Below, one piece after another: positions 1 through 64,000 of a stretch of 64,000 nucleotides of DNA. The notes beneath the pieces are model-generated. The model was not told the DNA's origin. It did no database searches and worked only from the letters and a program-made list of their open reading frames with translations. Each line of letters starts with the position of its first letter. Positions within the stretch are counted from its first letter, which is position 1. The stretch covers positions 62,001-126,000 of the forward strand of contig JAKMEE010000032.1 of NCBI GenBank assembly GCA_022426155.1, written 5' to 3'. The stretch is from Candidatus Poseidonia sp. (GTDB lineage Archaea; Thermoplasmatota; Poseidoniia; Poseidoniales; Poseidoniaceae). A program made the position numbers and the translations under genes.

Positions 1-2
1 AA

Positions 3-1010
3 CAAGGCAGCAAATTGGTGTTATTTGTGACAGGTAAATGTCATTGGGGTTGTGATTATTGCCCTCTCTCAGATAACCGTCGAGAAACACCCGATATGTT
101 TGCCAACGAACGCCGTTGCACCACTTGGAATGAAGTGATTGAAGAAGGCCATGCTATGAACGCTACAGGTACAGGAATCACGGGTGGTGATCCGATGCTT
201 GATTTGGAGAAAACGCTTGAAGCAGTAAGACAATTGAAAGCTGCTTTTGGTCCAAAGCACCACATTCATGCTTACACCTCAATCCCCTTTCCACCTGAAC
301 GAGCGATTGATTTTGCACAGGCAGGTTTGGATGAACTTCGATTCCATCTTCTCGATGGGACGACATCAAAATATCGGGCAACAATGGAAGCTTGTGCAAA
401 GCATGGAATCACTGTTGGAGTGGAACTACCATGTGAACCTGACAAGGAATCCCAACTCTTCGCCCTCCTGGATGAATTAGAGACCGTACCCGTTGATTTT
501 CTCAATTTGAATGAATTAGAAATCACGGTGGGGAATCAAGAGAACATGGATGTTCGCGGTTTCAATCTTAGTGGTGGTATAACGGCTGCTGCAGAAGGTT
601 CCGCAGAACTCGCAATTCGATTGAAGGAAGCAGCGAGAAAAAAATCATACCATCTGAAATTCTGCACGGCCAAGTACAAAGATGCTGGTCAATTGCGGAA
701 TCGTTTCAAGAGACGAGGGCAGGCCACATTACGCCCTTATGAGGTGCTGAGTGACGACGACACGCTTCTGTTTGGAGCCATCCCAACCGATCTGCAGGAT
801 GCTCAAGATGACATGAATGAACTCAACGAAGTATTGGGAATGGCTGAAGGTTGGCTCCGCTATGATGGCGTGAATCAACGAATTGAGTTACCTCTCTCCG
901 TTGCCGAATCCTTGGCTGATATCCTTGATGTCCCTGTCTTGCTCGTCGAAGTTCATCCGACCCACGAGCGGCTCGAGGTTGGCGTAGTACACCTTAATGA
1001 GCACCGTTGA
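3..1010 (+). CDS. Radical SAM protein (COG2108-like, PFL-activating-enzyme related), 5' truncated by window edge
   Basis: CHWGCDYC (CxxxCxxC) cluster motif followed by GGDPML; frame stays open to the window start (Q G S K L V L F...), so the listed TTG start at 15 is probably not the real start. Confidence 0.8.
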   Translation, partial: QGSKLVLFVTGKCHWGCDYCPLSDNRRETPDMFANERRCTTWNEVIEEGHAMNATGTGITGGDPMLDLEKTLEAVRQLKAAFGPKHHIHAYTSIPFPPERAIDFAQAGLDELRFHLLDGTTSKYRATMEACAKHGITVGVELPCEPDKESQLFALLDELETVPVDFLNLNELEITVGNQENMDVRGFNLSGGITAAAEGSAELAIRLKEAARKKSYHLKFCTAKYKDAGQLRNRFKRRGQATLRPYEVLSDDDTLLFGAIPTDLQDAQDDMNELNEVLGMAEGWLRYDGVNQRIELPLSVAESLADILDVPVLLVEVHPTHERLEVGVVHLNEHR

Positions 1011-1055
1011 GCATCGTATGGCTTAAACCCGAAAGGCGAGTCGCAGGTTTACCTA

Positions 1056-1131
1056 GGGCTCGTGGTCTAGGGGTTATGACGTCGCCTTCACATGGCGAAG
1101 ATCGCCGGTTCAATTCCGGCCGAGCCCACCA
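1056..1131 (+). tRNA. tRNA-Val (CAC), 3' CCA encoded
   Basis: GGGCTCG...CGAGCCC acceptor stem, anticodon stem-loop TCGCC-TTCACAT-GGCGA, T-arm GCCGGTTCAATTCCGGC, then A + CCA. Confidence 0.95.
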
Positions 1132-1248
1132 ATACCAGATCAAAGATGCACTGCGATTGATTTTAATTGTTTTTTAGGCGTTTTTTGAGGTTTTTTTGTA
1201 AAATCACTCGATACAAGGTGTTAAGAGTAGTCAGTACGATTTCCTGTT

Positions 1249-1464
1249 ATGAACATGAATGGAAAAGAGCGAATCGTACGTGCACTGTTGGGATCAATGG
1301 TTGTTGTTGCAGATTTTTTGGCAACGATACACATCGAAGTAGTTTTCCTGATCGTTGGTCTCTGGGGTGTCATCACCTCCACCTTCGGCTATTGTCCGTT
1401 TAACACGCTCTTCAATCGAAATAGTTGTGAACTTCCTCAAACTTCCTCGGCCCTTGGGTCATGA
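1249..1464 (+). CDS. Small DUF2892 (YgaP-TM-like) membrane protein
   Basis: 71 aa; N-terminal NGKERIVRALLGS, hydrophobic helices, C-terminal FGYCPFNTLF typical of DUF2892. Confidence 0.7.
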   Translation: MNMNGKERIVRALLGSMVVVADFLATIHIEVVFLIVGLWGVITSTFGYCPFNTLFNRNSCELPQTSSALGS

Positions 1465-1522
1465 CCTGCGAGGAGGGCCTCTGAGGGCTACATTCTTGAA
1501 CGACCCGCATGCTGTGTGAAGC

Positions 1523-2989
1523 ATGGGACTCCTTGAGCAAGCCGATTTCGGTGTATTCAAAGAGAAATCCACTTGGCAAGCATTTGGTATCGCTCTGTTA
1601 ATGTTCGTTACCATTTCATTTGCAGCTCTTTCCATGTTCGATAGCATGGATGAATTATTTCAATCAGATGCAGAACCTGCACCCATCCCAAACCTTGTCT
1701 ATGAATCTCTCAATCGCACAGGCATCGAATCCAATGTGACCAATGAAACTGGATGGTTCAATCTTGATGACCGCCGAGGGAGTATTATCATACTTGACTT
1801 GATGGCACATGATTGTAGTAACTGTCACTATGTCCAAGATCATCTTGAGGAAAATATGGATGAGTGGCAAGCCATCGCTGAAGAAAATAACACGAATTTA
1901 GAAATTTATGGCTACGGGGGATGGTACAGTGAATCCCTTGATTATCTCAACGAGACCAGTGGTAAATATACAGTCCCGCTTTATCCAACAGGATTTGGCT
2001 CCAGTCAAGCAGCCATCCTCGAAGATGGAACTACCACTGACCCTGTTCGTTTATTCACCACGGGAGGGACTGGCCAAATCCCAGTGGTCATGATCATTGA
2101 CGAAGAGGGTTACATCATTGAACAACAGCCAACAGGGACCCCGGTCGATGAATGGGAATCCTTCGAAACAACATTGATGACGGCTCTTTCACAAGATGTG
2201 AGTGAGACTTTTGATTCAAGGATTGGATGGGAGGAGCCTGAAACATCCTTCACAGCCATCTTCGTTCTCGGCCTCATCCTCTCAATTCTGGTGTATTTCT
2301 CACCATGTGCATTCCCCGTCTTGCCAGGTTTCATTTCGTATTATCTCTCCCTAGGCGCTCGGGAAGACGAACTCATTGCAGAGGGTAAACTCAAGACAGG
2401 TATGCCCAGTTCATTCAACATTGGTTTGCTCTCTGGGTTTGGAATGTGGACCTTTTTCGGAATCATCGGAATTGTCGCCCTCATTATGGGAGAGGCTTTC
2501 GCTAAATCAGGTATGATACATTACATCGCTATTGGAATTGCGATCCTTCTAATCATTCTCGGTTCGATGATGTTGATTGGTGTCACTTCCCACATCATGG
2601 GATTTGTTCAAGGATGGGTGGACAAATACAGCACAACGGAAGCAGATGAAACATTCACGCCTCGTCGGAACATGTACCTTTACGGAATCGGCTATGCAGC
2701 TGCATCCATTGATTGTACAGCCGCTGCCGTCCTGCCGTTTGTTGTATTTTTGAGCACACTTGGAACGTCCGCCATTGGATTTGGAATCGCTGGACTAATG
2801 GTTGGATTATTGATCTTGATGATTGTTGTTACCATGCTTGTCGGCATGGGGAGGCAAGTCATGATCAACTTCCTGCGTAAAGCAACAGGGATGATCAAGA
2901 TGGTGGGTTCATGGATGATGATTATGGCGGGTGTTGGATTAACCCTGTACCTCAACAATCCAAGTATCATGAATTCAATCATGGGTTAA
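1523..2989 (+). CDS. Thioredoxin-like domain fused to CcdA/DsbD-type transmembrane electron transporter
   Basis: N-terminal TM anchor, lumenal CSNC motif, then multi-TM domain with SPCAFPVLPGF and SIDCTAAAVLPF cysteine motifs characteristic of CcdA/DsbD. Confidence 0.85.
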   Translation: MGLLEQADFGVFKEKSTWQAFGIALLMFVTISFAALSMFDSMDELFQSDAEPAPIPNLVYESLNRTGIESNVTNETGWFNLDDRRGSIIILDLMAHDCSNCHYVQDHLEENMDEWQAIAEENNTNLEIYGYGGWYSESLDYLNETSGKYTVPLYPTGFGSSQAAILEDGTTTDPVRLFTTGGTGQIPVVMIIDEEGYIIEQQPTGTPVDEWESFETTLMTALSQDVSETFDSRIGWEEPETSFTAIFVLGLILSILVYFSPCAFPVLPGFISYYLSLGAREDELIAEGKLKTGMPSSFNIGLLSGFGMWTFFGIIGIVALIMGEAFAKSGMIHYIAIGIAILLIILGSMMLIGVTSHIMGFVQGWVDKYSTTEADETFTPRRNMYLYGIGYAAASIDCTAAAVLPFVVFLSTLGTSAIGFGIAGLMVGLLILMIVVTMLVGMGRQVMINFLRKATGMIKMVGSWMMIMAGVGLTLYLNNPSIMNSIMG

Positions 2990-3720
2990 GGGACTTCTTT
3001 GAGTTCTGCTAACCGTGGAACAACCCAAACATACCATGGGACGATTGAGAAAAATAGACCAGTCACGATGTCAAATAAGTAATGCTGTTTGATGGTGACA
3101 GTAGAGATGACCAGTAGAGCCCAACAAACGACGATAGTCAAGGAAAACAACCCTTTCCATGTTTGGGATTCCTTCATCCAATATCGGACCATGAGAACAA
3201 TGAGTGTGCTGTAAAGTACATGGACAGATGGCCAAGCATTGTACGGTGCATCAACAGTATGGAGCAACCCCATCACTGTATCATACAGGGGCCCTACGTC
3301 TGAAATTTGATGACGCAGATCAATTCGAACTGGGAATACCATCCAGAATACCATGGTTGAAAGTGAGATCATTGTCATGCATTGTAACAGAACCCAGCCC
3401 TCTTTACGGCGTTGTGGATTCAACGATGCCATCCAAGCGATGATGATGAAATAAAGATAGAATGAGACGTAGAAAACTAGAGTCCAAGCGATGAAAGGGA
3501 CTGTTTCTTCAAACGGTGTTTGGACATTGAAAGTGGTTGTATCACGCCAACGTGATACAAGATTTGCAGCGTAATATGGGCCTCCAATCAGCACCAATTG
3601 CAAGAGAGATAAAAAAGCGACTTGCTGTAAACGGGACCAAGCTTCTATCTTGTTGGCAATGCGTTGAAAGAATGGCCAGGTTGGGGACTTCAAAGCGGCT
3701 TGTTTTGTCTCTGTTTCCAT
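2986..3720 (-). CDS. PAP2-superfamily membrane phosphatase / inositolphosphotransferase-like
   Basis: Multi-TM with WPSVHVLYS and KQHYLFDIVTG motifs; start trimmed to METETKQ because the listed ORF overlaps the next gene. Confidence 0.7.
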   Translation of the reverse strand: METETKQAALKSPTWPFFQRIANKIEAWSRLQQVAFLSLLQLVLIGGPYYAANLVSRWRDTTTFNVQTPFEETVPFIAWTLVFYVSFYLYFIIIAWMASLNPQRRKEGWVLLQCMTMISLSTMVFWMVFPVRIDLRHQISDVGPLYDTVMGLLHTVDAPYNAWPSVHVLYSTLIVLMVRYWMKESQTWKGLFSLTIVVCWALLVISTVTIKQHYLFDIVTGLFFSIVPWYVWVVPRLAELKEVP

Positions 3721-3850
3721 ACAGCAGCCCTCCAAAGTTGAATACACCCAAGAGGGTGTTTTGTACGTCGACGGCGATGTAGGTCTTTGTGCTTTGGATT
3801 GATTTGTTTGACTATCGAATGGTGCATTTCTCGGTGCTTCTTCCCGGGAT

Positions 3851-4828
3851 TCAGGCTTCTTTCTCTTCCATTTTCCGCAGAACTTTTCGTTTTTGAACCG
3901 CGTCAAACATCGACATAGCGAGTTCCATTCGGCGTTCATAACGCTGATCTTCAAACGATGCGAGTTGTTGTTGTCGTCGATGCCGAGAATCCCATAACAT
4001 CTCTGCTCGTCGTAATTCTTTCAATTCAATTTCCAAAGCAACCATCATGTTTCTTCTTGCTTGTTGTTGTTCAATCTTCATCTTGGCCTCAATTATCCGA
4101 ATTGCTTGGTGTTCTTGTTGCTCAATTTTCCTGAGATTTCGGGTTGCAATGGCTTCATCTTTTTCTAGGGCCAATTTGTTGGTCAACTCAGTGATGCGTT
4201 GCAGTTCAAGAACACTTGGTTTTGTCATCAGCACTGCGCTGTGGAATGTTATTCCGAGCGACCTCAGAAGTTGACGCAGATTGATTTCACAATGTCCTTC
4301 AAAATGTTCTTGAGTGGTTCTACTTCTGACCTCTCCGTCATGTTCCAATGAAGCGATGATAGGATGTAATACTCGATGAATCACGTTTGTCATCAGCAAC
4401 TTAGCAAGCCCTTCAGTGTCCAAGACATTTGGATGATTGACAAATACATTCAGTAATTGGGCCAAATCATCTTGCTGAATTTGCAAGCGTAGTTGTACTT
4501 CGCCCTGGAGGGCTGAACCGCTGGGCCCTGGCATGACAAATGGAATTTCAACGTCAAAGGGAGCTGTAGTGACGAAGAGCATTCGGTGATCGGTTGCAGT
4601 AATTCCCACTAGGTCGCCAAGATATCGGGGGAATCCTCCACCAATATTCCGCAGCACCTCTTGTGTCGCTACCCTTCCAATCTTCCCATCAATAATGGAC
4701 ACACACGCTTCATTGGGTTTGAGTACAATTGATTGAGCAGTCCAAGTTTTGATTGAATCGATTCGAATCAAACGGGCGAGTATTTCAGGCTGATTTCTCC
4801 ATTGATATTTTTTTGTCATGATGTTCAC
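3851..4828 (-). CDS. SPFH/band-7-like domain protein with long C-terminal coiled coil
   Basis: N-terminal beta-rich region (IVLKPNEACVSIIDGKIG...) resembling SPFH/virion-core-like proteins; C-terminal Glu/Lys/Arg/Gln-rich helix. Confidence 0.5.
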   Translation of the reverse strand: MNIMTKKYQWRNQPEILARLIRIDSIKTWTAQSIVLKPNEACVSIIDGKIGRVATQEVLRNIGGGFPRYLGDLVGITATDHRMLFVTTAPFDVEIPFVMPGPSGSALQGEVQLRLQIQQDDLAQLLNVFVNHPNVLDTEGLAKLLMTNVIHRVLHPIIASLEHDGEVRSRTTQEHFEGHCEINLRQLLRSLGITFHSAVLMTKPSVLELQRITELTNKLALEKDEAIATRNLRKIEQQEHQAIRIIEAKMKIEQQQARRNMMVALEIELKELRRAEMLWDSRHRRQQQLASFEDQRYERRMELAMSMFDAVQKRKVLRKMEEKEA

Positions 4829-4831
4829 TTC

Positions 4832-5338
4832 TCATTGATTTTCGGCACCCCGCAAAACATACTGGCGCAGACGTAATTTGGTTTGGCAAATCATGATATT
4901 TTTGTGGCATTCATCGAGTTGCTCTTCCACAGAATCATACCTTGTTTGGGTGAAGGCTTCAATGGTTACACGAATCTGTTTAAGCAGAATACGATCATGT
5001 TCAAGTAATTGCAAGAGTGATTGATTTTTTGCTACCTGCTGTCCACTGAGGTAGGTGACGTGAAAGGGAGAAATCGCTTTGTCTAACTCACGAAGAAAAG
5101 CGTCAACCTCTCCCATTGTAGACTTGATTCTTCGTACGGACATCATCTTTTCTTGTTTCCATGAATCGTCATGGAGTTGCTCGAGAAAGCGACGAAGCAG
5201 ACTCATTTGATGATGCATGACTTGACGGAACTCTCGGTCAGCTTCAAGTCGCTTTTCTTTGGTGAGTCCAGTGTATCCAGTCAAGACCCATTGGACGCCC
5301 CTTGCATAACGTACCAGGTCCATAGGCGTGACAGTCAT
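4832..5338 (-). CDS. Hypothetical all-helical protein, co-directional with SPFH-like gene
   Basis: 168 aa ORF, 3 nt upstream of the SPFH-like gene, charged heptad-like helices. Confidence 0.65.
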   Translation of the reverse strand: MTVTPMDLVRYARGVQWVLTGYTGLTKEKRLEADREFRQVMHHQMSLLRRFLEQLHDDSWKQEKMMSVRRIKSTMGEVDAFLRELDKAISPFHVTYLSGQQVAKNQSLLQLLEHDRILLKQIRVTIEAFTQTRYDSVEEQLDECHKNIMICQTKLRLRQYVLRGAENQ

Positions 5339-5390
5339 TGTGTTTACCTGGTATGTATTTGGTCCTGCTCCTTCTTAGGAGTGTTGATGC

Positions 5391-6023
5391 TTAATGGCTC
5401 ACTAAGTCCGACCATCGAATGATTCTGTCAGCCATCCGATTTGCTTCTTCCTCATCATGTGTGACATGAATGGCACTGATGGAACGTTCCTTCAACCAGG
5501 TTCGCGTTTGAGACGCTAGGGCCAAACGCTGCTCCGTGTCCACAGAAGCAAATGGTTCGTCGAGTAACATGACATTTGGAGATTGAAGCAACGCTCGTGC
5601 AAATGCAACTCGTTGTGCTTCTCCTCCAGAAAGTTGACCAATATTTCGTCCCTGAAACCCTCCAAGGTTGACGAATGTGAGTACTTCTTCCACGGCTTCT
5701 GATTTCTTTTCGTTGGGAGCGCCATGGGGGTATCCAAGGCCAACGTTAGCTCCGACATCTAGATGGGGATAGAGTACCGGGCGTTGGAATAACATACCAA
5801 TTTCTGGATTGATTATTCGTCGTGCCAACAACGATTCACGCAATAAAATTTCACCCTCATCGGCCTCGTCTAATCCACAACAGATTCGTAACAGGGTTGT
5901 CTTTCCGCAACCGCTTGGTCCTAAGATGGATACAATCTCATGTTCCCCAATTTCAAGCATGAGTTTCTCGAACAGGACACGTTCACCAAATGATTTTCTA
6001 AGGTTCTTTAATTCAAACATCAT
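5391..6023 (-). CDS. thiQ: ABC transporter ATP-binding protein (ThiQ-like)
   Basis: Walker A GPSGCGKTT, signature LSGGEAQRVAFARALL, Walker B VMLLDEPFASVD; overlaps permease gene. Confidence 0.8.
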   Translation of the reverse strand: MMFELKNLRKSFGERVLFEKLMLEIGEHEIVSILGPSGCGKTTLLRICCGLDEADEGEILLRESLLARRIINPEIGMLFQRPVLYPHLDVGANVGLGYPHGAPNEKKSEAVEEVLTFVNLGGFQGRNIGQLSGGEAQRVAFARALLQSPNVMLLDEPFASVDTEQRLALASQTRTWLKERSISAIHVTHDEEEANRMADRIIRWSDLVSH

Positions 6024-7785
6024 CTGTTCCTCCAGTTGATTTTCTCACAAATTCACACACCAACAGGGCTGTGAATGTTACCACCATCAATGTCGTTGCC
6101 GCCGCCATGGCAGTTGGCATGACGAGTGGATCGAATTTTGGTCGACTCAGCAATTGGTCCACCATGATGGAAAGAGAATCCCAAGACCCGACTCGCACCA
6201 TCAAGTAAGTCGCTCCAAATTCCCCCAATGAGAAAGCCAAACACAAGGATGTGGCAATAGCGAACGGCCCTACAAGGAAGGCTCCCTTTCCATGCCACCA
6301 AGCGCGAAATAGCGGTAAATTCAGTAATTCAATTTGCTCCTCATACATGGGGTCCAAACGAGTGAAGGCCGGCCGGAATATGCGCACAGTGAAGGGGAGG
6401 ATGAGCATCACATGTGGTAAAACTGGAAGGTATTGAAATTGAAACATGGAGGGAAACCATTGCAACAATCCAACGACAATTCCAAGCCCGATCATGACGG
6501 CTGATGCCGAAAGTGGAACCATGCACATAATGTCGAGTGAATTAGCTAATTTTCTTTTTCCTTGCCGTTCCAGCCTATGGAATGCTGAGGCTAAAGCGTA
6601 TCCGGTTGGGAGGGCGATCAGCAAAGTGAGAAGCGCAAATGTCAAGGAATTTCCTAAGGCCTCCAAGAGGGTAATGGTCGATGCATCTCCTTGGTACACC
6701 TGACGCCAACCATCCAGTGTCCATGTCCAGCCTTGAGTTCCATCTTCAAGCATCGCTCGTTTGCGAAATGAAGCAATGAGTACGGAAAGAAAAGGCAAAG
6801 ATGTGATGGTGATAATGGCAAAAACATACCAGCGTTGGATTCTTGGTGCGTTTCCACGAAGTTTACGGTTTGCTTGCTCATCGTGTAAAGCGAGCATCTT
6901 GGTGTGTTGATTCTCAAATTTACTCGCCCCTGTTAGAATGATGAGCATGAATGCTCCTTGAATGAGGGCTAATCCTAGAACCAACAGACTTGCTTCGGTT
7001 CTGTAAAAGGCAATTCCTGCTGAACCACCCAATTCGCCGAGCAAGGATTCAACAGTATTGGCTCCAGGAACAAGCCATTTGACCAATGCAAAGGATGTGA
7101 ATGAGAAGAAAAACGTGTATGTGGCTGCTACTAAGAGACTTGGTCCCAAGACTGGCCACCAAAGGTGACGAACTCTCAACCACCAACTTTGGCCGCCGGG
7201 GAGGAGAAGCAGTTGTTCTTCCCAGTGAGGATTCATTTGGGCAAGGGTGGGCTCCAAGAACCGAACAACAAGTGAGAGATTGAACCATGCATGTGCGAGC
7301 ACAAGTGCCAACATGTGGCCTGGGTGCGCCCATCCGCTTAATTCAGAAAACCATTGGATTACACCTGTTTCTGTTCGTAAATCCAAGCCCATGAACGGTA
7401 GTAAACCACCAGAGGAATACAGTGCCAAAAAGCCAGCAGCTGCGACGATTGGGGGTGTGACAAATGGGACGAAGAGGAAGGCTCTCATGCCCCGAATCCC
7501 TCTCCATTCGTAGCGACCCAGAGACCAAGCCAATGGTATACCTATCAGAAGGGTGAGCAAAGTTGAGAGAGCCGCTTCAAGAAGGGTGAATTGCAATGCT
7601 TCTGTGGCAAGTGGTGTATCAAACGCATGGAGGATTGCGTCGATGGGTGAGGCTTGAGTGACCTGCATTAAACGAAGGACTCCGAGGAGAAGTGGGATGA
7701 TTCCAGCGGACACGACGACAACGATCACACCCCATTGGATGGGGTGCACGTTCACTTGGCTTGACGATGACGCCATACCAATCAT
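6013..7785 (-). CDS. thiP: ABC transporter permease, two fused modules (ThiP-like)
   Basis: 590 aa, two binding-protein-dependent permease halves; located between substrate-binding protein and ATPase. Confidence 0.8.
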   Translation of the reverse strand: MIGMASSSSQVNVHPIQWGVIVVVVSAGIIPLLLGVLRLMQVTQASPIDAILHAFDTPLATEALQFTLLEAALSTLLTLLIGIPLAWSLGRYEWRGIRGMRAFLFVPFVTPPIVAAAGFLALYSSGGLLPFMGLDLRTETGVIQWFSELSGWAHPGHMLALVLAHAWFNLSLVVRFLEPTLAQMNPHWEEQLLLLPGGQSWWLRVRHLWWPVLGPSLLVAATYTFFFSFTSFALVKWLVPGANTVESLLGELGGSAGIAFYRTEASLLVLGLALIQGAFMLIILTGASKFENQHTKMLALHDEQANRKLRGNAPRIQRWYVFAIITITSLPFLSVLIASFRKRAMLEDGTQGWTWTLDGWRQVYQGDASTITLLEALGNSLTFALLTLLIALPTGYALASAFHRLERQGKRKLANSLDIMCMVPLSASAVMIGLGIVVGLLQWFPSMFQFQYLPVLPHVMLILPFTVRIFRPAFTRLDPMYEEQIELLNLPLFRAWWHGKGAFLVGPFAIATSLCLAFSLGEFGATYLMVRVGSWDSLSIMVDQLLSRPKFDPLVMPTAMAAATTLMVVTFTALLVCEFVRKSTGGTDDV

Positions 7786-7786
7786 C

Positions 7787-8905
7787 TCATTGGGTTGCGG
7801 TTTGCCATTGGTTCAACCAATCTTCCATTTCATTCGCAATTCGTTCCATTGAAATCTCGGCATTTTTGAGAGGAGTATCTGTGTGCCACTCATAACCCTC
7901 TTGGGCGGGGAAGGTCGCATTGTTCAACACTGAATTCATCAGATTATTTACTGGCATATTTCGATTGACTTCATCCGATAGAAGGTATTCGATGAATGCA
8001 GTTGCGCCCTCTATTTGTGTGGCGCCATTGATGAGGCCTGCGTATTCGATTTGATGAAAGCTCGACCTCTCGAGCACGATGGAGGTCGAATGGGTCCAAT
8101 TTCCGCTATAATACGCTTCAACTCCAGGGGAGTGGCAATAAGATACGGTGAGCAATGCGTCTCCAAGATGCCCCTCTGTCCATTCTCCATACCCTCCGCT
8201 ATAATGCATTTCATAGGCTTCAGTCCAGCCTGAGGTGAATTGCGCACCATTGGCTGCCATGGCCTTCCACCAATCAAAAGCTGAGCTTGTCTCATCATCG
8301 TCATGCTCAAAATAATCAACAGTAGCTACCATGAAGGCACGTCCTGGAGAGGATGTCAAAGGAGATGGGAACACGGTTTTCCCATTCCACTGTGGTTCAG
8401 TTAATTCCCACAAACTCTCTGGCATGGTTCGGTTTTCTCCATCAAGGCCGTTTTCATCGACATTCAAGCAGATGTCTCCTTGGTCAAAGGGAGTTGCATA
8501 GGTTCCTTGGTACACATCAAGGACCGTTTCATCAATCTCATTTATTGATACATCGTTGGGTTGAAGGAGGCAAAATTGCAAAGCAGTTTGCAGGTATGTG
8601 TTGTCAAGTCCTATCGCAAGGTCTGCCTGAGGGGCTTGTTTGGTTTGCATCAGTAATTCGAGAATACCCCCAGCATCATCTGAGCGAATTAACTCAACTT
8701 CATAGCCGGTTTGTGTGGTGAATTCATCCAACATTTCTTGTGAAAATGCAGCGATATCGTAGGTCAATATCCGAACGGTGTTGTCCATGGTCCGAGATGG
8801 GGCCAAAATTGTACATGTCTCAGATTCTTCTTGCAGTGGCTCAAGACAACCAGCGAGGGGAGTCACAAGCATGAGCGCCACGATTGCAAGGCTTGGTATG
8901 TTCAT
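7787..8905 (-). CDS. thiB: Thiamine ABC transporter substrate-binding lipoprotein (ThiB/TbpA-like)
   Basis: Lipoprotein-type leader LVTPLAGC; VRILTYDIAAFSQEML, QADLAIGLDNTYLQTA and TVSYCHSPGVE resemble TbpA motifs; start set to MNIPSLA. Confidence 0.75.
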   Translation of the reverse strand: MNIPSLAIVALMLVTPLAGCLEPLQEESETCTILAPSRTMDNTVRILTYDIAAFSQEMLDEFTTQTGYEVELIRSDDAGGILELLMQTKQAPQADLAIGLDNTYLQTALQFCLLQPNDVSINEIDETVLDVYQGTYATPFDQGDICLNVDENGLDGENRTMPESLWELTEPQWNGKTVFPSPLTSSPGRAFMVATVDYFEHDDDETSSAFDWWKAMAANGAQFTSGWTEAYEMHYSGGYGEWTEGHLGDALLTVSYCHSPGVEAYYSGNWTHSTSIVLERSSFHQIEYAGLINGATQIEGATAFIEYLLSDEVNRNMPVNNLMNSVLNNATFPAQEGYEWHTDTPLKNAEISMERIANEMEDWLNQWQTATQ

Positions 8906-8910
8906 GAGCC

Positions 8911-9771
8911 TCACTCCATGTTCATCGCATCGATCACAGTATGGGTGCGATCGACCAATTCCATGGCATTGTGCCCGAGGATGTAAAGCGAAGGTTCCCA
9001 ACCAAAGGCTCCTTCATCGAGGATGGCATCAATGCGTCCATCGTCATGAGAAAGGACACCCTTCGGAGCAAGAGCAAGTTTGAACCCGAGCTCATCGGAG
9101 ATGAAATTAATGTCTCCCATGTCAACCATCCCATCCAAAATTGGAGGGCGCAGGTTGAGGATTGCGGTCTTACTCGGGTCAATTTCCCGTGCTTGGAGCA
9201 GGACAGAAGCCATGTGGCTTGAAGCGCCAAAGACAGGTGTTTCATGGCGACGCAATTGTTCATCCACGACAGTCATGCGCCCCGGATACGCCGCTACTTC
9301 TTCTTCTGTGGTTGCGCTTTCACTGCACGCTGCAATGTTCATTCCCACGGCCGGCATGTAATTATTGACCCTTGCAACATCCAGCCTTCCAGTGGCCCAT
9401 TCCAGTCTTCGGAGGATTGCCCGAGCGGTTTGGTCCGAATCGAGGTTCATGCCTGTAAGCGTTTTATCATAGCGTAATGTTTGGTTTCCAGCAAATTGTA
9501 ATTCTAAGATGAGTCGCTGGCGAATAACTTCAGTTCCTTTCCCCAATTGAGTGAGTGATTGAGATAATTCCTGTGCCCACCCATCAATCATCATGTCATC
9601 GGCTGATGCTCCAAGATCGATGGCTTGTTTCATGATTTGACGCGAAACAGTGCTCTGTGTCGAGCCTGTCACGGCTGCAATGTCCATTTGAGACCATCCA
9701 TTTGACCGCAATTCCTTCGCGAGTTGTTGATGCAATCGGTCAAGCCACTTACCGCCAATATCACCTAGCAT
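8911..9771 (-). CDS. thiR: HTH-ThiN transcriptional regulator (ThiR-like)
   Basis: N-terminal HTH (WSQMDIAAVTGSTQSTVSRQI) plus C-terminal ThiN-like domain (MPAVGMNIAACSE...VAAYPGRM...FGASSHMASVLLQAREIDPSKTAILNLR). Confidence 0.8.
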   Translation of the reverse strand: MLGDIGGKWLDRLHQQLAKELRSNGWSQMDIAAVTGSTQSTVSRQIMKQAIDLGASADDMMIDGWAQELSQSLTQLGKGTEVIRQRLILELQFAGNQTLRYDKTLTGMNLDSDQTARAILRRLEWATGRLDVARVNNYMPAVGMNIAACSESATTEEEVAAYPGRMTVVDEQLRRHETPVFGASSHMASVLLQAREIDPSKTAILNLRPPILDGMVDMGDINFISDELGFKLALAPKGVLSHDDGRIDAILDEGAFGWEPSLYILGHNAMELVDRTHTVIDAMNME

Positions 9772-9828
9772 GAGTGTTCCTTGTGGCGGATAGTATTCAA
9801 TGTTACTGGGGGATTATGCATCTTGAAT

Positions 9829-9868
9829 AGAAAATCCTCTCCTATTTTGGGCGGGCCAAGGATTTTCT
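9829..9868. promoter_or_regulatory. Perfect 10-bp inverted repeat (AGAAAATCCT-N20-AGGATTTTCT), candidate operator or hairpin upstream of thiR
   Basis: Arms 9829-9838 and 9859-9868 read directly; 30 bp centre-to-centre; begins 58 nt upstream of the thiR start. Confidence 0.45.
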
Positions 9869-10193
9869 CACCCCATTCTACCGTGAAGATCATCTCATGA
9901 GAATCTCAAATCCCCATGATGAAATATTTTAATGGAAATATAAACTCTTTTTAAAATAACGTAAATTCTGAATGTTTTCACATGGGTGTTCAAATATTTT
10001 CAGTCCTATGCGGTCTTTTTATGCATATTAAATGGACTGTTATTCAGATTGAATTTTATGTATGTAAATCCTGAGTTTGCTTGAATTTCAGGAGGATTCT
10101 CAAGAACACGACTATGATTCAATGGTAATCTCAACCATTGACTCCATGGCCCCAGCACATTAGAGTCTTAAGGGGCCTCTCCGAGGAAGGAAT

Positions 10194-11621
10194 GTGAAGG
10201 GCATGGATACGGGGACCTTTATTGATGAAATTGCCCGTCGTCTGACGGATTACATTCATTCAAAGGATGAACCGGGGCAAGTCAATCCAGGCCAACCAAT
10301 GAATTCTCTCAGACGTGTGTTGGATGTTCAAGTACCGGTTGAAGGTCATGGTATCAACGGAGCACTTGACGATTTGGATGCATTCATTAGCAACAGTGTG
10401 AAGACCCATCGTCCAGAATTTATGAATCCACTTTGGGGGGGGTTATCATTACCCGCTCTAGCTGGAGAAATTATTGCCACAGCAACGAACAATTCAATGT
10501 ACACATACGAATTGTCTCCCATGGGGACACTGATCGAACAAACCATCTTGAATCGCATGTGCGAATTGGTGGGGTTCCCTGATGGATTCGGTACGCTGAC
10601 CACCGGAGGGTCCAATGGAAACATGCTTGGGATGCTCTGTGCCCGAGAAAACGCTCTTCCCGGTTCGACAAAGCAGGGATTTGATGGTCGTAACATGGCA
10701 ATATTTGTCTCAAAAGAGGCCCATTATTCTGTACTCATGGCCGCCAACGTGATTGGGGTTGGGCACCAAAATGTCGTCAAGGTCCAATGCGATGAAGATG
10801 GCCGTATGCGACCTGATAGTTTGCGCGAAGAGGTAGCATTTGCCCGCCAAGAAGGATTCACTCCTCTGTGTGTGGTTGCCACATCTGGAACCACTGTCCG
10901 TGGAGCATTTGATCCGCTCTCCGAACTTGCGGATATCTGTCATGAGGAACACATGTGGTTCCACGTTGATGCCGCATGGGGAGGTGCATGTCTTTTCTCA
11001 AACCAGCATCGTTCTCTCATGGATGGAATTGAAAAAGCCGACAGCGTTTGTTGGGATGCTCACAAAATGATGGGTGTTCCATTGGTCTGCAGTGCGTTTC
11101 TCATCAAACGCCCATCCATCTTGCGAACGCTTTGTGGCCATGTAACAACCGCCCATTATCTCTTCCATGATGCTGCAGAAAACGAAGACCTTGGACGATA
11201 TTCTCTTCAATGCGGCCGACGAAATGACGCTTTGAAATTATGGCTCGAATGGAGGGTTCGCGGTGATGCTGGATGGGCTAAACTGGTCGATGGATACATG
11301 GATCGTGCAAATTACCTCCAAAAAAGCATTGAAGATCACCCTTCTCTTGAAATGATGTCCAGCCGAATGTGGACCAATGTATGCTTCCGATACGATAACG
11401 GTTCCACGGAAATACCTCTTAATGACCTCAACGCAACCCTTCGTCATCGACTCATTCAAGAAGGTCAATACATGGTCAGCCGTAGCAATGTGGGTGAAGA
11501 TGTTGTTCTGCGTTCTGTGATATCTAATCAGGGCGTTGATCATGATATTCTTGACGGTTTTCTCGAAGCAGTTGTCCGTATTGGCGATGAAGTTGTGGCC
11601 GGTATGCCTCCTCGTGCCTGA
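10194..11621 (+). CDS. PLP-dependent group II decarboxylase (glutamate/aromatic/cysteine-sulfinate decarboxylase-like)
   Basis: TTGGSNGNMLGM, FHVDAAWGG and PLP lysine motif DAHKMMG; start may be ATG at 10203. Confidence 0.85.
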   Translation: MKGMDTGTFIDEIARRLTDYIHSKDEPGQVNPGQPMNSLRRVLDVQVPVEGHGINGALDDLDAFISNSVKTHRPEFMNPLWGGLSLPALAGEIIATATNNSMYTYELSPMGTLIEQTILNRMCELVGFPDGFGTLTTGGSNGNMLGMLCARENALPGSTKQGFDGRNMAIFVSKEAHYSVLMAANVIGVGHQNVVKVQCDEDGRMRPDSLREEVAFARQEGFTPLCVVATSGTTVRGAFDPLSELADICHEEHMWFHVDAAWGGACLFSNQHRSLMDGIEKADSVCWDAHKMMGVPLVCSAFLIKRPSILRTLCGHVTTAHYLFHDAAENEDLGRYSLQCGRRNDALKLWLEWRVRGDAGWAKLVDGYMDRANYLQKSIEDHPSLEMMSSRMWTNVCFRYDNGSTEIPLNDLNATLRHRLIQEGQYMVSRSNVGEDVVLRSVISNQGVDHDILDGFLEAVVRIGDEVVAGMPPRA

Positions 11622-11666
11622 CCTTCGAGCACGGATGTTTATGAGACGCCCCGCATTCGCCAAGGC

Positions 11667-12785
11667 ATGAGCGACCAAGCCCCCGTTCGGACAGCCTTGT
11701 ATGAGGAACATCTCGCCCTCGAGGCTAACATGGTCGATTTTCATGGATTTGAATTACCAATCTGGTACTCCAATATCAAAGAAGAGCACCTTGCAACCCG
11801 GTCCAATGCTGGATTATTCGATGTATCTCACATGGGCTCCTTCCGCTTCAGTGGTGCTAGCGTTCGTCAATGGCTGGAGGGTATCGCAACTCAGCGCGTG
11901 ACATCCATCTCAGCTCCGCGCTGTGCCTACACCCATTTTTTGGATGAAAATGGGCACTTAATTGACGATATGATTTTCGCAGTCGTCAGTGAAACAGAAA
12001 TCCTTGGCGTACCCAATGCTTCCATGATCGGTGTGATGTGGGATTGGTTTTCCAAACACCTGCCTGAAGATGGTTCTATCGTTCTAGAAAACCTTTCTGA
12101 CGAGATGTCCATCATGGCTCTTCAAGGTCCCAATGCTAAGCAGATATTCACATCTGTGATGGGAGATGATCAACATGTTGCCCGTTTCAAATGGCGAGCT
12201 CTCACCTCAAATCCGCTGGGCGTCAGTGGGTGGATTCAGGGTACGGGTTATACTGGGGAATCAGGTTACGAAATTTTTGTCCCCAACAACGATGCCCCCA
12301 CAATGTGGCGTGCGCTTATTGATGCAGGGGCCGCACCGATTGGATTGGGTGCGAGGGACACACTTCGTCTCGAAAAAGGATTCTTGTTATCCGGTGTAGA
12401 TTTCTGCTGGCCTCCGCTCGCTGAAACTGAGGATGATTCCTTCCTCGCTCGTGATTCTTGGGAAACAAATGTGCCATTTGGTTTGGACCTTGAACACGAG
12501 TTTATTGGACGAGAGCGAGTGGTTAGTCACGATGAAAAAGATGCTCGATGGTGGGGCGTCAAATACACAGAGAAAGGGCCACTACCACGCCCAGGGAAGA
12601 GCGTGACGAACCTTGAAGGTGAGCCCATCGGAGCCTTGACCTCAGGTGCTCCAGCACCGAGCATGGGGAATCTCGGAATCGGAATTGGTTATCTCAAAGG
12701 TGTTCGCGAAGGAGACCAAGTTCTTGTCGTGGCAAGCCCAAGGAAATCGGTCAAAGCCGTTGTGGTACGGCCGCCGTTTTATTGA
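11667..12785 (+). CDS. gcvT: Glycine cleavage system T protein (aminomethyltransferase)
   Basis: MVDFHGFELPIWY, GLFDVSHMG, GYTGESGYEIF motifs. Confidence 0.93.
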   Translation: MSDQAPVRTALYEEHLALEANMVDFHGFELPIWYSNIKEEHLATRSNAGLFDVSHMGSFRFSGASVRQWLEGIATQRVTSISAPRCAYTHFLDENGHLIDDMIFAVVSETEILGVPNASMIGVMWDWFSKHLPEDGSIVLENLSDEMSIMALQGPNAKQIFTSVMGDDQHVARFKWRALTSNPLGVSGWIQGTGYTGESGYEIFVPNNDAPTMWRALIDAGAAPIGLGARDTLRLEKGFLLSGVDFCWPPLAETEDDSFLARDSWETNVPFGLDLEHEFIGRERVVSHDEKDARWWGVKYTEKGPLPRPGKSVTNLEGEPIGALTSGAPAPSMGNLGIGIGYLKGVREGDQVLVVASPRKSVKAVVVRPPFY

Positions 12786-13948
12786 AGTCTGTCAAGAACA
12801 TCGTTCATGGCCTGAAACCAACGTTCACGTTCCCTCATGCCCGTCGTTTGAAGTGAGACTTCCTTTCCTCGAGCAGCCATGAGGGCTTCAGCAATACGTT
12901 CCGGTTCGTTCCATAGTGCGGCCTCCCCCATCCGTTCTTGAACGGCAAGTTCACCCATCAGGCAATCAGAATTCACAACACTCGGCACACCATAGGCAGC
13001 AGCATCAAACATTTTTACGGGCAATGCCCCTTGCAAAATATTGCCTCTGTGAGGCGAGTACATCGCATACATCACATCGACTTCGGCAATTAATTCTCGA
13101 AACTCTTCATGAGTGAATGCGCCGCTGACTTCAGCCTCAATTTCGCCAGATTCTACTGCATCCATCATCATTCGTCGAACTCGGGGGGCGATCACGCCAT
13201 CTCCTGCAATTCTGATCGTTGGCCGTTCATGAGCTGGAATGCATAAGATCGATTCTAGGAGAAGTTCGAAGGCTTTCAAATCGCGGATACGACCGAGATA
13301 ACCAACCGTCCAGTATTCCCTTTCAAGCGACTCCGTTTCTTCAAATGGCGGCATGGGGCGGTTTTCGACAGCATGTCCTTCCAGGTCATGATGCATCAGC
13401 CACTCAACAAACCCCCGCTCCTTTCCACCTTCCAGTGCCCCGCTTGAGGTGATGATGGTTTCAGCTTTCTTAGCCCGTTTGAGCATGGTCTGCTTCATTC
13501 GGCCACTCACCCAACTTCGAGCCAAGGATTGAGGTGCAGTCATCCGTACCCATGTGTGGTGCAAATCATGCATATCAAAGACAAAAGGAACGCTTCGTTG
13601 ATTTTTGAGAGTGACGCCAATTCGCAATGTGTCGGCATCATGGCAATAGACAAGAGATGGAGGGTCGAGCAACAAGGTTTCAACTACCTTGCGCTTAAAT
13701 TTGCGAAGACCTTTGACCGTTGCAATGGTGCTCCCATAAGGGACCTTTCCCATTTGATATCGCATGACTCGAACTCCGTCGATGTTCTCGCTGAGTGGAT
13801 ACTGCTCCTCTCTGTCAAATGCGTGCACCGTCACTCTGTAGCCTGCTTCAACCAACCACTTGGCATGACGCAAGACTCGGGGGTCGGGGGCGCATGGATT
13901 GGTGACTACCATCGCCACACGGACCATGCCTTTGCGAGCGTGTTCCAT
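12779..13948 (-). CDS. Glycosyltransferase (GT4-like)
   Basis: VVTNPCAPDPRVLRHAKWLVEAGYRVTVHAFDR N-terminus and C-terminal GNILQGALPVKMFDAAAYGVPSV; start trimmed to MEHARKGMVRVA or MVRVA. Confidence 0.85.
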   Translation of the reverse strand: MEHARKGMVRVAMVVTNPCAPDPRVLRHAKWLVEAGYRVTVHAFDREEQYPLSENIDGVRVMRYQMGKVPYGSTIATVKGLRKFKRKVVETLLLDPPSLVYCHDADTLRIGVTLKNQRSVPFVFDMHDLHHTWVRMTAPQSLARSWVSGRMKQTMLKRAKKAETIITSSGALEGGKERGFVEWLMHHDLEGHAVENRPMPPFEETESLEREYWTVGYLGRIRDLKAFELLLESILCIPAHERPTIRIAGDGVIAPRVRRMMMDAVESGEIEAEVSGAFTHEEFRELIAEVDVMYAMYSPHRGNILQGALPVKMFDAAAYGVPSVVNSDCLMGELAVQERMGEAALWNEPERIAEALMAARGKEVSLQTTGMRERERWFQAMNDVLDRLQ

Positions 13949-14047
13949 GTCATGAGTTGTTCCCTTCAGCGAGGTGGCGAAAAGCAATTCATTATGAGCG
14001 TCACGCGTATCGTTCTTACCACACACAGTAAGTGTGAGGTGATTGTC

Positions 14048-15421
14048 ATGGTCGACCAACTTCCCAACCTTGGACGAGAAATAGAAATGCTCAGCGAAAT
14101 GGGTCTCACGGATATTGAGGATTTATTCTCCGATATCCCCGCTGATGTACGTTTTAGTGGGGCTCTTCCATTACCGCCTCCGCAATCCGAAGAGGAAATC
14201 ATTCGTGACGCTCGACGTTTGCTTGGGGCTAACGTGGATATGGGCAGTCGGGTATCCTTCCTCGGTGGAGGATTGTATCGTAACTATGTACCAGCTTCCG
14301 TGTTTCAACTTGTGACGCGTGGCGAATTCCTTACCGCTTACACCCCTTATCAGCCCGAAGTCAGCCAAGGCATGCTTCAGGCCATGTGGGAGTTTCAAAC
14401 ATTAATCTCTGAACTCGTTGGCCTCCCTATTGCGAACCTCTCACTCTACGATGGTTCCACCGCTGCGGCTGAAGCCCTTACCTGTGCTGTTCGTGTTCAC
14501 ACACGAAAGGCGAGTCAACCGAACATCGTTTACGTTTCTTGCCTCACCCCCCCCGACAAATTGTCTGTCATGGAGAACTACTGCCAAGGGGCTGAAATTG
14601 AAATCAAATTCCTCTCCCATCATGACGATGGAACGCTCGATATGGAAGGACTGAAAGAAGCAACCGGATCCTGCGGAGTCTACCTTGAACAACCCAATCC
14701 ATTGGGTGTATTGGATGAAGGCCTAACGAAAGTCAAGGAAATCATTGGCCAAAACACCGCCCTCATCGTTGGTGTTCAACCCATCTCTCTTGGCATGGTC
14801 GAGGCACCGGGTCATTACGGTGCTGACATCGTGGTGGGCGAGGGTCAACCGCTTGGTAGTCCTGTTACTGCTGGAGGCCCGATCTATGGTATCTTTGCAT
14901 GCACCAAACCGTACCTTCGACTCATGCCAGGCCGCATCGTTGGCCGCTCCATTGATGTTGATGGCAAAGAGGCCTATTGCCTGACACTTTCAACCCGTGA
15001 GCAACACATTCGACGCCATCGTGCCACGTCAAATATCTGTACCAATGAGACCTTGATCGCTCTGATGGGTGCCATGCACATGGCTTTGCTCGGGCCAGAT
15101 GGTCTCCACGACCTTGCCTATCGAAATGCAGCAGCATGTCAGAAAGCCAAAGAGATTCTTGGAGCCACACAAGGAGTCTCTTTGGTTCACGACACATCCC
15201 ATTTCAATGAATTCGCCATTCGCGTTCCAGGAACAGCAGCATCATGCCTTGAGTACCTGGACCAATCTGGAATCATTGGTGGATTTGATTTGAATCGTTG
15301 GTATAGCGATGCCACAAACCAAATTCTGGTGACCACGACAGACCAAACAAGTCTGCAAGACATTCAGACCCTCTCTGCGCATCTTACACTTTGGGCCAAC
15401 CATCAGGAGGTGGAAGCATGA
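14048..15421 (+). CDS. gcvPA: Glycine dehydrogenase (decarboxylating) subunit 1
   Basis: MLSEMGLTDIEDLFSDIP, LGGGLYRNYVPA, TAYTPYQPEVSQGMLQ; start set to MVDQLPNL because the listed upstream extension is antisense to the glycosyltransferase. Confidence 0.93.
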   Translation: MVDQLPNLGREIEMLSEMGLTDIEDLFSDIPADVRFSGALPLPPPQSEEEIIRDARRLLGANVDMGSRVSFLGGGLYRNYVPASVFQLVTRGEFLTAYTPYQPEVSQGMLQAMWEFQTLISELVGLPIANLSLYDGSTAAAEALTCAVRVHTRKASQPNIVYVSCLTPPDKLSVMENYCQGAEIEIKFLSHHDDGTLDMEGLKEATGSCGVYLEQPNPLGVLDEGLTKVKEIIGQNTALIVGVQPISLGMVEAPGHYGADIVVGEGQPLGSPVTAGGPIYGIFACTKPYLRLMPGRIVGRSIDVDGKEAYCLTLSTREQHIRRHRATSNICTNETLIALMGAMHMALLGPDGLHDLAYRNAAACQKAKEILGATQGVSLVHDTSHFNEFAIRVPGTAASCLEYLDQSGIIGGFDLNRWYSDATNQILVTTTDQTSLQDIQTLSAHLTLWANHQEVEA

Positions 15422-16914
15422 GCCATCTTTTCGAGCATAATGGCGCTCCCAATACTGGTTATAGCCAACCACCTCCGCTGCAAACCGATCAACCACCGAA
15501 TGTCCCCCCTGGTCTCTTGCGAAGTAAACCCGCCCGTTGGCCACGTCTTTCAGAGCCAGAAATGGTCCGACATTACACTTGGCTTTCCAAGCGAAACTTT
15601 GGTATTGATACAGGATTCTATCCCCTGGGCTCATGCACCATGAAGCATAATCCTCGTGTCAACGAAGTGATTGCCCAGCTGCCAGGTATTGCCGACATCC
15701 ACCCACATCAACCCGAACATCACCTCCAAGGTTTGTTGGCCATCTATTACGAAATGCAGCACATGCTTGAAATCTGTGCGGGTATGGACCAAGTAACACT
15801 TCAACCAGTTGCTGGTGCTCAAGGTGAATTCACTGCCGTTCGGTGCATACAAGAATACTTTCGACAACGTGGTGAAACACAGCGTACCAAGGTCATCGTT
15901 CCTGATTCTGCCCATGGAACCAATCCTGCGAGCGCTGCCATGGCTGGTTTTGAAATTGTTGAAATTCCAAGTTTGGCCGATGGCCGAATGGACCTTGAGG
16001 CACTCTCGGCGGTGGCTGATGAAACCACTGCAGCAATGATGATCACCAACCCGAACACCCTCGGCCTCTTTGAGGCAGACATCGTTGAAGCCAGCCGAAT
16101 TGTTCACGATGCTGGAGGTCAAATGTACTACGATGGGGCGAATTTCAACGCCATTCTCGGAATTACATCCCCTGGCCTCATGGGCTTTGATGCGGTTCAC
16201 TTCAACCTCCACAAGACCTTCTCGCAACCTCATGGCGGCGGTGGGCCAGGTTCTGGTCCAATCGGTGTAAGGTCTCACCTTGCGCCATTCCTCCCAGGCC
16301 CCTTAGCAGACCGAAGGGACTCAAGCGCATCCGAGCAACCTCGCTCTGTCGATGGCCATTGGTATCATTGGCGAGAGCCCGAGCATAGCATTGGCAAAGT
16401 CCAACAATGGCACGGGAACGCTGGGGCCGTGATTCGTTGCTGGGCCTACTACCGACGCTACGGTGCTGGGCTACGCACCATGTCCGAACACGCTGTTCTG
16501 AACGCGAATTATTTGCGTCATGCCATTCACCGGGAGGCCGAGATTGAAGGCGTATCCCATCTCTTCGTGGACGGTGCTGAAACAAAGGTGGCCAAGCATG
16601 AATTCACCCTCTCGATGCAACCTGCAAAAGAACAACTTGGAATTTCTGCCATGGATGTCGCCAAAGGCTTGCTTGACCGTGGCTACATGGCACCAACGGT
16701 TTACTTCCCTCTCGTCGTTCCAGAATGCATGATGATTGAACCCACTGAGACAGAATCAAAGGATACACTTGACACCTTTGCCAATCAGTTCGCCAAGGTA
16801 TTACAGAGCGATGCAGAGACCCTTCATGAAGCTCCAATCACCACGCCTGTTCGCCGTGTTGATGAGGTCTATGCTGCACGAAACCTCTGCCTCCGTCATC
16901 CCTACGACGATTGA
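15418..16914 (+). CDS. gcvPB: Glycine dehydrogenase (decarboxylating) subunit 2
   Basis: LGSCTMKHNPRVNE and PLP motif NLHKTFSQPHGGGGPGSGPIGV; ATGA overlap with gcvPA stop. Confidence 0.94.
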   Translation: MSHLFEHNGAPNTGYSQPPPLQTDQPPNVPPGLLRSKPARWPRLSEPEMVRHYTWLSKRNFGIDTGFYPLGSCTMKHNPRVNEVIAQLPGIADIHPHQPEHHLQGLLAIYYEMQHMLEICAGMDQVTLQPVAGAQGEFTAVRCIQEYFRQRGETQRTKVIVPDSAHGTNPASAAMAGFEIVEIPSLADGRMDLEALSAVADETTAAMMITNPNTLGLFEADIVEASRIVHDAGGQMYYDGANFNAILGITSPGLMGFDAVHFNLHKTFSQPHGGGGPGSGPIGVRSHLAPFLPGPLADRRDSSASEQPRSVDGHWYHWREPEHSIGKVQQWHGNAGAVIRCWAYYRRYGAGLRTMSEHAVLNANYLRHAIHREAEIEGVSHLFVDGAETKVAKHEFTLSMQPAKEQLGISAMDVAKGLLDRGYMAPTVYFPLVVPECMMIEPTETESKDTLDTFANQFAKVLQSDAETLHEAPITTPVRRVDEVYAARNLCLRHPYDD

Positions 16915-16971
16915 AGTGGTAGGCTTCTCTATGAGCGAAAGGGCTATTGAAAAAAATGCCTAGCGGGGTCT

Positions 16972-17652
16972 ATGGGCGTCTTAGAAGCGGAGCAACATGG
17001 GTGGTCCGTCCGGACGCCGCGTGCTGATTTCACGGCTGTTTTGTTCATCTTTGCTTGGACCCTTCTCCCGTTCGGGTTTCAGGGCATGATGTTGCTATTT
17101 CAGAGATACGAATCGTTCCGTTTTCCTTTGATGGCTGTTTCACAAACATTGCTCGTTTTGACAATGCTAATGGGAATTGCACAACGAAAGGCCGCGTATC
17201 TTGACCGCCAAATACAATTGGCTCTCTTCGTGATCTGTGGTGCGTTGGGCTTCATTCTCCTTTGTTGGCAACTTGGATTGGATGATTATTGGTGGTTGTG
17301 TTCTGCGTTTGGAATCGGTTCCATACCATACGCCTTTGTTTCCCTTTCATCCCTCGCATCGTACAATGAGCCTTGGCTTGAACTACCTTGGGACCCCAGT
17401 CACACCGCCCCTCTCATGCAAGCCATGCCCCATTGGCGTATTGTTTCGGCTCGGTGGACCCGTTCGGTGATGGCCATGACACGTCTCGAGAATCAAGCAG
17501 TTGCCATCCTTCGAGGCGTGCTTGATGGAGATGAATGTAGGTTGAGAATTGAGGTACTTTCGAGAATCCAAGAAGACGACAATCCGGTTCCTCTCGGCAT
17601 TCAATGGGGTCTGATGGTGCCTCCTCAATCTGTAAAATCAGAATCAGAATGA
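16972..17652 (+). CDS. Hypothetical multi-TM membrane protein
   Basis: 226 aa with about four hydrophobic helices and a soluble C-terminal part. Confidence 0.6.
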   Translation: MGVLEAEQHGWSVRTPRADFTAVLFIFAWTLLPFGFQGMMLLFQRYESFRFPLMAVSQTLLVLTMLMGIAQRKAAYLDRQIQLALFVICGALGFILLCWQLGLDDYWWLCSAFGIGSIPYAFVSLSSLASYNEPWLELPWDPSHTAPLMQAMPHWRIVSARWTRSVMAMTRLENQAVAILRGVLDGDECRLRIEVLSRIQEDDNPVPLGIQWGLMVPPQSVKSESE

Positions 17653-17713
17653 GCAATTCATCCAAACAAGGTCAAGAGGCATCTTGATGAACCACCCGCG
17701 CTGGCGAAGTATC

Positions 17714-18193
17714 ATGGATGTTACAATTCTGCTAGGTTCGTCATCAGACATGCCCATCGCTGAGAAATGCACGAAAATTTTGAATCATTTTGGAGTCCCC
17801 TATCAATTGAGGGTTGCATCAGCACACCGCTCTCCAAAATTTGTCGAGGAAATTATCGGCGATGCATTGGATGATGGTTGTCAAATCTTCATCGCCATGG
17901 CAGGTTTGGCTGCGGCTCTCCCGGGTGCAGTTGCGGCGTTAACCACAAAACCAGTGATTGGTGTCCCTTGTGGCGGACGAGTACCCTACGACTCTTTGCT
18001 CTCCATTGTCCAACTTCCCCCAGGTGTTCCAGCAGCAACTGTTGGTGTTGACCGTGGTGATAACGCAGGTTATCTCGCAGTACAAATGCTCGCTCTCATC
18101 AATCCAACCTACGCCGCTGCACTGGAGCAAAATAAATTGGACCAAATTGAACGCGTGATGCAACAAGACCGAGACATCAACGGCGGTGCATGA
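17714..18193 (+). CDS. purE: N5-carboxyaminoimidazole ribonucleotide mutase
   Basis: ILLGSSSDMPIAEKC, VASAHRSP, AMAGLAAALPGAVAALTTKPVIGVP. Confidence 0.93.
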   Translation: MDVTILLGSSSDMPIAEKCTKILNHFGVPYQLRVASAHRSPKFVEEIIGDALDDGCQIFIAMAGLAAALPGAVAALTTKPVIGVPCGGRVPYDSLLSIVQLPPGVPAATVGVDRGDNAGYLAVQMLALINPTYAAALEQNKLDQIERVMQQDRDINGGA

Positions 18194-18194
18194 G

Positions 18195-19142
18195 ATGTTT
18201 GATTCAGAGGAATTCATTGCTGAAAGTATTGAATCCCTCAAGACAACCATCGACGACATTGCAATCATTGCATGTTCAGGAGGCGTTGACTCCACCGTGG
18301 CTGCGGTGATTGCTAACAAAGCGGTAGGGGGCCTCTTACATTGTGTGTACGTCGACACCGGTTTCATGCGCAAGGGAGAGACTGAACAAATCGAGGCATT
18401 GCTGGAAGAGCAAGGCATCAACCTGGTCACCGTGCGAGCAGCAGACCGATATTTTGAGGCCTTGAAAGGCGTCACTGAGCCAGAACAAAAGCGTAAGGTC
18501 ATCGGTGAACTCTTCATCCGAATTTTTGAGGATGAGCAAGCAAAATGTGGTGCAAAATACCTCGTTCAAGGAACAATTGCTCCAGATTGGATTGAATCCG
18601 GTGGTGGTGTTCGTGACACCATCAAATCCCATCACAACGTTGGAGGCTTGCCAGAAGACATGACCTTGGAAGTTGTTGAACCATTACGTGACCTCTACAA
18701 AGACGAAGTTCGTGAACTTGCACGTGCATTGGAGATCAACGTCGCTGAACGCCAGCCTTTCCCCGGGCCTGGCCTTGCTGTTCGAACTCTTGGAGACTTG
18801 ACCCCAGAACGGGTTGGTGTTGTGCGTGAAGCCTGTGCGATTGTCGAAGAAGAATTTGAGGCAGCAGCAGAACGAGGCGAAATGCCAATCCCATGGCAAT
18901 ACTTCGCTGCGCTCCTTCCTGTTCGCAGCGTGGGGGTACATGGTGATGTGCGAGCTTACGGTGAGACAGTGGTCGTTCGAGCAGTTCAGTCCATGGATGG
19001 AATGTCTGCTAGATATTCAGAGATCCCCCATAGCGTCTTGCAGAAGATCAGCACACGAATTACCAACACCGTCAAAGGTGCAGTCAATCGAGTGGTATAC
19101 GACATCACTCACAAACCTCCAGGCACCATTGAATGGGAATGA
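18195..19142 (+). CDS. guaAB: GMP synthase [glutamine-hydrolyzing] subunit B (ATP-PPase)
   Basis: PP-loop IIACSGGVDSTVAA, QGTIAPDWIESG, SHHNVGGLPEDM, PFPGPGLAVR; no glutaminase domain. Confidence 0.92.
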   Translation: MFDSEEFIAESIESLKTTIDDIAIIACSGGVDSTVAAVIANKAVGGLLHCVYVDTGFMRKGETEQIEALLEEQGINLVTVRAADRYFEALKGVTEPEQKRKVIGELFIRIFEDEQAKCGAKYLVQGTIAPDWIESGGGVRDTIKSHHNVGGLPEDMTLEVVEPLRDLYKDEVRELARALEINVAERQPFPGPGLAVRTLGDLTPERVGVVREACAIVEEEFEAAAERGEMPIPWQYFAALLPVRSVGVHGDVRAYGETVVVRAVQSMDGMSARYSEIPHSVLQKISTRITNTVKGAVNRVVYDITHKPPGTIEWE

Positions 19143-19180
19143 GAACCACGGCCTCTTGGCCTAGAGTTCTTTGCTTGCTT

Positions 19181-19339
19181 TCATTCAAGTCCTAACATGG
19201 ATGCGATGAGAACGAATCCAGTAATTCCAAGACATACCCAAAGGCCGATTTTTACAGAAGTAACTTTCTCAAGGGTCAATCCACCTTCAACGAGAAGTAA
19301 GCGGGCCCCTGCTTCACCCCATCCGTCATCCTCGGCCAT
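19181..19339 (-). CDS. Small tail-anchored membrane protein, possible Sec61-beta-like; absent from ORF track (52 aa)
   Basis: My translation: MAEDDGWGEAGARLLLVEGGLTLEKVTSVKIGLWVCLGITGFVLIASMLGLE. Size, AG-x-R segment, acidic linker and single C-terminal TM resemble archaeal Sec61-beta. Confidence 0.45.
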   Translation of the reverse strand: MAEDDGWGEAGARLLLVEGGLTLEKVTSVKIGLWVCLGITGFVLIASMLGLE

Positions 19340-19515
19340 AATTGCTTAAAATCATGAATATATTTTGGAGATACGCTTACAAAAAGTGCTCAGTTTGAGC
19401 CTTAAAATGACTCAATATCAATTACAAAACCAAGTGATATCTTGGGTGCGTATTGGACGAAATTTACACGTTATACTCACGACTGAAACGCTTTCAGTAT
19501 CACGGTTTTTTTGTA

Positions 19516-19588
19516 CGCCGATTGTGGGGCTCGAACCCACGACCTTGGGATTAACAGTCCCACGCTCCACCAGCTAAGCTAAATCGGC
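19516..19588 (-). tRNA. tRNA-Asn (GTT), no encoded CCA
   Basis: Reverse complement GCCGATT...AATCGGC acceptor, anticodon loop CTGTTAA in GGGA..TCCC stem, T-arm GTGGGTTCGAGCCCCAC. Confidence 0.93.
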
Positions 19589-19632
19589 AAAGTTGGCGAG
19601 ATGCCTCCCCTTTATGACGGCTTCGTTCCATC

Positions 19633-20955
19633 TCATTCCACGATGGCAAGCAAGCGGGAGGTCACTTTCACCGGTTCTTCGTTGAGTTCCACCACTTGGT
19701 GAAGAAGTAATTTTTCTTCATCGGAAAGCGCTCTATTATGATAAAACGTGAATAACGGGTCATTTTGATTGACCGGGGCTCCTTGTTTTGCGTGAATTAC
19801 AACGCCCACTCCTGGATCAATGATATCCTCCAACTCCGTTCGGCCCGCACCGTGTGCTCTAGCCATTGAAGCGATTTTCATTGCATCATGAGATTTGACG
19901 TAACCAGATCTCGAAGCGAGGACGGTTGTTTCCTGCGAAGCAACATCAAGGACGGCTTCGGGTTGGTTGATGAGGTGTTTGGCAACATCAGAATCAACGC
20001 CTTGATGAATGCACAGTTGCTCAAACTTTTTGAGAGCCTGACCGTTTGTCAAAACCTGCTCAATTTTCCGTGTAGCATCAGCCATTGACAAGGTGTCATC
20101 GGTCATGCACAACAGAGTCGCTCCTTGCAAAACGACAAGTTCACGAGTGTCTGGGCTGCCCTGACCCTGCAGAACATGAATCGATTCAATGATCTCCAAT
20201 GAATTACCGACGTGAGTCCCAATTGGTTCGCCCATTGAAGTGATTTGCGCCCGAGCTTTGAATCCCATTGCTTTGGCCGTTCCAACCATGGAATGAGCAA
20301 GAGCCTCAGCATCCTCAATGGTTCGCATGAATGCCGCATTTCCACACTTGACATCCAATACCAGCGCTTCCAAGCCCTCGGCTGCTTTTTTTGAGATAAT
20401 GGATGCGGTAATCAAAGGAAGACTGTCAATCGTTCCAGTTACGTCTCTGATGGCATACAGAACCCCATCGGCTGGGGCAATAGATGGGTTTTGGACCGCA
20501 ATACAACATCCCACCGAATCCACCACTTCCTTCATTTCACTTGGACTGAGTGAACAATTGAATCCTGGAATGGATTCGAGTTTATCGATGGTCCCACCAG
20601 TATGACCCAAGCCTCTCCCTGCAAGCATGGGGACTCTTCGTCCACATGCGGCTAAGGCTGGCGCCAACATGATCGACATCTTATCTCCTACACCACCCGT
20701 GCTATGTTTGTCAACAACGGGTGGTCCTTCTTCCCATTCAAGGCGCTCCCCAGAATTCATCATCGTGGTGGTCAAAGCAGCCGTTTCTTCTTGCTGTAGT
20801 CCATATCGATGCACGGCTTTCAACCATCTTGTGGCATCGTGAGTTGAAACCTTGCCCGACGCGACACCTTGGACAAATTGAGCGATTTCCACATGGCTTT
20901 GACCGCTTCTTTGCTCGATGGAATGAATGAGTTTGTCGATGTTGACAACTGACAC
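19633..20955 (-). CDS. deoA: Thymidine phosphorylase (bacterial/eukaryal type)
   Basis: KHSTGGVGDKMS, AGRGLGHTGGTIDKLESIPGF, DVTGTIDSLPLITASIISKK. Confidence 0.93.
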   Translation of the reverse strand: MSVVNIDKLIHSIEQRSGQSHVEIAQFVQGVASGKVSTHDATRWLKAVHRYGLQQEETAALTTTMMNSGERLEWEEGPPVVDKHSTGGVGDKMSIMLAPALAACGRRVPMLAGRGLGHTGGTIDKLESIPGFNCSLSPSEMKEVVDSVGCCIAVQNPSIAPADGVLYAIRDVTGTIDSLPLITASIISKKAAEGLEALVLDVKCGNAAFMRTIEDAEALAHSMVGTAKAMGFKARAQITSMGEPIGTHVGNSLEIIESIHVLQGQGSPDTRELVVLQGATLLCMTDDTLSMADATRKIEQVLTNGQALKKFEQLCIHQGVDSDVAKHLINQPEAVLDVASQETTVLASRSGYVKSHDAMKIASMARAHGAGRTELEDIIDPGVGVVIHAKQGAPVNQNDPLFTFYHNRALSDEEKLLLHQVVELNEEPVKVTSRLLAIVE

Positions 20956-20964
20956 AGATTCACC

Positions 20965-21912
20965 TCAGATTAATCCGATTTCCTTCAGTCGCTGATGCAA
21001 GAAATCACCTGCACTAATGCTCGAATAGAGGGCCTTGCCCCCTGTTTGAGCAATGTACTCGGGACGTGGTGTGAGGTCAATGTTATTTCGAGGATGAACG
21101 AACATTGGCATGGAATAGCGCCGTGATGATGCAACTGTTGGGTTGACGACTCGATGGGTGGTTGAACGGAACAACCCGTTCGTTAGATTCTGGAGCATAT
21201 CACCAGAATCCACGATGATTGAATTTTGGTCACCTTCGACTTTGATCCACGTTCCGTCATGGTCCATGACTTCCAATCCATCTGCGGTGGCCGTGACAAG
21301 GAGTGTGATGAAATTGATGTCTTCGTGGGCCGCAGAGCGAACGGCTCCTGCAGGCATGGTAGGGTTAAGCGGCGGATAGTGGATAAGTCGCATGATGGTG
21401 TTCCCATCAAGTGTCATTTCAGGGAGCCAATTCGCTGGTTTTCCAAGATAGAGGGAGCATGCTTCGAGCAATCGTTTTGACATTCGTTCCATGTTCGAAT
21501 ACAACGATTCAATCACGTTTTGAAATTCTGGTATCGATTCTGTTGGCCAAACATTTTCGGGATAGGTAGGTCGATCTCCGTTCTCAGGGTAAGGGCGCCC
21601 TGATTGCCAAAATTCCTTCAAATCGGGAGCAGGATTATCTTTAGCATGCTCGATACCAAATGCTGTATAGCCCCGTTGATGGGCAATCTCTGGGCGCAAA
21701 AAAATCCGTTTTTCTTTCTCAGTCATGTCAAAAAACGAATCGCATTGTTCGTAGGATTCATCGATGAGACTACGAGGGATGCCGTGATTGGTCAAGGCGA
21801 AAAAACCGATCTCCTTGAGGGAATTTCCCACTTGTTCTACGAACATTGCCCGTTCGTCGTCATCGTTAGAGAGGGCCAAACGATAATCCACGGTTGGGAT
21901 GGTTCGTGGCAT
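20965..21912 (-). CDS. 2OG-Fe(II) oxygenase, isopenicillin N synthase-like family
   Basis: DIOX_N-like IGFFALTNHGIP; Fe ligands HED and THRVVNP; SRRYSMPMF for 2OG. Confidence 0.9.
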   Translation of the reverse strand: MPRTIPTVDYRLALSNDDDERAMFVEQVGNSLKEIGFFALTNHGIPRSLIDESYEQCDSFFDMTEKEKRIFLRPEIAHQRGYTAFGIEHAKDNPAPDLKEFWQSGRPYPENGDRPTYPENVWPTESIPEFQNVIESLYSNMERMSKRLLEACSLYLGKPANWLPEMTLDGNTIMRLIHYPPLNPTMPAGAVRSAAHEDINFITLLVTATADGLEVMDHDGTWIKVEGDQNSIIVDSGDMLQNLTNGLFRSTTHRVVNPTVASSRRYSMPMFVHPRNNIDLTPRPEYIAQTGGKALYSSISAGDFLHQRLKEIGLI

Positions 21913-21919
21913 GGTCGAC

Positions 21920-22684
21920 TCAATCCTGAATGAAGGTTCTTAATTTAGAGAGGAGTCTCAGTGTTTCGATGTAAATCCAAATGAGTGAAATGAGTATCCC
22001 GAACGCAGCATACCATTCCATGTTCTTTGGTGCGCCGTTCTTGACTCCAGCTTCAATAAACCCGAAATCGCTGATTAATGTTAGAGAGGCGACGATAAGA
22101 ATAAACAGTGTGAGGCCGATTCCAATCGGTCCTGAAGAATGGAGGAAGGGGACATCATATCCGGAAAACATTCCGAGGACAAAGGATGTCATGTAGAGGA
22201 AAAAGATGCTGATGACGAGTCCACCGATGACCTTGTTAAACATGGGTGTTGGGCGGATGATTCGTGACGCAAACATTGCGTACATAGTACCGGTGATACA
22301 AACGGTTCCAAACGCTGCTTGGAGTACAATACCCGGATAATATGCCTCCATGACAACGGACATACCACCCACTAACATGCCTTCGAAAAGAGCATAAAGA
22401 CTCATCAGAGCTACGGGATTTTGGGGTCGCATTGCGAAGGTAATCAAGGCGAGAACAAGCCCCACAATACATCCCCCGACAGAGAATATTGATGCATAGA
22501 TGAACATGTTTTCGCCAGCATTGAAACACACAAGGGCAGTGGCAAATGCACTAATGATGGTTAACGTTAGGAGGAATCCAATTTTGCGGAGGCTCCCCTG
22601 CAGAGTCATGGTTTCAACACCAGAAAGTGCTGCCATGAATTTGTTGTTCAGCACAGGATTACTGCTACGGTAGGTGATGGCCAT
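21920..22684 (-). CDS. Bax inhibitor-1/YccA family membrane protein
   Basis: Seven-TM pattern after RSSNPVLNNKFM; ends DFGFIEAGVKNGAPKNMEWYAAFGILISLIWIYIETLRLLSKL. Confidence 0.85.
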   Translation of the reverse strand: MAITYRSSNPVLNNKFMAALSGVETMTLQGSLRKIGFLLTLTIISAFATALVCFNAGENMFIYASIFSVGGCIVGLVLALITFAMRPQNPVALMSLYALFEGMLVGGMSVVMEAYYPGIVLQAAFGTVCITGTMYAMFASRIIRPTPMFNKVIGGLVISIFFLYMTSFVLGMFSGYDVPFLHSSGPIGIGLTLFILIVASLTLISDFGFIEAGVKNGAPKNMEWYAAFGILISLIWIYIETLRLLSKLRTFIQD

Positions 22685-22721
22685 GTTGTGTGGTTCACTC
22701 GGTCCCGTTTGAATCTTGTTC

Positions 22722-25700
22722 TCAATCAGCGTGTTGAACGACCTGTTGGTCATAGTATTCTGCCAATTGGTCCATCGTCCATCCTTGCTTGAGATAGGTT
22801 TCAACCATTTCCATGTCCCAGCCGGGAACTCTCTCCAACATCTCTGAGGTGACAGTGAAACTTGGTTCTGGCGTGTTGGTCCCATCTAGGACAGGCTGTT
22901 CCCATTCAGGAGTTTGTGGTTCATCCATGATGTTGGCCAAATCAAAGGCTTCAGCCTCGAGTCCTTCTTTCTCATCGCCTCCCTTGCGGACGCTACGAAG
23001 GATTCCGTAAGCCCCGAATGAAAGTAAGAGGGCCCCGATCATCAACATGAGGAAGAATGTCTCTGCACTATCGCCAGCTGTGTTTTCTGCACCATCAGGG
23101 ATGTTTGCCGCACGTTGCTTCGATGAACAACCATTGGGGTCCGTGGCCGTACCAATGGGGGTTGTCCCAGGACATTGATCCACGCCGTTAAGAACCCCGT
23201 CTTCATCATCATCTGCAGTTTCATTCATAGGTGGTTCAGTTTCATTACCGTTCACTTCAATTCCAAGCAATTCACAACCAAGTGCATCGGATTCATTCAC
23301 GCCGTCACCGTCAGCGTCGGCTAATCGAAGAGCATCGATTGGACTCACATCGGTCATGCTTGTATTGAGTAAACTCACCAACGCCCATGCCACTTCCAGA
23401 CCATCGAGGATGCAATCTTGATCGGTATCTGGGTTGGTTGGGTCGCCTCCATGCAGCAGTTCAGCCTCATTGGTTAATCCATCGTTGTCGGCGTCATACG
23501 CACCTTCGTCCAACGAGGTGCCGAGCACAATTCTGCGGGTACGGTTCAATCCGTTTTCTTGTTCCCAGGCATCGTTCAAACCGTCTTGGTCGGTGTCCAC
23601 AAGAACGTCAACACGGTTCCAATCATCATGCCATGAGGCTAGGTAAGGAGCGGTAGCAACTTCGCTGGTGATGAAGAGCCCCATCTCTCTGTTTCGAACA
23701 AGGGCAGAATCGCCCCAATTGATGGAGGAAACGAGCACAGAGGATTCGTCAATAATGACACCTTTATTGTGTAATTTGTTCACGCTTTGACTCGGGCTCA
23801 TAACCACAGCATTGGTGTCGTAGCCCAAACTGGCATTCCATTCTTCATTCATCTGATCAACCACGCTTTGAATGTCTTCATCAAGGTAGGCTCCATTCAG
23901 GATTAAACGGATTCGAACGCCTCGCTGCGCCGCCTCTTCTAAAGCGCTCAAGAGGGGGTTATCTCCCCACCCGTAGGACCAATCCATGTCCAAATATTGC
24001 AACGAAAGCAGAATCTCTTCATCTGCTTCGTCCAACATTTTGACGAGTTCATTAATGCAATTATCAGGGCAAACTAAGAGCGTTGCCGTGTAATCTACTG
24101 TGAGGCCTTCAGTGATATTTCCAACAACGGATGAAGGGGTTGGGAATGACCAGCCAGTTGGGGCATCGGACATTTCCACGGGTGTGATGTGGCTCCTCAG
24201 GCTTGATTCATCGAAACGAAGGTGGGCTTGGACCATCGTTGCCAATGCAGAATCTTCAACGATCACTCCCCATTCACGGTTGGCTGAATTACCAGGGTAC
24301 GGATGCGAGGATGTTTTCCAATTTCCAGACCCCATCCATACGCTTGAATTATCACGTACGGCAACTTTGCTGTGGATGTAAGCATAGGGGTTTTCTCCCA
24401 TGTCGCCAAACCAATAGACGTCTATGCCTTCTGCGAGCAACGTTGTCGCCATGCCTCGATTGTTGTCAAGGTCAAATTCATTCCACCAATTGTCTCCATA
24501 GTCCAAGACGACGGTGACTTCCACACCGCGCTGATGTGCTTGAATCAAGGCATCCACGAGTTCAACGTGCTGAAGTTGGTACATGTGGACTTCAAGTGAG
24601 GAAGACGCACCGTTGATCCAGTTTAGGAGGTCAACCAAACCATCCTCAGGTCCGATGATTGGGGTGATGGTGCCCGTACTGGATAGGGTTGTGTTAAAGC
24701 AGAATGAACTTCCACCCAAACGGCTCCAGCGAGTGTGCCAATCTTGCACAGTATCGGTGTCAGGGGATTCTCCACAACCATCGCCTCGAAGATAAATCAG
24801 GTTGGCAAGGTTCGTAACGGGTTCGGCCAATGCGATACCGTTCCATCCTGTGACATCCACGGGGCCGTTTCCATACACCAAGGTGTCAACTTCAGTCGAT
24901 GACGGTGTAAGGAGTTGAATGGCCGCTCCTGAACTTGCGATGTAGAAACTTTGATCCAATGCTGAACTCAATTCCATGAGATCCCCATCCTCGTAACTGC
25001 TCAGGGAATCATCTGCAGTGAGAATGAGTGACGATTCGGGGTTGATGAACACATCATTGAATGTTGCATCATACACTGTTCCTGCACTTGAGACCGAACG
25101 GAGAATCCATCCTTCAAGCATGGCGAGTTTGGTGCCTTGGTTGGTAATTTCAATAAATTCCATATCATCTCCACCTTGATTTGTGGGCATGAATCGGGTG
25201 AATCGCAAATCATCAGGAGATGCCAGATTGGCTGGGTCAGGTTCTACTTCTCCTGGCGTTGGCCAGAGGGTGTGAATCCAACCATCCGTGCTTTGAGCAC
25301 CAGGTTGTAATGTCTGACAGTCGGTGATGACCGTCCAACTTGCGTAGGCGATCTCGTTGTTATCTGGGTCTGATAAAGCAATGGCATCACCAAGTCCAGT
25401 TAACACCCATTCATCCATCAATATGACAGCACGTTCGCCTACCTCAAGATGCGTGGTGTTGGGAAGTGTGGTGTTAGGGTTCCAGATGGCATCGGTGCGA
25501 ATGAAACGCTTACTTCCATCCCCAGACATCAACGACCAACGGCTCAAATTGACAACCTCAGAGCCAATATTGTGAACTTCAACCCAGTCCTCAAAGGGCT
25601 CGATGGAGTCATCGTTGCAATAAGGCAAAATTTCAGTAATGGCTACATCGGTTGAGCCATTATAAGCCGACCATGTCGGATTCACTTCGCCAGGTGTGGC

Positions 25701-27617
25701 CCAAGCAGAAAGAGTCCAGTCTCCTGTGATGTTGACTCCGGTTGGTCCCGCCCCAGCATGAGTGCTGTTAGGAGCGATCAGGGATTCCCCTTCAACCGTT
25801 GAGCTCCATGAGATCGTTTCGACTGTGATCCCGTAAAGATCCAAGAGGCCCATGGAATCTGCAGATGTATGCTTGAGATAGAAACTGCTGGTTCCATTGA
25901 GTGCCACAACTCCGACACCACCTGCTGGAATCACGGATGTATTTTGGAGAGGCATGTTGTATTGGTGCAAGGTGAGAGAGCGACCGGCTGCTTGAAGTTT
26001 CCAGCCAGCAACGTCGATGTCGTTTTCACCGATGTTTTGCAATTCGATCCATTCTCCATTTGGCCATGATTGACTGTCGCTTCCGACAGCGTCCGGGAGA
26101 ATTTCACTGAATCGAATCAATCCCTCAGAGACTTCACTTCCCGGTTCAGGTTGACCAGGGGTCATCCATGCAGCAGGAGACCATGGGTCATAGGCATTTG
26201 AGGAGCGAATCAAGGAGACTCCTTCACCGTAATCGGTGACGTATGAGGCAGAATCCACAACACTACCGCTTGCATTTGTAAGCATGAGGTGGTTGTAATT
26301 GTCCCACAATCGGGTGTCAGCTGTGAATTGGATTAAACGACGTTCATCAGGGTCGATGTTGGTTGAACCTTGGCTGGAGTTGAAGACGATGGATGCAGGA
26401 TCAAGGTAGGTGATATTACCCAATCCATCAATGATGGACCAACCGAGTAAATCAACGGCAACGGCTCCATTGTTGTGCAATTCAATCCATTCTCCGTCAG
26501 GATAACTGTCTGGTTCGGATGAGGCATTGGTGTACAATTCAGTCATGCGCACGTCGTGGTCCATGACTGGCATAGCAGTCATCACTGGAGCATTGGCCTC
26601 ATCGGGTGTGGGATAGGCGCTTTGAATCCAAAGAGTGTTGGTCGAATCGCTTGCATTAAGTGAGAATCCTTGAACGGTGGATGTCCACTCAATGATGTGA
26701 GAAGGGCTTCCATTGGGCCATTTGAGTGTGAGGGATTCCGCTCCATTGTTGAGTACACCGTACTGGCTGCTTCCATTGACGGCTACGATGCGATGTTCTC
26801 CCGGTGAGATCATCATACTCGCTGGGTCACTGGTGGCATTGACCAAATGATTCGTGTCAAATGCGAGTTGATTTCCTGCAGCATCTTCGAGAATCCACCC
26901 AGTCAGGTCCATATCGGAGTTACCTGTATTGGTGAGTTCCACCCATTCGCCTCCTGGCCATGTGGCGTTATCGTAGGATGGCCATGGATTAGCCATGACC
27001 TCGTTGATCATCAAGTCTGAAGGAATGAGTGTGGGGGCCGTCCCAGCTGAGTTCACTTGGCCTGGACTCGGTGCACCGGTTTGCACCCAATTATTTGTTG
27101 GGCTCGCAGGGTCTTCTTGGTAACTCTTCCCAGAGGTAACACCGCCCCAAGTTGCTTCGTGAACATTGGTGGCACTGGCATCGTGGAGGGTCAGCGTTGC
27201 TCCTGTATTGGTCATGTAGAAATTACTGTCACCGTTTCGGGCGATTACAACGTATTCTCCCGGAGCAATTGTCCAGGTTGAAGCGTTGTTGGCTTGATAA
27301 TCCACAATCGTGTTTGAATCAAAAGTCAATGTTTTACCAGCGTTGTTTTCGACACTCCATCCAGTCAAATTCACGTTGTTAATTCCACTGTTATACAATT
27401 CGAACCATTCCCCACCAGGCCAAGTTCCGTTATCAGCACCGTTGGGGTTTGGCATGGCTTCGTTAAGACAGACTGAGATGCTGCATGCCGTTGAGCGACC
27501 TTGAGTCGACTGGGCAAGGGGCATCGTATCTGCTTCATTAAGAGCAAGAGGCTGACTCAACGAGGTCAAGAAAAGAAGTATCAGGGTTAATGCTAGGGTG
27601 GTTTGTTTCATAATCAT
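22722..27617 (-). CDS. Secreted membrane-anchored protein: about six lamin-tail-like (LTD) repeats, two phospholipase D/nuclease domains, TSP3-like Ca-binding region, C-terminal TM and cytoplasmic tail
   Basis: Signal peptide; repeated GEWxELxNxGxxxxxLxGWxL blocks; HSKVAVRDNSSVWMGSGNW and HNKGVIIDESSVLVSSINW HKD motifs; DADNDGLTNEAELLHGGDPTNPDTDQD; TM FFLMLMIGALLLSFGAYGI. Confidence 0.9.
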   Translation of the reverse strand: MIMKQTTLALTLILLFLTSLSQPLALNEADTMPLAQSTQGRSTACSISVCLNEAMPNPNGADNGTWPGGEWFELYNSGINNVNLTGWSVENNAGKTLTFDSNTIVDYQANNASTWTIAPGEYVVIARNGDSNFYMTNTGATLTLHDASATNVHEATWGGVTSGKSYQEDPASPTNNWVQTGAPSPGQVNSAGTAPTLIPSDLMINEVMANPWPSYDNATWPGGEWVELTNTGNSDMDLTGWILEDAAGNQLAFDTNHLVNATSDPASMMISPGEHRIVAVNGSSQYGVLNNGAESLTLKWPNGSPSHIIEWTSTVQGFSLNASDSTNTLWIQSAYPTPDEANAPVMTAMPVMDHDVRMTELYTNASSEPDSYPDGEWIELHNNGAVAVDLLGWSIIDGLGNITYLDPASIVFNSSQGSTNIDPDERRLIQFTADTRLWDNYNHLMLTNASGSVVDSASYVTDYGEGVSLIRSSNAYDPWSPAAWMTPGQPEPGSEVSEGLIRFSEILPDAVGSDSQSWPNGEWIELQNIGENDIDVAGWKLQAAGRSLTLHQYNMPLQNTSVIPAGGVGVVALNGTSSFYLKHTSADSMGLLDLYGITVETISWSSTVEGESLIAPNSTHAGAGPTGVNITGDWTLSAWATPGEVNPTWSAYNGSTDVAITEILPYCNDDSIEPFEDWVEVHNIGSEVVNLSRWSLMSGDGSKRFIRTDAIWNPNTTLPNTTHLEVGERAVILMDEWVLTGLGDAIALSDPDNNEIAYASWTVITDCQTLQPGAQSTDGWIHTLWPTPGEVEPDPANLASPDDLRFTRFMPTNQGGDDMEFIEITNQGTKLAMLEGWILRSVSSAGTVYDATFNDVFINPESSLILTADDSLSSYEDGDLMELSSALDQSFYIASSGAAIQLLTPSSTEVDTLVYGNGPVDVTGWNGIALAEPVTNLANLIYLRGDGCGESPDTDTVQDWHTRWSRLGGSSFCFNTTLSSTGTITPIIGPEDGLVDLLNWINGASSSLEVHMYQLQHVELVDALIQAHQRGVEVTVVLDYGDNWWNEFDLDNNRGMATTLLAEGIDVYWFGDMGENPYAYIHSKVAVRDNSSVWMGSGNWKTSSHPYPGNSANREWGVIVEDSALATMVQAHLRFDESSLRSHITPVEMSDAPTGWSFPTPSSVVGNITEGLTVDYTATLLVCPDNCINELVKMLDEADEEILLSLQYLDMDWSYGWGDNPLLSALEEAAQRGVRIRLILNGAYLDEDIQSVVDQMNEEWNASLGYDTNAVVMSPSQSVNKLHNKGVIIDESSVLVSSINWGDSALVRNREMGLFITSEVATAPYLASWHDDWNRVDVLVDTDQDGLNDAWEQENGLNRTRRIVLGTSLDEGAYDADNDGLTNEAELLHGGDPTNPDTDQDCILDGLEVAWALVSLLNTSMTDVSPIDALRLADADGDGVNESDALGCELLGIEVNGNETEPPMNETADDDEDGVLNGVDQCPGTTPIGTATDPNGCSSKQRAANIPDGAENTAGDSAETFFLMLMIGALLLSFGAYGILRSVRKGGDEKEGLEAEAFDLANIMDEPQTPEWEQPVLDGTNTPEPSFTVTSEMLERVPGWDMEMVETYLKQGWTMDQLAEYYDQQVVQHAD

Positions 27618-27629
27618 CAGCTCTTTTTT

Positions 27630-29132
27630 TCAAATAAATCCAAAGGAATCAAACTTCTGTGCGAAGGTGTAAATCATAATTGGGACGAGAATAATTCCCA
27701 TTCCATGTGAACGTCGGATGCCGATTCTAGGGGGTAGGAGGCCGATGATGGTTCCCACGATAAGGACTCCAACGCCCACAAAGCCGGTGGAAAACCAGAC
27801 CAAAGCGGTGACAAATACAATCACGCCCATCACCATTTGTTGCAACGGAATTGCAGCGTGAAGTTTGAGCATCCCTTGACCGACAATTTTCATCATCGGC
27901 ATGGCCATCAAGCCTGCCGCGAGTGTGACAGCCAAGAGGCGAATGAAGTCAGAGGTTGGTTCGACGGACGACCAGGTTTCAATTGGATACATCATTTTGA
28001 GAGCCAAGGTTGCGCCAGATCGAGAACGACTGATGATGTAGAGGAAGCCAAGAACCATCACCGTGACTGCGGTGTTCACCGCTGAGAGAATTGCAATGAT
28101 TTCCAAATCTTGTTTGGTTTGAGGGCCTTCGACACCATCGGCTGCTTCTGCTTTGGCGATTTCCAATAATTCATCATCGCTCAATTCAGTGAGCCTTCGA
28201 GTTTCCCAATCCATGCCGAAACCTTGCTTACCTTGTGCCTTTGCGGCAAGGTTTCGTCCACCCATCACCAAGACGGTGGCTTGTGAAGCAGTCATGCCGG
28301 GGAGGACTCCCATGGATGCCCCCGCAACACTGGACCAAAAGCATGGGACCAGAAGAGGGCGTACGGGTGGTAGGTCCCAGTTTTCTTTCTGAGGCGGTAA
28401 ATGAGAGGTTGTTGCGTAGATGTCCAAGAGGTTTGCAATTCCAAACAATCCAGCGAGGCTCGGAAGGAGGAGGCTTGCATCGGGCATGCCAACCGGTGAG
28501 CGGGCAGGGAGGGTGAACACACCCCAGCCGTATAGCCCAGCGAGAAGAAAGAAAGCAGTAGCCGTGAAAAATCCTGCGAGCCTTGAGTCCCTACCCAACT
28601 TTCCGAAGGTCAGGGTCTGGAGCCATTTTGGCCAATCAAGTCGTGTGGTCTCAGTTGCAAGTAGGAGCAGTGAGATGGTGAGGAGGACGAATGGAAGTAT
28701 GTCTCCCAATTTTTCATACCAACCCAATTCAGGGCCGAAGACAATACGGGCTACAATAATGAGTGGGAGTGAGAGAAAGAGTCCAAGTTGTGAGCCTCTT
28801 GCCGACCAGGCTACACCTCGGGCTGCATTGCCAGAAAGCAGCATTCGATGCCCGGGCAAGAGCGAGAGTGCTGTGTCTCCATCCGGAGCCCCAATCAGCG
28901 CAGAAGGGATGTAATTGAGAAATGTGTGAACCGTACCTGTGGAGACAATGATTGCGGCAACAGCTGAAAGAGGGATTCCCAAATCGAGTAAAGCGGGTGA
29001 AAGTGCCAGCAGGATAAGAGCGACGTTGTTGACATGGAATCCGGGAATCAATCCAGTGATTGAACCCATGAACACGCCGAAAAACAGCGCTCCAAGGAGC
29101 CACGCCAAATCTAGAAAGTATCCCTCAAGCAT
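27630..29132 (-). CDS. TctA-family (archaeal COG1784-like) multi-TM permease
   Basis: GSITGLIPGFHVNNVALILL and MGVLPGMTASQATVLVMGGRN tandem TctA-like GxxPGxxxxxA motifs. Confidence 0.8.
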   Translation of the reverse strand: MLEGYFLDLAWLLGALFFGVFMGSITGLIPGFHVNNVALILLALSPALLDLGIPLSAVAAIIVSTGTVHTFLNYIPSALIGAPDGDTALSLLPGHRMLLSGNAARGVAWSARGSQLGLFLSLPLIIVARIVFGPELGWYEKLGDILPFVLLTISLLLLATETTRLDWPKWLQTLTFGKLGRDSRLAGFFTATAFFLLAGLYGWGVFTLPARSPVGMPDASLLLPSLAGLFGIANLLDIYATTSHLPPQKENWDLPPVRPLLVPCFWSSVAGASMGVLPGMTASQATVLVMGGRNLAAKAQGKQGFGMDWETRRLTELSDDELLEIAKAEAADGVEGPQTKQDLEIIAILSAVNTAVTVMVLGFLYIISRSRSGATLALKMMYPIETWSSVEPTSDFIRLLAVTLAAGLMAMPMMKIVGQGMLKLHAAIPLQQMVMGVIVFVTALVWFSTGFVGVGVLIVGTIIGLLPPRIGIRRSHGMGIILVPIMIYTFAQKFDSFGFI

Positions 29133-29135
29133 GCC

Positions 29136-30890
29136 TTAACTTCCTGCTTCTTGTTCAATTTGATCTCGGTCACTCACTCCGTTGTCATCGGAGTCTTCTG
29201 ATGTGGGTGAGGTTCCAAGGGCTTCCTCGAGCGTATCGCCGAGTCGGTCTCCATCGCTGTCCAATACATCTGCTTCATCCAATGCAAATACGATACTCAT
29301 TCCATCATTGCTTTGCATTTGGCGGATTCTGCCTTGCCATGTCATGGATTGGTTGGCATGGAGCTCATCAACACCGATGGCTTGAGATTCAAGATTCAGT
29401 TGGATGGATTGATTCGACCCATCTCTGAATAATTTCCATTCGCCATCTTCCATGACAGCTTTTCCATTTAGCAAGACGTTCTGGTCCCTTGAATATCCCC
29501 ATTGTGTGGCTCCATCATCCCATAGCAGTGTTCGGGCCGAGGGTACTGTGCCGAGGGTATAATCATGCACCACCAATCGAATTCTCATGTCTTCATCGTC
29601 CCAATTTACCGAGACATTGGCAATAATGTTCTGGCCTGATTCAAGCCATGCGGTTCTTGGGCTTGGGAAATTGACGGCAATGGTGGTCTGTCCTGGCATA
29701 TAGGCGGCGGTATCAACAAGGTAGCCTTCTTCGTCTTCAACAGAGGGTTCAACGGCATATTTTACGTAAGCAGAGAGTGTGTAAGTCGCATCAGGATTAT
29801 CGACCATAGCGACAGGGTTTCCAGAGAGCATAGCCAAGAGTGTCATGGGTGTTTGGGGGTCAACCAATTGAGGTGAATCCTGGCCCGAAGCATCGATGCA
29901 CCAGTTGTTTACGGCTGTTGACCATAACAATCGCCCGCTCACCGTCTGGAGGGTTCCATCTACGGGAGAAGTGGCTTCTGACGCTCGATCTTCATCGCTG
30001 GGGTTCAGGCAAATCTTACTGTTGCCAGGTCCCACTAATTCCCACGTACTTTCACCGGTTAATACAACACCTGCCATGTCAACGATTTGACCGGATTGGT
30101 AACTCCAGGTCGCTTCAGCGCTCCAATCGAGGAGCGGGACATTGACCACGTGATTGCGGTCGAGATAAATGTCCGTGCCTTGGACCTGTAGGCTCCATCG
30201 AAGGTCCCGTTGTTGGTAGGATAAAATTCCAATGACATCGACTTTGGAAGTGGCTTCAATCCATTGCCCCGTCCCCGAACGGATGGTGAGGTGCAGTTGG
30301 TGCTCAGAATTCCCCCAACTTGGGTGGTCGCCAAGGTAAGCGGAATTGAAGGTCGTGTCGGGAGAAATTGTTTCTCCGATGAATCCAGTCAATTGTATCG
30401 CCACTCCTTCGTAGGCTTGAGGGTTTTGAGCCACATTTGCGATGGCTAAGATTTCAATGTCGGGGACGTCCTCTGGCGACCATTCAAAAGCGCCTGCGCC
30501 CAAAGATTGTATCCAAATGCGCCCATCGTATTCAATGACGTTACCCATCACCGTTACCGTCGTTCCGATAGGTGGCATCTCGGCAGGTCGAAACCATCGT
30601 GCTTCAACCACGCCCGTGCCGTCATCGATGATAGCATCAATACGGTCATCACCCGATGAATACGGATCTTCAACCCAAGAGATGAGCATGCCTTCGACTT
30701 TCACATTCTCACTCTTGTATTCGAGCAGCGACTCGACTTGAATCACTTCAGGCTCCCTTACATAGGCATACCAGTTGAGGGTTGCAACAAGGAAAATTGA
30801 AAGTGCGAACATGACCCATAATTGTTGTCCCCGTGTTTCTGGATCATCATTCGTAATACGATCCATGAGGTCCTTGACAACATCCGCCAT
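29136..30890 (-). CDS. Membrane-anchored exported protein with OB-fold-like domains and C-terminal Ca-binding (TSP3-like) repeat
   Basis: N-terminal TM; VKVEGMLISWVEDP...DAIIDDGTGVVEARWF...GTTVTVMGNVIEYDGRIWIQ OB-fold-like pattern; DSDGDRLGDTLEEALGTSPTSEDSDDNGVSD. Confidence 0.65.
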   Translation of the reverse strand: MADVVKDLMDRITNDDPETRGQQLWVMFALSIFLVATLNWYAYVREPEVIQVESLLEYKSENVKVEGMLISWVEDPYSSGDDRIDAIIDDGTGVVEARWFRPAEMPPIGTTVTVMGNVIEYDGRIWIQSLGAGAFEWSPEDVPDIEILAIANVAQNPQAYEGVAIQLTGFIGETISPDTTFNSAYLGDHPSWGNSEHQLHLTIRSGTGQWIEATSKVDVIGILSYQQRDLRWSLQVQGTDIYLDRNHVVNVPLLDWSAEATWSYQSGQIVDMAGVVLTGESTWELVGPGNSKICLNPSDEDRASEATSPVDGTLQTVSGRLLWSTAVNNWCIDASGQDSPQLVDPQTPMTLLAMLSGNPVAMVDNPDATYTLSAYVKYAVEPSVEDEEGYLVDTAAYMPGQTTIAVNFPSPRTAWLESGQNIIANVSVNWDDEDMRIRLVVHDYTLGTVPSARTLLWDDGATQWGYSRDQNVLLNGKAVMEDGEWKLFRDGSNQSIQLNLESQAIGVDELHANQSMTWQGRIRQMQSNDGMSIVFALDEADVLDSDGDRLGDTLEEALGTSPTSEDSDDNGVSDRDQIEQEAGS

Positions 30891-30978
30891 GTACATCTGA
30901 CAAATTAATGGCGTTTATTCATTCGCATTTCCCTGTCTGCGATAACTGCTTAAAGCGGAAGGGTCACCGACCAGTTGA

Positions 30979-32280
30979 ATGTCAAAGCGTGACCGTGTGA
31001 TTCGCGATGAAATCCATCGTGATATTTTGGTGCCAGCACACCATGCTCGTATCATTGATACGCCTGAGTTCCAAAGGCTCCGTTCCATTCAACAATTGTC
31101 AACTTGTGAGTATGTTTTTCCCGCTGCAACCCATAACCGATTCGCTCACTCACTTGGGGCCTATTTTCTCGCAGGAGAATTAGCAGAACATCTTCACGAA
31201 GTCCATCCTGGATTAATGTCGCCGGAGGACGAAGAATTGGTCCGTCTTGCCGCCCTACTCCATGATATCGGACATCCACCCTATTCTCACCTACTGGAAA
31301 CCCCTCGAGTGTTTGCAACCTTTGCCTCCCATGAGGCTTGGGGGCGTAAAATGCTTGAATCGAATGGGACAGAAATTGGACAGGTTGTCAGAGAAGTTCT
31401 GGGGGATGAGCGCCTCGGCCGACTGTTTGCACTCATGAATGGAGACGATACCCATAACGGCCATCCCATTCCTAAATATCTCAAAGAAATTGTGAGCAGT
31501 CAATTAGATGTGGATCGCATGGATTACATGATTCGTGACCAAGCCAACACAGGAGCTCAAATTGGTGGCTTTGATAGTGCTCGTGTAATTCGTGCGCTGC
31601 GAGTTGGTGATGACGGCCGGTTTTATGTCAAACAATGGGGTCTACCCGCCATTGAAGCATATTTAGTAACTCGATATCACATGTATCAACAAGTCTATTT
31701 CCATAAGGTCAACATGCTTACTCAATCCTATTTGGTCAATATGCTGGTGCGTGCAAAAGAACTTGCAATCGCTGGTGAGTTGGTTCTGAGGCCAGAATTG
31801 AGCGATATGCTTCTCAATGACGAATTGACTCCTGCCCAATACGCCACACTCAATGACGCTCACATCAAAGTTGAACTCTCTACTTGGGCTCATCACTCAG
31901 ACAAGAAGCTGGCGGGATTAGCCCGTCGTTTGCTTTCACGCAAGGATTTCCACAAATCTCTACGAATTGATCAACTCACCCTCGAGATGAGTGACATCAT
32001 CATGCCACGCATCCATGAAGAGTTAATCGTGGCTGGTTATGATCCTGAGATGGATTTGGTCCAAGCCACCATACGAAAACGAGGATATCTCCCTTACACA
32101 GAGGGGATTGTACTCGAAGACGGACGCGATGCATCCGAACATTCAGCTTTGATTCGTTCCTTGGTTCAAAACGATGAGCAATCTCTCATTTTTGTGCCCG
32201 AAAACATTCGGGATGACATGGAGCAAAAGGTACGTGAATGGATTAAACCGTCACAATCATCCCTCGCACAATTCGATTGA
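30979..32280 (+). CDS. HD-superfamily phosphohydrolase (COG1078/SAMHD1-like)
   Basis: TPEFQRLRSIQQLS, HNRFAHSLGAY, ALLHDIGHPPYSH, SSQLDVDRMDYMIRD. Confidence 0.92.
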   Translation: MSKRDRVIRDEIHRDILVPAHHARIIDTPEFQRLRSIQQLSTCEYVFPAATHNRFAHSLGAYFLAGELAEHLHEVHPGLMSPEDEELVRLAALLHDIGHPPYSHLLETPRVFATFASHEAWGRKMLESNGTEIGQVVREVLGDERLGRLFALMNGDDTHNGHPIPKYLKEIVSSQLDVDRMDYMIRDQANTGAQIGGFDSARVIRALRVGDDGRFYVKQWGLPAIEAYLVTRYHMYQQVYFHKVNMLTQSYLVNMLVRAKELAIAGELVLRPELSDMLLNDELTPAQYATLNDAHIKVELSTWAHHSDKKLAGLARRLLSRKDFHKSLRIDQLTLEMSDIIMPRIHEELIVAGYDPEMDLVQATIRKRGYLPYTEGIVLEDGRDASEHSALIRSLVQNDEQSLIFVPENIRDDMEQKVREWIKPSQSSLAQFD

Positions 32281-32324
32281 ATCCAACAGAAGGTTCATGA
32301 CAATCCATCTCCGCCCAATCGTTA

Positions 32325-32398
32325 GGGCCTGTAGCTTAGTTGGTTAGAGCACCCGGCTCATAACCGGGAGGTCAGGGGTTCAACTCCCTTCGGGCCCA
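32325..32398 (+). tRNA. tRNA with CAT anticodon (elongator Met or Ile2)
   Basis: GGGCCTG...CGGGCCC acceptor, CCCGG-CTCATAA-CCGGG anticodon arm, T-arm AGGGGTTCAACTCCCTT; no encoded CCA. Confidence 0.92.
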
Positions 32399-32488
32399 CT
32401 TTTTCATGAATTGATTGACTGATTTCAGCACAACAAGCCCACAATGGTTATGTGTGGGGGGTCTGTGGGGAGACTATTGGGTGAGACA

Positions 32489-33424
32489 ATGTCAGCATGG
32501 AAGCGTATGGTCGTTCTGATGAGCATTTACCTTTGTTCTATTTTGATGGTGGCAGTTCCTGCCTCCGCTCAACTCTCCGGTGCTGCGGTTTCTATGACCT
32601 GTGCACCAGGGCAAATCCAAGTTGAAGTCAAGCCTGGTGCCACTCTTACAGGGTACACTACCTGTACAGTTTCAAACCCCACGGCGTACGTTGAGAAAGT
32701 GGCCATCGTTGTCACAAGTGATGGTCTTGCAACCGCCGCACCCGGGGACATGTATGTCGGAGCCGGGCAAGAAGTCGACTTCCAAGTTGTGGTTCGTGCT
32801 AATCCTTACATGCAAATGCAATCCCGTCAACTGACTGTTTCTGCAACCGTTCAGGAATTGAATAACGTCCCACCTCCCAACACCGCTTCATCGCAAGTTA
32901 ACGCATTGATCAACATCATGCAGTTCAGCATTGTTCAAGTTGAAGCTGTTGAACCATTTGTTCAACTCATGCCCAAGACCGACAAGAACTTTCAGTTCAA
33001 GGTCTACAATTTCGGCAATCAAATTGACCGAATGAAAATTGGTGTGACCGAGAACACCCGTGAGTCCCTTGAAGAGGCAGGATTCACAGTCAACCTCCCA
33101 CAAAACGTTGTGACCATTGAGCCCAACGCTGCTCCCGAAACTGCTCGTATCATGGTGCGAACACCAAAGAACCAAGGTTGGTCCGATGCTTATCACGTGC
33201 TCGAATTCTTCGCTGAGTCTGACTTTGCTTGTCAAAACGGTGGATGTAACCGAGAGTCCCAGATGATCACAGTATACGTCCGTGGTGTCTATCTCCCAGG
33301 CTTCGAAGTCGTTCCGGCGATGTCTATGCTTGTTCTTGCCGCTGCAGTGGCTGGACGCCGGTTCCTCGCTGATGAAGAGGAAGAAGGCGATTTGGTGTGG
33401 AGAGAATCCGCTCCCGGCCTCTAA
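32489..33424 (+). CDS. Secreted, C-terminally membrane-anchored Ig-like (COG1361/NEW3-like) protein
   Basis: Signal peptide MSAWKRMVVLMSIYLCSILMVAVPASA, beta-rich body, C-terminal TM and acidic tail. Confidence 0.7.
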   Translation: MSAWKRMVVLMSIYLCSILMVAVPASAQLSGAAVSMTCAPGQIQVEVKPGATLTGYTTCTVSNPTAYVEKVAIVVTSDGLATAAPGDMYVGAGQEVDFQVVVRANPYMQMQSRQLTVSATVQELNNVPPPNTASSQVNALINIMQFSIVQVEAVEPFVQLMPKTDKNFQFKVYNFGNQIDRMKIGVTENTRESLEEAGFTVNLPQNVVTIEPNAAPETARIMVRTPKNQGWSDAYHVLEFFAESDFACQNGGCNRESQMITVYVRGVYLPGFEVVPAMSMLVLAAAVAGRRFLADEEEEGDLVWRESAPGL

Positions 33425-33509
33425 GTAAAGGTCTCAAAACTGCAAAACCCTTCTCTCAAAAAGGGGTTGGTTTCTTAACACCCAGTACTCAACCAAGTCT
33501 TAACGGGGA

Positions 33510-34733
33510 TTGACAATGAGTGGATTACTGGATAAAGCAAAGGCTGCCCAAGGGTTAGAAGATGAACCAAAAGAGCCTGTACCCGACCCCGTGAAGGTTG
33601 CAAGCCCAGCACAAACGATTTCTTCAGCTCCTTCAGGTTCTCCAGATACCGCAACCAAACTAACTTTGGGCGGTTGGGTCATCATCTTACTCGGAGCGAT
33701 TCTATCTCTCCAAGGCGGGGCATGGGGCTTCGCCGTTGTGAGCATAGTCGTTGTTCTTGGAATCGGTGCCATTGTTCAGGCTGACCGCATGCGTGGCAGC
33801 ATCAGTAAACCCAAACTCTACGCCACCGTAGTCGTGGCATTGCTGGTCGCCTCTGGCCCTTACATTCTGGTTATGGTGTTCCCATCGAACGCCAACATTG
33901 CCGTGACCGATATCAGCATTGACGAAGACAATGACGAACTTGATTTTGCTATCCGTGGTAGTTTCTCCTCCGTGGATATTGAAATCCTCTCCGGTGGTGA
34001 AAGCCTTTGGCAAGGTTCAGCGGAGATGACGAGCCAAATCAAGCGTTTCAATGTACCAATCAACGAATTCTTTGATGGAAATACTGAGACCCATGATGGT
34101 ACTGTAATCAAGACTTACACCCTATCGGCAACCTCTTCAAATGGAAACAGCGTTGAACTGGACATCAATTCTCGACATCTTACACGGCAAGCGCAAAACG
34201 GAGGTGTACAGTTCTCCACCTTTGTCTCAACCGATGAGGGCAGTAGTGCCAGTGGGAGTTCGTCAACGATAGAGGGCTTGAGGTTGGAGGCATTTGTTGG
34301 TCTGTTTTCTGATGGAGAAAAAGCCATGGACGACGGAAAACACAGTTATGCATTGAGCAATAACATGAGGGCTTTTGTTGGTCAACAAACTTACACGGTC
34401 ACCATTACTTCCCCAGGAGGATCACAATACACACATCCTGTTGTGACACTCGACGGGGATGTAGCGAAAATGATCTCCACTCATTCAGGTGCAAAATCTT
34501 CAGCAGTGTTCGGGTTCCTTCCTTTGTCCGGAACTGCGGTTGATACTGAAGGATTTGAATATGTGGAAAAGGATGAATTCTTTGATGGAAATGGATGTTA
34601 TGACTTCACACTCTCGGTAACAAATGTCAATCTTGGGCCAGAGTATTCTGATGCGTTCACTGTAGTTGACTCGTGGGAAATTAATTGGGACAGCGATAAT
34701 GAAGACGAGCGTAAATCAAATCCAGCTTGCTGA
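33510..34733 (+). CDS. Hypothetical membrane protein with large extracytoplasmic beta-rich domain
   Basis: 407 aa; Pro/Ser N-terminal segment, three TM helices, then secreted-like domain. Confidence 0.65.
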   Translation: MTMSGLLDKAKAAQGLEDEPKEPVPDPVKVASPAQTISSAPSGSPDTATKLTLGGWVIILLGAILSLQGGAWGFAVVSIVVVLGIGAIVQADRMRGSISKPKLYATVVVALLVASGPYILVMVFPSNANIAVTDISIDEDNDELDFAIRGSFSSVDIEILSGGESLWQGSAEMTSQIKRFNVPINEFFDGNTETHDGTVIKTYTLSATSSNGNSVELDINSRHLTRQAQNGGVQFSTFVSTDEGSSASGSSSTIEGLRLEAFVGLFSDGEKAMDDGKHSYALSNNMRAFVGQQTYTVTITSPGGSQYTHPVVTLDGDVAKMISTHSGAKSSAVFGFLPLSGTAVDTEGFEYVEKDEFFDGNGCYDFTLSVTNVNLGPEYSDAFTVVDSWEINWDSDNEDERKSNPAC

Positions 34734-35008
34734 ATTCCTTTGATACCCTGAGAATGTGATCAAGGGTGAATCTTCGAACGGTAAATCAAGCGACATCGAG
34801 ATTCCAACAAGATTCACGAGACGTGAAGCACAAAACGCTGGAGTTCGGATTGATGTGGCTTCTTACGAGAGTTGAGTGCTTATCCTCCAGTAGCGTTCAG
34901 GTTCAACATCGCCTCGATGTAGCGTGGTGTCATGAAGATGAAATTGAGAGGAATCACGGGGTAAGATCTTCTGTGATGCCGATAAAGCCACTGACTTGAA
35001 TGAGGAAA

Positions 35009-36700
35009 TCATTCAGATTCAGTAGGGTCTTCCCTGCCATCGGTAAATTCAGTAATGTGGTCGTATTGTTTCGCTTTTGAAATTTTTGAAACCCACAGGG
35101 CCCCACCGCCAAAGATTCCGACAGCTATCGCCCAAATTACGAGTGGCTTGTCTGGAATTTCATCTCCATACGACCATGTGACTGGCTCTGAAGTGACTCC
35201 ATTGGCATCGGTGACTGTTGATGCAACATCATTCAAAGCCAATGGGATAAAAGGTTTGCAAGTGAGACCTACATTCACAGCTTCATACATGTACCATGTG
35301 ATCGGGATAGTTTTCGTTTCTCCTGCTTCAAGTGAAGCCATGATGGTTGAAGGTGCTGTGTCGGCATCGAATTCACCGACATAGCAACGGAAGTTTGGGG
35401 TTGCAGCAACATCCCCGGTGTTGGTGACGGTCATCATCAATCCAAGACTTCGATTAACTTCAGCTCCAACATTCTCTGGTTCAAGGCTGACAACCTCAAT
35501 CAATGGGAATGGAACTTCCACTGTGGCAAATGGGACTCGAGGAGCATCAAACGTGGTCGAAAAGACACCCCAATTACTTGTAATGGAGAGGGTGATCGTA
35601 CCATTATCTTCGCCCAAATTCCCATTTCCATCCATCCATTCCACAATTCGCTTATGCTCGGTGGAACCCTTTCCATCCACCAAAACGATTTCACCGTTTT
35701 CATCCGTCAAATCATTCCAGTCTGCTTCGGCGTACCCGAGGTCATAGATGTCTAAACTACCGTTTGGAATGTTCGTGGTAAGGACCCGTTGAGATAGCAA
35801 TCGAATCCAAGCATCTGTGCTTCCTCCAGTCCCTTGGGAATTGAGGTAACTAATGCTTGCGTCATCATGCAAGATGATGTCTTCATCGCTACGTGATCCA
35901 CTAAGGATGGAATTAAGCACATCGAGTGAACCTGTAGCAGGGACATCAATCGGTGCACTACCTGTGAGTGTGGACCCACTTACGATGCAAGAACCTGGGC
36001 ATGAAATATTGGCTCCGTAAACATGCGCTTGTGAAAGGTCCATACTTCCTTCAACTATCACATCAAAAGCGGATTGAAACCAATAAAGTGGTGCGTTGAG
36101 GGTTTCAATTTGCTCTGCTTTGATGGTCTGGCTTGTGCCTCCATTGTAGATGGCCTTGGCCCACAAAACATAGCTCCCCATCGCCGAAGTAAAGCCTCCT
36201 GATTCAAAGGTGAACGCCAACTCAGTTCCGTCGAGTGAAACATCAAATTGAACCATATCGCTTCCTGATGCGTTGATTGTCTGGTTTTCATGAGTGATTA
36301 GCAAATGTCTCCCTTCAATGATTTCATGATCGAATTTCAACTGGACTACTCCTTCATCTGCGACATCACCGAAGTTCATCGAGATGGTGCTGTACCCAGG
36401 CCCAATAAGGAGGCCGGCGTTGAGGTCTTCATTGAGTAAAGCTCCATTCATAATACGTAATTCACCGCCTTGTTCAACGGTGATTGATGAACCAGTTTCC
36501 ATGGTAATGTTGGCAGAAACGGTGAGGCTTGTCCCGTTCAGAACAGTGTGATGTCCGTTCATTGTACCTTCTTCAGACCAGGTTTCATCTCCATTTGATG
36601 TTGTCGTCTCTCCACCAGCGGGTGGTGCGGCTGATGCAAGTGGCATCATCACCATGAGCAGGCAAAGAAAGAATGTGGCGCCATTTTGTGAGTTTCGCAT
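35009..36700 (-). CDS. Secreted surface protein with C-terminal TM anchor
   Basis: Signal peptide MRNSQNGATFFLCLLMVMMPLASA; many N-x-S/T sequons; TM VIWAIAVGIFGGGALWV. Confidence 0.75.
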   Translation of the reverse strand: MRNSQNGATFFLCLLMVMMPLASAAPPAGGETTTSNGDETWSEEGTMNGHHTVLNGTSLTVSANITMETGSSITVEQGGELRIMNGALLNEDLNAGLLIGPGYSTISMNFGDVADEGVVQLKFDHEIIEGRHLLITHENQTINASGSDMVQFDVSLDGTELAFTFESGGFTSAMGSYVLWAKAIYNGGTSQTIKAEQIETLNAPLYWFQSAFDVIVEGSMDLSQAHVYGANISCPGSCIVSGSTLTGSAPIDVPATGSLDVLNSILSGSRSDEDIILHDDASISYLNSQGTGGSTDAWIRLLSQRVLTTNIPNGSLDIYDLGYAEADWNDLTDENGEIVLVDGKGSTEHKRIVEWMDGNGNLGEDNGTITLSITSNWGVFSTTFDAPRVPFATVEVPFPLIEVVSLEPENVGAEVNRSLGLMMTVTNTGDVAATPNFRCYVGEFDADTAPSTIMASLEAGETKTIPITWYMYEAVNVGLTCKPFIPLALNDVASTVTDANGVTSEPVTWSYGDEIPDKPLVIWAIAVGIFGGGALWVSKISKAKQYDHITEFTDGREDPTESE

Positions 36701-36803
36701 GACGAGAAGGGTGGGGGGGCGTAGCAATAAGGCTTGGGCAGGGCGTCAATCCTCAGAAGTGTTTCGCGAAGGGCTTATTCATCTCCGCACATGGAGTCAC
36801 ATC

Positions 36804-38096
36804 ATGGAGGATGCAACGGTCTTGGTCATTGGCAGTGGCGGGCGAGAGCATGCACTCTGTTTAGCCTTGACCCAATCAACCCGTGTGGGTTCAATCCATT
36901 GTTCACCTGGGAACGCAGGAACCGCTTTACTGGGAGTTAATCATCGATTGGAGAATAACGCCACATCCACCATCATTTCACTCGCCAAGAAACTCAACAC
37001 GGACTTGATTGTCGTGGGCCCAGAGGCTCCTTTGTGTGAGGGACTCGCAGATGCTTGCGCTGAACAAGGGCTTGCGTGTTTTGGTCCTGTTGCAGCACTC
37101 GCCCATCTTGAGGGTTCAAAACTTCACGCCAAGCAAACCATGAGGGCTGCAGGCGTCCCTACCGCTGATTTCCAAACTCTTGATGAGGCATCGGATATTG
37201 AAGCTGCCTTGGATGCCTACGCAGGCCAGCCATGGGTGGTCAAGCGTAATGTATTGGCCGGAGGTAAAGGTGTGGTGGTTACCTCTGACAGAAGTGAGGC
37301 CAAAGATTTCATTGAATCTTCCATTGCTCTAGATGGGATGGTCCTTCTGGAAGCCTTCTTGCCTGGAGAAGAAGCCAGCATGTTGGTCATTATGGACGGG
37401 TCAAGTTACGTTTCACTTCCAGCCAGCCAAGATCACAAGCGAGCCTACGATGGTGACCAGGGGCCCAACACCGGTGGGATGGGCGCCTATTGCCCAGCCC
37501 CAATCGTGACTTCTGAAGTGAGTGAGAAAATACATCGGAGAATTCTCCAACCCATGCATGACCATTTGGCATCTCAACCAACTCCATACAGGGGTGTTCT
37601 CTTTGTGGGTTTGATGATTGATGAACACGATGATCCCTATGTTGTTGAATTCAATGTGCGATTCGGGGATCCCGAATGTCAAGTCACTCTCCCGCTCATC
37701 AAGACCGACCTCTATGAGATCCTTCATGGGGCGGCCAACGATCGATTGAAAGATGTCAAGGTCGACTTCCACCATGCTTCTGCATTGACGGTTGTTTTGG
37801 CCTCTGAAGGCTATCCTGCGTCTCCAATCAAGGGGAGAACCATCCAAGGTTTAGAGGCAGGTATGGGTCGGATGAATTACGGCTCCTCATGGATCAACAT
37901 TGCTGGTGTTTCAATGAGCGAGAAAGACACCTACATCGCTTCTGGGGGCCGCGTTCTTGCTTGCACAGGTTTAGCAACATCGCTCGGCGAAGCACATGAG
38001 ATTGCCTACGCTATTTTGTCAACGCTTGAACTTGAAGGTGGTCATTACCGAAAGGACATCGGATTCCGTGCCATCTCCGGCGCCAATGGTATTTGA
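36804..38096 (+). CDS. purD: Phosphoribosylamine--glycine ligase
   Basis: VLVIGSGGREHALCLAL, CSPGNAGT, VVGPEAPLCEGLAD, QDHKRAYDGDQGPNTGGMGAY; start trimmed to MEDATVLV. Confidence 0.94.
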   Translation: MEDATVLVIGSGGREHALCLALTQSTRVGSIHCSPGNAGTALLGVNHRLENNATSTIISLAKKLNTDLIVVGPEAPLCEGLADACAEQGLACFGPVAALAHLEGSKLHAKQTMRAAGVPTADFQTLDEASDIEAALDAYAGQPWVVKRNVLAGGKGVVVTSDRSEAKDFIESSIALDGMVLLEAFLPGEEASMLVIMDGSSYVSLPASQDHKRAYDGDQGPNTGGMGAYCPAPIVTSEVSEKIHRRILQPMHDHLASQPTPYRGVLFVGLMIDEHDDPYVVEFNVRFGDPECQVTLPLIKTDLYEILHGAANDRLKDVKVDFHHASALTVVLASEGYPASPIKGRTIQGLEAGMGRMNYGSSWINIAGVSMSEKDTYIASGGRVLACTGLATSLGEAHEIAYAILSTLELEGGHYRKDIGFRAISGANGI

Positions 38097-38238
38097 AGCA
38101 ACGGGTAAATGAGATTCCTTGAAAACGGGGTATAGAGGGCACATTCATAGTTGAGTGGAACCCGTCACCTTCAAGAGGGGTTTGCAAGTGGCCAAAACGC
38201 TCAGCCTCTAGGCTGGACGTTGAATTGAGGGAAACACA

Positions 38239-41200
38239 ATGAACAATGAAACCGATATGAAGGCAAAGCAGCCGAGTATCGCCATGGGTTGGCTCTTCGC
38301 CCCCTTGGCTGTACTCCTGTCACTCGCCGCCATAAAAATCGTAGGAATTGACTACGATTTCACATTGAATAACATGATGCCGATGATTGTCGTCGCCATC
38401 GCAAGCATGCTGGCCGTCGTGCCTCGCATGGTTTCAGACAACACCGATTTCAGTGCAACAAACATTTCCCTCGTTACGTTGCTCGTAGCTTTTGTCGGTG
38501 CGGAAGCCTTGCATTCATTCGCAAGCGTTGATGCATTAGCATGCTTGGTTTTTGCTCTGGTCGTCGTGCTTGGTTCAAGCCTTCACATGAAAGAGCGATA
38601 CGAATGGTTTGTCACGCTCACCTTCGGAGCTGTTGGATTATGGATGGCGCTGGCTGCAGCTGGCAATGCCTTCTCACTCCTGCCGACTGAGTTCACAATG
38701 GACGATGACCGCCTGGTCTCAACGCTGAACCTCAGCCGCCAAGCAACTGCCTATGTCTTCTTTGCCTACCTCACACTCTTTGTGATTCTCGGTCTTTTGG
38801 TCAGTGTCATGACACGTGGTGTTCTCTTTGCATCAGGCAAAGAAGGTTGGTTTTCGTACCTCGGAGAGTCCGATGGATTCAATCGAAAGGCCATGCCTTT
38901 GATGGTGGCATTAGCCGTTTGGGCCTTAGCGTTCATCGGTTCAATCTGGCACTTTAATTCTGTTGAGACTTTCAACCAACTTGGACTTACAAGCATGGAT
39001 GGATATCATGGATATGTTGGCTACTGGTCCTCGTTCTTGACCGGAATTGTCGCCCTTGTGGTAGCGGGAATGGTTGCAGAACGATGGCACACTCGAGCTA
39101 TGTTGACTGGTTCAATGTGGGCTCTTTACCTCGTCTCTTCATGGTACGAAGTTGGCCACTGGAGTGCAGAAGAACTTAACAATTCTTGGGGAGCATTCAT
39201 TTGGCTTGGAATTACGTTCTTTATGTGCGTTGCAATCTTCCAAATTTCCAACCATGACAAATATGGCGGATGGGCTAATCGTGGCGAACACGACCCTTCA
39301 GCAGCACGTCTTTTCTTGCGAAACCATGGTGCCGGAATGATGATTGCCATGGCATTCCTCATCGGTTTAGCCATTCGTATCCAGCACTACTCAGTGCCAT
39401 CCATGAACGCTCTTGGAACGAATCAATGGGATATGACTGGTGGTTCTGACCCTTGGTACATGAAGCGTGTCGTCGATTATATCTTGGCCAACAATGCGCA
39501 CTTGGTATACGACGCCGACCGATTCTACCCAATTGGTGGTATCAACCCTCGTCCACCGTTGTTTTCATGGTCAATGGCCATTGGAGCTATGATCCTGGAA
39601 CCCTTCGTTGGTGAAACCGATGCAGTCTGGTGGAGCATGCTTGGTCTTCCTGCAGTTTACGGTGCTTTGACCATCATCCCTATCGCATTCATTGCCCGGG
39701 ATCACTTCGGAAACGGTGCAGCAGTTCTTGCTGCTTGGCTCATCGCCTTCATGCCTGCTCACTTGACTCACTCGACATGGGGACTCGCCGACCACGACTC
39801 ATACGTGATGCTGTTCATCAGTCTTGGATTCATGTATTGGCTTCGTGCTGTCAAGTTCGCCGGTTCCTCGCGAATTACCAAGGACATCAAAGCCACACCT
39901 TCCTCTTTACTTCGCGCATTCCGTGACGTGTTCACACACCGCCAAACCGCAGTTTCTAACGCTGTACTTGCTGGTGTGACCTTTGGAATCGCTTCCTTGG
40001 GTTGGAAGGGATTCGTGGTTGGGCCATCGATTTTGTTCCTTGCCTATGCTTTGCAAGTTGCTTTGAACATGTTCCGTCGCCGTGACTCGACCAGTTTGAG
40101 TGTGATGTTCCTTACCATGATGACCGTGATTTTCCTCATGGCACTCCCATGGTACGGCCACCCTCAATTGGACTTGGTTCTCAATTCAACTGGATTGCAA
40201 CCATTCTTGTTCATCTTCGGATTTACCATCGCCATTACCTTCGTCACAACTGGATTCAGGGATAAGCCCTGGTTGCTCATGTTGGGCACATTGGCCTTTG
40301 CAGCGGTGATCTTCTTCGCACTCCTCTATGTGTTGAAGATTTTCGAACTCTCCAATGCTTGGGATGTTTTGTTCACTGGAAGTGGTTACTTCACTAAGAC
40401 CAAGATTTTCGGAACTGTTGCTGAAGCTAACCAAGTGAGGAACCGTGGGCAATTGTTCGCCTCGTTCGGACCAATCACCTTCGTGTTAGCACTCGTCATC
40501 GGTGCATCCCTTCTTTGGAAGGGATTGCGCAGTCGCGACCACACTTCCTTGGTGTTTGGTGTCTGGCTCTTTGCAGCCACCTTCATGGCTTGGAGAGCTG
40601 CTCGATTTATCTTCAATGCAGCACCAATCATGGCAATCCTAGGGGCCGTTGGAATCGGTGCTCTCTGGAAGTGGGCAAATTGGGAAGGTGTTGTTCGTGC
40701 TTGGAAGAAACACGGTATTCGAACACCATCGGACCGATTTGCAGGAGCTCGCAAGGCCGTTTGGCGCACACCTCAATTTTCAGCGATCTTCCTTGTGATG
40801 GTCATGTTGTTTAGTCAACAAGCAGCCTATGGATTGGATTCAGCCATCCCTTCAAACTCTCAAGCAGAGCCAGAATTGGATAAGAGAATCTATGACATCG
40901 TACCAGACATCCTCCGCTTTGATGGGCTTGGATTCTCTATCCTCGATAGTTCCGCCTACACGGGTAACAAATATCTTGGAAACTTTGGTTCCTCGTTTAA
41001 CGACCCAGGATGGAACAAGGCTTACGAATGGTTAGCAGACCAGGATACGGAAGATCCGTACTCACAGCGACCTGCCTTTGTGTCATGGTGGGACTATGGT
41101 TTCCAAGCCTTGAATACAGGTGCTCACCCCTCCGTTTCTGATAACTTCCAGTCTGGAATTCCGGCAACCGGAAACATGCTGTTAGCTCGCAATCAAGATG

Positions 41201-44200
41201 ATCTCACGGCCATGTTCATTTGGCAACTCGCTGAAGGTGACCGTGAATACAACACCCTACAAGGCGAATCAATTGGCTTCACTCTTCGTTTCGAGAACAT
41301 CATGTCATCCTACTTGACTGCACAACAAATGCAAGAATTCACCACAATGGAAACACAATTCGATGATAAAATGGTTGATTATATGACCGACCGGTCTTTT
41401 GTTGTCCAGAAGACCAACCGCAACATCGTCATGGCCGCAGGACATGACCAAACGGCTGGAATCTTTGATTTCAATAACGAAATCTACCGACTTTACAAAG
41501 ACGGAGAAGCCATCCTATGTACTGACGACCTTTCCTCCGAATGTGTTGGAGATGATTGGGGTAGCGAATCCGATGCGAACCTCACCTTTACTCAAAACAT
41601 CCGTTCAGGTGAAGAAACTGTTTCTGGCGCTACACATTACATCTTTGGAGAGTACTGGTACACAAGTGATTTGATTGAAGAATATCTCTCAGTTTCAACT
41701 TCCATCCACCGAAAGAACGCCCGTCTAGCTACGGTCACCCAATTGTTAACCAACGCCATGGAGGCCAATGAGGATGCAACCATCCACGACATGTACAACA
41801 GCCTCATCGGTATGGAAGCGTATTACAAGGTCCAAGACTTTGAAGGTGCACCAGGTGAAACGATTTCACGTGACCACGAAATTCGATACTTCGCTATTGA
41901 CGATCGACTTTACCCACGTGCAGGCCGTTACACGGCTGATCAAAATTACAACCGTGGACAACCAATGGGTATTTTCCAAGCTCCGACCATCCTATCAGGA
42001 CAAGATGTTAGCACATACATGGATGAAGTGTACGAAACCATCCGTGGCGAATTCAGTGATGAAATGACCCGGGAAGAAGTCGATGAAGCGATTCAAAAGG
42101 ATTTCTTGAACCAACAAGCTGGCGCAGAGATTGACCCTCTACAGGTTGAGGACGTGCGAGTGGATCACAATCCTGCATTCTTTGACACCATGGTCGCTCG
42201 TGCCTATGTCGGATACGGAGCATCTACGCTCGGGTTGGATACCGCTGGTTCAAACCCACAACCGTCTCAACACTTCGGCGTCTCAGGTACACCAGGTAGT
42301 ATCTTAGCCAATGCATATCCATTGCCGGGTGCTATGATGAACCACTTCGTGATCGCTAATTGGTACGACACCGATGAATCGATCGGTATCACTTCGAACC
42401 CTTCCATCACTTCGGTGAAGATTTTGAAGTATTACGCTGGTGCTGAACTCACAGGTCAAGTTACGATGGGTGACAACGGCGAAGGCCTGCCAGGAGTACG
42501 CCTCCTCATTGAGCGAGACGCCTTCTCTGGAGAAGATAGCGAAGACCTTGACGCAGATACTTACTGGGTGCCAATTGGTTTCGTTGATGCAGATGAAAAT
42601 GGACATTATTCCTACACTGTTCCTGCAGGACGCATCCGTGTCTCTGCCTTCGCAGGTGATTACGATCCAACACTTGCTCGTGACCAAATTCGCGATGGGT
42701 CATACGCTCAATCCTTGGGTGATTTGTTGACCAGTGATTCAGAAGACCGCCAAGTTAACCAGTTGACTGCGATTCTTGGCCAAGTGGCCAACATGACGTG
42801 GCTCGGAGACGCTGAACTCAACGTGACTGGTGCACAAGGCAACAGAGAAGCAACGATCGACTCGCCTTTGGATCTTCCAATTGAGAGCAGTGGTGTGTCA
42901 GGAACTGTGGCTTGGTCCGGAGATGAAATGTTCAACGGAGACCCAATTTCAGAAACCACCTTTATCCTTCGAAACATTTGGTCCATGACCGATAACTACT
43001 CCGTTGTAACCACAAGTGGTTCATTCACAAGCGAAGAAAGCCGGATTTTACAGGGAACAGGCCAAGCGACCTTCTCCGAAAATGGAACCTTTGAGAGCGA
43101 TGGCATGGCTATCGCCCGTGATTTCATTGGAGATTTCGTTCGAGACATTGGAAATGATCGCAAGTATTTCGGCAACGGAACATGGGCTGGTATTGGTTCT
43201 ATTGAAGCTTCATGGATTGAGCCAACCGATGTGGCAAGTTGTGAATTTGATAACGATTCAGTTGCTATTATGCCAGATAATGAAACCGTCTGTCTTTCTG
43301 ACGATACAGGTGTTTTGTCAGTGTACAAACTTGAGGGCAGTGTCAATGCGACAGGAACCTTCACTTCGATCGGGACCTCGACATTGACCCGTTCATACGG
43401 TGACTTTGATGCTGGTATTGGTTCCACAATTGAGGGCGCGGGTTCGTTCTCTGGTATCGGTACCTTCAACGGAACAGGATTGTTCATCGGAGCCGGAGAG
43501 TTCTCTGGTCCAATGGTTGAGCCAGGTTCTTTCTACAAGACAGGTCTTCTCCCGGGAACATACAACATGATTGCGCAACTTGACAATGGAAAGGAAGTCT
43601 TGCTTCCTGATCCCGTGGAAATTGGCGTTACTCCAAGTTACGACTTGGACATGACCCTTCCAGCAGCTGTTTTCCGAGATGTTCTCAAAGACATGGACGA
43701 TGAATTACTCCCCAATCAAACCATTGAATTGATTGATTTGGCACTTGGTGAAGAAAACATGATTTTGATTGAGACTGACGAAAACGCAAGTTTCAGTCAT
43801 GGGCCTATGCCAAAGGGTGACTATTATCTCCGAATTGATTTGGATCAGGATGGCTGGTATGACATGAACGAAAGCATCATCGTTAACGATGACACCAATA
43901 ACGTGACCTTACCTTATGGTGTTCCTGCAACGGTTGACGTCACATTGAACCTTGTTTCACCTGTTGACCCACTTACACAGGAGCCTCTCTTTGAGGTTGC
44001 AAACCGTCTCATCACTTTTGCGAACACTGCCGGTATGCTTGACCCTGTGAACGCGACATCGGATGAGAATGGAACTGTGTATGTTGAATTGCTTTACGGT
44101 GTTTATGATATTCGCGACGATATCAATCCAGAATTCGTGATGTTTGACCAAATCGAACTTGACTTCGGTTCAGAAGACATGACACGAAACGTCACCTATG

Positions 44201-47200
44201 CACAAGCTGTATACTTGAACGGTACCATCCGTGCATACCAAGGTGACATGAACGATTACGAAACATGGCTTGAAGAAACGCCTGAAGAGAACTTGATTGA
44301 GACCAGCGCTCCTGCATCAGGAACTGCTGTAACATTCCGGTCAGGTGTGCTGAATTTCGAAGAAGTCACCAATACCTCTGGATTCTACAGTGTTCGTGTG
44401 CCTTCCGGCTTTGATTACCACATGACCACAGAAAGTGGCTTTGGAAGCATGGTCGGTGGACAACTCGTCACTGCTTCAGAGACGGGTGAGATGGACCTCG
44501 GTACCATGTACCTCGAACCAGCCAGTATCGTTAGTGGCGTGATTTACCTTTACGACAACAGCACGCGATGGGATAACAACATTCCTCGCTGGGTTGAACC
44601 AGAGATTTTGGCTGTGAACGAAGAAGGATTAGAATGGAGAACAACAGCGTCTGAAATTGGTGAATTCAACTTGAATTTGTTTGATGGTGTTTGGGATATT
44701 TCGGTTATTGATGAGCGCCTCAACATCACCGGTTTCGATGATGTGATTGTGAATGACACCCTTACTGACGAGTTGTCTTTGCTCGAATTTACTGCTAATC
44801 CTTCAAGCATTGATGTGACCCTCTGGGTGTTCATTAACTCTGCAGAGGATGCAACGTTTGAGAACGGAACAAAGGTCTCTCCAGACCTCTATCTCGAACC
44901 TGCAGATGACAACCGGGAGCCAATTTACTTCACCAGTGATGATTACTCAAGTCTTGGTGTTCTCGATGTTGCTTTGACTCCAGGATCCTATGCCTTGAAA
45001 TTTAACAGAACAACTGCAGAAAGTGAAAATGCTACGGATTATGATTTGATTGGTGAGATCTTCTTTGAGGACATCTACATCGCTCTCGACGGCCCTGAAG
45101 AACCACTTCCTGTACCACTTCGTGAAACTTACTTGGTGACTGGCGTTTTGGAGAACTCAACCCAGGATGGAATTATGAACGAATTCCTACTTTACAACGA
45201 ATCAACCGATACATGGTTCAACATGGGGTCTGATGAAAACGGAAGTTTCGCAGCCTATGTTCCAGCAGGTGAATGGTTGATCATTGTCGCACCCTACACC
45301 AATAATGAGGTGATGGAAACATTGCGAACAACCTTGACCGTGAGTGAAAATGCTTCGGCTCGATCGAACCTCTCGTTGGAAACTGTGGCGAGCGTGGAAG
45401 TTTCGTTCCAATTGAAGGAAGAGCTTACCGAAAATCCGCTGATGGACATGAACGTGATCGCTATCAGCAATGATGGTTATGGAAATGTGACATTTGGAAA
45501 TACAAACGCAGATGGAAACACCAGTAAAATGCTCATGCCTGGATCTTGGAGTTTGTATATGAATCGATCCATTGGTACTCAAACTTGGATGCTGAACGGA
45601 TCAGACAATCCGTTTAATGCCGCTAACAGCACGTTGGATTTGGGCGTAGTGTACGCAGCACTTGAAGTTCAAATCGGTGGGAAGGTGTATTGGGACCTTG
45701 ATAATAACAGCGTCCCAGATTCAAGCGAAGGAATTCCTGACGTGAATGTGACCATCATTGGTAATAGCACTGCAGTCAACACGACTGTCGTGACAGATAG
45801 TGAAGGTGTATGGCGAGTCTTCGTCCCAATCCGTGATGTTTACAATGTAACTGTTGAAAAGGAAGGGTTCGAGACTGTTTACTACGCTACAGAGAACCAA
45901 TCTGGTTACACGGTTCTCGACAGCCCAGATTCAACAGATATCAAGGTGGTTGCTGGTGCAGTTCAAGCATCTGGTTCGATCACAGATTCCGTTGATTCAT
46001 CCCGTCTAGAAGGGGCGTCAATTACGCTCTATCCACGGGCAGGAGTTGCAAGGGAACCAATTTCAATGGTCGGAGTCATGAATAATGGCAGCCTTGAATG
46101 GGATGCTATGATTCAACCAGGTGATTGGATTGTTATTGTTGCTGATGCAAACCCCGATGAAAACGGTGGAGGGGTGGCTATTGGTCTCCTTGATGCAAGC
46201 GTTGCAAACGGTGGCGAGGTGAACATGACCATGACACGAGCAGGGTTCGTACACTTGAGCACTGAATGGATGGACATTACCGCAGGATTGCACCATGTGG
46301 GTTCAGATGATGATGGATATGATGCCATCACTGCACCTGTTGAAATCGAAGTGACCTTTGATGGAATGACCTGGATGATGCCTATGCCTGCAGACGGTGT
46401 TCTGAGCTTGCTCATGCCGCAAGGAAACGTAGCCTTTGACAGTGAATTTACAACCATACAAACCGCAGATGATTTGGAAATGGTGTACTTTGGTGGCCAA
46501 TCCGTGACAATTACAAACGATGAAACTCTCGACCTCAAACTCGATTATAACCGACGAGTGAATTCCGATGTCATTCAAACCTTCGTGGTTGAATCACTTG
46601 GGACATCAGCTGAATTAATCAATGCAGAAAGCATTGAATTTATGGCAAAGGTTTCACCAACCAACGAGTCGGTGTATCAAGTGATTGATTTCGATGTGGA
46701 TGTGACCTACAATGGAACAGAAGCAGAGGATATTTTCACAGTCACGGCCGAAATGGGTTTGGCGCAAGATTCTGATCTATGGGTTGTTGAAGTTTTGAAC
46801 TCAAGCAGTGGAGAATACGAAGAAATGACCATGTTGACCCTTGGAATTGGCGCTGCTAACTCCAATGAAACAGTAGATCGCACCGCAACTTTGTCGGTGA
46901 GGGTAACATTACCATCTGTTGAAGATGCTTGGCATCTTGATGATGGTCATAGAATCACAATCCGAATGGTAACTGAACTGGGTGAATCCAGTCAGTTCAC
47001 AATGAAGGTTGTCGTTCCGCAAAATCATGGCTTTAGCATCGCTGAGGCCACTGAAGTCTTGGGCATTTCACCTCTAGTTCAACGTCAGTTCTCCTTTGAA
47101 GTAACCAACGAGGGTAACGGACGTGACACTTTCAGGATCGAAGTGTTAGAAAGCCCTATCCCTGTGAATTGGTCGGTGACTCCAATGGATTCGAATCTTA

Positions 47201-47790
47201 CACTAGCGAAAGGAGAAACACGTAATCAACCATTCACTGTGTTTGCACCTGCTGAATTTGTTGAAGGAAGCATACTTTTGACGGTTGACATTACTTCCGT
47301 GAGCGGTACACAGTCTGAACAGGTCAAAGTTACCATCAAGGCTGCTCGCATCGCACTTGAGGTGGAGACTGGAGATATTCAAACCGAGTCTGATGACGTT
47401 GCAGGTGAACCTGGACGTGTGATTATCCCAGTTTCGAACAACGGTGAATTGGATGCCAATGATGTGATTGTCTATCTGACACTTCCTAACGGCACAGAAA
47501 TGCAACAAACTGTATCGGTTCCAGCGAACAGTCAAACCTTCGCAGTGTTTGAAGACATTGAGCAGAATCAAGGTAATCAGCGATTTGAATTACGAGTCGA
47601 GGTTGCTGGTGAAGATGCTCCATACGTTGAAAGCAATGTTTACGAAAGCGATTGGAGCCTCGAATACCGTGTGGTAAGTTCGGGTGAAGGAGATTCACCA
47701 TGGCTTTCCGTTCTGATCTTGGTACTGATTGTCTTAGTGGCCTACGGTGGTGTTCGTACTGCACGAAGCCGCGGCGGAACAAAGTTCTGA
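38239..47790 (+). CDS. aglB: Giant oligosaccharyltransferase (STT3/AglB) fused to a very long extracellular beta-domain repeat region with C-terminal TM
   Basis: Multi-TM N-terminus with SDPWYMKRVVDY (DxD-like), ADHDSY, and WWDYG (about residue 950), then over 2000 aa of carboxypeptidase-regulatory/CNA-B-like and CARDB-like repeats, ending in TM SPWLSVLILVLIVLVAYGG. Confidence 0.9.
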   Translation: MNNETDMKAKQPSIAMGWLFAPLAVLLSLAAIKIVGIDYDFTLNNMMPMIVVAIASMLAVVPRMVSDNTDFSATNISLVTLLVAFVGAEALHSFASVDALACLVFALVVVLGSSLHMKERYEWFVTLTFGAVGLWMALAAAGNAFSLLPTEFTMDDDRLVSTLNLSRQATAYVFFAYLTLFVILGLLVSVMTRGVLFASGKEGWFSYLGESDGFNRKAMPLMVALAVWALAFIGSIWHFNSVETFNQLGLTSMDGYHGYVGYWSSFLTGIVALVVAGMVAERWHTRAMLTGSMWALYLVSSWYEVGHWSAEELNNSWGAFIWLGITFFMCVAIFQISNHDKYGGWANRGEHDPSAARLFLRNHGAGMMIAMAFLIGLAIRIQHYSVPSMNALGTNQWDMTGGSDPWYMKRVVDYILANNAHLVYDADRFYPIGGINPRPPLFSWSMAIGAMILEPFVGETDAVWWSMLGLPAVYGALTIIPIAFIARDHFGNGAAVLAAWLIAFMPAHLTHSTWGLADHDSYVMLFISLGFMYWLRAVKFAGSSRITKDIKATPSSLLRAFRDVFTHRQTAVSNAVLAGVTFGIASLGWKGFVVGPSILFLAYALQVALNMFRRRDSTSLSVMFLTMMTVIFLMALPWYGHPQLDLVLNSTGLQPFLFIFGFTIAITFVTTGFRDKPWLLMLGTLAFAAVIFFALLYVLKIFELSNAWDVLFTGSGYFTKTKIFGTVAEANQVRNRGQLFASFGPITFVLALVIGASLLWKGLRSRDHTSLVFGVWLFAATFMAWRAARFIFNAAPIMAILGAVGIGALWKWANWEGVVRAWKKHGIRTPSDRFAGARKAVWRTPQFSAIFLVMVMLFSQQAAYGLDSAIPSNSQAEPELDKRIYDIVPDILRFDGLGFSILDSSAYTGNKYLGNFGSSFNDPGWNKAYEWLADQDTEDPYSQRPAFVSWWDYGFQALNTGAHPSVSDNFQSGIPATGNMLLARNQDDLTAMFIWQLAEGDREYNTLQGESIGFTLRFENIMSSYLTAQQMQEFTTMETQFDDKMVDYMTDRSFVVQKTNRNIVMAAGHDQTAGIFDFNNEIYRLYKDGEAILCTDDLSSECVGDDWGSESDANLTFTQNIRSGEETVSGATHYIFGEYWYTSDLIEEYLSVSTSIHRKNARLATVTQLLTNAMEANEDATIHDMYNSLIGMEAYYKVQDFEGAPGETISRDHEIRYFAIDDRLYPRAGRYTADQNYNRGQPMGIFQAPTILSGQDVSTYMDEVYETIRGEFSDEMTREEVDEAIQKDFLNQQAGAEIDPLQVEDVRVDHNPAFFDTMVARAYVGYGASTLGLDTAGSNPQPSQHFGVSGTPGSILANAYPLPGAMMNHFVIANWYDTDESIGITSNPSITSVKILKYYAGAELTGQVTMGDNGEGLPGVRLLIERDAFSGEDSEDLDADTYWVPIGFVDADENGHYSYTVPAGRIRVSAFAGDYDPTLARDQIRDGSYAQSLGDLLTSDSEDRQVNQLTAILGQVANMTWLGDAELNVTGAQGNREATIDSPLDLPIESSGVSGTVAWSGDEMFNGDPISETTFILRNIWSMTDNYSVVTTSGSFTSEESRILQGTGQATFSENGTFESDGMAIARDFIGDFVRDIGNDRKYFGNGTWAGIGSIEASWIEPTDVASCEFDNDSVAIMPDNETVCLSDDTGVLSVYKLEGSVNATGTFTSIGTSTLTRSYGDFDAGIGSTIEGAGSFSGIGTFNGTGLFIGAGEFSGPMVEPGSFYKTGLLPGTYNMIAQLDNGKEVLLPDPVEIGVTPSYDLDMTLPAAVFRDVLKDMDDELLPNQTIELIDLALGEENMILIETDENASFSHGPMPKGDYYLRIDLDQDGWYDMNESIIVNDDTNNVTLPYGVPATVDVTLNLVSPVDPLTQEPLFEVANRLITFANTAGMLDPVNATSDENGTVYVELLYGVYDIRDDINPEFVMFDQIELDFGSEDMTRNVTYAQAVYLNGTIRAYQGDMNDYETWLEETPEENLIETSAPASGTAVTFRSGVLNFEEVTNTSGFYSVRVPSGFDYHMTTESGFGSMVGGQLVTASETGEMDLGTMYLEPASIVSGVIYLYDNSTRWDNNIPRWVEPEILAVNEEGLEWRTTASEIGEFNLNLFDGVWDISVIDERLNITGFDDVIVNDTLTDELSLLEFTANPSSIDVTLWVFINSAEDATFENGTKVSPDLYLEPADDNREPIYFTSDDYSSLGVLDVALTPGSYALKFNRTTAESENATDYDLIGEIFFEDIYIALDGPEEPLPVPLRETYLVTGVLENSTQDGIMNEFLLYNESTDTWFNMGSDENGSFAAYVPAGEWLIIVAPYTNNEVMETLRTTLTVSENASARSNLSLETVASVEVSFQLKEELTENPLMDMNVIAISNDGYGNVTFGNTNADGNTSKMLMPGSWSLYMNRSIGTQTWMLNGSDNPFNAANSTLDLGVVYAALEVQIGGKVYWDLDNNSVPDSSEGIPDVNVTIIGNSTAVNTTVVTDSEGVWRVFVPIRDVYNVTVEKEGFETVYYATENQSGYTVLDSPDSTDIKVVAGAVQASGSITDSVDSSRLEGASITLYPRAGVAREPISMVGVMNNGSLEWDAMIQPGDWIVIVADANPDENGGGVAIGLLDASVANGGEVNMTMTRAGFVHLSTEWMDITAGLHHVGSDDDGYDAITAPVEIEVTFDGMTWMMPMPADGVLSLLMPQGNVAFDSEFTTIQTADDLEMVYFGGQSVTITNDETLDLKLDYNRRVNSDVIQTFVVESLGTSAELINAESIEFMAKVSPTNESVYQVIDFDVDVTYNGTEAEDIFTVTAEMGLAQDSDLWVVEVLNSSSGEYEEMTMLTLGIGAANSNETVDRTATLSVRVTLPSVEDAWHLDDGHRITIRMVTELGESSQFTMKVVVPQNHGFSIAEATEVLGISPLVQRQFSFEVTNEGNGRDTFRIEVLESPIPVNWSVTPMDSNLTLAKGETRNQPFTVFAPAEFVEGSILLTVDITSVSGTQSEQVKVTIKAARIALEVETGDIQTESDDVAGEPGRVIIPVSNNGELDANDVIVYLTLPNGTEMQQTVSVPANSQTFAVFEDIEQNQGNQRFELRVEVAGEDAPYVESNVYESDWSLEYRVVSSGEGDSPWLSVLILVLIVLVAYGGVRTARSRGGTKF

Positions 47791-47857
47791 TATTGCTCTT
47801 CAAGCAGGCCCTTGTCAAACAAGGGTTCATGAAGAAAGTCAGCGGATGGCCTAGGGT

Positions 47858-49075
47858 ATGGATGAACTGCGGAACGTGGAGTACCTCCCCGAACCCAACG
47901 ACCGCAGTATCGTTTCAGCTATTGACCCGGCCGTTGTCGGACACCAAGACGGTTATCGTTCACAGGTAACCGGGTGGGCTCCGAGGATTGCCATGCCCAT
48001 GGTGCGACATCGTCGTAGATTTCCAATTGGCAACGCAGTTGCGTTGGCTGTGCTGATCTCAGTTGGAATGTTTCTCTGGCAATCACAATTACTGGTTATT
48101 CAATTACCATTGCCTGATTCAGAATGGGCGTACGATGCCACGAACATCCGTGAAATGCAGGAAGATGGTTTGACTGGAGATGGAATCAGAGTCTGCATGG
48201 TGGACACAGGACTTGACGCTGAACACGAGGCTTTTGCTGGCAGTGATATCGTCTTCCATGACTTGGTTGGAAATTCTGCTACTCCCAAAGAATATGGCGC
48301 TATTGCTCATGGTACTCTGATGGCAGGAATTCTTGTTGCCGATGCACACCAACTTGGTGCAGCGCCCAATGTGACATTGGGAATGGTAGCTGCTCTTTCT
48401 GACGACGGAATGGGGGAAAATACTGGAGATGAATCTGTTGTTGGTGATGCAATTCGTTGGTGTCAGTTTCAATTCCAGGCAGATATTATTTCTCTCTCAC
48501 TCGGAGGCGCTCCGTCGATGAGCATGGACCGTGAAGGCAATTCTGCTTCCGCAACTCGTCAAGCGACAGATTCAGGAATTTACGTCATCGCTGCAGCTGG
48601 AAACGACGGTGGAGTTGATGATGATGGGGATGTGTCGAGTCCTGGAAACGTACCACGGGCAATCTCGGTTGGTGCAGTGACCAAAGATGGTACTGTATGG
48701 GAGAATTCATCAAGGGGCTCTCAAACATTAGCGAACGGAGATCAGCGTCAGTCTCCCCACCTGAAGCCCGAGGTGGTCGCACCTGGACATCAAATTATCA
48801 GCACTGGTCAATCTGGCACTTGGTACTCCAGTAGTGGGACATCGGATTCTACTGTGTTCGTAACAGGGGCTCTTTCATTGATCTTAGAGGCTAACCCACA
48901 TTTACGGGCGAGTGTTCAAGAAAACGGGAACTGCATCGATGCAGTCAAACAGGCGTTGGCAGATTCAAGCCAACCTCTCTTGGATGGGAAAGTTCACGAT
49001 GATCGTTGGGGATATGGCTCTCTGGATACAATCGCTTGGGCAGAAGAAGTCGGAAAAATCACCAGTTGTGGTTGA
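47858..49075 (+). CDS. Membrane-anchored subtilisin-like serine protease (S8)
   Basis: VCMVDTGLD (Asp), AHGTLMAGIL (His), SSSGTSDSTVFVTGALSLIL (Ser); N-terminal TM after a cytoplasmic segment. Confidence 0.9.
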   Translation: MDELRNVEYLPEPNDRSIVSAIDPAVVGHQDGYRSQVTGWAPRIAMPMVRHRRRFPIGNAVALAVLISVGMFLWQSQLLVIQLPLPDSEWAYDATNIREMQEDGLTGDGIRVCMVDTGLDAEHEAFAGSDIVFHDLVGNSATPKEYGAIAHGTLMAGILVADAHQLGAAPNVTLGMVAALSDDGMGENTGDESVVGDAIRWCQFQFQADIISLSLGGAPSMSMDREGNSASATRQATDSGIYVIAAAGNDGGVDDDGDVSSPGNVPRAISVGAVTKDGTVWENSSRGSQTLANGDQRQSPHLKPEVVAPGHQIISTGQSGTWYSSSGTSDSTVFVTGALSLILEANPHLRASVQENGNCIDAVKQALADSSQPLLDGKVHDDRWGYGSLDTIAWAEEVGKITSCG

Positions 49076-49271
49076 GTAATTCCACATCTCTCTTCCTTTC
49101 GAGCAAGGATCTCGCCCGAAATATTACCGCTCTCTGTCGTTTTCAGCCGAAAAAACCGTCAAAATTCGGCGAAAAGTTTGATATTATTGGGGGCAAATGA
49201 TACTTTAAAGCCCACAAATGAGGCGCAGTATTATATTTAGGTCGTTCATGGACAGGGTAGGTGTGCCCACT

Positions 49272-52200
49272 ATGTCTAGAGAAATGCGAATGAAAAGTAT
49301 CACCATCGTCACTCTGTTTTTATTGTCGTCGATGATAGGATTAATTCAATTGCCAACAGCATCAGCTGTGAATGAAACTACCAAAGGTACCATTTCGGGT
49401 ATTGAGACCTGGTCTGGCACCATGAATCTGGCAGGTGACGTTGAAGTAGCGGAAGGAGCCCTGCTGATTGTCAATGCAGGGACAACCATCAACATCCCTT
49501 TCGGTAATTTCATTGATGTCAAGGGCGCTATCTGTGTCGGTGATAGTGCCTGTGGTGCAAGCGCTGGTTCATCATCGAGTAAGGCTCGGTTTGTGTGGAG
49601 TGTGCCGTCAGATTATACACCCACGGGCCGTTGTTACAGCAATTCTTCGACTTTACTCAACAACGGTGATACAGCCTGTGGGTCGGGCATGGTCATTCGC
49701 AGTACGATTGATCAATCCATTACATCTCTCAATTATGCCCACTTCGAAAACACATACGGATACCCCATCTATGTGGCAACCTTGCAACAGGTCCAATACG
49801 GAGCGCTTGTGTTTGATGGTTCATCCACCAATGCCAAGGGACTTTCGTTCACTGATATCAATACTTCAAACATCTTAGCGATTGATTTTGCATCTCCAAT
49901 CATTTCTGAATCCGAATTCACTCTCGGTATTGATGGGCGAGGGTACGATGCTGCAGCCGTTCGGGCCTACAGTGCCGGGGCTGGTATTCTATCGACCTTT
50001 ACCGTGAAAGATTCAGAATTCACTGGTGCCGATGCCGATTGTGGCACACAAGGCGGTGGCCGTGCAGTCGTTTACATTGAAGACAGTTACATCGACATGG
50101 ACAACATTGACATTTCTCAAAATTCCTATGGAATCCTGCTGAAAAGTAGTTCTGGTTCACTCACGAATTCTGAAATTGATGTTAAGTGCAACGCAATCGA
50201 CACCAATTCACTCAAGACGACTGGCAGCATTGAACACGTTCTCACTGTCTCTAACAACCTCATTACCACTGCAGAAGGGGCTGGCCTCACTGCGTACGAC
50301 GGAGCAAATGTCTATGCAGATGGCAACACACTTTCCGGTGCTACAGAAGGGTCCGGTGTTGGTATTCGTTCATCAACGGTTGAATTACATCGCAATACCA
50401 TTGGACCGATTGGTGGTTGGAACGGAATCTGGATTTACGGTACATCAGATGTTGTTGCAGAAAACAACACCATTCAGGACACTGGCAAAGAACCGGTCCT
50501 GATTGGAGAGTACCACTTCCAAGACCAAGGATGGCAAGTACCTGCTCCAACAGCTGCTCGAATCTATCTGGCAAACAACAACATTTCAGGCAATACAGGT
50601 ACCTGCAATTCTCAGATGTATGGCGGTGATTTCCCATGTCCCGCAGTTCACGTCTTCATGTCCTCTGCTACAATTTTGGACAACACCATCTCTGGAAACG
50701 GTGGAGACATCATTAGAGCCAAGGGTTCGCTTGTCAATGTCCAACGGAACACAGCGGATTCCAACTTTGGATACGCAGGAAACATTTCCATGTATGACGA
50801 TAATTACGGGAACAAATACGGATCCATCGCTTACTTCTCGGGAAATACTTGGACCGGTGTCTCACAAGTTTACAACGTAACAGAATCCCGTCTCACCGTT
50901 CAATCAGAACAGATTCCATCACCTGGCAATGGTGAACTTTACCCTGTCAGTATCAGTTGGGAAGGTGCAGAATGCCCTTACGTTCAAGATGAATGCTTGC
51001 AAATTCCAGACACTGTTGTTCTTCCTCCAGCACAAATGCCATTGGCTTTAGAGTTGGTCGACAACGCCACAGTGTTCTCCTATGCTGACCTACAAAACTT
51101 TGATTCAAGCATGATTCACGTGCAAAACCAAAACACTGCTTGGGGCTCTCAAGTTCGTGAAGGTGAACTCGTCCGATACCAAGTGAAAGCAAAGAACAGC
51201 AACGTTGCTGGAGCGACAGTCATCATCAGGGATGCCACTGGTTTGCCATTGTATGAATTGACCACCGATGCCTTTGGATTCACTCAGCAAGTTTCCCTGC
51301 CCTCTGACTTCTTGCTCGATCGCAACTGGAATCACCAAGTTGGTGACAAGAATGCTGCAATTCCTGGCTCTGGAGTTCCACCCGTCCTGGTTGACGAAGA
51401 TTCCTGCGCAGATGGAATTGACAACGACGGAGACACCATGGTTGATGGTGATGATTCTGATTGTCTTAACGGCCGTGAAATGCCTTTCTATACCGTTGAG
51501 GCCTTCAAATTCGGCATGGGTGCGAAGGATTTCTCCTTTGTGCTTTCAGGTCCAATCGATGAAGTCATCAATCTTGAAAACCTCCGTCCGAGCGTGAGTG
51601 TCAATCAGCAAGATGGGGTCTCGTTTGCAACCACAGTGTCCATCAATGGGCAAGCCTGGGACGGCGTCAAGTGGCCCTATGCCAACGACATTACTGCCTA
51701 CAACAAGCAATTCGGGACCATTCAAGATGTTGAAATTCAACCTCCCGGTTCCAATGATTGGTATTCAGCATCGGACACCTCCGGCTCAAATGGAGATGTG
51801 ACCATGGAAAACCACCCATTCAAGGATTGGGCATTTGATTGGGACATGTCTGCTCACCCAGCCGGTGAAGGTGATGTTACGTTCCGCATTCGCTCCTATG
51901 ACGGATTAGATTACTCACCCGTTGAGGTTCGACAATACAAACTCAATTTAGTTCCACCAACCACCTATGTTGACATCCCTAACACAGGAACCACACACAC
52001 CACTGGTAAGGTGATGTTCCAAGGGTCTGCGACCGATCCGTATTCAGGAACTTATGGTAGCGATATTCAAGCAATATGGTTCCATGTTTCCGGTGATACA
52101 AACGGCGATGAAGTCTTTGATGATTATGTCTCTCACTTCTACACAGAAGGTTCCACCACTTGGTCCTACCAGTGGGATTTCTCAGAACTACCATCCGGTG

Positions 52201-53666
52201 AGTACCATTTCGAAATCTGGGCAGCAGACAGCGATTTCTGCAAGGATGATCGAGGAATTTGTGTGGCCGAAGAACGAACGTTGACTATTGTCAACGAAAA
52301 CACACCACCTCAACTGCAAGTGAGTTGGATTGGCTCTCCAGACATGATGGAAGGTGGTACGGATATGGCTACTATTCGCGCATCTGAAGACACAGTTATC
52401 ATGGGGTATGCCAACGATATCGGTGGTCAAGTTACTCGTGTTGAAATCGACATCTTTGACCTTGCTAGTGGATCTGCTTTACCAATGAACAACGGACCTT
52501 TGCCGGTGACGTCTTTCAACCCTGACAAGACTTGGAGTGCTATTTGGGATACATCTGACCTCGTTCATGACCAACAATACGATGTTGCAGTTCGCGCCTA
52601 TGACGGAGAAGATTACTCGCAAACTATCGAATACCGGGTGATTATCAACAATCCACTCAATGCTGACAACATCAATCCTTTGTTCAACGATACTGGATGG
52701 GTTGGTACTATCACCATCTTCTGTGATGCACAATCTTCCTCCATCAACCGATGTGGCGATGGAGCAATGGTTGATTTGACCGCTTTCTTCTATGACCCCG
52801 ATGGCATCGGAACACCTGCGGAATCTCTTGTCTTTGACATCTGGGATGATGAAACAACTCTCCAAGATGACGCCTATTCTCAATACATCCGTATCACTGC
52901 TGATGGAAAGGCAATCTACAACCCGATGGATGCGCGAGCCGCCAGTACCAGTGAAATTTCAGAGTGGTCCCTTGATGGAGTCATGTTTGAAGCTCGAGAT
53001 ATTCACGAATCGAAGGTTTACTCCCTCAAGGTCAATTTCCTTGTTCGAGCGGTTTCATTCACTGCTGAGCGTATCAACTCTGGAGTTGTAACGGTCGATA
53101 ATCCAGCGTCATTCCAGGGTGAAGGATTGCCCGGAAGTTTGGTGAATGCACGCTTCGCAAATGGAGATGCTAAGATCAACTCCACACGTGTCCTTTCAGA
53201 TGGAACGTGGACCATGGACCTCACCAGCAGTCAGTTGGATGAAATTGGTGAGTTTGGAATCATCTTTGAAATGGATGGTCAAGTATTCGAGTTCATTGGA
53301 GAAAATGGACAACCGAATGGCAAAGATGGTGTCTTCAGTGTAACCGTTTCTTCGGGAGATGAAAAGGATTCATCAATGCTCACAATCATACTCGTTGTTG
53401 CTGGCTTGATTGCAGTTCTTGCAGTCGGGGCCTTCTTCTTCGTAGAGTTCGAAGAATTTGATGATGAAGAAGGGGATTTTGATGTAGAGAATCAGCCAGA
53501 AGAAGATCCCTATGCATGGGCAAAGGCAAAGCAAACGCCTGCAATTCCTCAACAGGAAGCAGCAGTACCGGATGCAGCAGCTCCTGCGGCAACACATCCA
53601 GGCTGGTTGTGGGATGAAGCTACCAACCAGTGGGTCCCCGATCCAAACTATTCACCTGAACAGTGA
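49272..53666 (+). CDS. Giant surface protein: parallel beta-helix N-terminal region, Ig-like repeats, C-terminal TM and cytoplasmic tail
   Basis: Signal peptide; right-handed beta-helix-like N/D-rich repeats (NNLITTAEGAGLTAYDGANVYADGNTLSG...); TM LTIILVVAGLIAVLAVGAFFFV; tail GWLWDEATNQWVPDPNY. Confidence 0.85.
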   Translation: MSREMRMKSITIVTLFLLSSMIGLIQLPTASAVNETTKGTISGIETWSGTMNLAGDVEVAEGALLIVNAGTTINIPFGNFIDVKGAICVGDSACGASAGSSSSKARFVWSVPSDYTPTGRCYSNSSTLLNNGDTACGSGMVIRSTIDQSITSLNYAHFENTYGYPIYVATLQQVQYGALVFDGSSTNAKGLSFTDINTSNILAIDFASPIISESEFTLGIDGRGYDAAAVRAYSAGAGILSTFTVKDSEFTGADADCGTQGGGRAVVYIEDSYIDMDNIDISQNSYGILLKSSSGSLTNSEIDVKCNAIDTNSLKTTGSIEHVLTVSNNLITTAEGAGLTAYDGANVYADGNTLSGATEGSGVGIRSSTVELHRNTIGPIGGWNGIWIYGTSDVVAENNTIQDTGKEPVLIGEYHFQDQGWQVPAPTAARIYLANNNISGNTGTCNSQMYGGDFPCPAVHVFMSSATILDNTISGNGGDIIRAKGSLVNVQRNTADSNFGYAGNISMYDDNYGNKYGSIAYFSGNTWTGVSQVYNVTESRLTVQSEQIPSPGNGELYPVSISWEGAECPYVQDECLQIPDTVVLPPAQMPLALELVDNATVFSYADLQNFDSSMIHVQNQNTAWGSQVREGELVRYQVKAKNSNVAGATVIIRDATGLPLYELTTDAFGFTQQVSLPSDFLLDRNWNHQVGDKNAAIPGSGVPPVLVDEDSCADGIDNDGDTMVDGDDSDCLNGREMPFYTVEAFKFGMGAKDFSFVLSGPIDEVINLENLRPSVSVNQQDGVSFATTVSINGQAWDGVKWPYANDITAYNKQFGTIQDVEIQPPGSNDWYSASDTSGSNGDVTMENHPFKDWAFDWDMSAHPAGEGDVTFRIRSYDGLDYSPVEVRQYKLNLVPPTTYVDIPNTGTTHTTGKVMFQGSATDPYSGTYGSDIQAIWFHVSGDTNGDEVFDDYVSHFYTEGSTTWSYQWDFSELPSGEYHFEIWAADSDFCKDDRGICVAEERTLTIVNENTPPQLQVSWIGSPDMMEGGTDMATIRASEDTVIMGYANDIGGQVTRVEIDIFDLASGSALPMNNGPLPVTSFNPDKTWSAIWDTSDLVHDQQYDVAVRAYDGEDYSQTIEYRVIINNPLNADNINPLFNDTGWVGTITIFCDAQSSSINRCGDGAMVDLTAFFYDPDGIGTPAESLVFDIWDDETTLQDDAYSQYIRITADGKAIYNPMDARAASTSEISEWSLDGVMFEARDIHESKVYSLKVNFLVRAVSFTAERINSGVVTVDNPASFQGEGLPGSLVNARFANGDAKINSTRVLSDGTWTMDLTSSQLDEIGEFGIIFEMDGQVFEFIGENGQPNGKDGVFSVTVSSGDEKDSSMLTIILVVAGLIAVLAVGAFFFVEFEEFDDEEGDFDVENQPEEDPYAWAKAKQTPAIPQQEAAVPDAAAPAATHPGWLWDEATNQWVPDPNYSPEQ

Positions 53667-53692
53667 ACCATTCATTCGAAGGTTGTGTTCAG

Positions 53693-56218
53693 ATGGTGAT
53701 GTTGCCAAAACCCGGGGTTCAGGAACGAATTCTTTTGCATCTATTGGACTATTCCGATTTCAAAAACAGCATCGAAGTCCCCTTTGCACTTTCTCAGATG
53801 GGAATTGCAAATGCAGTTGCAATCGCTCGTTCAAACGTGCCTCGGGCCATTGCTGGATTGAAGGATCAAGGTGTATTGATTGAGCGTCAAGCCCACGTCA
53901 AAGGTGTGTCTCGAAAAAGGAAAGCATACTTTTTGACAGACTCTGGTGTTGTCATGGCGAATGAGACATGGGAACGTCTCTCGGACTATCCCATTGAGTG
54001 TATCTTGCAGGAGCAAGAGATGATATCGACTACATTGGGTTCCATCAAATCAGTCCTTCCTTTCTCAATGCGACCGGTCGATGTGATTCGTTACATGGAT
54101 GACCAAGGTATACTTGATGCGAGGTCGTTATCAGAGGATTTGATTGAGCGCGATTTATCAAAGCATGTTGAGAAGCAATTGGTGACTGCACTTGCTGATT
54201 TGCCGAGGTTACGTCACTTCTATGGGCGGGCCACTGAACTGGATAACATGGTGAATTTGATTGAAGCACGTGCCACGACCTTACTGATTCCTGGGATTGC
54301 AGGAATTGGGAAAACAACCGTTGCATCAAAGTTGGTTGAACGCTTCATGCACCGGAGGAATATGCTGTATCACCGCTGTCAAGATTGGGAAAGTTCACGT
54401 TCCTTTTTCGAATCCATTGCAGATTGGTTGTCGAGCATGGGTAATTCAGAATTTGCATCGTATCTTGCGGCAACTCCGATTCCTCAACCTGCCGATGCCG
54501 CCCGTTTATTGGTTGAAGGGCTCACAGGTTCACCTGCTCTGATCATCATCGATGATTTCCACAAAGTTTCAGATTTGGTACTCCATCAAACCTTTCAAGC
54601 CATGTCGATTGCTCTTCTGGGTAGCGATGAGAAAATTGGATTGGTCATCTTTTCACGATCATTTAAGCCAGTGGTTCCCACGAAGGATGCTGAAGGAAGA
54701 ATTGCCAGTCTTGTCTTACCTCTAGACGGGCTCGACCCCGACGCAGGAAGGAAATTGCTGACAAGTTTTGACGACATGGCAGATGAACAATGGCTCCACA
54801 TCCATGGTTTGTCACGAGGACATCCCCTCGTTTTGGAACTCATTAATCGAGGTGCTTCTGCTGGTGCATTCCACGAGACGTTGGAACATTATGTGTCAGT
54901 AGAGATTTTCTCCAAACTTGGGGCTGAAGAAAAGCGTGTACTTTCGGCTCTTTCCATCTATCGAGAACCTGTTTTACTCGAGGCATTAGCTCAGCAACAA
55001 CTCGACACAAATGCACTTGATGCGTTGGTTGAGTCAGGGCTCGCCCGACAGGCGGATTCAGAAACTTACGACGTTCACGATTTGATTCGAGAATTTCTCT
55101 TGCGCAGCCTTACTCCAGCACTCAAGGAAGAATTTCACGGCAAATGTTTAGAATGGTATGAAAAACAGCCACAGAACAACGAAATCAAAATCGAATACAT
55201 CTACCATGCCATCCAGTCAAAGCAGTATGAAACAGCTTCAGATATCATTGTCAGTGATGGCAGGGGGCTTGTTTCGCAAGGCCATCTTGAACTGCTTGGC
55301 TTGATTGAACAAATTGATCATGAAGAACTTCAACCAGAAGTTCACTTATCTCTCAATCAATTGATGGGTGATATTTTGGCTTTGATGGGGCGTCTTGATG
55401 ATGCAGAAGCGATGTTACACCAAGCATTCGATGATGCAACAAAGCAATCGTCTCTCCTGCTACAAGCAGAAATCCTTTCCTCACTTGCAGATGTCAGTAG
55501 GAAGCAAGGTAACAGCGACGTTGCTTTGAGTCGTCACCGAGATGCACTCAAACGCTATATTGAACTGGGGAATGCTAAATGGGCTGCTCGAACCTACAAT
55601 AATATTGGATATTTGCTTCGTAGAAAAAACGAACGAAACAAAGCCCTTGAGGCCTACCGTGAAGTTGAAGTCATCTTGAGTGAGTCTGGGGATGATGAAC
55701 TCCTCAATAGTCAAATCACCTTGGCACGTGCCTTGATTGATTTAGGTGAAGTTGAACGGGCGAGAAATCATGCTATGGATGCACATGAGCGAACCTCGGA
55801 TCTCGATGATAAGGCGCTCCATGCACGAGCCCAGGCGGTTTTAGGACGATACCACTCAAAGGTCGATCAGTCAGAATTGGCAATGTTTCACTATACCGCT
55901 GCTTTGGAAGCACTCAATGAGGCCGGTGACCTTCAAGCATTGGTTGAAATCACCATTCTCTTGGGTGAGGTTCTTCAGGACGCAGGTCGTAATGAAGAAG
56001 CGTTAGAGCATTACCGTGAAGCTTTGGTAGTTGCAGAAGCCAATGATTTACGAATGCAAATTGGAGATTTATTGACTCGATTAGGGGGTGTTGTCCCAGA
56101 CCATCAGAGAAGGATGGAATATCTCCAACGCGCTCTTTCGGTGTATCGTGAACTCGGAGCAAAAACACGTATGCGCAATGTTCAGGCGATGGTGCATCGG
56201 GCAGTTATGGGCCGTTGA
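53693..56218 (+). CDS. Winged-HTH + STAND/AAA ATPase + TPR regulator (MalT/AfsR-like architecture)
   Basis: N-terminal wHTH-like region (NVPRAIAGLKDQGVLIERQAHVKG...RKAYFLTDSG), Walker A GIAGIGKTT, Walker B ALIIIDDF, C-terminal TPR-like repeats. Confidence 0.85.
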   Translation: MVMLPKPGVQERILLHLLDYSDFKNSIEVPFALSQMGIANAVAIARSNVPRAIAGLKDQGVLIERQAHVKGVSRKRKAYFLTDSGVVMANETWERLSDYPIECILQEQEMISTTLGSIKSVLPFSMRPVDVIRYMDDQGILDARSLSEDLIERDLSKHVEKQLVTALADLPRLRHFYGRATELDNMVNLIEARATTLLIPGIAGIGKTTVASKLVERFMHRRNMLYHRCQDWESSRSFFESIADWLSSMGNSEFASYLAATPIPQPADAARLLVEGLTGSPALIIIDDFHKVSDLVLHQTFQAMSIALLGSDEKIGLVIFSRSFKPVVPTKDAEGRIASLVLPLDGLDPDAGRKLLTSFDDMADEQWLHIHGLSRGHPLVLELINRGASAGAFHETLEHYVSVEIFSKLGAEEKRVLSALSIYREPVLLEALAQQQLDTNALDALVESGLARQADSETYDVHDLIREFLLRSLTPALKEEFHGKCLEWYEKQPQNNEIKIEYIYHAIQSKQYETASDIIVSDGRGLVSQGHLELLGLIEQIDHEELQPEVHLSLNQLMGDILALMGRLDDAEAMLHQAFDDATKQSSLLLQAEILSSLADVSRKQGNSDVALSRHRDALKRYIELGNAKWAARTYNNIGYLLRRKNERNKALEAYREVEVILSESGDDELLNSQITLARALIDLGEVERARNHAMDAHERTSDLDDKALHARAQAVLGRYHSKVDQSELAMFHYTAALEALNEAGDLQALVEITILLGEVLQDAGRNEEALEHYREALVVAEANDLRMQIGDLLTRLGGVVPDHQRRMEYLQRALSVYRELGAKTRMRNVQAMVHRAVMGR

Positions 56219-56695
56219 TTATTGAACAGCTTGTGGCCGGTCGAGGGTGATAAAAGTCACACCGTTGTCATGCACAACCCAAATTCGATCAATTCCAGCC
56301 AGAGGTATAATTCCACTATGGCTTCCTGACCCCGTGCCAGAAAGACTCACATCTGTGTCCAAAGGCCCCCCTTCGTCTACCAGGATGAGGGCAGTATCAG
56401 TCAATTGCAATGTAAACAATGATTCATCGGCTTCAGAGGGCCGCCACGAGATTGATTCTGCATAACTCACATTGCCAAGACGGCTCGCTTCATCAGCACG
56501 CTCAACAGCAGCAGCAACGTCATTCATGTTTGCCTCAATGGCTTCTTGATTCCATCTTAGTCGGGTATTTGTTTCAATGTCCCACGCCCATACACTGAAC
56601 ATCGACATTAACAAGACACCGAGCAAGAAGGTGAAAATGTAGCCTAATTCGGTTGCTGCAGCACCTTCGTCTCGGCCAAGCGTATTGTCCCTCAT
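56219..56695 (-). CDS. Type IV pilin-like protein
   Basis: N-terminal charged segment then hydrophobic helix: GRDEGAAATELGYIFTFLLGVLLMSMFSVW. Confidence 0.65.
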   Translation of the reverse strand: MRDNTLGRDEGAAATELGYIFTFLLGVLLMSMFSVWAWDIETNTRLRWNQEAIEANMNDVAAAVERADEASRLGNVSYAESISWRPSEADESLFTLQLTDTALILVDEGGPLDTDVSLSGTGSGSHSGIIPLAGIDRIWVVHDNGVTFITLDRPQAVQ

Positions 56696-58929
56696 GTCAT
56701 GGCCTCCCGGACAGTCACATCAAGCGATGATAGTTGTAGAGTGAATTGTATCACTTCTCCATTGGTATGCCATACGGCTTCGGATGTACCATAACTTGGA
56801 TCGGGAACCCATCCGACATAATCCGTAAGCAGGTCGAGTCTTCCGGGATAGATGGTCCAATCTTCACTTGATTCAAGACCGACACCTGCGCTGTCAGCGA
56901 TAGCCGTCCCGTAGGGGTTTGACCAACCCCGGCGTACCTCGTAAGCAGGTGTGGAGGCGAGTGACATTCGACTCACGAGTTCGATGTCAAAAGTGAGCTC
57001 ACCAGCACCTGAGACACTATCTGCTGTAGGGTGAAGTGAAGGGACAGTTGCTGCGAAGCGAGGCCCAGGACCCCCTCTGTCTGATGGTGGAACTACGACG
57101 TATGGGTTGAATTCAGGATGATTTGTCACTACAGCACCGCCAGAAAAAGCCACTTCCATGCCTTGGATGGATGATTGGAATTGATAACTCAAACGGGATA
57201 GGTGGAAGGCCCAAGCAGTACCGATGGTAGCATGCGATGAGGTCCCATCATCTCCAATGACTTCAATGGCTACACTGGATGGATGTCGTCCATCAATCCA
57301 TGCTTGTTGGATGTCAACTTCACCTCGTCCACCCATTCGCTCCCATGGCAGATCGGTCGTAATCCAACCACTGGCCTGTGTGTTGACGGATGTACAACGC
57401 TGCATACCATCGTGTCCTGCTTGATGGAGTCCATCATCTCCTGTTTGCTTGAAGACGCGTAGTGGATGGTCTTTTTCGACAACGATGCTAGCATTTCCTT
57501 GATTCATGCTAAGCGTGATGTCATTGTTTTGATTTAGGAACACTCCTGATTGATTGACTGATCCGCTTGCATTCCACGTGCTTGTGTAACCAGCAAGTGA
57601 AAGTGTCAGCGATTCATTTGCAGATAGGTTCGCATCATTTTGATAGATGAATGAAGCACCAGAGAGGCCACCAGTATCGGTGGCAGCGAGATACATTCCT
57701 CCAATGACCTCGTCGCTAATATTGGTTAATCCATCGGCACTCCACGTCACCATCAAATCGCCATCTGCGTCAATGGTAGGTGCCCCTGCAAACTCTGAAG
57801 GCGGCCACGAGACGTCTTCATAACCCCCAGGTGTGACGGAAATCCCTCCACCTCGCCATGTACTGGTGACAATGGTGTCGCTTGGATTAGTAAGTCGTAA
57901 AGTACCTCCCAATGAAGGTGGTAAAAACGCATGGCCAATGAATGAGCCTGTCGAAGCAGGCCAAGCAGTTGTTCCGATACTTTGGTTGTCCGTTGAGACA
58001 TACAGCATTCGACTAGGGGCGCTGGTCGAGAGGTGAATTACACTCTCCGTTGTGAGGTTGAGAGTGTGGGTCCAGGCAACTCCTGTTCGTGATTCAGTGG
58101 ATGGAAGTGCGTAATAGATTTCAGTACTTTCATCAACGGTCAAATGAATTTGATTGGCGACTTGGCTGAGAATTTGGATAGTTGAGTGACCTGATTGAGC
58201 AGGAATCACCCATGCATGTCCTCGTTTGTCACTTGGTTCAAGATCTGTTGGCAGAAGATAAGTGGCGCCGCCTTGGCCAGAAGTTGCCATGACGACCAAT
58301 TCATGACTAGATGAGAGAACAACTTCTCCCAGTTGCGTAAGGTCCAATGTTGCCATGTCATCAACACGAAGTTGGGTGGTGGAGATGGATTCTTCTGATT
58401 CGGTTAGTTCAACCTGCACTGGACCAAGAGGCATGGCAATGCCAGGAGAAACAGAGAATGCGACTTCGTCAAGGTCAGCAGCGAGGGTGTACTCGTAGGT
58501 GCGGGTTGGGCCTTGGCGTAAATCAGTGATGCAGACTGCTTCGATGAATGACTCTGGATGACGGATTTCCATCGTATCGTCAAAGTCGAGTGCCCCTCTC
58601 ACACGTAATGACATGTCTTCTTGCCAAGTTGCCGAATACCACATGCCTCCACGTAAAGGATCCCATGCAAGGTTTCCATCAACGGGAACCAGGGTGGTTT
58701 GCGTCGAATCGCCAGGCATCCCCCGTTCACTCAAAGCAGATGTTTCATGAGCCAGGAGTGTCATTTGAGATGACATGTCATGGCGTTCTACGGAACCTTC
58801 CATTTCTTCAATCACGGGCATCATGGAGATCATCATCAAACCAATGATAGAAAGTACACCTCCAAAGAGAAGAACGGTGGCCACGGCGGCAGAGACTGCT
58901 TCTTCATCACGCTGGAGGTTGGTCTTCAT
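56692..58929 (-). CDS. Large (745 aa) type IV pilin-like secreted protein
   Basis: N-terminus LQRDEEAVSAAVATVLLFGGVLSIIGLMMISMMP; overlaps both neighbours by 4 nt. Confidence 0.7.
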   Translation of the reverse strand: MKTNLQRDEEAVSAAVATVLLFGGVLSIIGLMMISMMPVIEEMEGSVERHDMSSQMTLLAHETSALSERGMPGDSTQTTLVPVDGNLAWDPLRGGMWYSATWQEDMSLRVRGALDFDDTMEIRHPESFIEAVCITDLRQGPTRTYEYTLAADLDEVAFSVSPGIAMPLGPVQVELTESEESISTTQLRVDDMATLDLTQLGEVVLSSSHELVVMATSGQGGATYLLPTDLEPSDKRGHAWVIPAQSGHSTIQILSQVANQIHLTVDESTEIYYALPSTESRTGVAWTHTLNLTTESVIHLSTSAPSRMLYVSTDNQSIGTTAWPASTGSFIGHAFLPPSLGGTLRLTNPSDTIVTSTWRGGGISVTPGGYEDVSWPPSEFAGAPTIDADGDLMVTWSADGLTNISDEVIGGMYLAATDTGGLSGASFIYQNDANLSANESLTLSLAGYTSTWNASGSVNQSGVFLNQNNDITLSMNQGNASIVVEKDHPLRVFKQTGDDGLHQAGHDGMQRCTSVNTQASGWITTDLPWERMGGRGEVDIQQAWIDGRHPSSVAIEVIGDDGTSSHATIGTAWAFHLSRLSYQFQSSIQGMEVAFSGGAVVTNHPEFNPYVVVPPSDRGGPGPRFAATVPSLHPTADSVSGAGELTFDIELVSRMSLASTPAYEVRRGWSNPYGTAIADSAGVGLESSEDWTIYPGRLDLLTDYVGWVPDPSYGTSEAVWHTNGEVIQFTLQLSSLDVTVREAMT

Positions 58930-59978
58930 CTGCGAACCTCCACTTGCTGCAAATCCACTTCAAAGTAGAGAGGTTGACCCTGAGTCATAACTGTAAATCC
59001 ATCTGCGCCACTTGCACGTTCGTAGGGTGCAAAACCGATGAATGTGTCAAGTGTTCCAGATGCTCGATGAATGGTGTAATCAGAAAGCCATGTTTCGTGA
59101 TATTGAGGTGTAATCACATCGTTCAGTGCGTTGAATACTGTGAATTGGACGTTGTAAGCTTGGCCACTAAACAAGGTCTTTGGGCCAAGAGATACAAATT
59201 CCATTCCGATGTTAGAACCCGAACCAATCGAGCCATTGCTGATTGCATCTGTCATCAGGATCGAGAGACGAAGTTCATTGTTCGCCATTCGATCAAACTG
59301 AACCAAGGGCATGGAGGTGATGTCCCACGGCTTGTTTGGGAAGCGTTCTGCTCTGGCATTATTCATCGTCACAATTTGATGATCACCTTGCCCCATAGAG
59401 GTCGTGATTTGCAATCCTGAAAGAGTGACGTAAACACTTCGGTGTAACGTTATGTCCTGTTCTCCATATACTGTGATGATCATCCAGTGTTGACGGGACG
59501 CATTATGGGTGATCAAAACTTCCTGATGGCTTGTCGTGATGTTCAATGTGAGCAAAATATCAGGTGATTCAACCGTCATGTATCGGGCGCTTTCATTGGC
59601 TGAAAGAATTCCAATCGTGGTGTCATTCACATGACGTAATGAAATGCGGTCCATCGGGGAAAGGTCAGCTGCTAACGTCCAATGTTCCACATTTTGAACT
59701 GAACGAATGGAAGTTGATTGCAAGGCCAATGTGTTGCGGAAACCAGTTCCATCTGGGGCATTTCCAGCCACCTCTAAACGGTCTTCAATACGGTCAGCAA
59801 TACCACTTGCAGAATTCCAATTTGTGTTATCTTCAAAATCCGAGAGATAAGGGTTGAGGAAGATCCAAACTCCGCCCATGATCGTGATGACCATGGCGAG
59901 TAACATGACGACGCCAAGAACTTCGCTCACAGCACGCTCTTCTCGACAAAGCCGAGTTGAGTGTTGTGGCCCATTCAT
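58926..59978 (-). CDS. Type IV pilin-like protein (haloarchaeal DUF7289-like N-terminus)
   Basis: CREERAVSEVLGVVMLLAMVITIMGGVWIFL class III signal-like N-terminus; start set to MNGPQHS. Confidence 0.75.
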   Translation of the reverse strand: MNGPQHSTRLCREERAVSEVLGVVMLLAMVITIMGGVWIFLNPYLSDFEDNTNWNSASGIADRIEDRLEVAGNAPDGTGFRNTLALQSTSIRSVQNVEHWTLAADLSPMDRISLRHVNDTTIGILSANESARYMTVESPDILLTLNITTSHQEVLITHNASRQHWMIITVYGEQDITLHRSVYVTLSGLQITTSMGQGDHQIVTMNNARAERFPNKPWDITSMPLVQFDRMANNELRLSILMTDAISNGSIGSGSNIGMEFVSLGPKTLFSGQAYNVQFTVFNALNDVITPQYHETWLSDYTIHRASGTLDTFIGFAPYERASGADGFTVMTQGQPLYFEVDLQQVEVRR

Positions 59979-60056
59979 GGTGTTCACACGCTGGGTATGA
60001 AGTGGTATCATTTAGCCCTTGACCTTCAGAACACTTCGACGCCTCTCATTGAGGCC

Positions 60057-60866
60057 TCAAATTCGGGTCTCGACCGAGGTGGGCGAAGTAGCATCTTTTC
60101 CGATGTAATGGGAAAATTCCGGTCCATCTTGCAAGGAGATTCGCAAATCGCCGCTAAACACTTCCTCGATGTAGTATAGCACGGTTGATTCTGCAATATG
60201 AGGGCGGTTATTTTTCGAACTCAGATGTGTCAGAGTGATGCTGCGAGTCGTGTCAGTGCAGACCTCGGAAAGAAATTGGCCAGTTTGTTCATTGGAAAGG
60301 TGGCCACCTCTCCCAGTGATTCGATCTTTGAGTGAATACGGATAGGGGCCATTGACCAAGCGATGGTGGTCATAATTGGACTCAATGGAGATGTGTTCAC
60401 AGCCCCGGACATGCGTGATCAATTCATCTGTCCACGAACCCAAATCTGTGATGATGGCGGCTCGTTCACCGCCATGACTTGCTACGAAGGCGACGTTATC
60501 CGAGCCATCGTGTGGGACTGGGACTGGTAGTACGGTCAAATCATCTCCAATTCGAAGCAAATCCAATGCCGAGAAATACGATGTTAACTCGGGGTCAAGG
60601 CCTAATTCAAGGGCAGTTCGTTCATTCGCCAGTACTTGTATTCCCCACTTGTTCTGAATCACACATGCTCCCCCGCCGTGATCACCATGATGGTGGCTGA
60701 TGAGGGCACAGTCAATCTCTTCGGGTTCTATTCCGAGAAGGTTGAGGCGTTTTTTGAGTTGATTGCCACTGAATCCTTGATCGACAAGAACCTTCACATT
60801 GGGTGTTTCAAGAAGCGTTGCGTTGCCGCGGCTCCCTGTCCCAAGGTGGGTAATTGTCATCGTCAT
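60057..60866 (-). CDS. MBL-fold metallo-hydrolase (YycJ/WalJ-like)
   Basis: HLGTGSRGNATLLE, SHHHGDHGGG, ITDLG, ESNYDHH, THLSSKNN motifs. Confidence 0.88.
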   Translation of the reverse strand: MTMTITHLGTGSRGNATLLETPNVKVLVDQGFSGNQLKKRLNLLGIEPEEIDCALISHHHGDHGGGACVIQNKWGIQVLANERTALELGLDPELTSYFSALDLLRIGDDLTVLPVPVPHDGSDNVAFVASHGGERAAIITDLGSWTDELITHVRGCEHISIESNYDHHRLVNGPYPYSLKDRITGRGGHLSNEQTGQFLSEVCTDTTRSITLTHLSSKNNRPHIAESTVLYYIEEVFSGDLRISLQDGPEFSHYIGKDATSPTSVETRI

Positions 60867-61055
60867 GTTAACGGGCAATGGGCATCGCGGGAAGGACTTG
60901 AACACACCGATGCTCAGGTACGGGAAAGGCGCATTTTAGGCCATTCCTACAAAGTCCAGAACGATGCATTGTCGGAACATCGTTCCATCATCCTCATAAG
61001 CAATCTTTCCAAGGTAAAGTTGGGGCGAAGCGTATGCTTTGCATCGGTTGATATT

Positions 61056-64000
61056 ATGCGTCGAAGCCAAACCACACTTCTCACGACATTGGCGGTTGTT
61101 GCAAGCCTGCTCTTTATGTCGCAATTCCCAACCATCTCGAGTGTCTCAAATATTCACCCAGATGACACGACACAAACTCCACCGCCGAACACAGACACCG
61201 ACGGTGATTTGATTCCCGATGTTCACGAGACCTTGTTTGAAGAATGGATGAATTGGACTTCAGTTGATGGCCGCGAGGTCATCATGGAGGGCTTGGATAA
61301 GAACGATGGCTCAGACGCGAGTACTGACCGTGACAGAGATGGGTTGAATGCAACTGAAGAATTCTGTTGGCCTTATCCTGCGAATTGCACCGATTCTGGC
61401 TTTGCACGAGGTTTGACCGGTGTGTTGGATGAAAACAGTGAACGCATTTACCTTGACCCACGTGTTTCGGACACGGATGGGGACGGTTTACCAGACGGTT
61501 TTGAGGCGTATATGTGCCAACGAACGGGTGGATTTGACCAAATGTCCATGCGATATAGTTGCATGACTTTTGATCCGCTGAATGCTAGTGACTTGGTGCT
61601 TGATGGAGACAACGATGGTTTTGATGTTGATCGAGATGGTGTGCTAAGTCCCGCCGAACGATTCACTGCTCCGGAGGAGTACCGATTCGGAGCCCCCGCG
61701 AATCATACCATGGAATTGGACGGGCTATGGTGCCATGCTACATTGCCTGAAGGTTCCCCTCTGAAAAATTGGCCGTTCATTCCCTCGGGAGTCAATGCAT
61801 CCTTCCACAATTTATTGCCTGCTTGTACCACCAATTCCACCACACCAGTTGGAGAAGACCTCTGGCTAGGTACCGACCCTCTGCTGGACGATTCAGACCG
61901 ATATTATTGGGATGGATTTTCAATTCGCCCACTTTACCCATCCTTTGGTGATGGAATCCCCGATGGTTGGGAGGCACATTTCGGATTGAACCCACTCAAC
62001 CGAACCAATGCCCTGGATGATCCAGACCAAGATGGATGGGATGAGAATAGAGACGGGGTCATTACGCCAGACTTGGCTCGAACAGAAACGGCATTGAAAT
62101 TGGGAGAATCCCTCTCAACCTTGCAAGAGTATCTGGTCCACTATGACGATGGGAATACGGTTTATCCTGGCCTGAAGCACACGGCATTAGGTGATGGTGG
62201 AGAATACGAGCAAGTACCTCTGGTGTACGATGCCGGGGAAGATGAATCTTCCATTCTTCACCATGATATTCGGGCTCTTGAGGTTGATGATGAACACCTC
62301 TATGTCGTGACCCGCTACGGTTCAACAGTCTTCGACACAGGAAACGATATTACGACACATCATTGGATGCCACAAGGAATTGAAGTCCATGATGGCCATC
62401 TTGTTCATAGCAATGGGGCCCCATTTGCAATGGCCTTTGCAACGAGCGCTGGCTTCGCTCTAGCCCCTCTTCTTGCTGACGGCTCATACAGTCCAATCTC
62501 TTCGTGGGATTGGGTGCTAGAGGGAGAGATGCATGCCCTTGAACAACTCGCAGTTGATGATGGCAATCCATACGTCATAGCTCTTGGTCCTTTAGGGACA
62601 GGATCGGTGCATGAAATCAATCTTGACGGTTCCTTAGTGTCCACCTTCAGTATTGGCCAAGGCATTCGTGATGCTCTTGAGACCGCTGAGGCAAACGTCA
62701 CTTCAATCCAACACGGCTCTGTAGGCGGCAGTACACTCACCCTCTTTGTTGGTACCGATCGCGGATTACTCACCTTTGAAACTCCTTCTGCCCGAGATGA
62801 AGCATTGGGCTCATGGCGTTTCTTTTACACGCCAGGACCCTCACCCATTCCAACGAGCATCGATGAAATTCGTAGCCTTTCTCTAGGAACCGTCGGGAAC
62901 CCTGCTGAGGTTCGGACAATGGTGCTTGATGGCCCATCTGCTGCCAATGCCCAGGTCTTATGGTTTGGAACTCCATCTGGATTACACAAATTCGAACTTC
63001 TTGGAGATGACATTTTCCACAGCGGTCTTCTTGCTCACCCTGGCATTGATGGACAATCAGCTCGTGAACTCAATGACATTCACGCTATTTATCCGACAGG
63101 TGATGAACTTTTGATCGGTTCACAGTGGGGCCTGTGGGGCATTGTTGGAGATTATACTGCAGTGTATGGTTTGCAAGACCAAACTTGGTTGCCAGGACAA
63201 ATTACTACCATTCAAACCATTTCATCCGATGGAAATGTCACCGTCTTCGGCGGTGCCGCGCCAGGGATGTTTGCAAACCTTCAACTCATTGACCCAGGTG
63301 CCAATGATTCTGACGCAGATGGTATGCCAGATGGTTGGGAAGTGTATCATGGATTGGACCCAACCGACCCATGGGACGCATTGTATGATTCAGATGGAGA
63401 CGGCATCGACCTTGACCAATCAGGGGACTTTGTTCTTGAACGTCTTTGGACCAATCTCGATGAGTTTAGATACGTTGAACGAACCATGGACGGTTACAAT
63501 TCGACCAATCCTACTGAAGGAGATTCAGATGGTGATGGTCTCAGTGATGGTGCTGAATACTTTGGATTCTTTTACGAGAATTCAACCCTTTGGTGCCATT
63601 ATACAGTTCAATTGGTCTATGTCTGCGACGATGCTGCTGGACAATCAGCGAACGCTACCTACCTGAATGTTGCCAACATCGACCAGGGTACAGATCCAAC
63701 CAACCATGATTCAGATGGCGATGGAATGCCGGATGGTTGGGAAATCGAGCATCGACGGTGGGTTGGCACCTCATTCAGCGGTGGAAATAATTGGTCACTT
63801 GATCCACTACGAGCCGACGATGCCGATTGGGATGCTGACGGTGATGGGCTTGCAAACTTGTGCGAGTATCAGTGGTCATTGGTACGAATGGCTGGAATCC
63901 GTGGAGATTTGTTAGCTGACTTCGGTGAATCTGCCGAATCAGCCTCAACCTGGGCGGCCGCAGACCCAAATAACATTGATTCAGATGGAGATAGCCTCCC
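61056..64000 (+). CDS. Giant secreted TSP3-type Ca-binding/beta-propeller-like surface protein, truncated by window end (at least 981 codons); not in ORF track
   Basis: My translation from ATG 61056: MRRSQTTLLTTLAVVASLLFMSQFPTISSVS... with DTDGDGLPDGFEAY, DGIPDGWEAHFGLNP, DSDADGMPDGWEVYHGLDPTDP, DSDGDGLSDGAEY, DSDGDGMPDGWE, DSDGDSLP; frame checked at 62220, 63300 and 63960. Confidence 0.9.
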   Translation, partial: MRRSQTTLLTTLAVVASLLFMSQFPTISSVSNIHPDDTTQTPPPNTDTDGDLIPDVHETLFEEWMNWTSVDGREVIMEGLDKNDGSDASTDRDRDGLNATEEFCWPYPANCTDSGFARGLTGVLDENSERIYLDPRVSDTDGDGLPDGFEAYMCQRTGGFDQMSMRYSCMTFDPLNASDLVLDGDNDGFDVDRDGVLSPAERFTAPEEYRFGAPANHTMELDGLWCHATLPEGSPLKNWPFIPSGVNASFHNLLPACTTNSTTPVGEDLWLGTDPLLDDSDRYYWDGFSIRPLYPSFGDGIPDGWEAHFGLNPLNRTNALDDPDQDGWDENRDGVITPDLARTETALKLGESLSTLQEYLVHYDDGNTVYPGLKHTALGDGGEYEQVPLVYDAGEDESSILHHDIRALEVDDEHLYVVTRYGSTVFDTGNDITTHHWMPQGIEVHDGHLVHSNGAPFAMAFATSAGFALAPLLADGSYSPISSWDWVLEGEMHALEQLAVDDGNPYVIALGPLGTGSVHEINLDGSLVSTFSIGQGIRDALETAEANVTSIQHGSVGGSTLTLFVGTDRGLLTFETPSARDEALGSWRFFYTPGPSPIPTSIDEIRSLSLGTVGNPAEVRTMVLDGPSAANAQVLWFGTPSGLHKFELLGDDIFHSGLLAHPGIDGQSARELNDIHAIYPTGDELLIGSQWGLWGIVGDYTAVYGLQDQTWLPGQITTIQTISSDGNVTVFGGAAPGMFANLQLIDPGANDSDADGMPDGWEVYHGLDPTDPWDALYDSDGDGIDLDQSGDFVLERLWTNLDEFRYVERTMDGYNSTNPTEGDSDGDGLSDGAEYFGFFYENSTLWCHYTVQLVYVCDDAAGQSANATYLNVANIDQGTDPTNHDSDGDGMPDGWEIEHRRWVGTSFSGGNNWSLDPLRADDADWDADGDGLANLCEYQWSLVRMAGIRGDLLADFGESAESASTWAAADPNNIDSDGDSL

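Follow-up and report, generated by a model that had tools for sequence, protein, structure and literature searches.

The window, i.e. the whole 64,000-nucleotide stretch of the Candidatus Poseidonia sp. contig that was analysed, contains one uninterrupted frame on the forward strand (38239-47790, ATG start) encoding a giant protein of 3183 residues of oligosaccharyltransferase (OST) type, flanked by conserved neighbours. The features of the region, with the segments of the giant protein given separately, are the following:

36654..38096 (+): purD (TIGR00877, E 6e-135), the upstream neighbour in the whole order
38239..39318 (+): residues 1-360, extra N-terminal membrane module with 10 modelled transmembrane (TM) helices, before the STT3 domain
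39319..40848 (+): residues 361-870, STT3/AglB transmembrane domain with D404, D518/D520, E729 and RF (R789), from PF02516, TIGR04154 and 3waj alignments
40849..42420 (+): residues 871-1394, divergent AglB catalytic C-terminal domain with WWDYG, IRYFAxDxRLYP and TGIFYAP-type motifs
42421..43818 (+): residues 1395-1860, conserved beta-sandwich segment adjoining the core
43819..47058 (+): residues 1861-2940, variable prealbumin/CarboxypepD_reg-like array, dense in N-X-S/T sequons
47059..47688 (+): residues 2941-3150, NEW3/choice-of-anchor T/CARDB-type Ig-like domain
47698..47760 (+): residues about 3154-3174, C-terminal TM anchor by hydropathy and sequence, followed by the basic tail ARSRGGTKF
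47858..49075 (+): membrane-anchored subtilisin-like protease (PF00082, E 3.5e-34) with one predicted TM, type II
49218..53666 (+): secreted beta-helix/Ig surface protein with a C-terminal TM (PF13229, E 3.7e-11), the conserved next neighbour

The nearest solved structures, as found by PDB sequence comparison, are those of the archaeal AglB (3waj/5gmy), and a 20-member profile of the OST matched AglB with E 6.3e-18 and eukaryotic STT3 chains as well. The Pfam STT3 domain (PF02516) was detected at residues 403-802 (E 2.4e-13, 50.8 bits vs a cut-off of 24.5) and in 20 out of 20 orthologues, while the NCBIfam model archaeo_STT3 (TIGR04154, archaeosortase A-associated OST) covers residues 367-988 with E 4.5e-51, its score of 174.2 bits being below the curated cut-off of 450. 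SDPWYMKR is found at 403-410, ADHDSY at 517-522, TVAE at 726-729 and WWDYG at 950-954. The acidic DXD-type residues D404 (GGSDPWY) and D518/D520 (ADHD) and the TIXE-type glutamate E729 (TVAE) are, together with other motif residues, invariant or near-invariant across the 20 orthologues, and WWDYG is invariant. An earlier note on this DNA had placed the STT3/AglB signature in the N-terminal part of the protein; SDPWYMKR, ADHDSY and WWDYG are indeed there, but the first 360 residues form an extra membrane module. The AglB_core-like domain PF22627 was recognised at E <= 0.01 in 16 out of 20 orthologues and stays below the curated cut-off in the window protein, where a canonical DK (DxxKxxx[M/I]) or MI (MxxIxxx[I/V/W]) pocket motif was not found. 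Since no canonical pocket motif was found and both TIGR04154 and AglB_core are sub-threshold, we regard the catalytic domain as divergent. Where the short paralogues carry a GK stretch after the RY...D segment, the long type has (T)GIFYAP (GIF-APxxL), a correspondence between short motifs aligned by eye; this sequence would possibly fit the Ile-type Ser/Thr pocket described for other OSTs (PMC3703281). The genome contains no other STT3 that we could find, and the OST is the sole STT3 in nearly all Poseidoniales relatives too. The window protein is best explained as the single-copy AglB-type OST of Poseidoniales, and it would be catalytically active.

The fusion of an OST with a long array of repeats, as claimed in the earlier note, is real, and it is more general than was then thought. 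The OST was matched in 58 out of 59 related genomes that represent ~15 genera in two families, and where complete its frame is mostly 3,100-3,320 residues long, so that same-length orthologous frames in about 15 genera and two families make chance an insufficient explanation. Among 80 loci with named records, 50 are intact and longer than 3,100 residues, 25 run into a contig end and 5 appear short, i.e. 50 out of the 55 loci with both ends inside the contig have a single frame. All 5 short frames break at runs of N, and the rest of the protein resumes beyond each; in a one-contig genome (G060) the frame is broken at a 15-base N run, and in a single-cell genome it is intact (3189 residues). No relative was seen with the OST and the arm as two separate genes among the orthologue loci examined, a split arrangement that the earlier note had named as evidence against the fusion. 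An assembly or frameshift artefact joining two genes, the other objection foreseen in the earlier note, has only the size of the ORF in its favour and can be dismissed with near certainty, as the same length recurs in many independent assemblies and in the single-cell genome, no frame is broken elsewhere than at a run of N, and the GC content is continuous throughout the ORF (0.43-0.52). In a record titled Deltaproteobacteria (AH-558-G13, locus L085) both the OST and the gene order around it are those of Poseidoniales; it is probably a mixed or mislabelled assembly.

A peculiar part of the protein is the N-terminal membrane module. Its AF2 model, based on 32 sequences, has a mean pLDDT of 79.5 and a pTM of 0.79, and has 10 long helices ahead of the first one of the OST; since this number is even, the orientation of the STT3 domain is kept, and there is weak agreement of the modelled loops with the positive-inside rule. 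Neither Pfam nor the PDB sequences gave a match to the module, and no PDB fold matched it (best Foldseek E 0.39). Of the 34 Poseidoniales genomes sampled 33 contain it, as opposed to 0 of 111 other Thermoplasmatota, and it lies nearly always within the same long frame as the OST (shorter frames occur on fragmented assemblies). It is an apparently undescribed membrane module that is strictly tied to an OST. In one genome a second, partial copy lies on another contig (G032:C20:4846-5472, a 214-residue frame), which may represent a strain variant or a free-standing copy, or be due to a contig end. The idea that the module is a duplicate of the OST transmembrane region was rejected for want of an hhalign signal. 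Two other Thermoplasmatota families (L176 and L180) have a different multi-TM extension before STT3, comprising the N-terminal 250 residues or so. Kinship of the module to these was likewise rejected, as hhalign gave no signal in a comparison with only two sequences, and the extensions are perhaps independent gains.

Outside Poseidoniales the long type is the rule rather than the exception. A PF02516 search of 243 Thermoplasmatota genomes gave matches in 202, and the OST frames outside Poseidoniales are about 1,160-2,744 residues long in most families (a few have 910-1,050), those of the other order of the same class being about 2,340-2,375. The statement that known AglB proteins have 800-1000 residues is valid for the studied AglBs, but not as a rule for Thermoplasmatota. 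CarboxypepD_reg was found in the post-catalytic part of 23 out of 23 phylum representatives. By an iterated HMM most long members have 7-13 tandem arm units. The number is lower in the shorter OSTs and in Poseidoniales, whose array has diverged; no unit was detected in L181, L194 and L195, which are canonical short paralogues, and L195 matches the AglB_core and AglB_L1 domains instead. The long OSTs usually end with a C-terminal membrane anchor. A quick tree of the OST core places the long type in a clade (26 rows, SH-aLRT 98) of which one branch (L171, L177 and L187) became shorter again later. Poseidoniales and the other order of the class, whose OST is also long, are sister groups in this tree. 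As the long type is phylum-wide and forms a clade, we conclude that the arm is old in the phylum and that Poseidoniales lengthened it and added the N-terminal module. The other Thermoplasmatota OSTs (L172-L193) are of the same subtype, with a CarboxypepD_reg array, enrichment in sequons and, in most long ones, a C-terminal TM; they differ from those of Poseidoniales in being shorter, in lacking the N-terminal module and most of the 1395-1860 elaboration, and in having different gene neighbours. In the L184 protein extra TM helices, apparently an insertion, separate WWDYG from the usual last OST helices, and the motif lies at 826 despite a normal start. One genome (G231) has two OST types on different contigs, a canonical short one of 926 residues (L181) and a short-armed one of 1291 (L182). 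A phage origin of the OST was rejected, as tblastn gave no match in phage records. AglB has been reported in Thermoplasmatales (PMC3750248, PMC5155288), and our literature search, which did not extend to subscription papers, found no published description of the long architecture, nor biochemical or glycoproteomic work on any member.

The arm itself is uneven in its conservation. In 56 orthologues the modal frequency is 0.55-0.77 at residues 1201-1800 vs 0.64-0.76 at 361-1020, and it falls to 0.40-0.56 in most of residues 1801-3120. The near arm (1231-1800) is thus conserved about like the catalytic core, and for this reason we do not consider it a passive tail. Its first prealbumin-like domain (KYYxGAxxxGxV, starting near 1395) is conserved in the phylum-wide consensus, and G-x-G-x-F beta repeats are found near 1733-1757. 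A model of residues 985-1860 (pLDDT 75.1, pTM 0.44) is rich in beta-sandwiches, and Foldseek matches it best to CNA-B pilins, for example BcpA (E 1.5e-6). PF13620 CarboxypepD_reg is found at residues 2495-2550 (E 1.1e-10, 42.2 bits vs a cut-off of 32.3) and in 32 out of 32 orthologues; up to 5 such units are present in the window protein, 3 of them weak, and there are weak matches to SdrD_B, NOMO1-like (detected in 18 of the 32 orthologues) and FixG_C/NPCBM_assoc. The carboxypeptidase-regulatory and the CNA-B-like modules proposed earlier agree with these matches, and the extracellular repeat arm with a final anchor, a single TM at about 3155-3172, is supported. The segment previously called CARDB-like is better named NEW3/choice-of-anchor T, which matches at residues 2916-3030, as CARDB is significant in only 6 out of 32 orthologues. 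With its two ends tied to the membrane, the arm probably forms an arch and not a freely projecting surface filament.

A substantial enrichment was detected in N-X-S/T sequons, the target motif of the enzyme. Residues 1231-3150 contain 49 sequons as opposed to 18.4+-3.7 in shuffles (z 8.3), and the OST core (361-1230) has 2, which is at or below expectation. In the pooled 56 orthologues the ratio of forward to reversed motifs is 3.0 in residues 1801-2480 and 2.15 in 2481-2940, compared to 0.98 in the STT3 transmembrane part and 0.21 in 870-1230, and the columns in which at least 50% of the sequences carry the motif number 23 for the sequon vs 5 for the reversed motif. The same tendency holds across most of the phylum (L176: 99 sequons vs 24.0 expected, z 17.5; L193: 55 vs 14.0), being weak in L198, L188, L192 and L178. 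The adjacent beta-helix surface protein (1482 residues) is unenriched (11 vs 14.3 expected), so the enrichment is not a mere property of exported proteins, and the view that the arm is an ordinary trait of all surface proteins was rejected. Elsewhere in the window (22722-27617, minus strand), a 1631-residue protein with six lamin-tail domains and PLD-like nuclease/phospholipase domains is mildly enriched (29 vs 18.7 expected). The sequons mark likely acceptor sites; their enrichment suggests that the arm is itself an acceptor, and it looks like a selected acceptor of its own fused enzyme, though modification by the very same molecule does not follow from this pattern.

The most likely explanation of these features is an OST with a built-in, self-glycosylated ectodomain that is anchored at both ends and serves as a shield or docking platform, and we consider the chances that this is correct to be about even. 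The protein would represent a Thermoplasmatota-wide long-arm subtype in which the catalytic STT3 core lies outside the cell and its C-terminus runs covalently into the conserved beta-sandwich segment and then into the sequon-rich prealbumin-like array, the latter returning to the membrane via the C-terminal anchor, so as to form an arch tied at both ends, over or beside the active site. Most likely the arm is N-glycosylated by the enzyme that carries it, which would give a rigid, sugar-coated canopy around the active site. Such a canopy might protect the complex as well as hold or space incoming secreted acceptors, and the covalent fusion would do the job of the extra lumenal subunits of the eukaryotic OST. 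A putative role of the enzyme as a scaffold for acceptors or for S-layer parts, as suggested in the earlier note, is possible.

The gene neighbourhood bears on a different explanation. The order and strand of purD, OST, subtilase and surface protein are fixed in both Poseidoniales families wherever the contig reaches, and this set was not found beside the OST in the retrieved flanks of other orders. The subtilase starts 67 nt downstream of the OST, and because of this short gap the two may be co-transcribed; its catalytic domain is predicted to be external, and it might process the arm or its substrates. One could thus imagine a polyprotein, in which OST and arm are made as one chain and are separated after export, perhaps by the subtilase, so as to leave an anchored surface glycoprotein. 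The position and predicted topology of the protease agree with this, as does the arm's own TM anchor, but a segment as conserved as residues 1231-1800 is not expected of a disposable linker, and no such subtilase was matched in the retrieved flanks of long-arm OSTs elsewhere in the phylum, so we consider separation of the two parts unlikely. Further downstream, the gene of an 851-residue protein with a Crp-type HTH, an AAA/STAND ATPase and TPR repeats (53663-56218, plus strand) has a GTG start that overlaps the stop of the beta-helix gene, and an Isopenicillin-N-synthase-type 2OG-Fe(II) oxygenase (DIOX_N and 2OG-FeII_Oxy) is encoded in this archaeal genome at 20965-21912 (minus strand). As to other glycosylation genes, the genome has 11 GT2 glycosyltransferases and one flippase-family protein, which speaks for the OST with a self-glycosylated arm; an AglH-type PF00953 protein was not found in this 89%-complete MAG, which speaks against it. 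A metatranscriptome study reported that oligosaccharyltransferase transcripts are up when the MGII (Poseidoniales) genus O1 is active (PMC9723583).

Another explanation starts from the resemblance of the arm to surface structures. The CNA-B/SpaA-type pilins of Gram-positive bacteria (BcpA, EbpC) have tandem prealbumin-like beta-sandwich shafts, to which the model of the near arm is similar, but these pilins are sortase-polymerised and are not fused to an enzyme. The arm could be mainly a surface coat or stalk (a pseudo S-layer or an adhesive arm) whose tie to the OST guarantees its glycosylation, without any role in catalysis or in the choice of acceptors. The pilin-like arrays, the density of sequons and the lower conservation of the distal array (1861-2940), which is as in surface proteins, would all fit, and several Thermoplasmatales have no S-layer (PMC5155288). 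On the other hand, one arm per enzyme molecule would make a poor coat unless the OST is very abundant, and a passive coat would not be expected to be as conserved as the near arm is; we think it improbable that the arm is chiefly a coat, to much the same degree as its release by proteolysis.

It is interesting to compare the giant protein with NOMO, a member of the BOS complex in the eukaryotic multipass translocon. Both have a long prealbumin-like array on the exterior or lumenal side, and NOMO has a single C-terminal TM. Published work assigns NOMO at least 12 prealbumin-like domains (PMC11186639), and the BOS complex takes the place of the OST at the translocon (PMC9630114). The difference is that NOMO is a separate subunit that is not fused to the OST. 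Pfam NOMO models match some arms of the phylum (NOMO_5th has its best E, 1.7e-19, in some members), while for the window protein they are sub-threshold, its profile matches NOMO only with E 0.077, and phmmer gave no match to NOMO chains in PDB. On these grounds we do not claim direct homology between the arm and NOMO, and retain only a parallel at the superfamily level, which is suggestive. Still less probable than the above alternatives, and in our opinion quite doubtful, is that the OST of Thermoplasmatota, fused to a NOMO-like array, has a double function at the Sec translocon, being the catalytic subunit and also a spacer on the exterior side, with the Poseidoniales 10-helix module docking the translocon or the lipid donor. 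If this were true, Archaea would have, in one covalent chain, an equivalent of the eukaryotic secretory translocon with its several subunits.

Returning to the OST with a self-glycosylated ectodomain, the closest studied enzyme is AglB-L of A. fulgidus (3waj/5gmy). The two share the multi-TM STT3 domain, the DXD-type residues, the TVAE/TIXE-type glutamate and WWDYG, and both are single-subunit enzymes. The differences are conspicuous. Firstly, AfAglB-L has 868 residues (PMC3703281), as opposed to 3183 in the window protein. Secondly, the latter has an unrelated N-terminal membrane module, no canonical DK motif and no match to the AglB_L1 peripheral domain. Thirdly, it carries a prealbumin-like arm of about 1,800 residues with a C-terminal TM. 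The giant OST is thus a new form within a known enzyme family, for which the proposed mechanism is plausible.

Textbooks set the archaeal OSTs, with their single subunit, against the multi-subunit enzyme of eukaryotes, and Marine Group II (Poseidoniales) are among the most abundant archaeal groups of the surface oceans. The present results show that in a large part of an archaeal phylum, Marine Group II included, the main OST contains a giant ectodomain rich in the very motif that the enzyme targets. It thus becomes possible to ask whether an OST uses a covalent, self-glycosylated scaffold.
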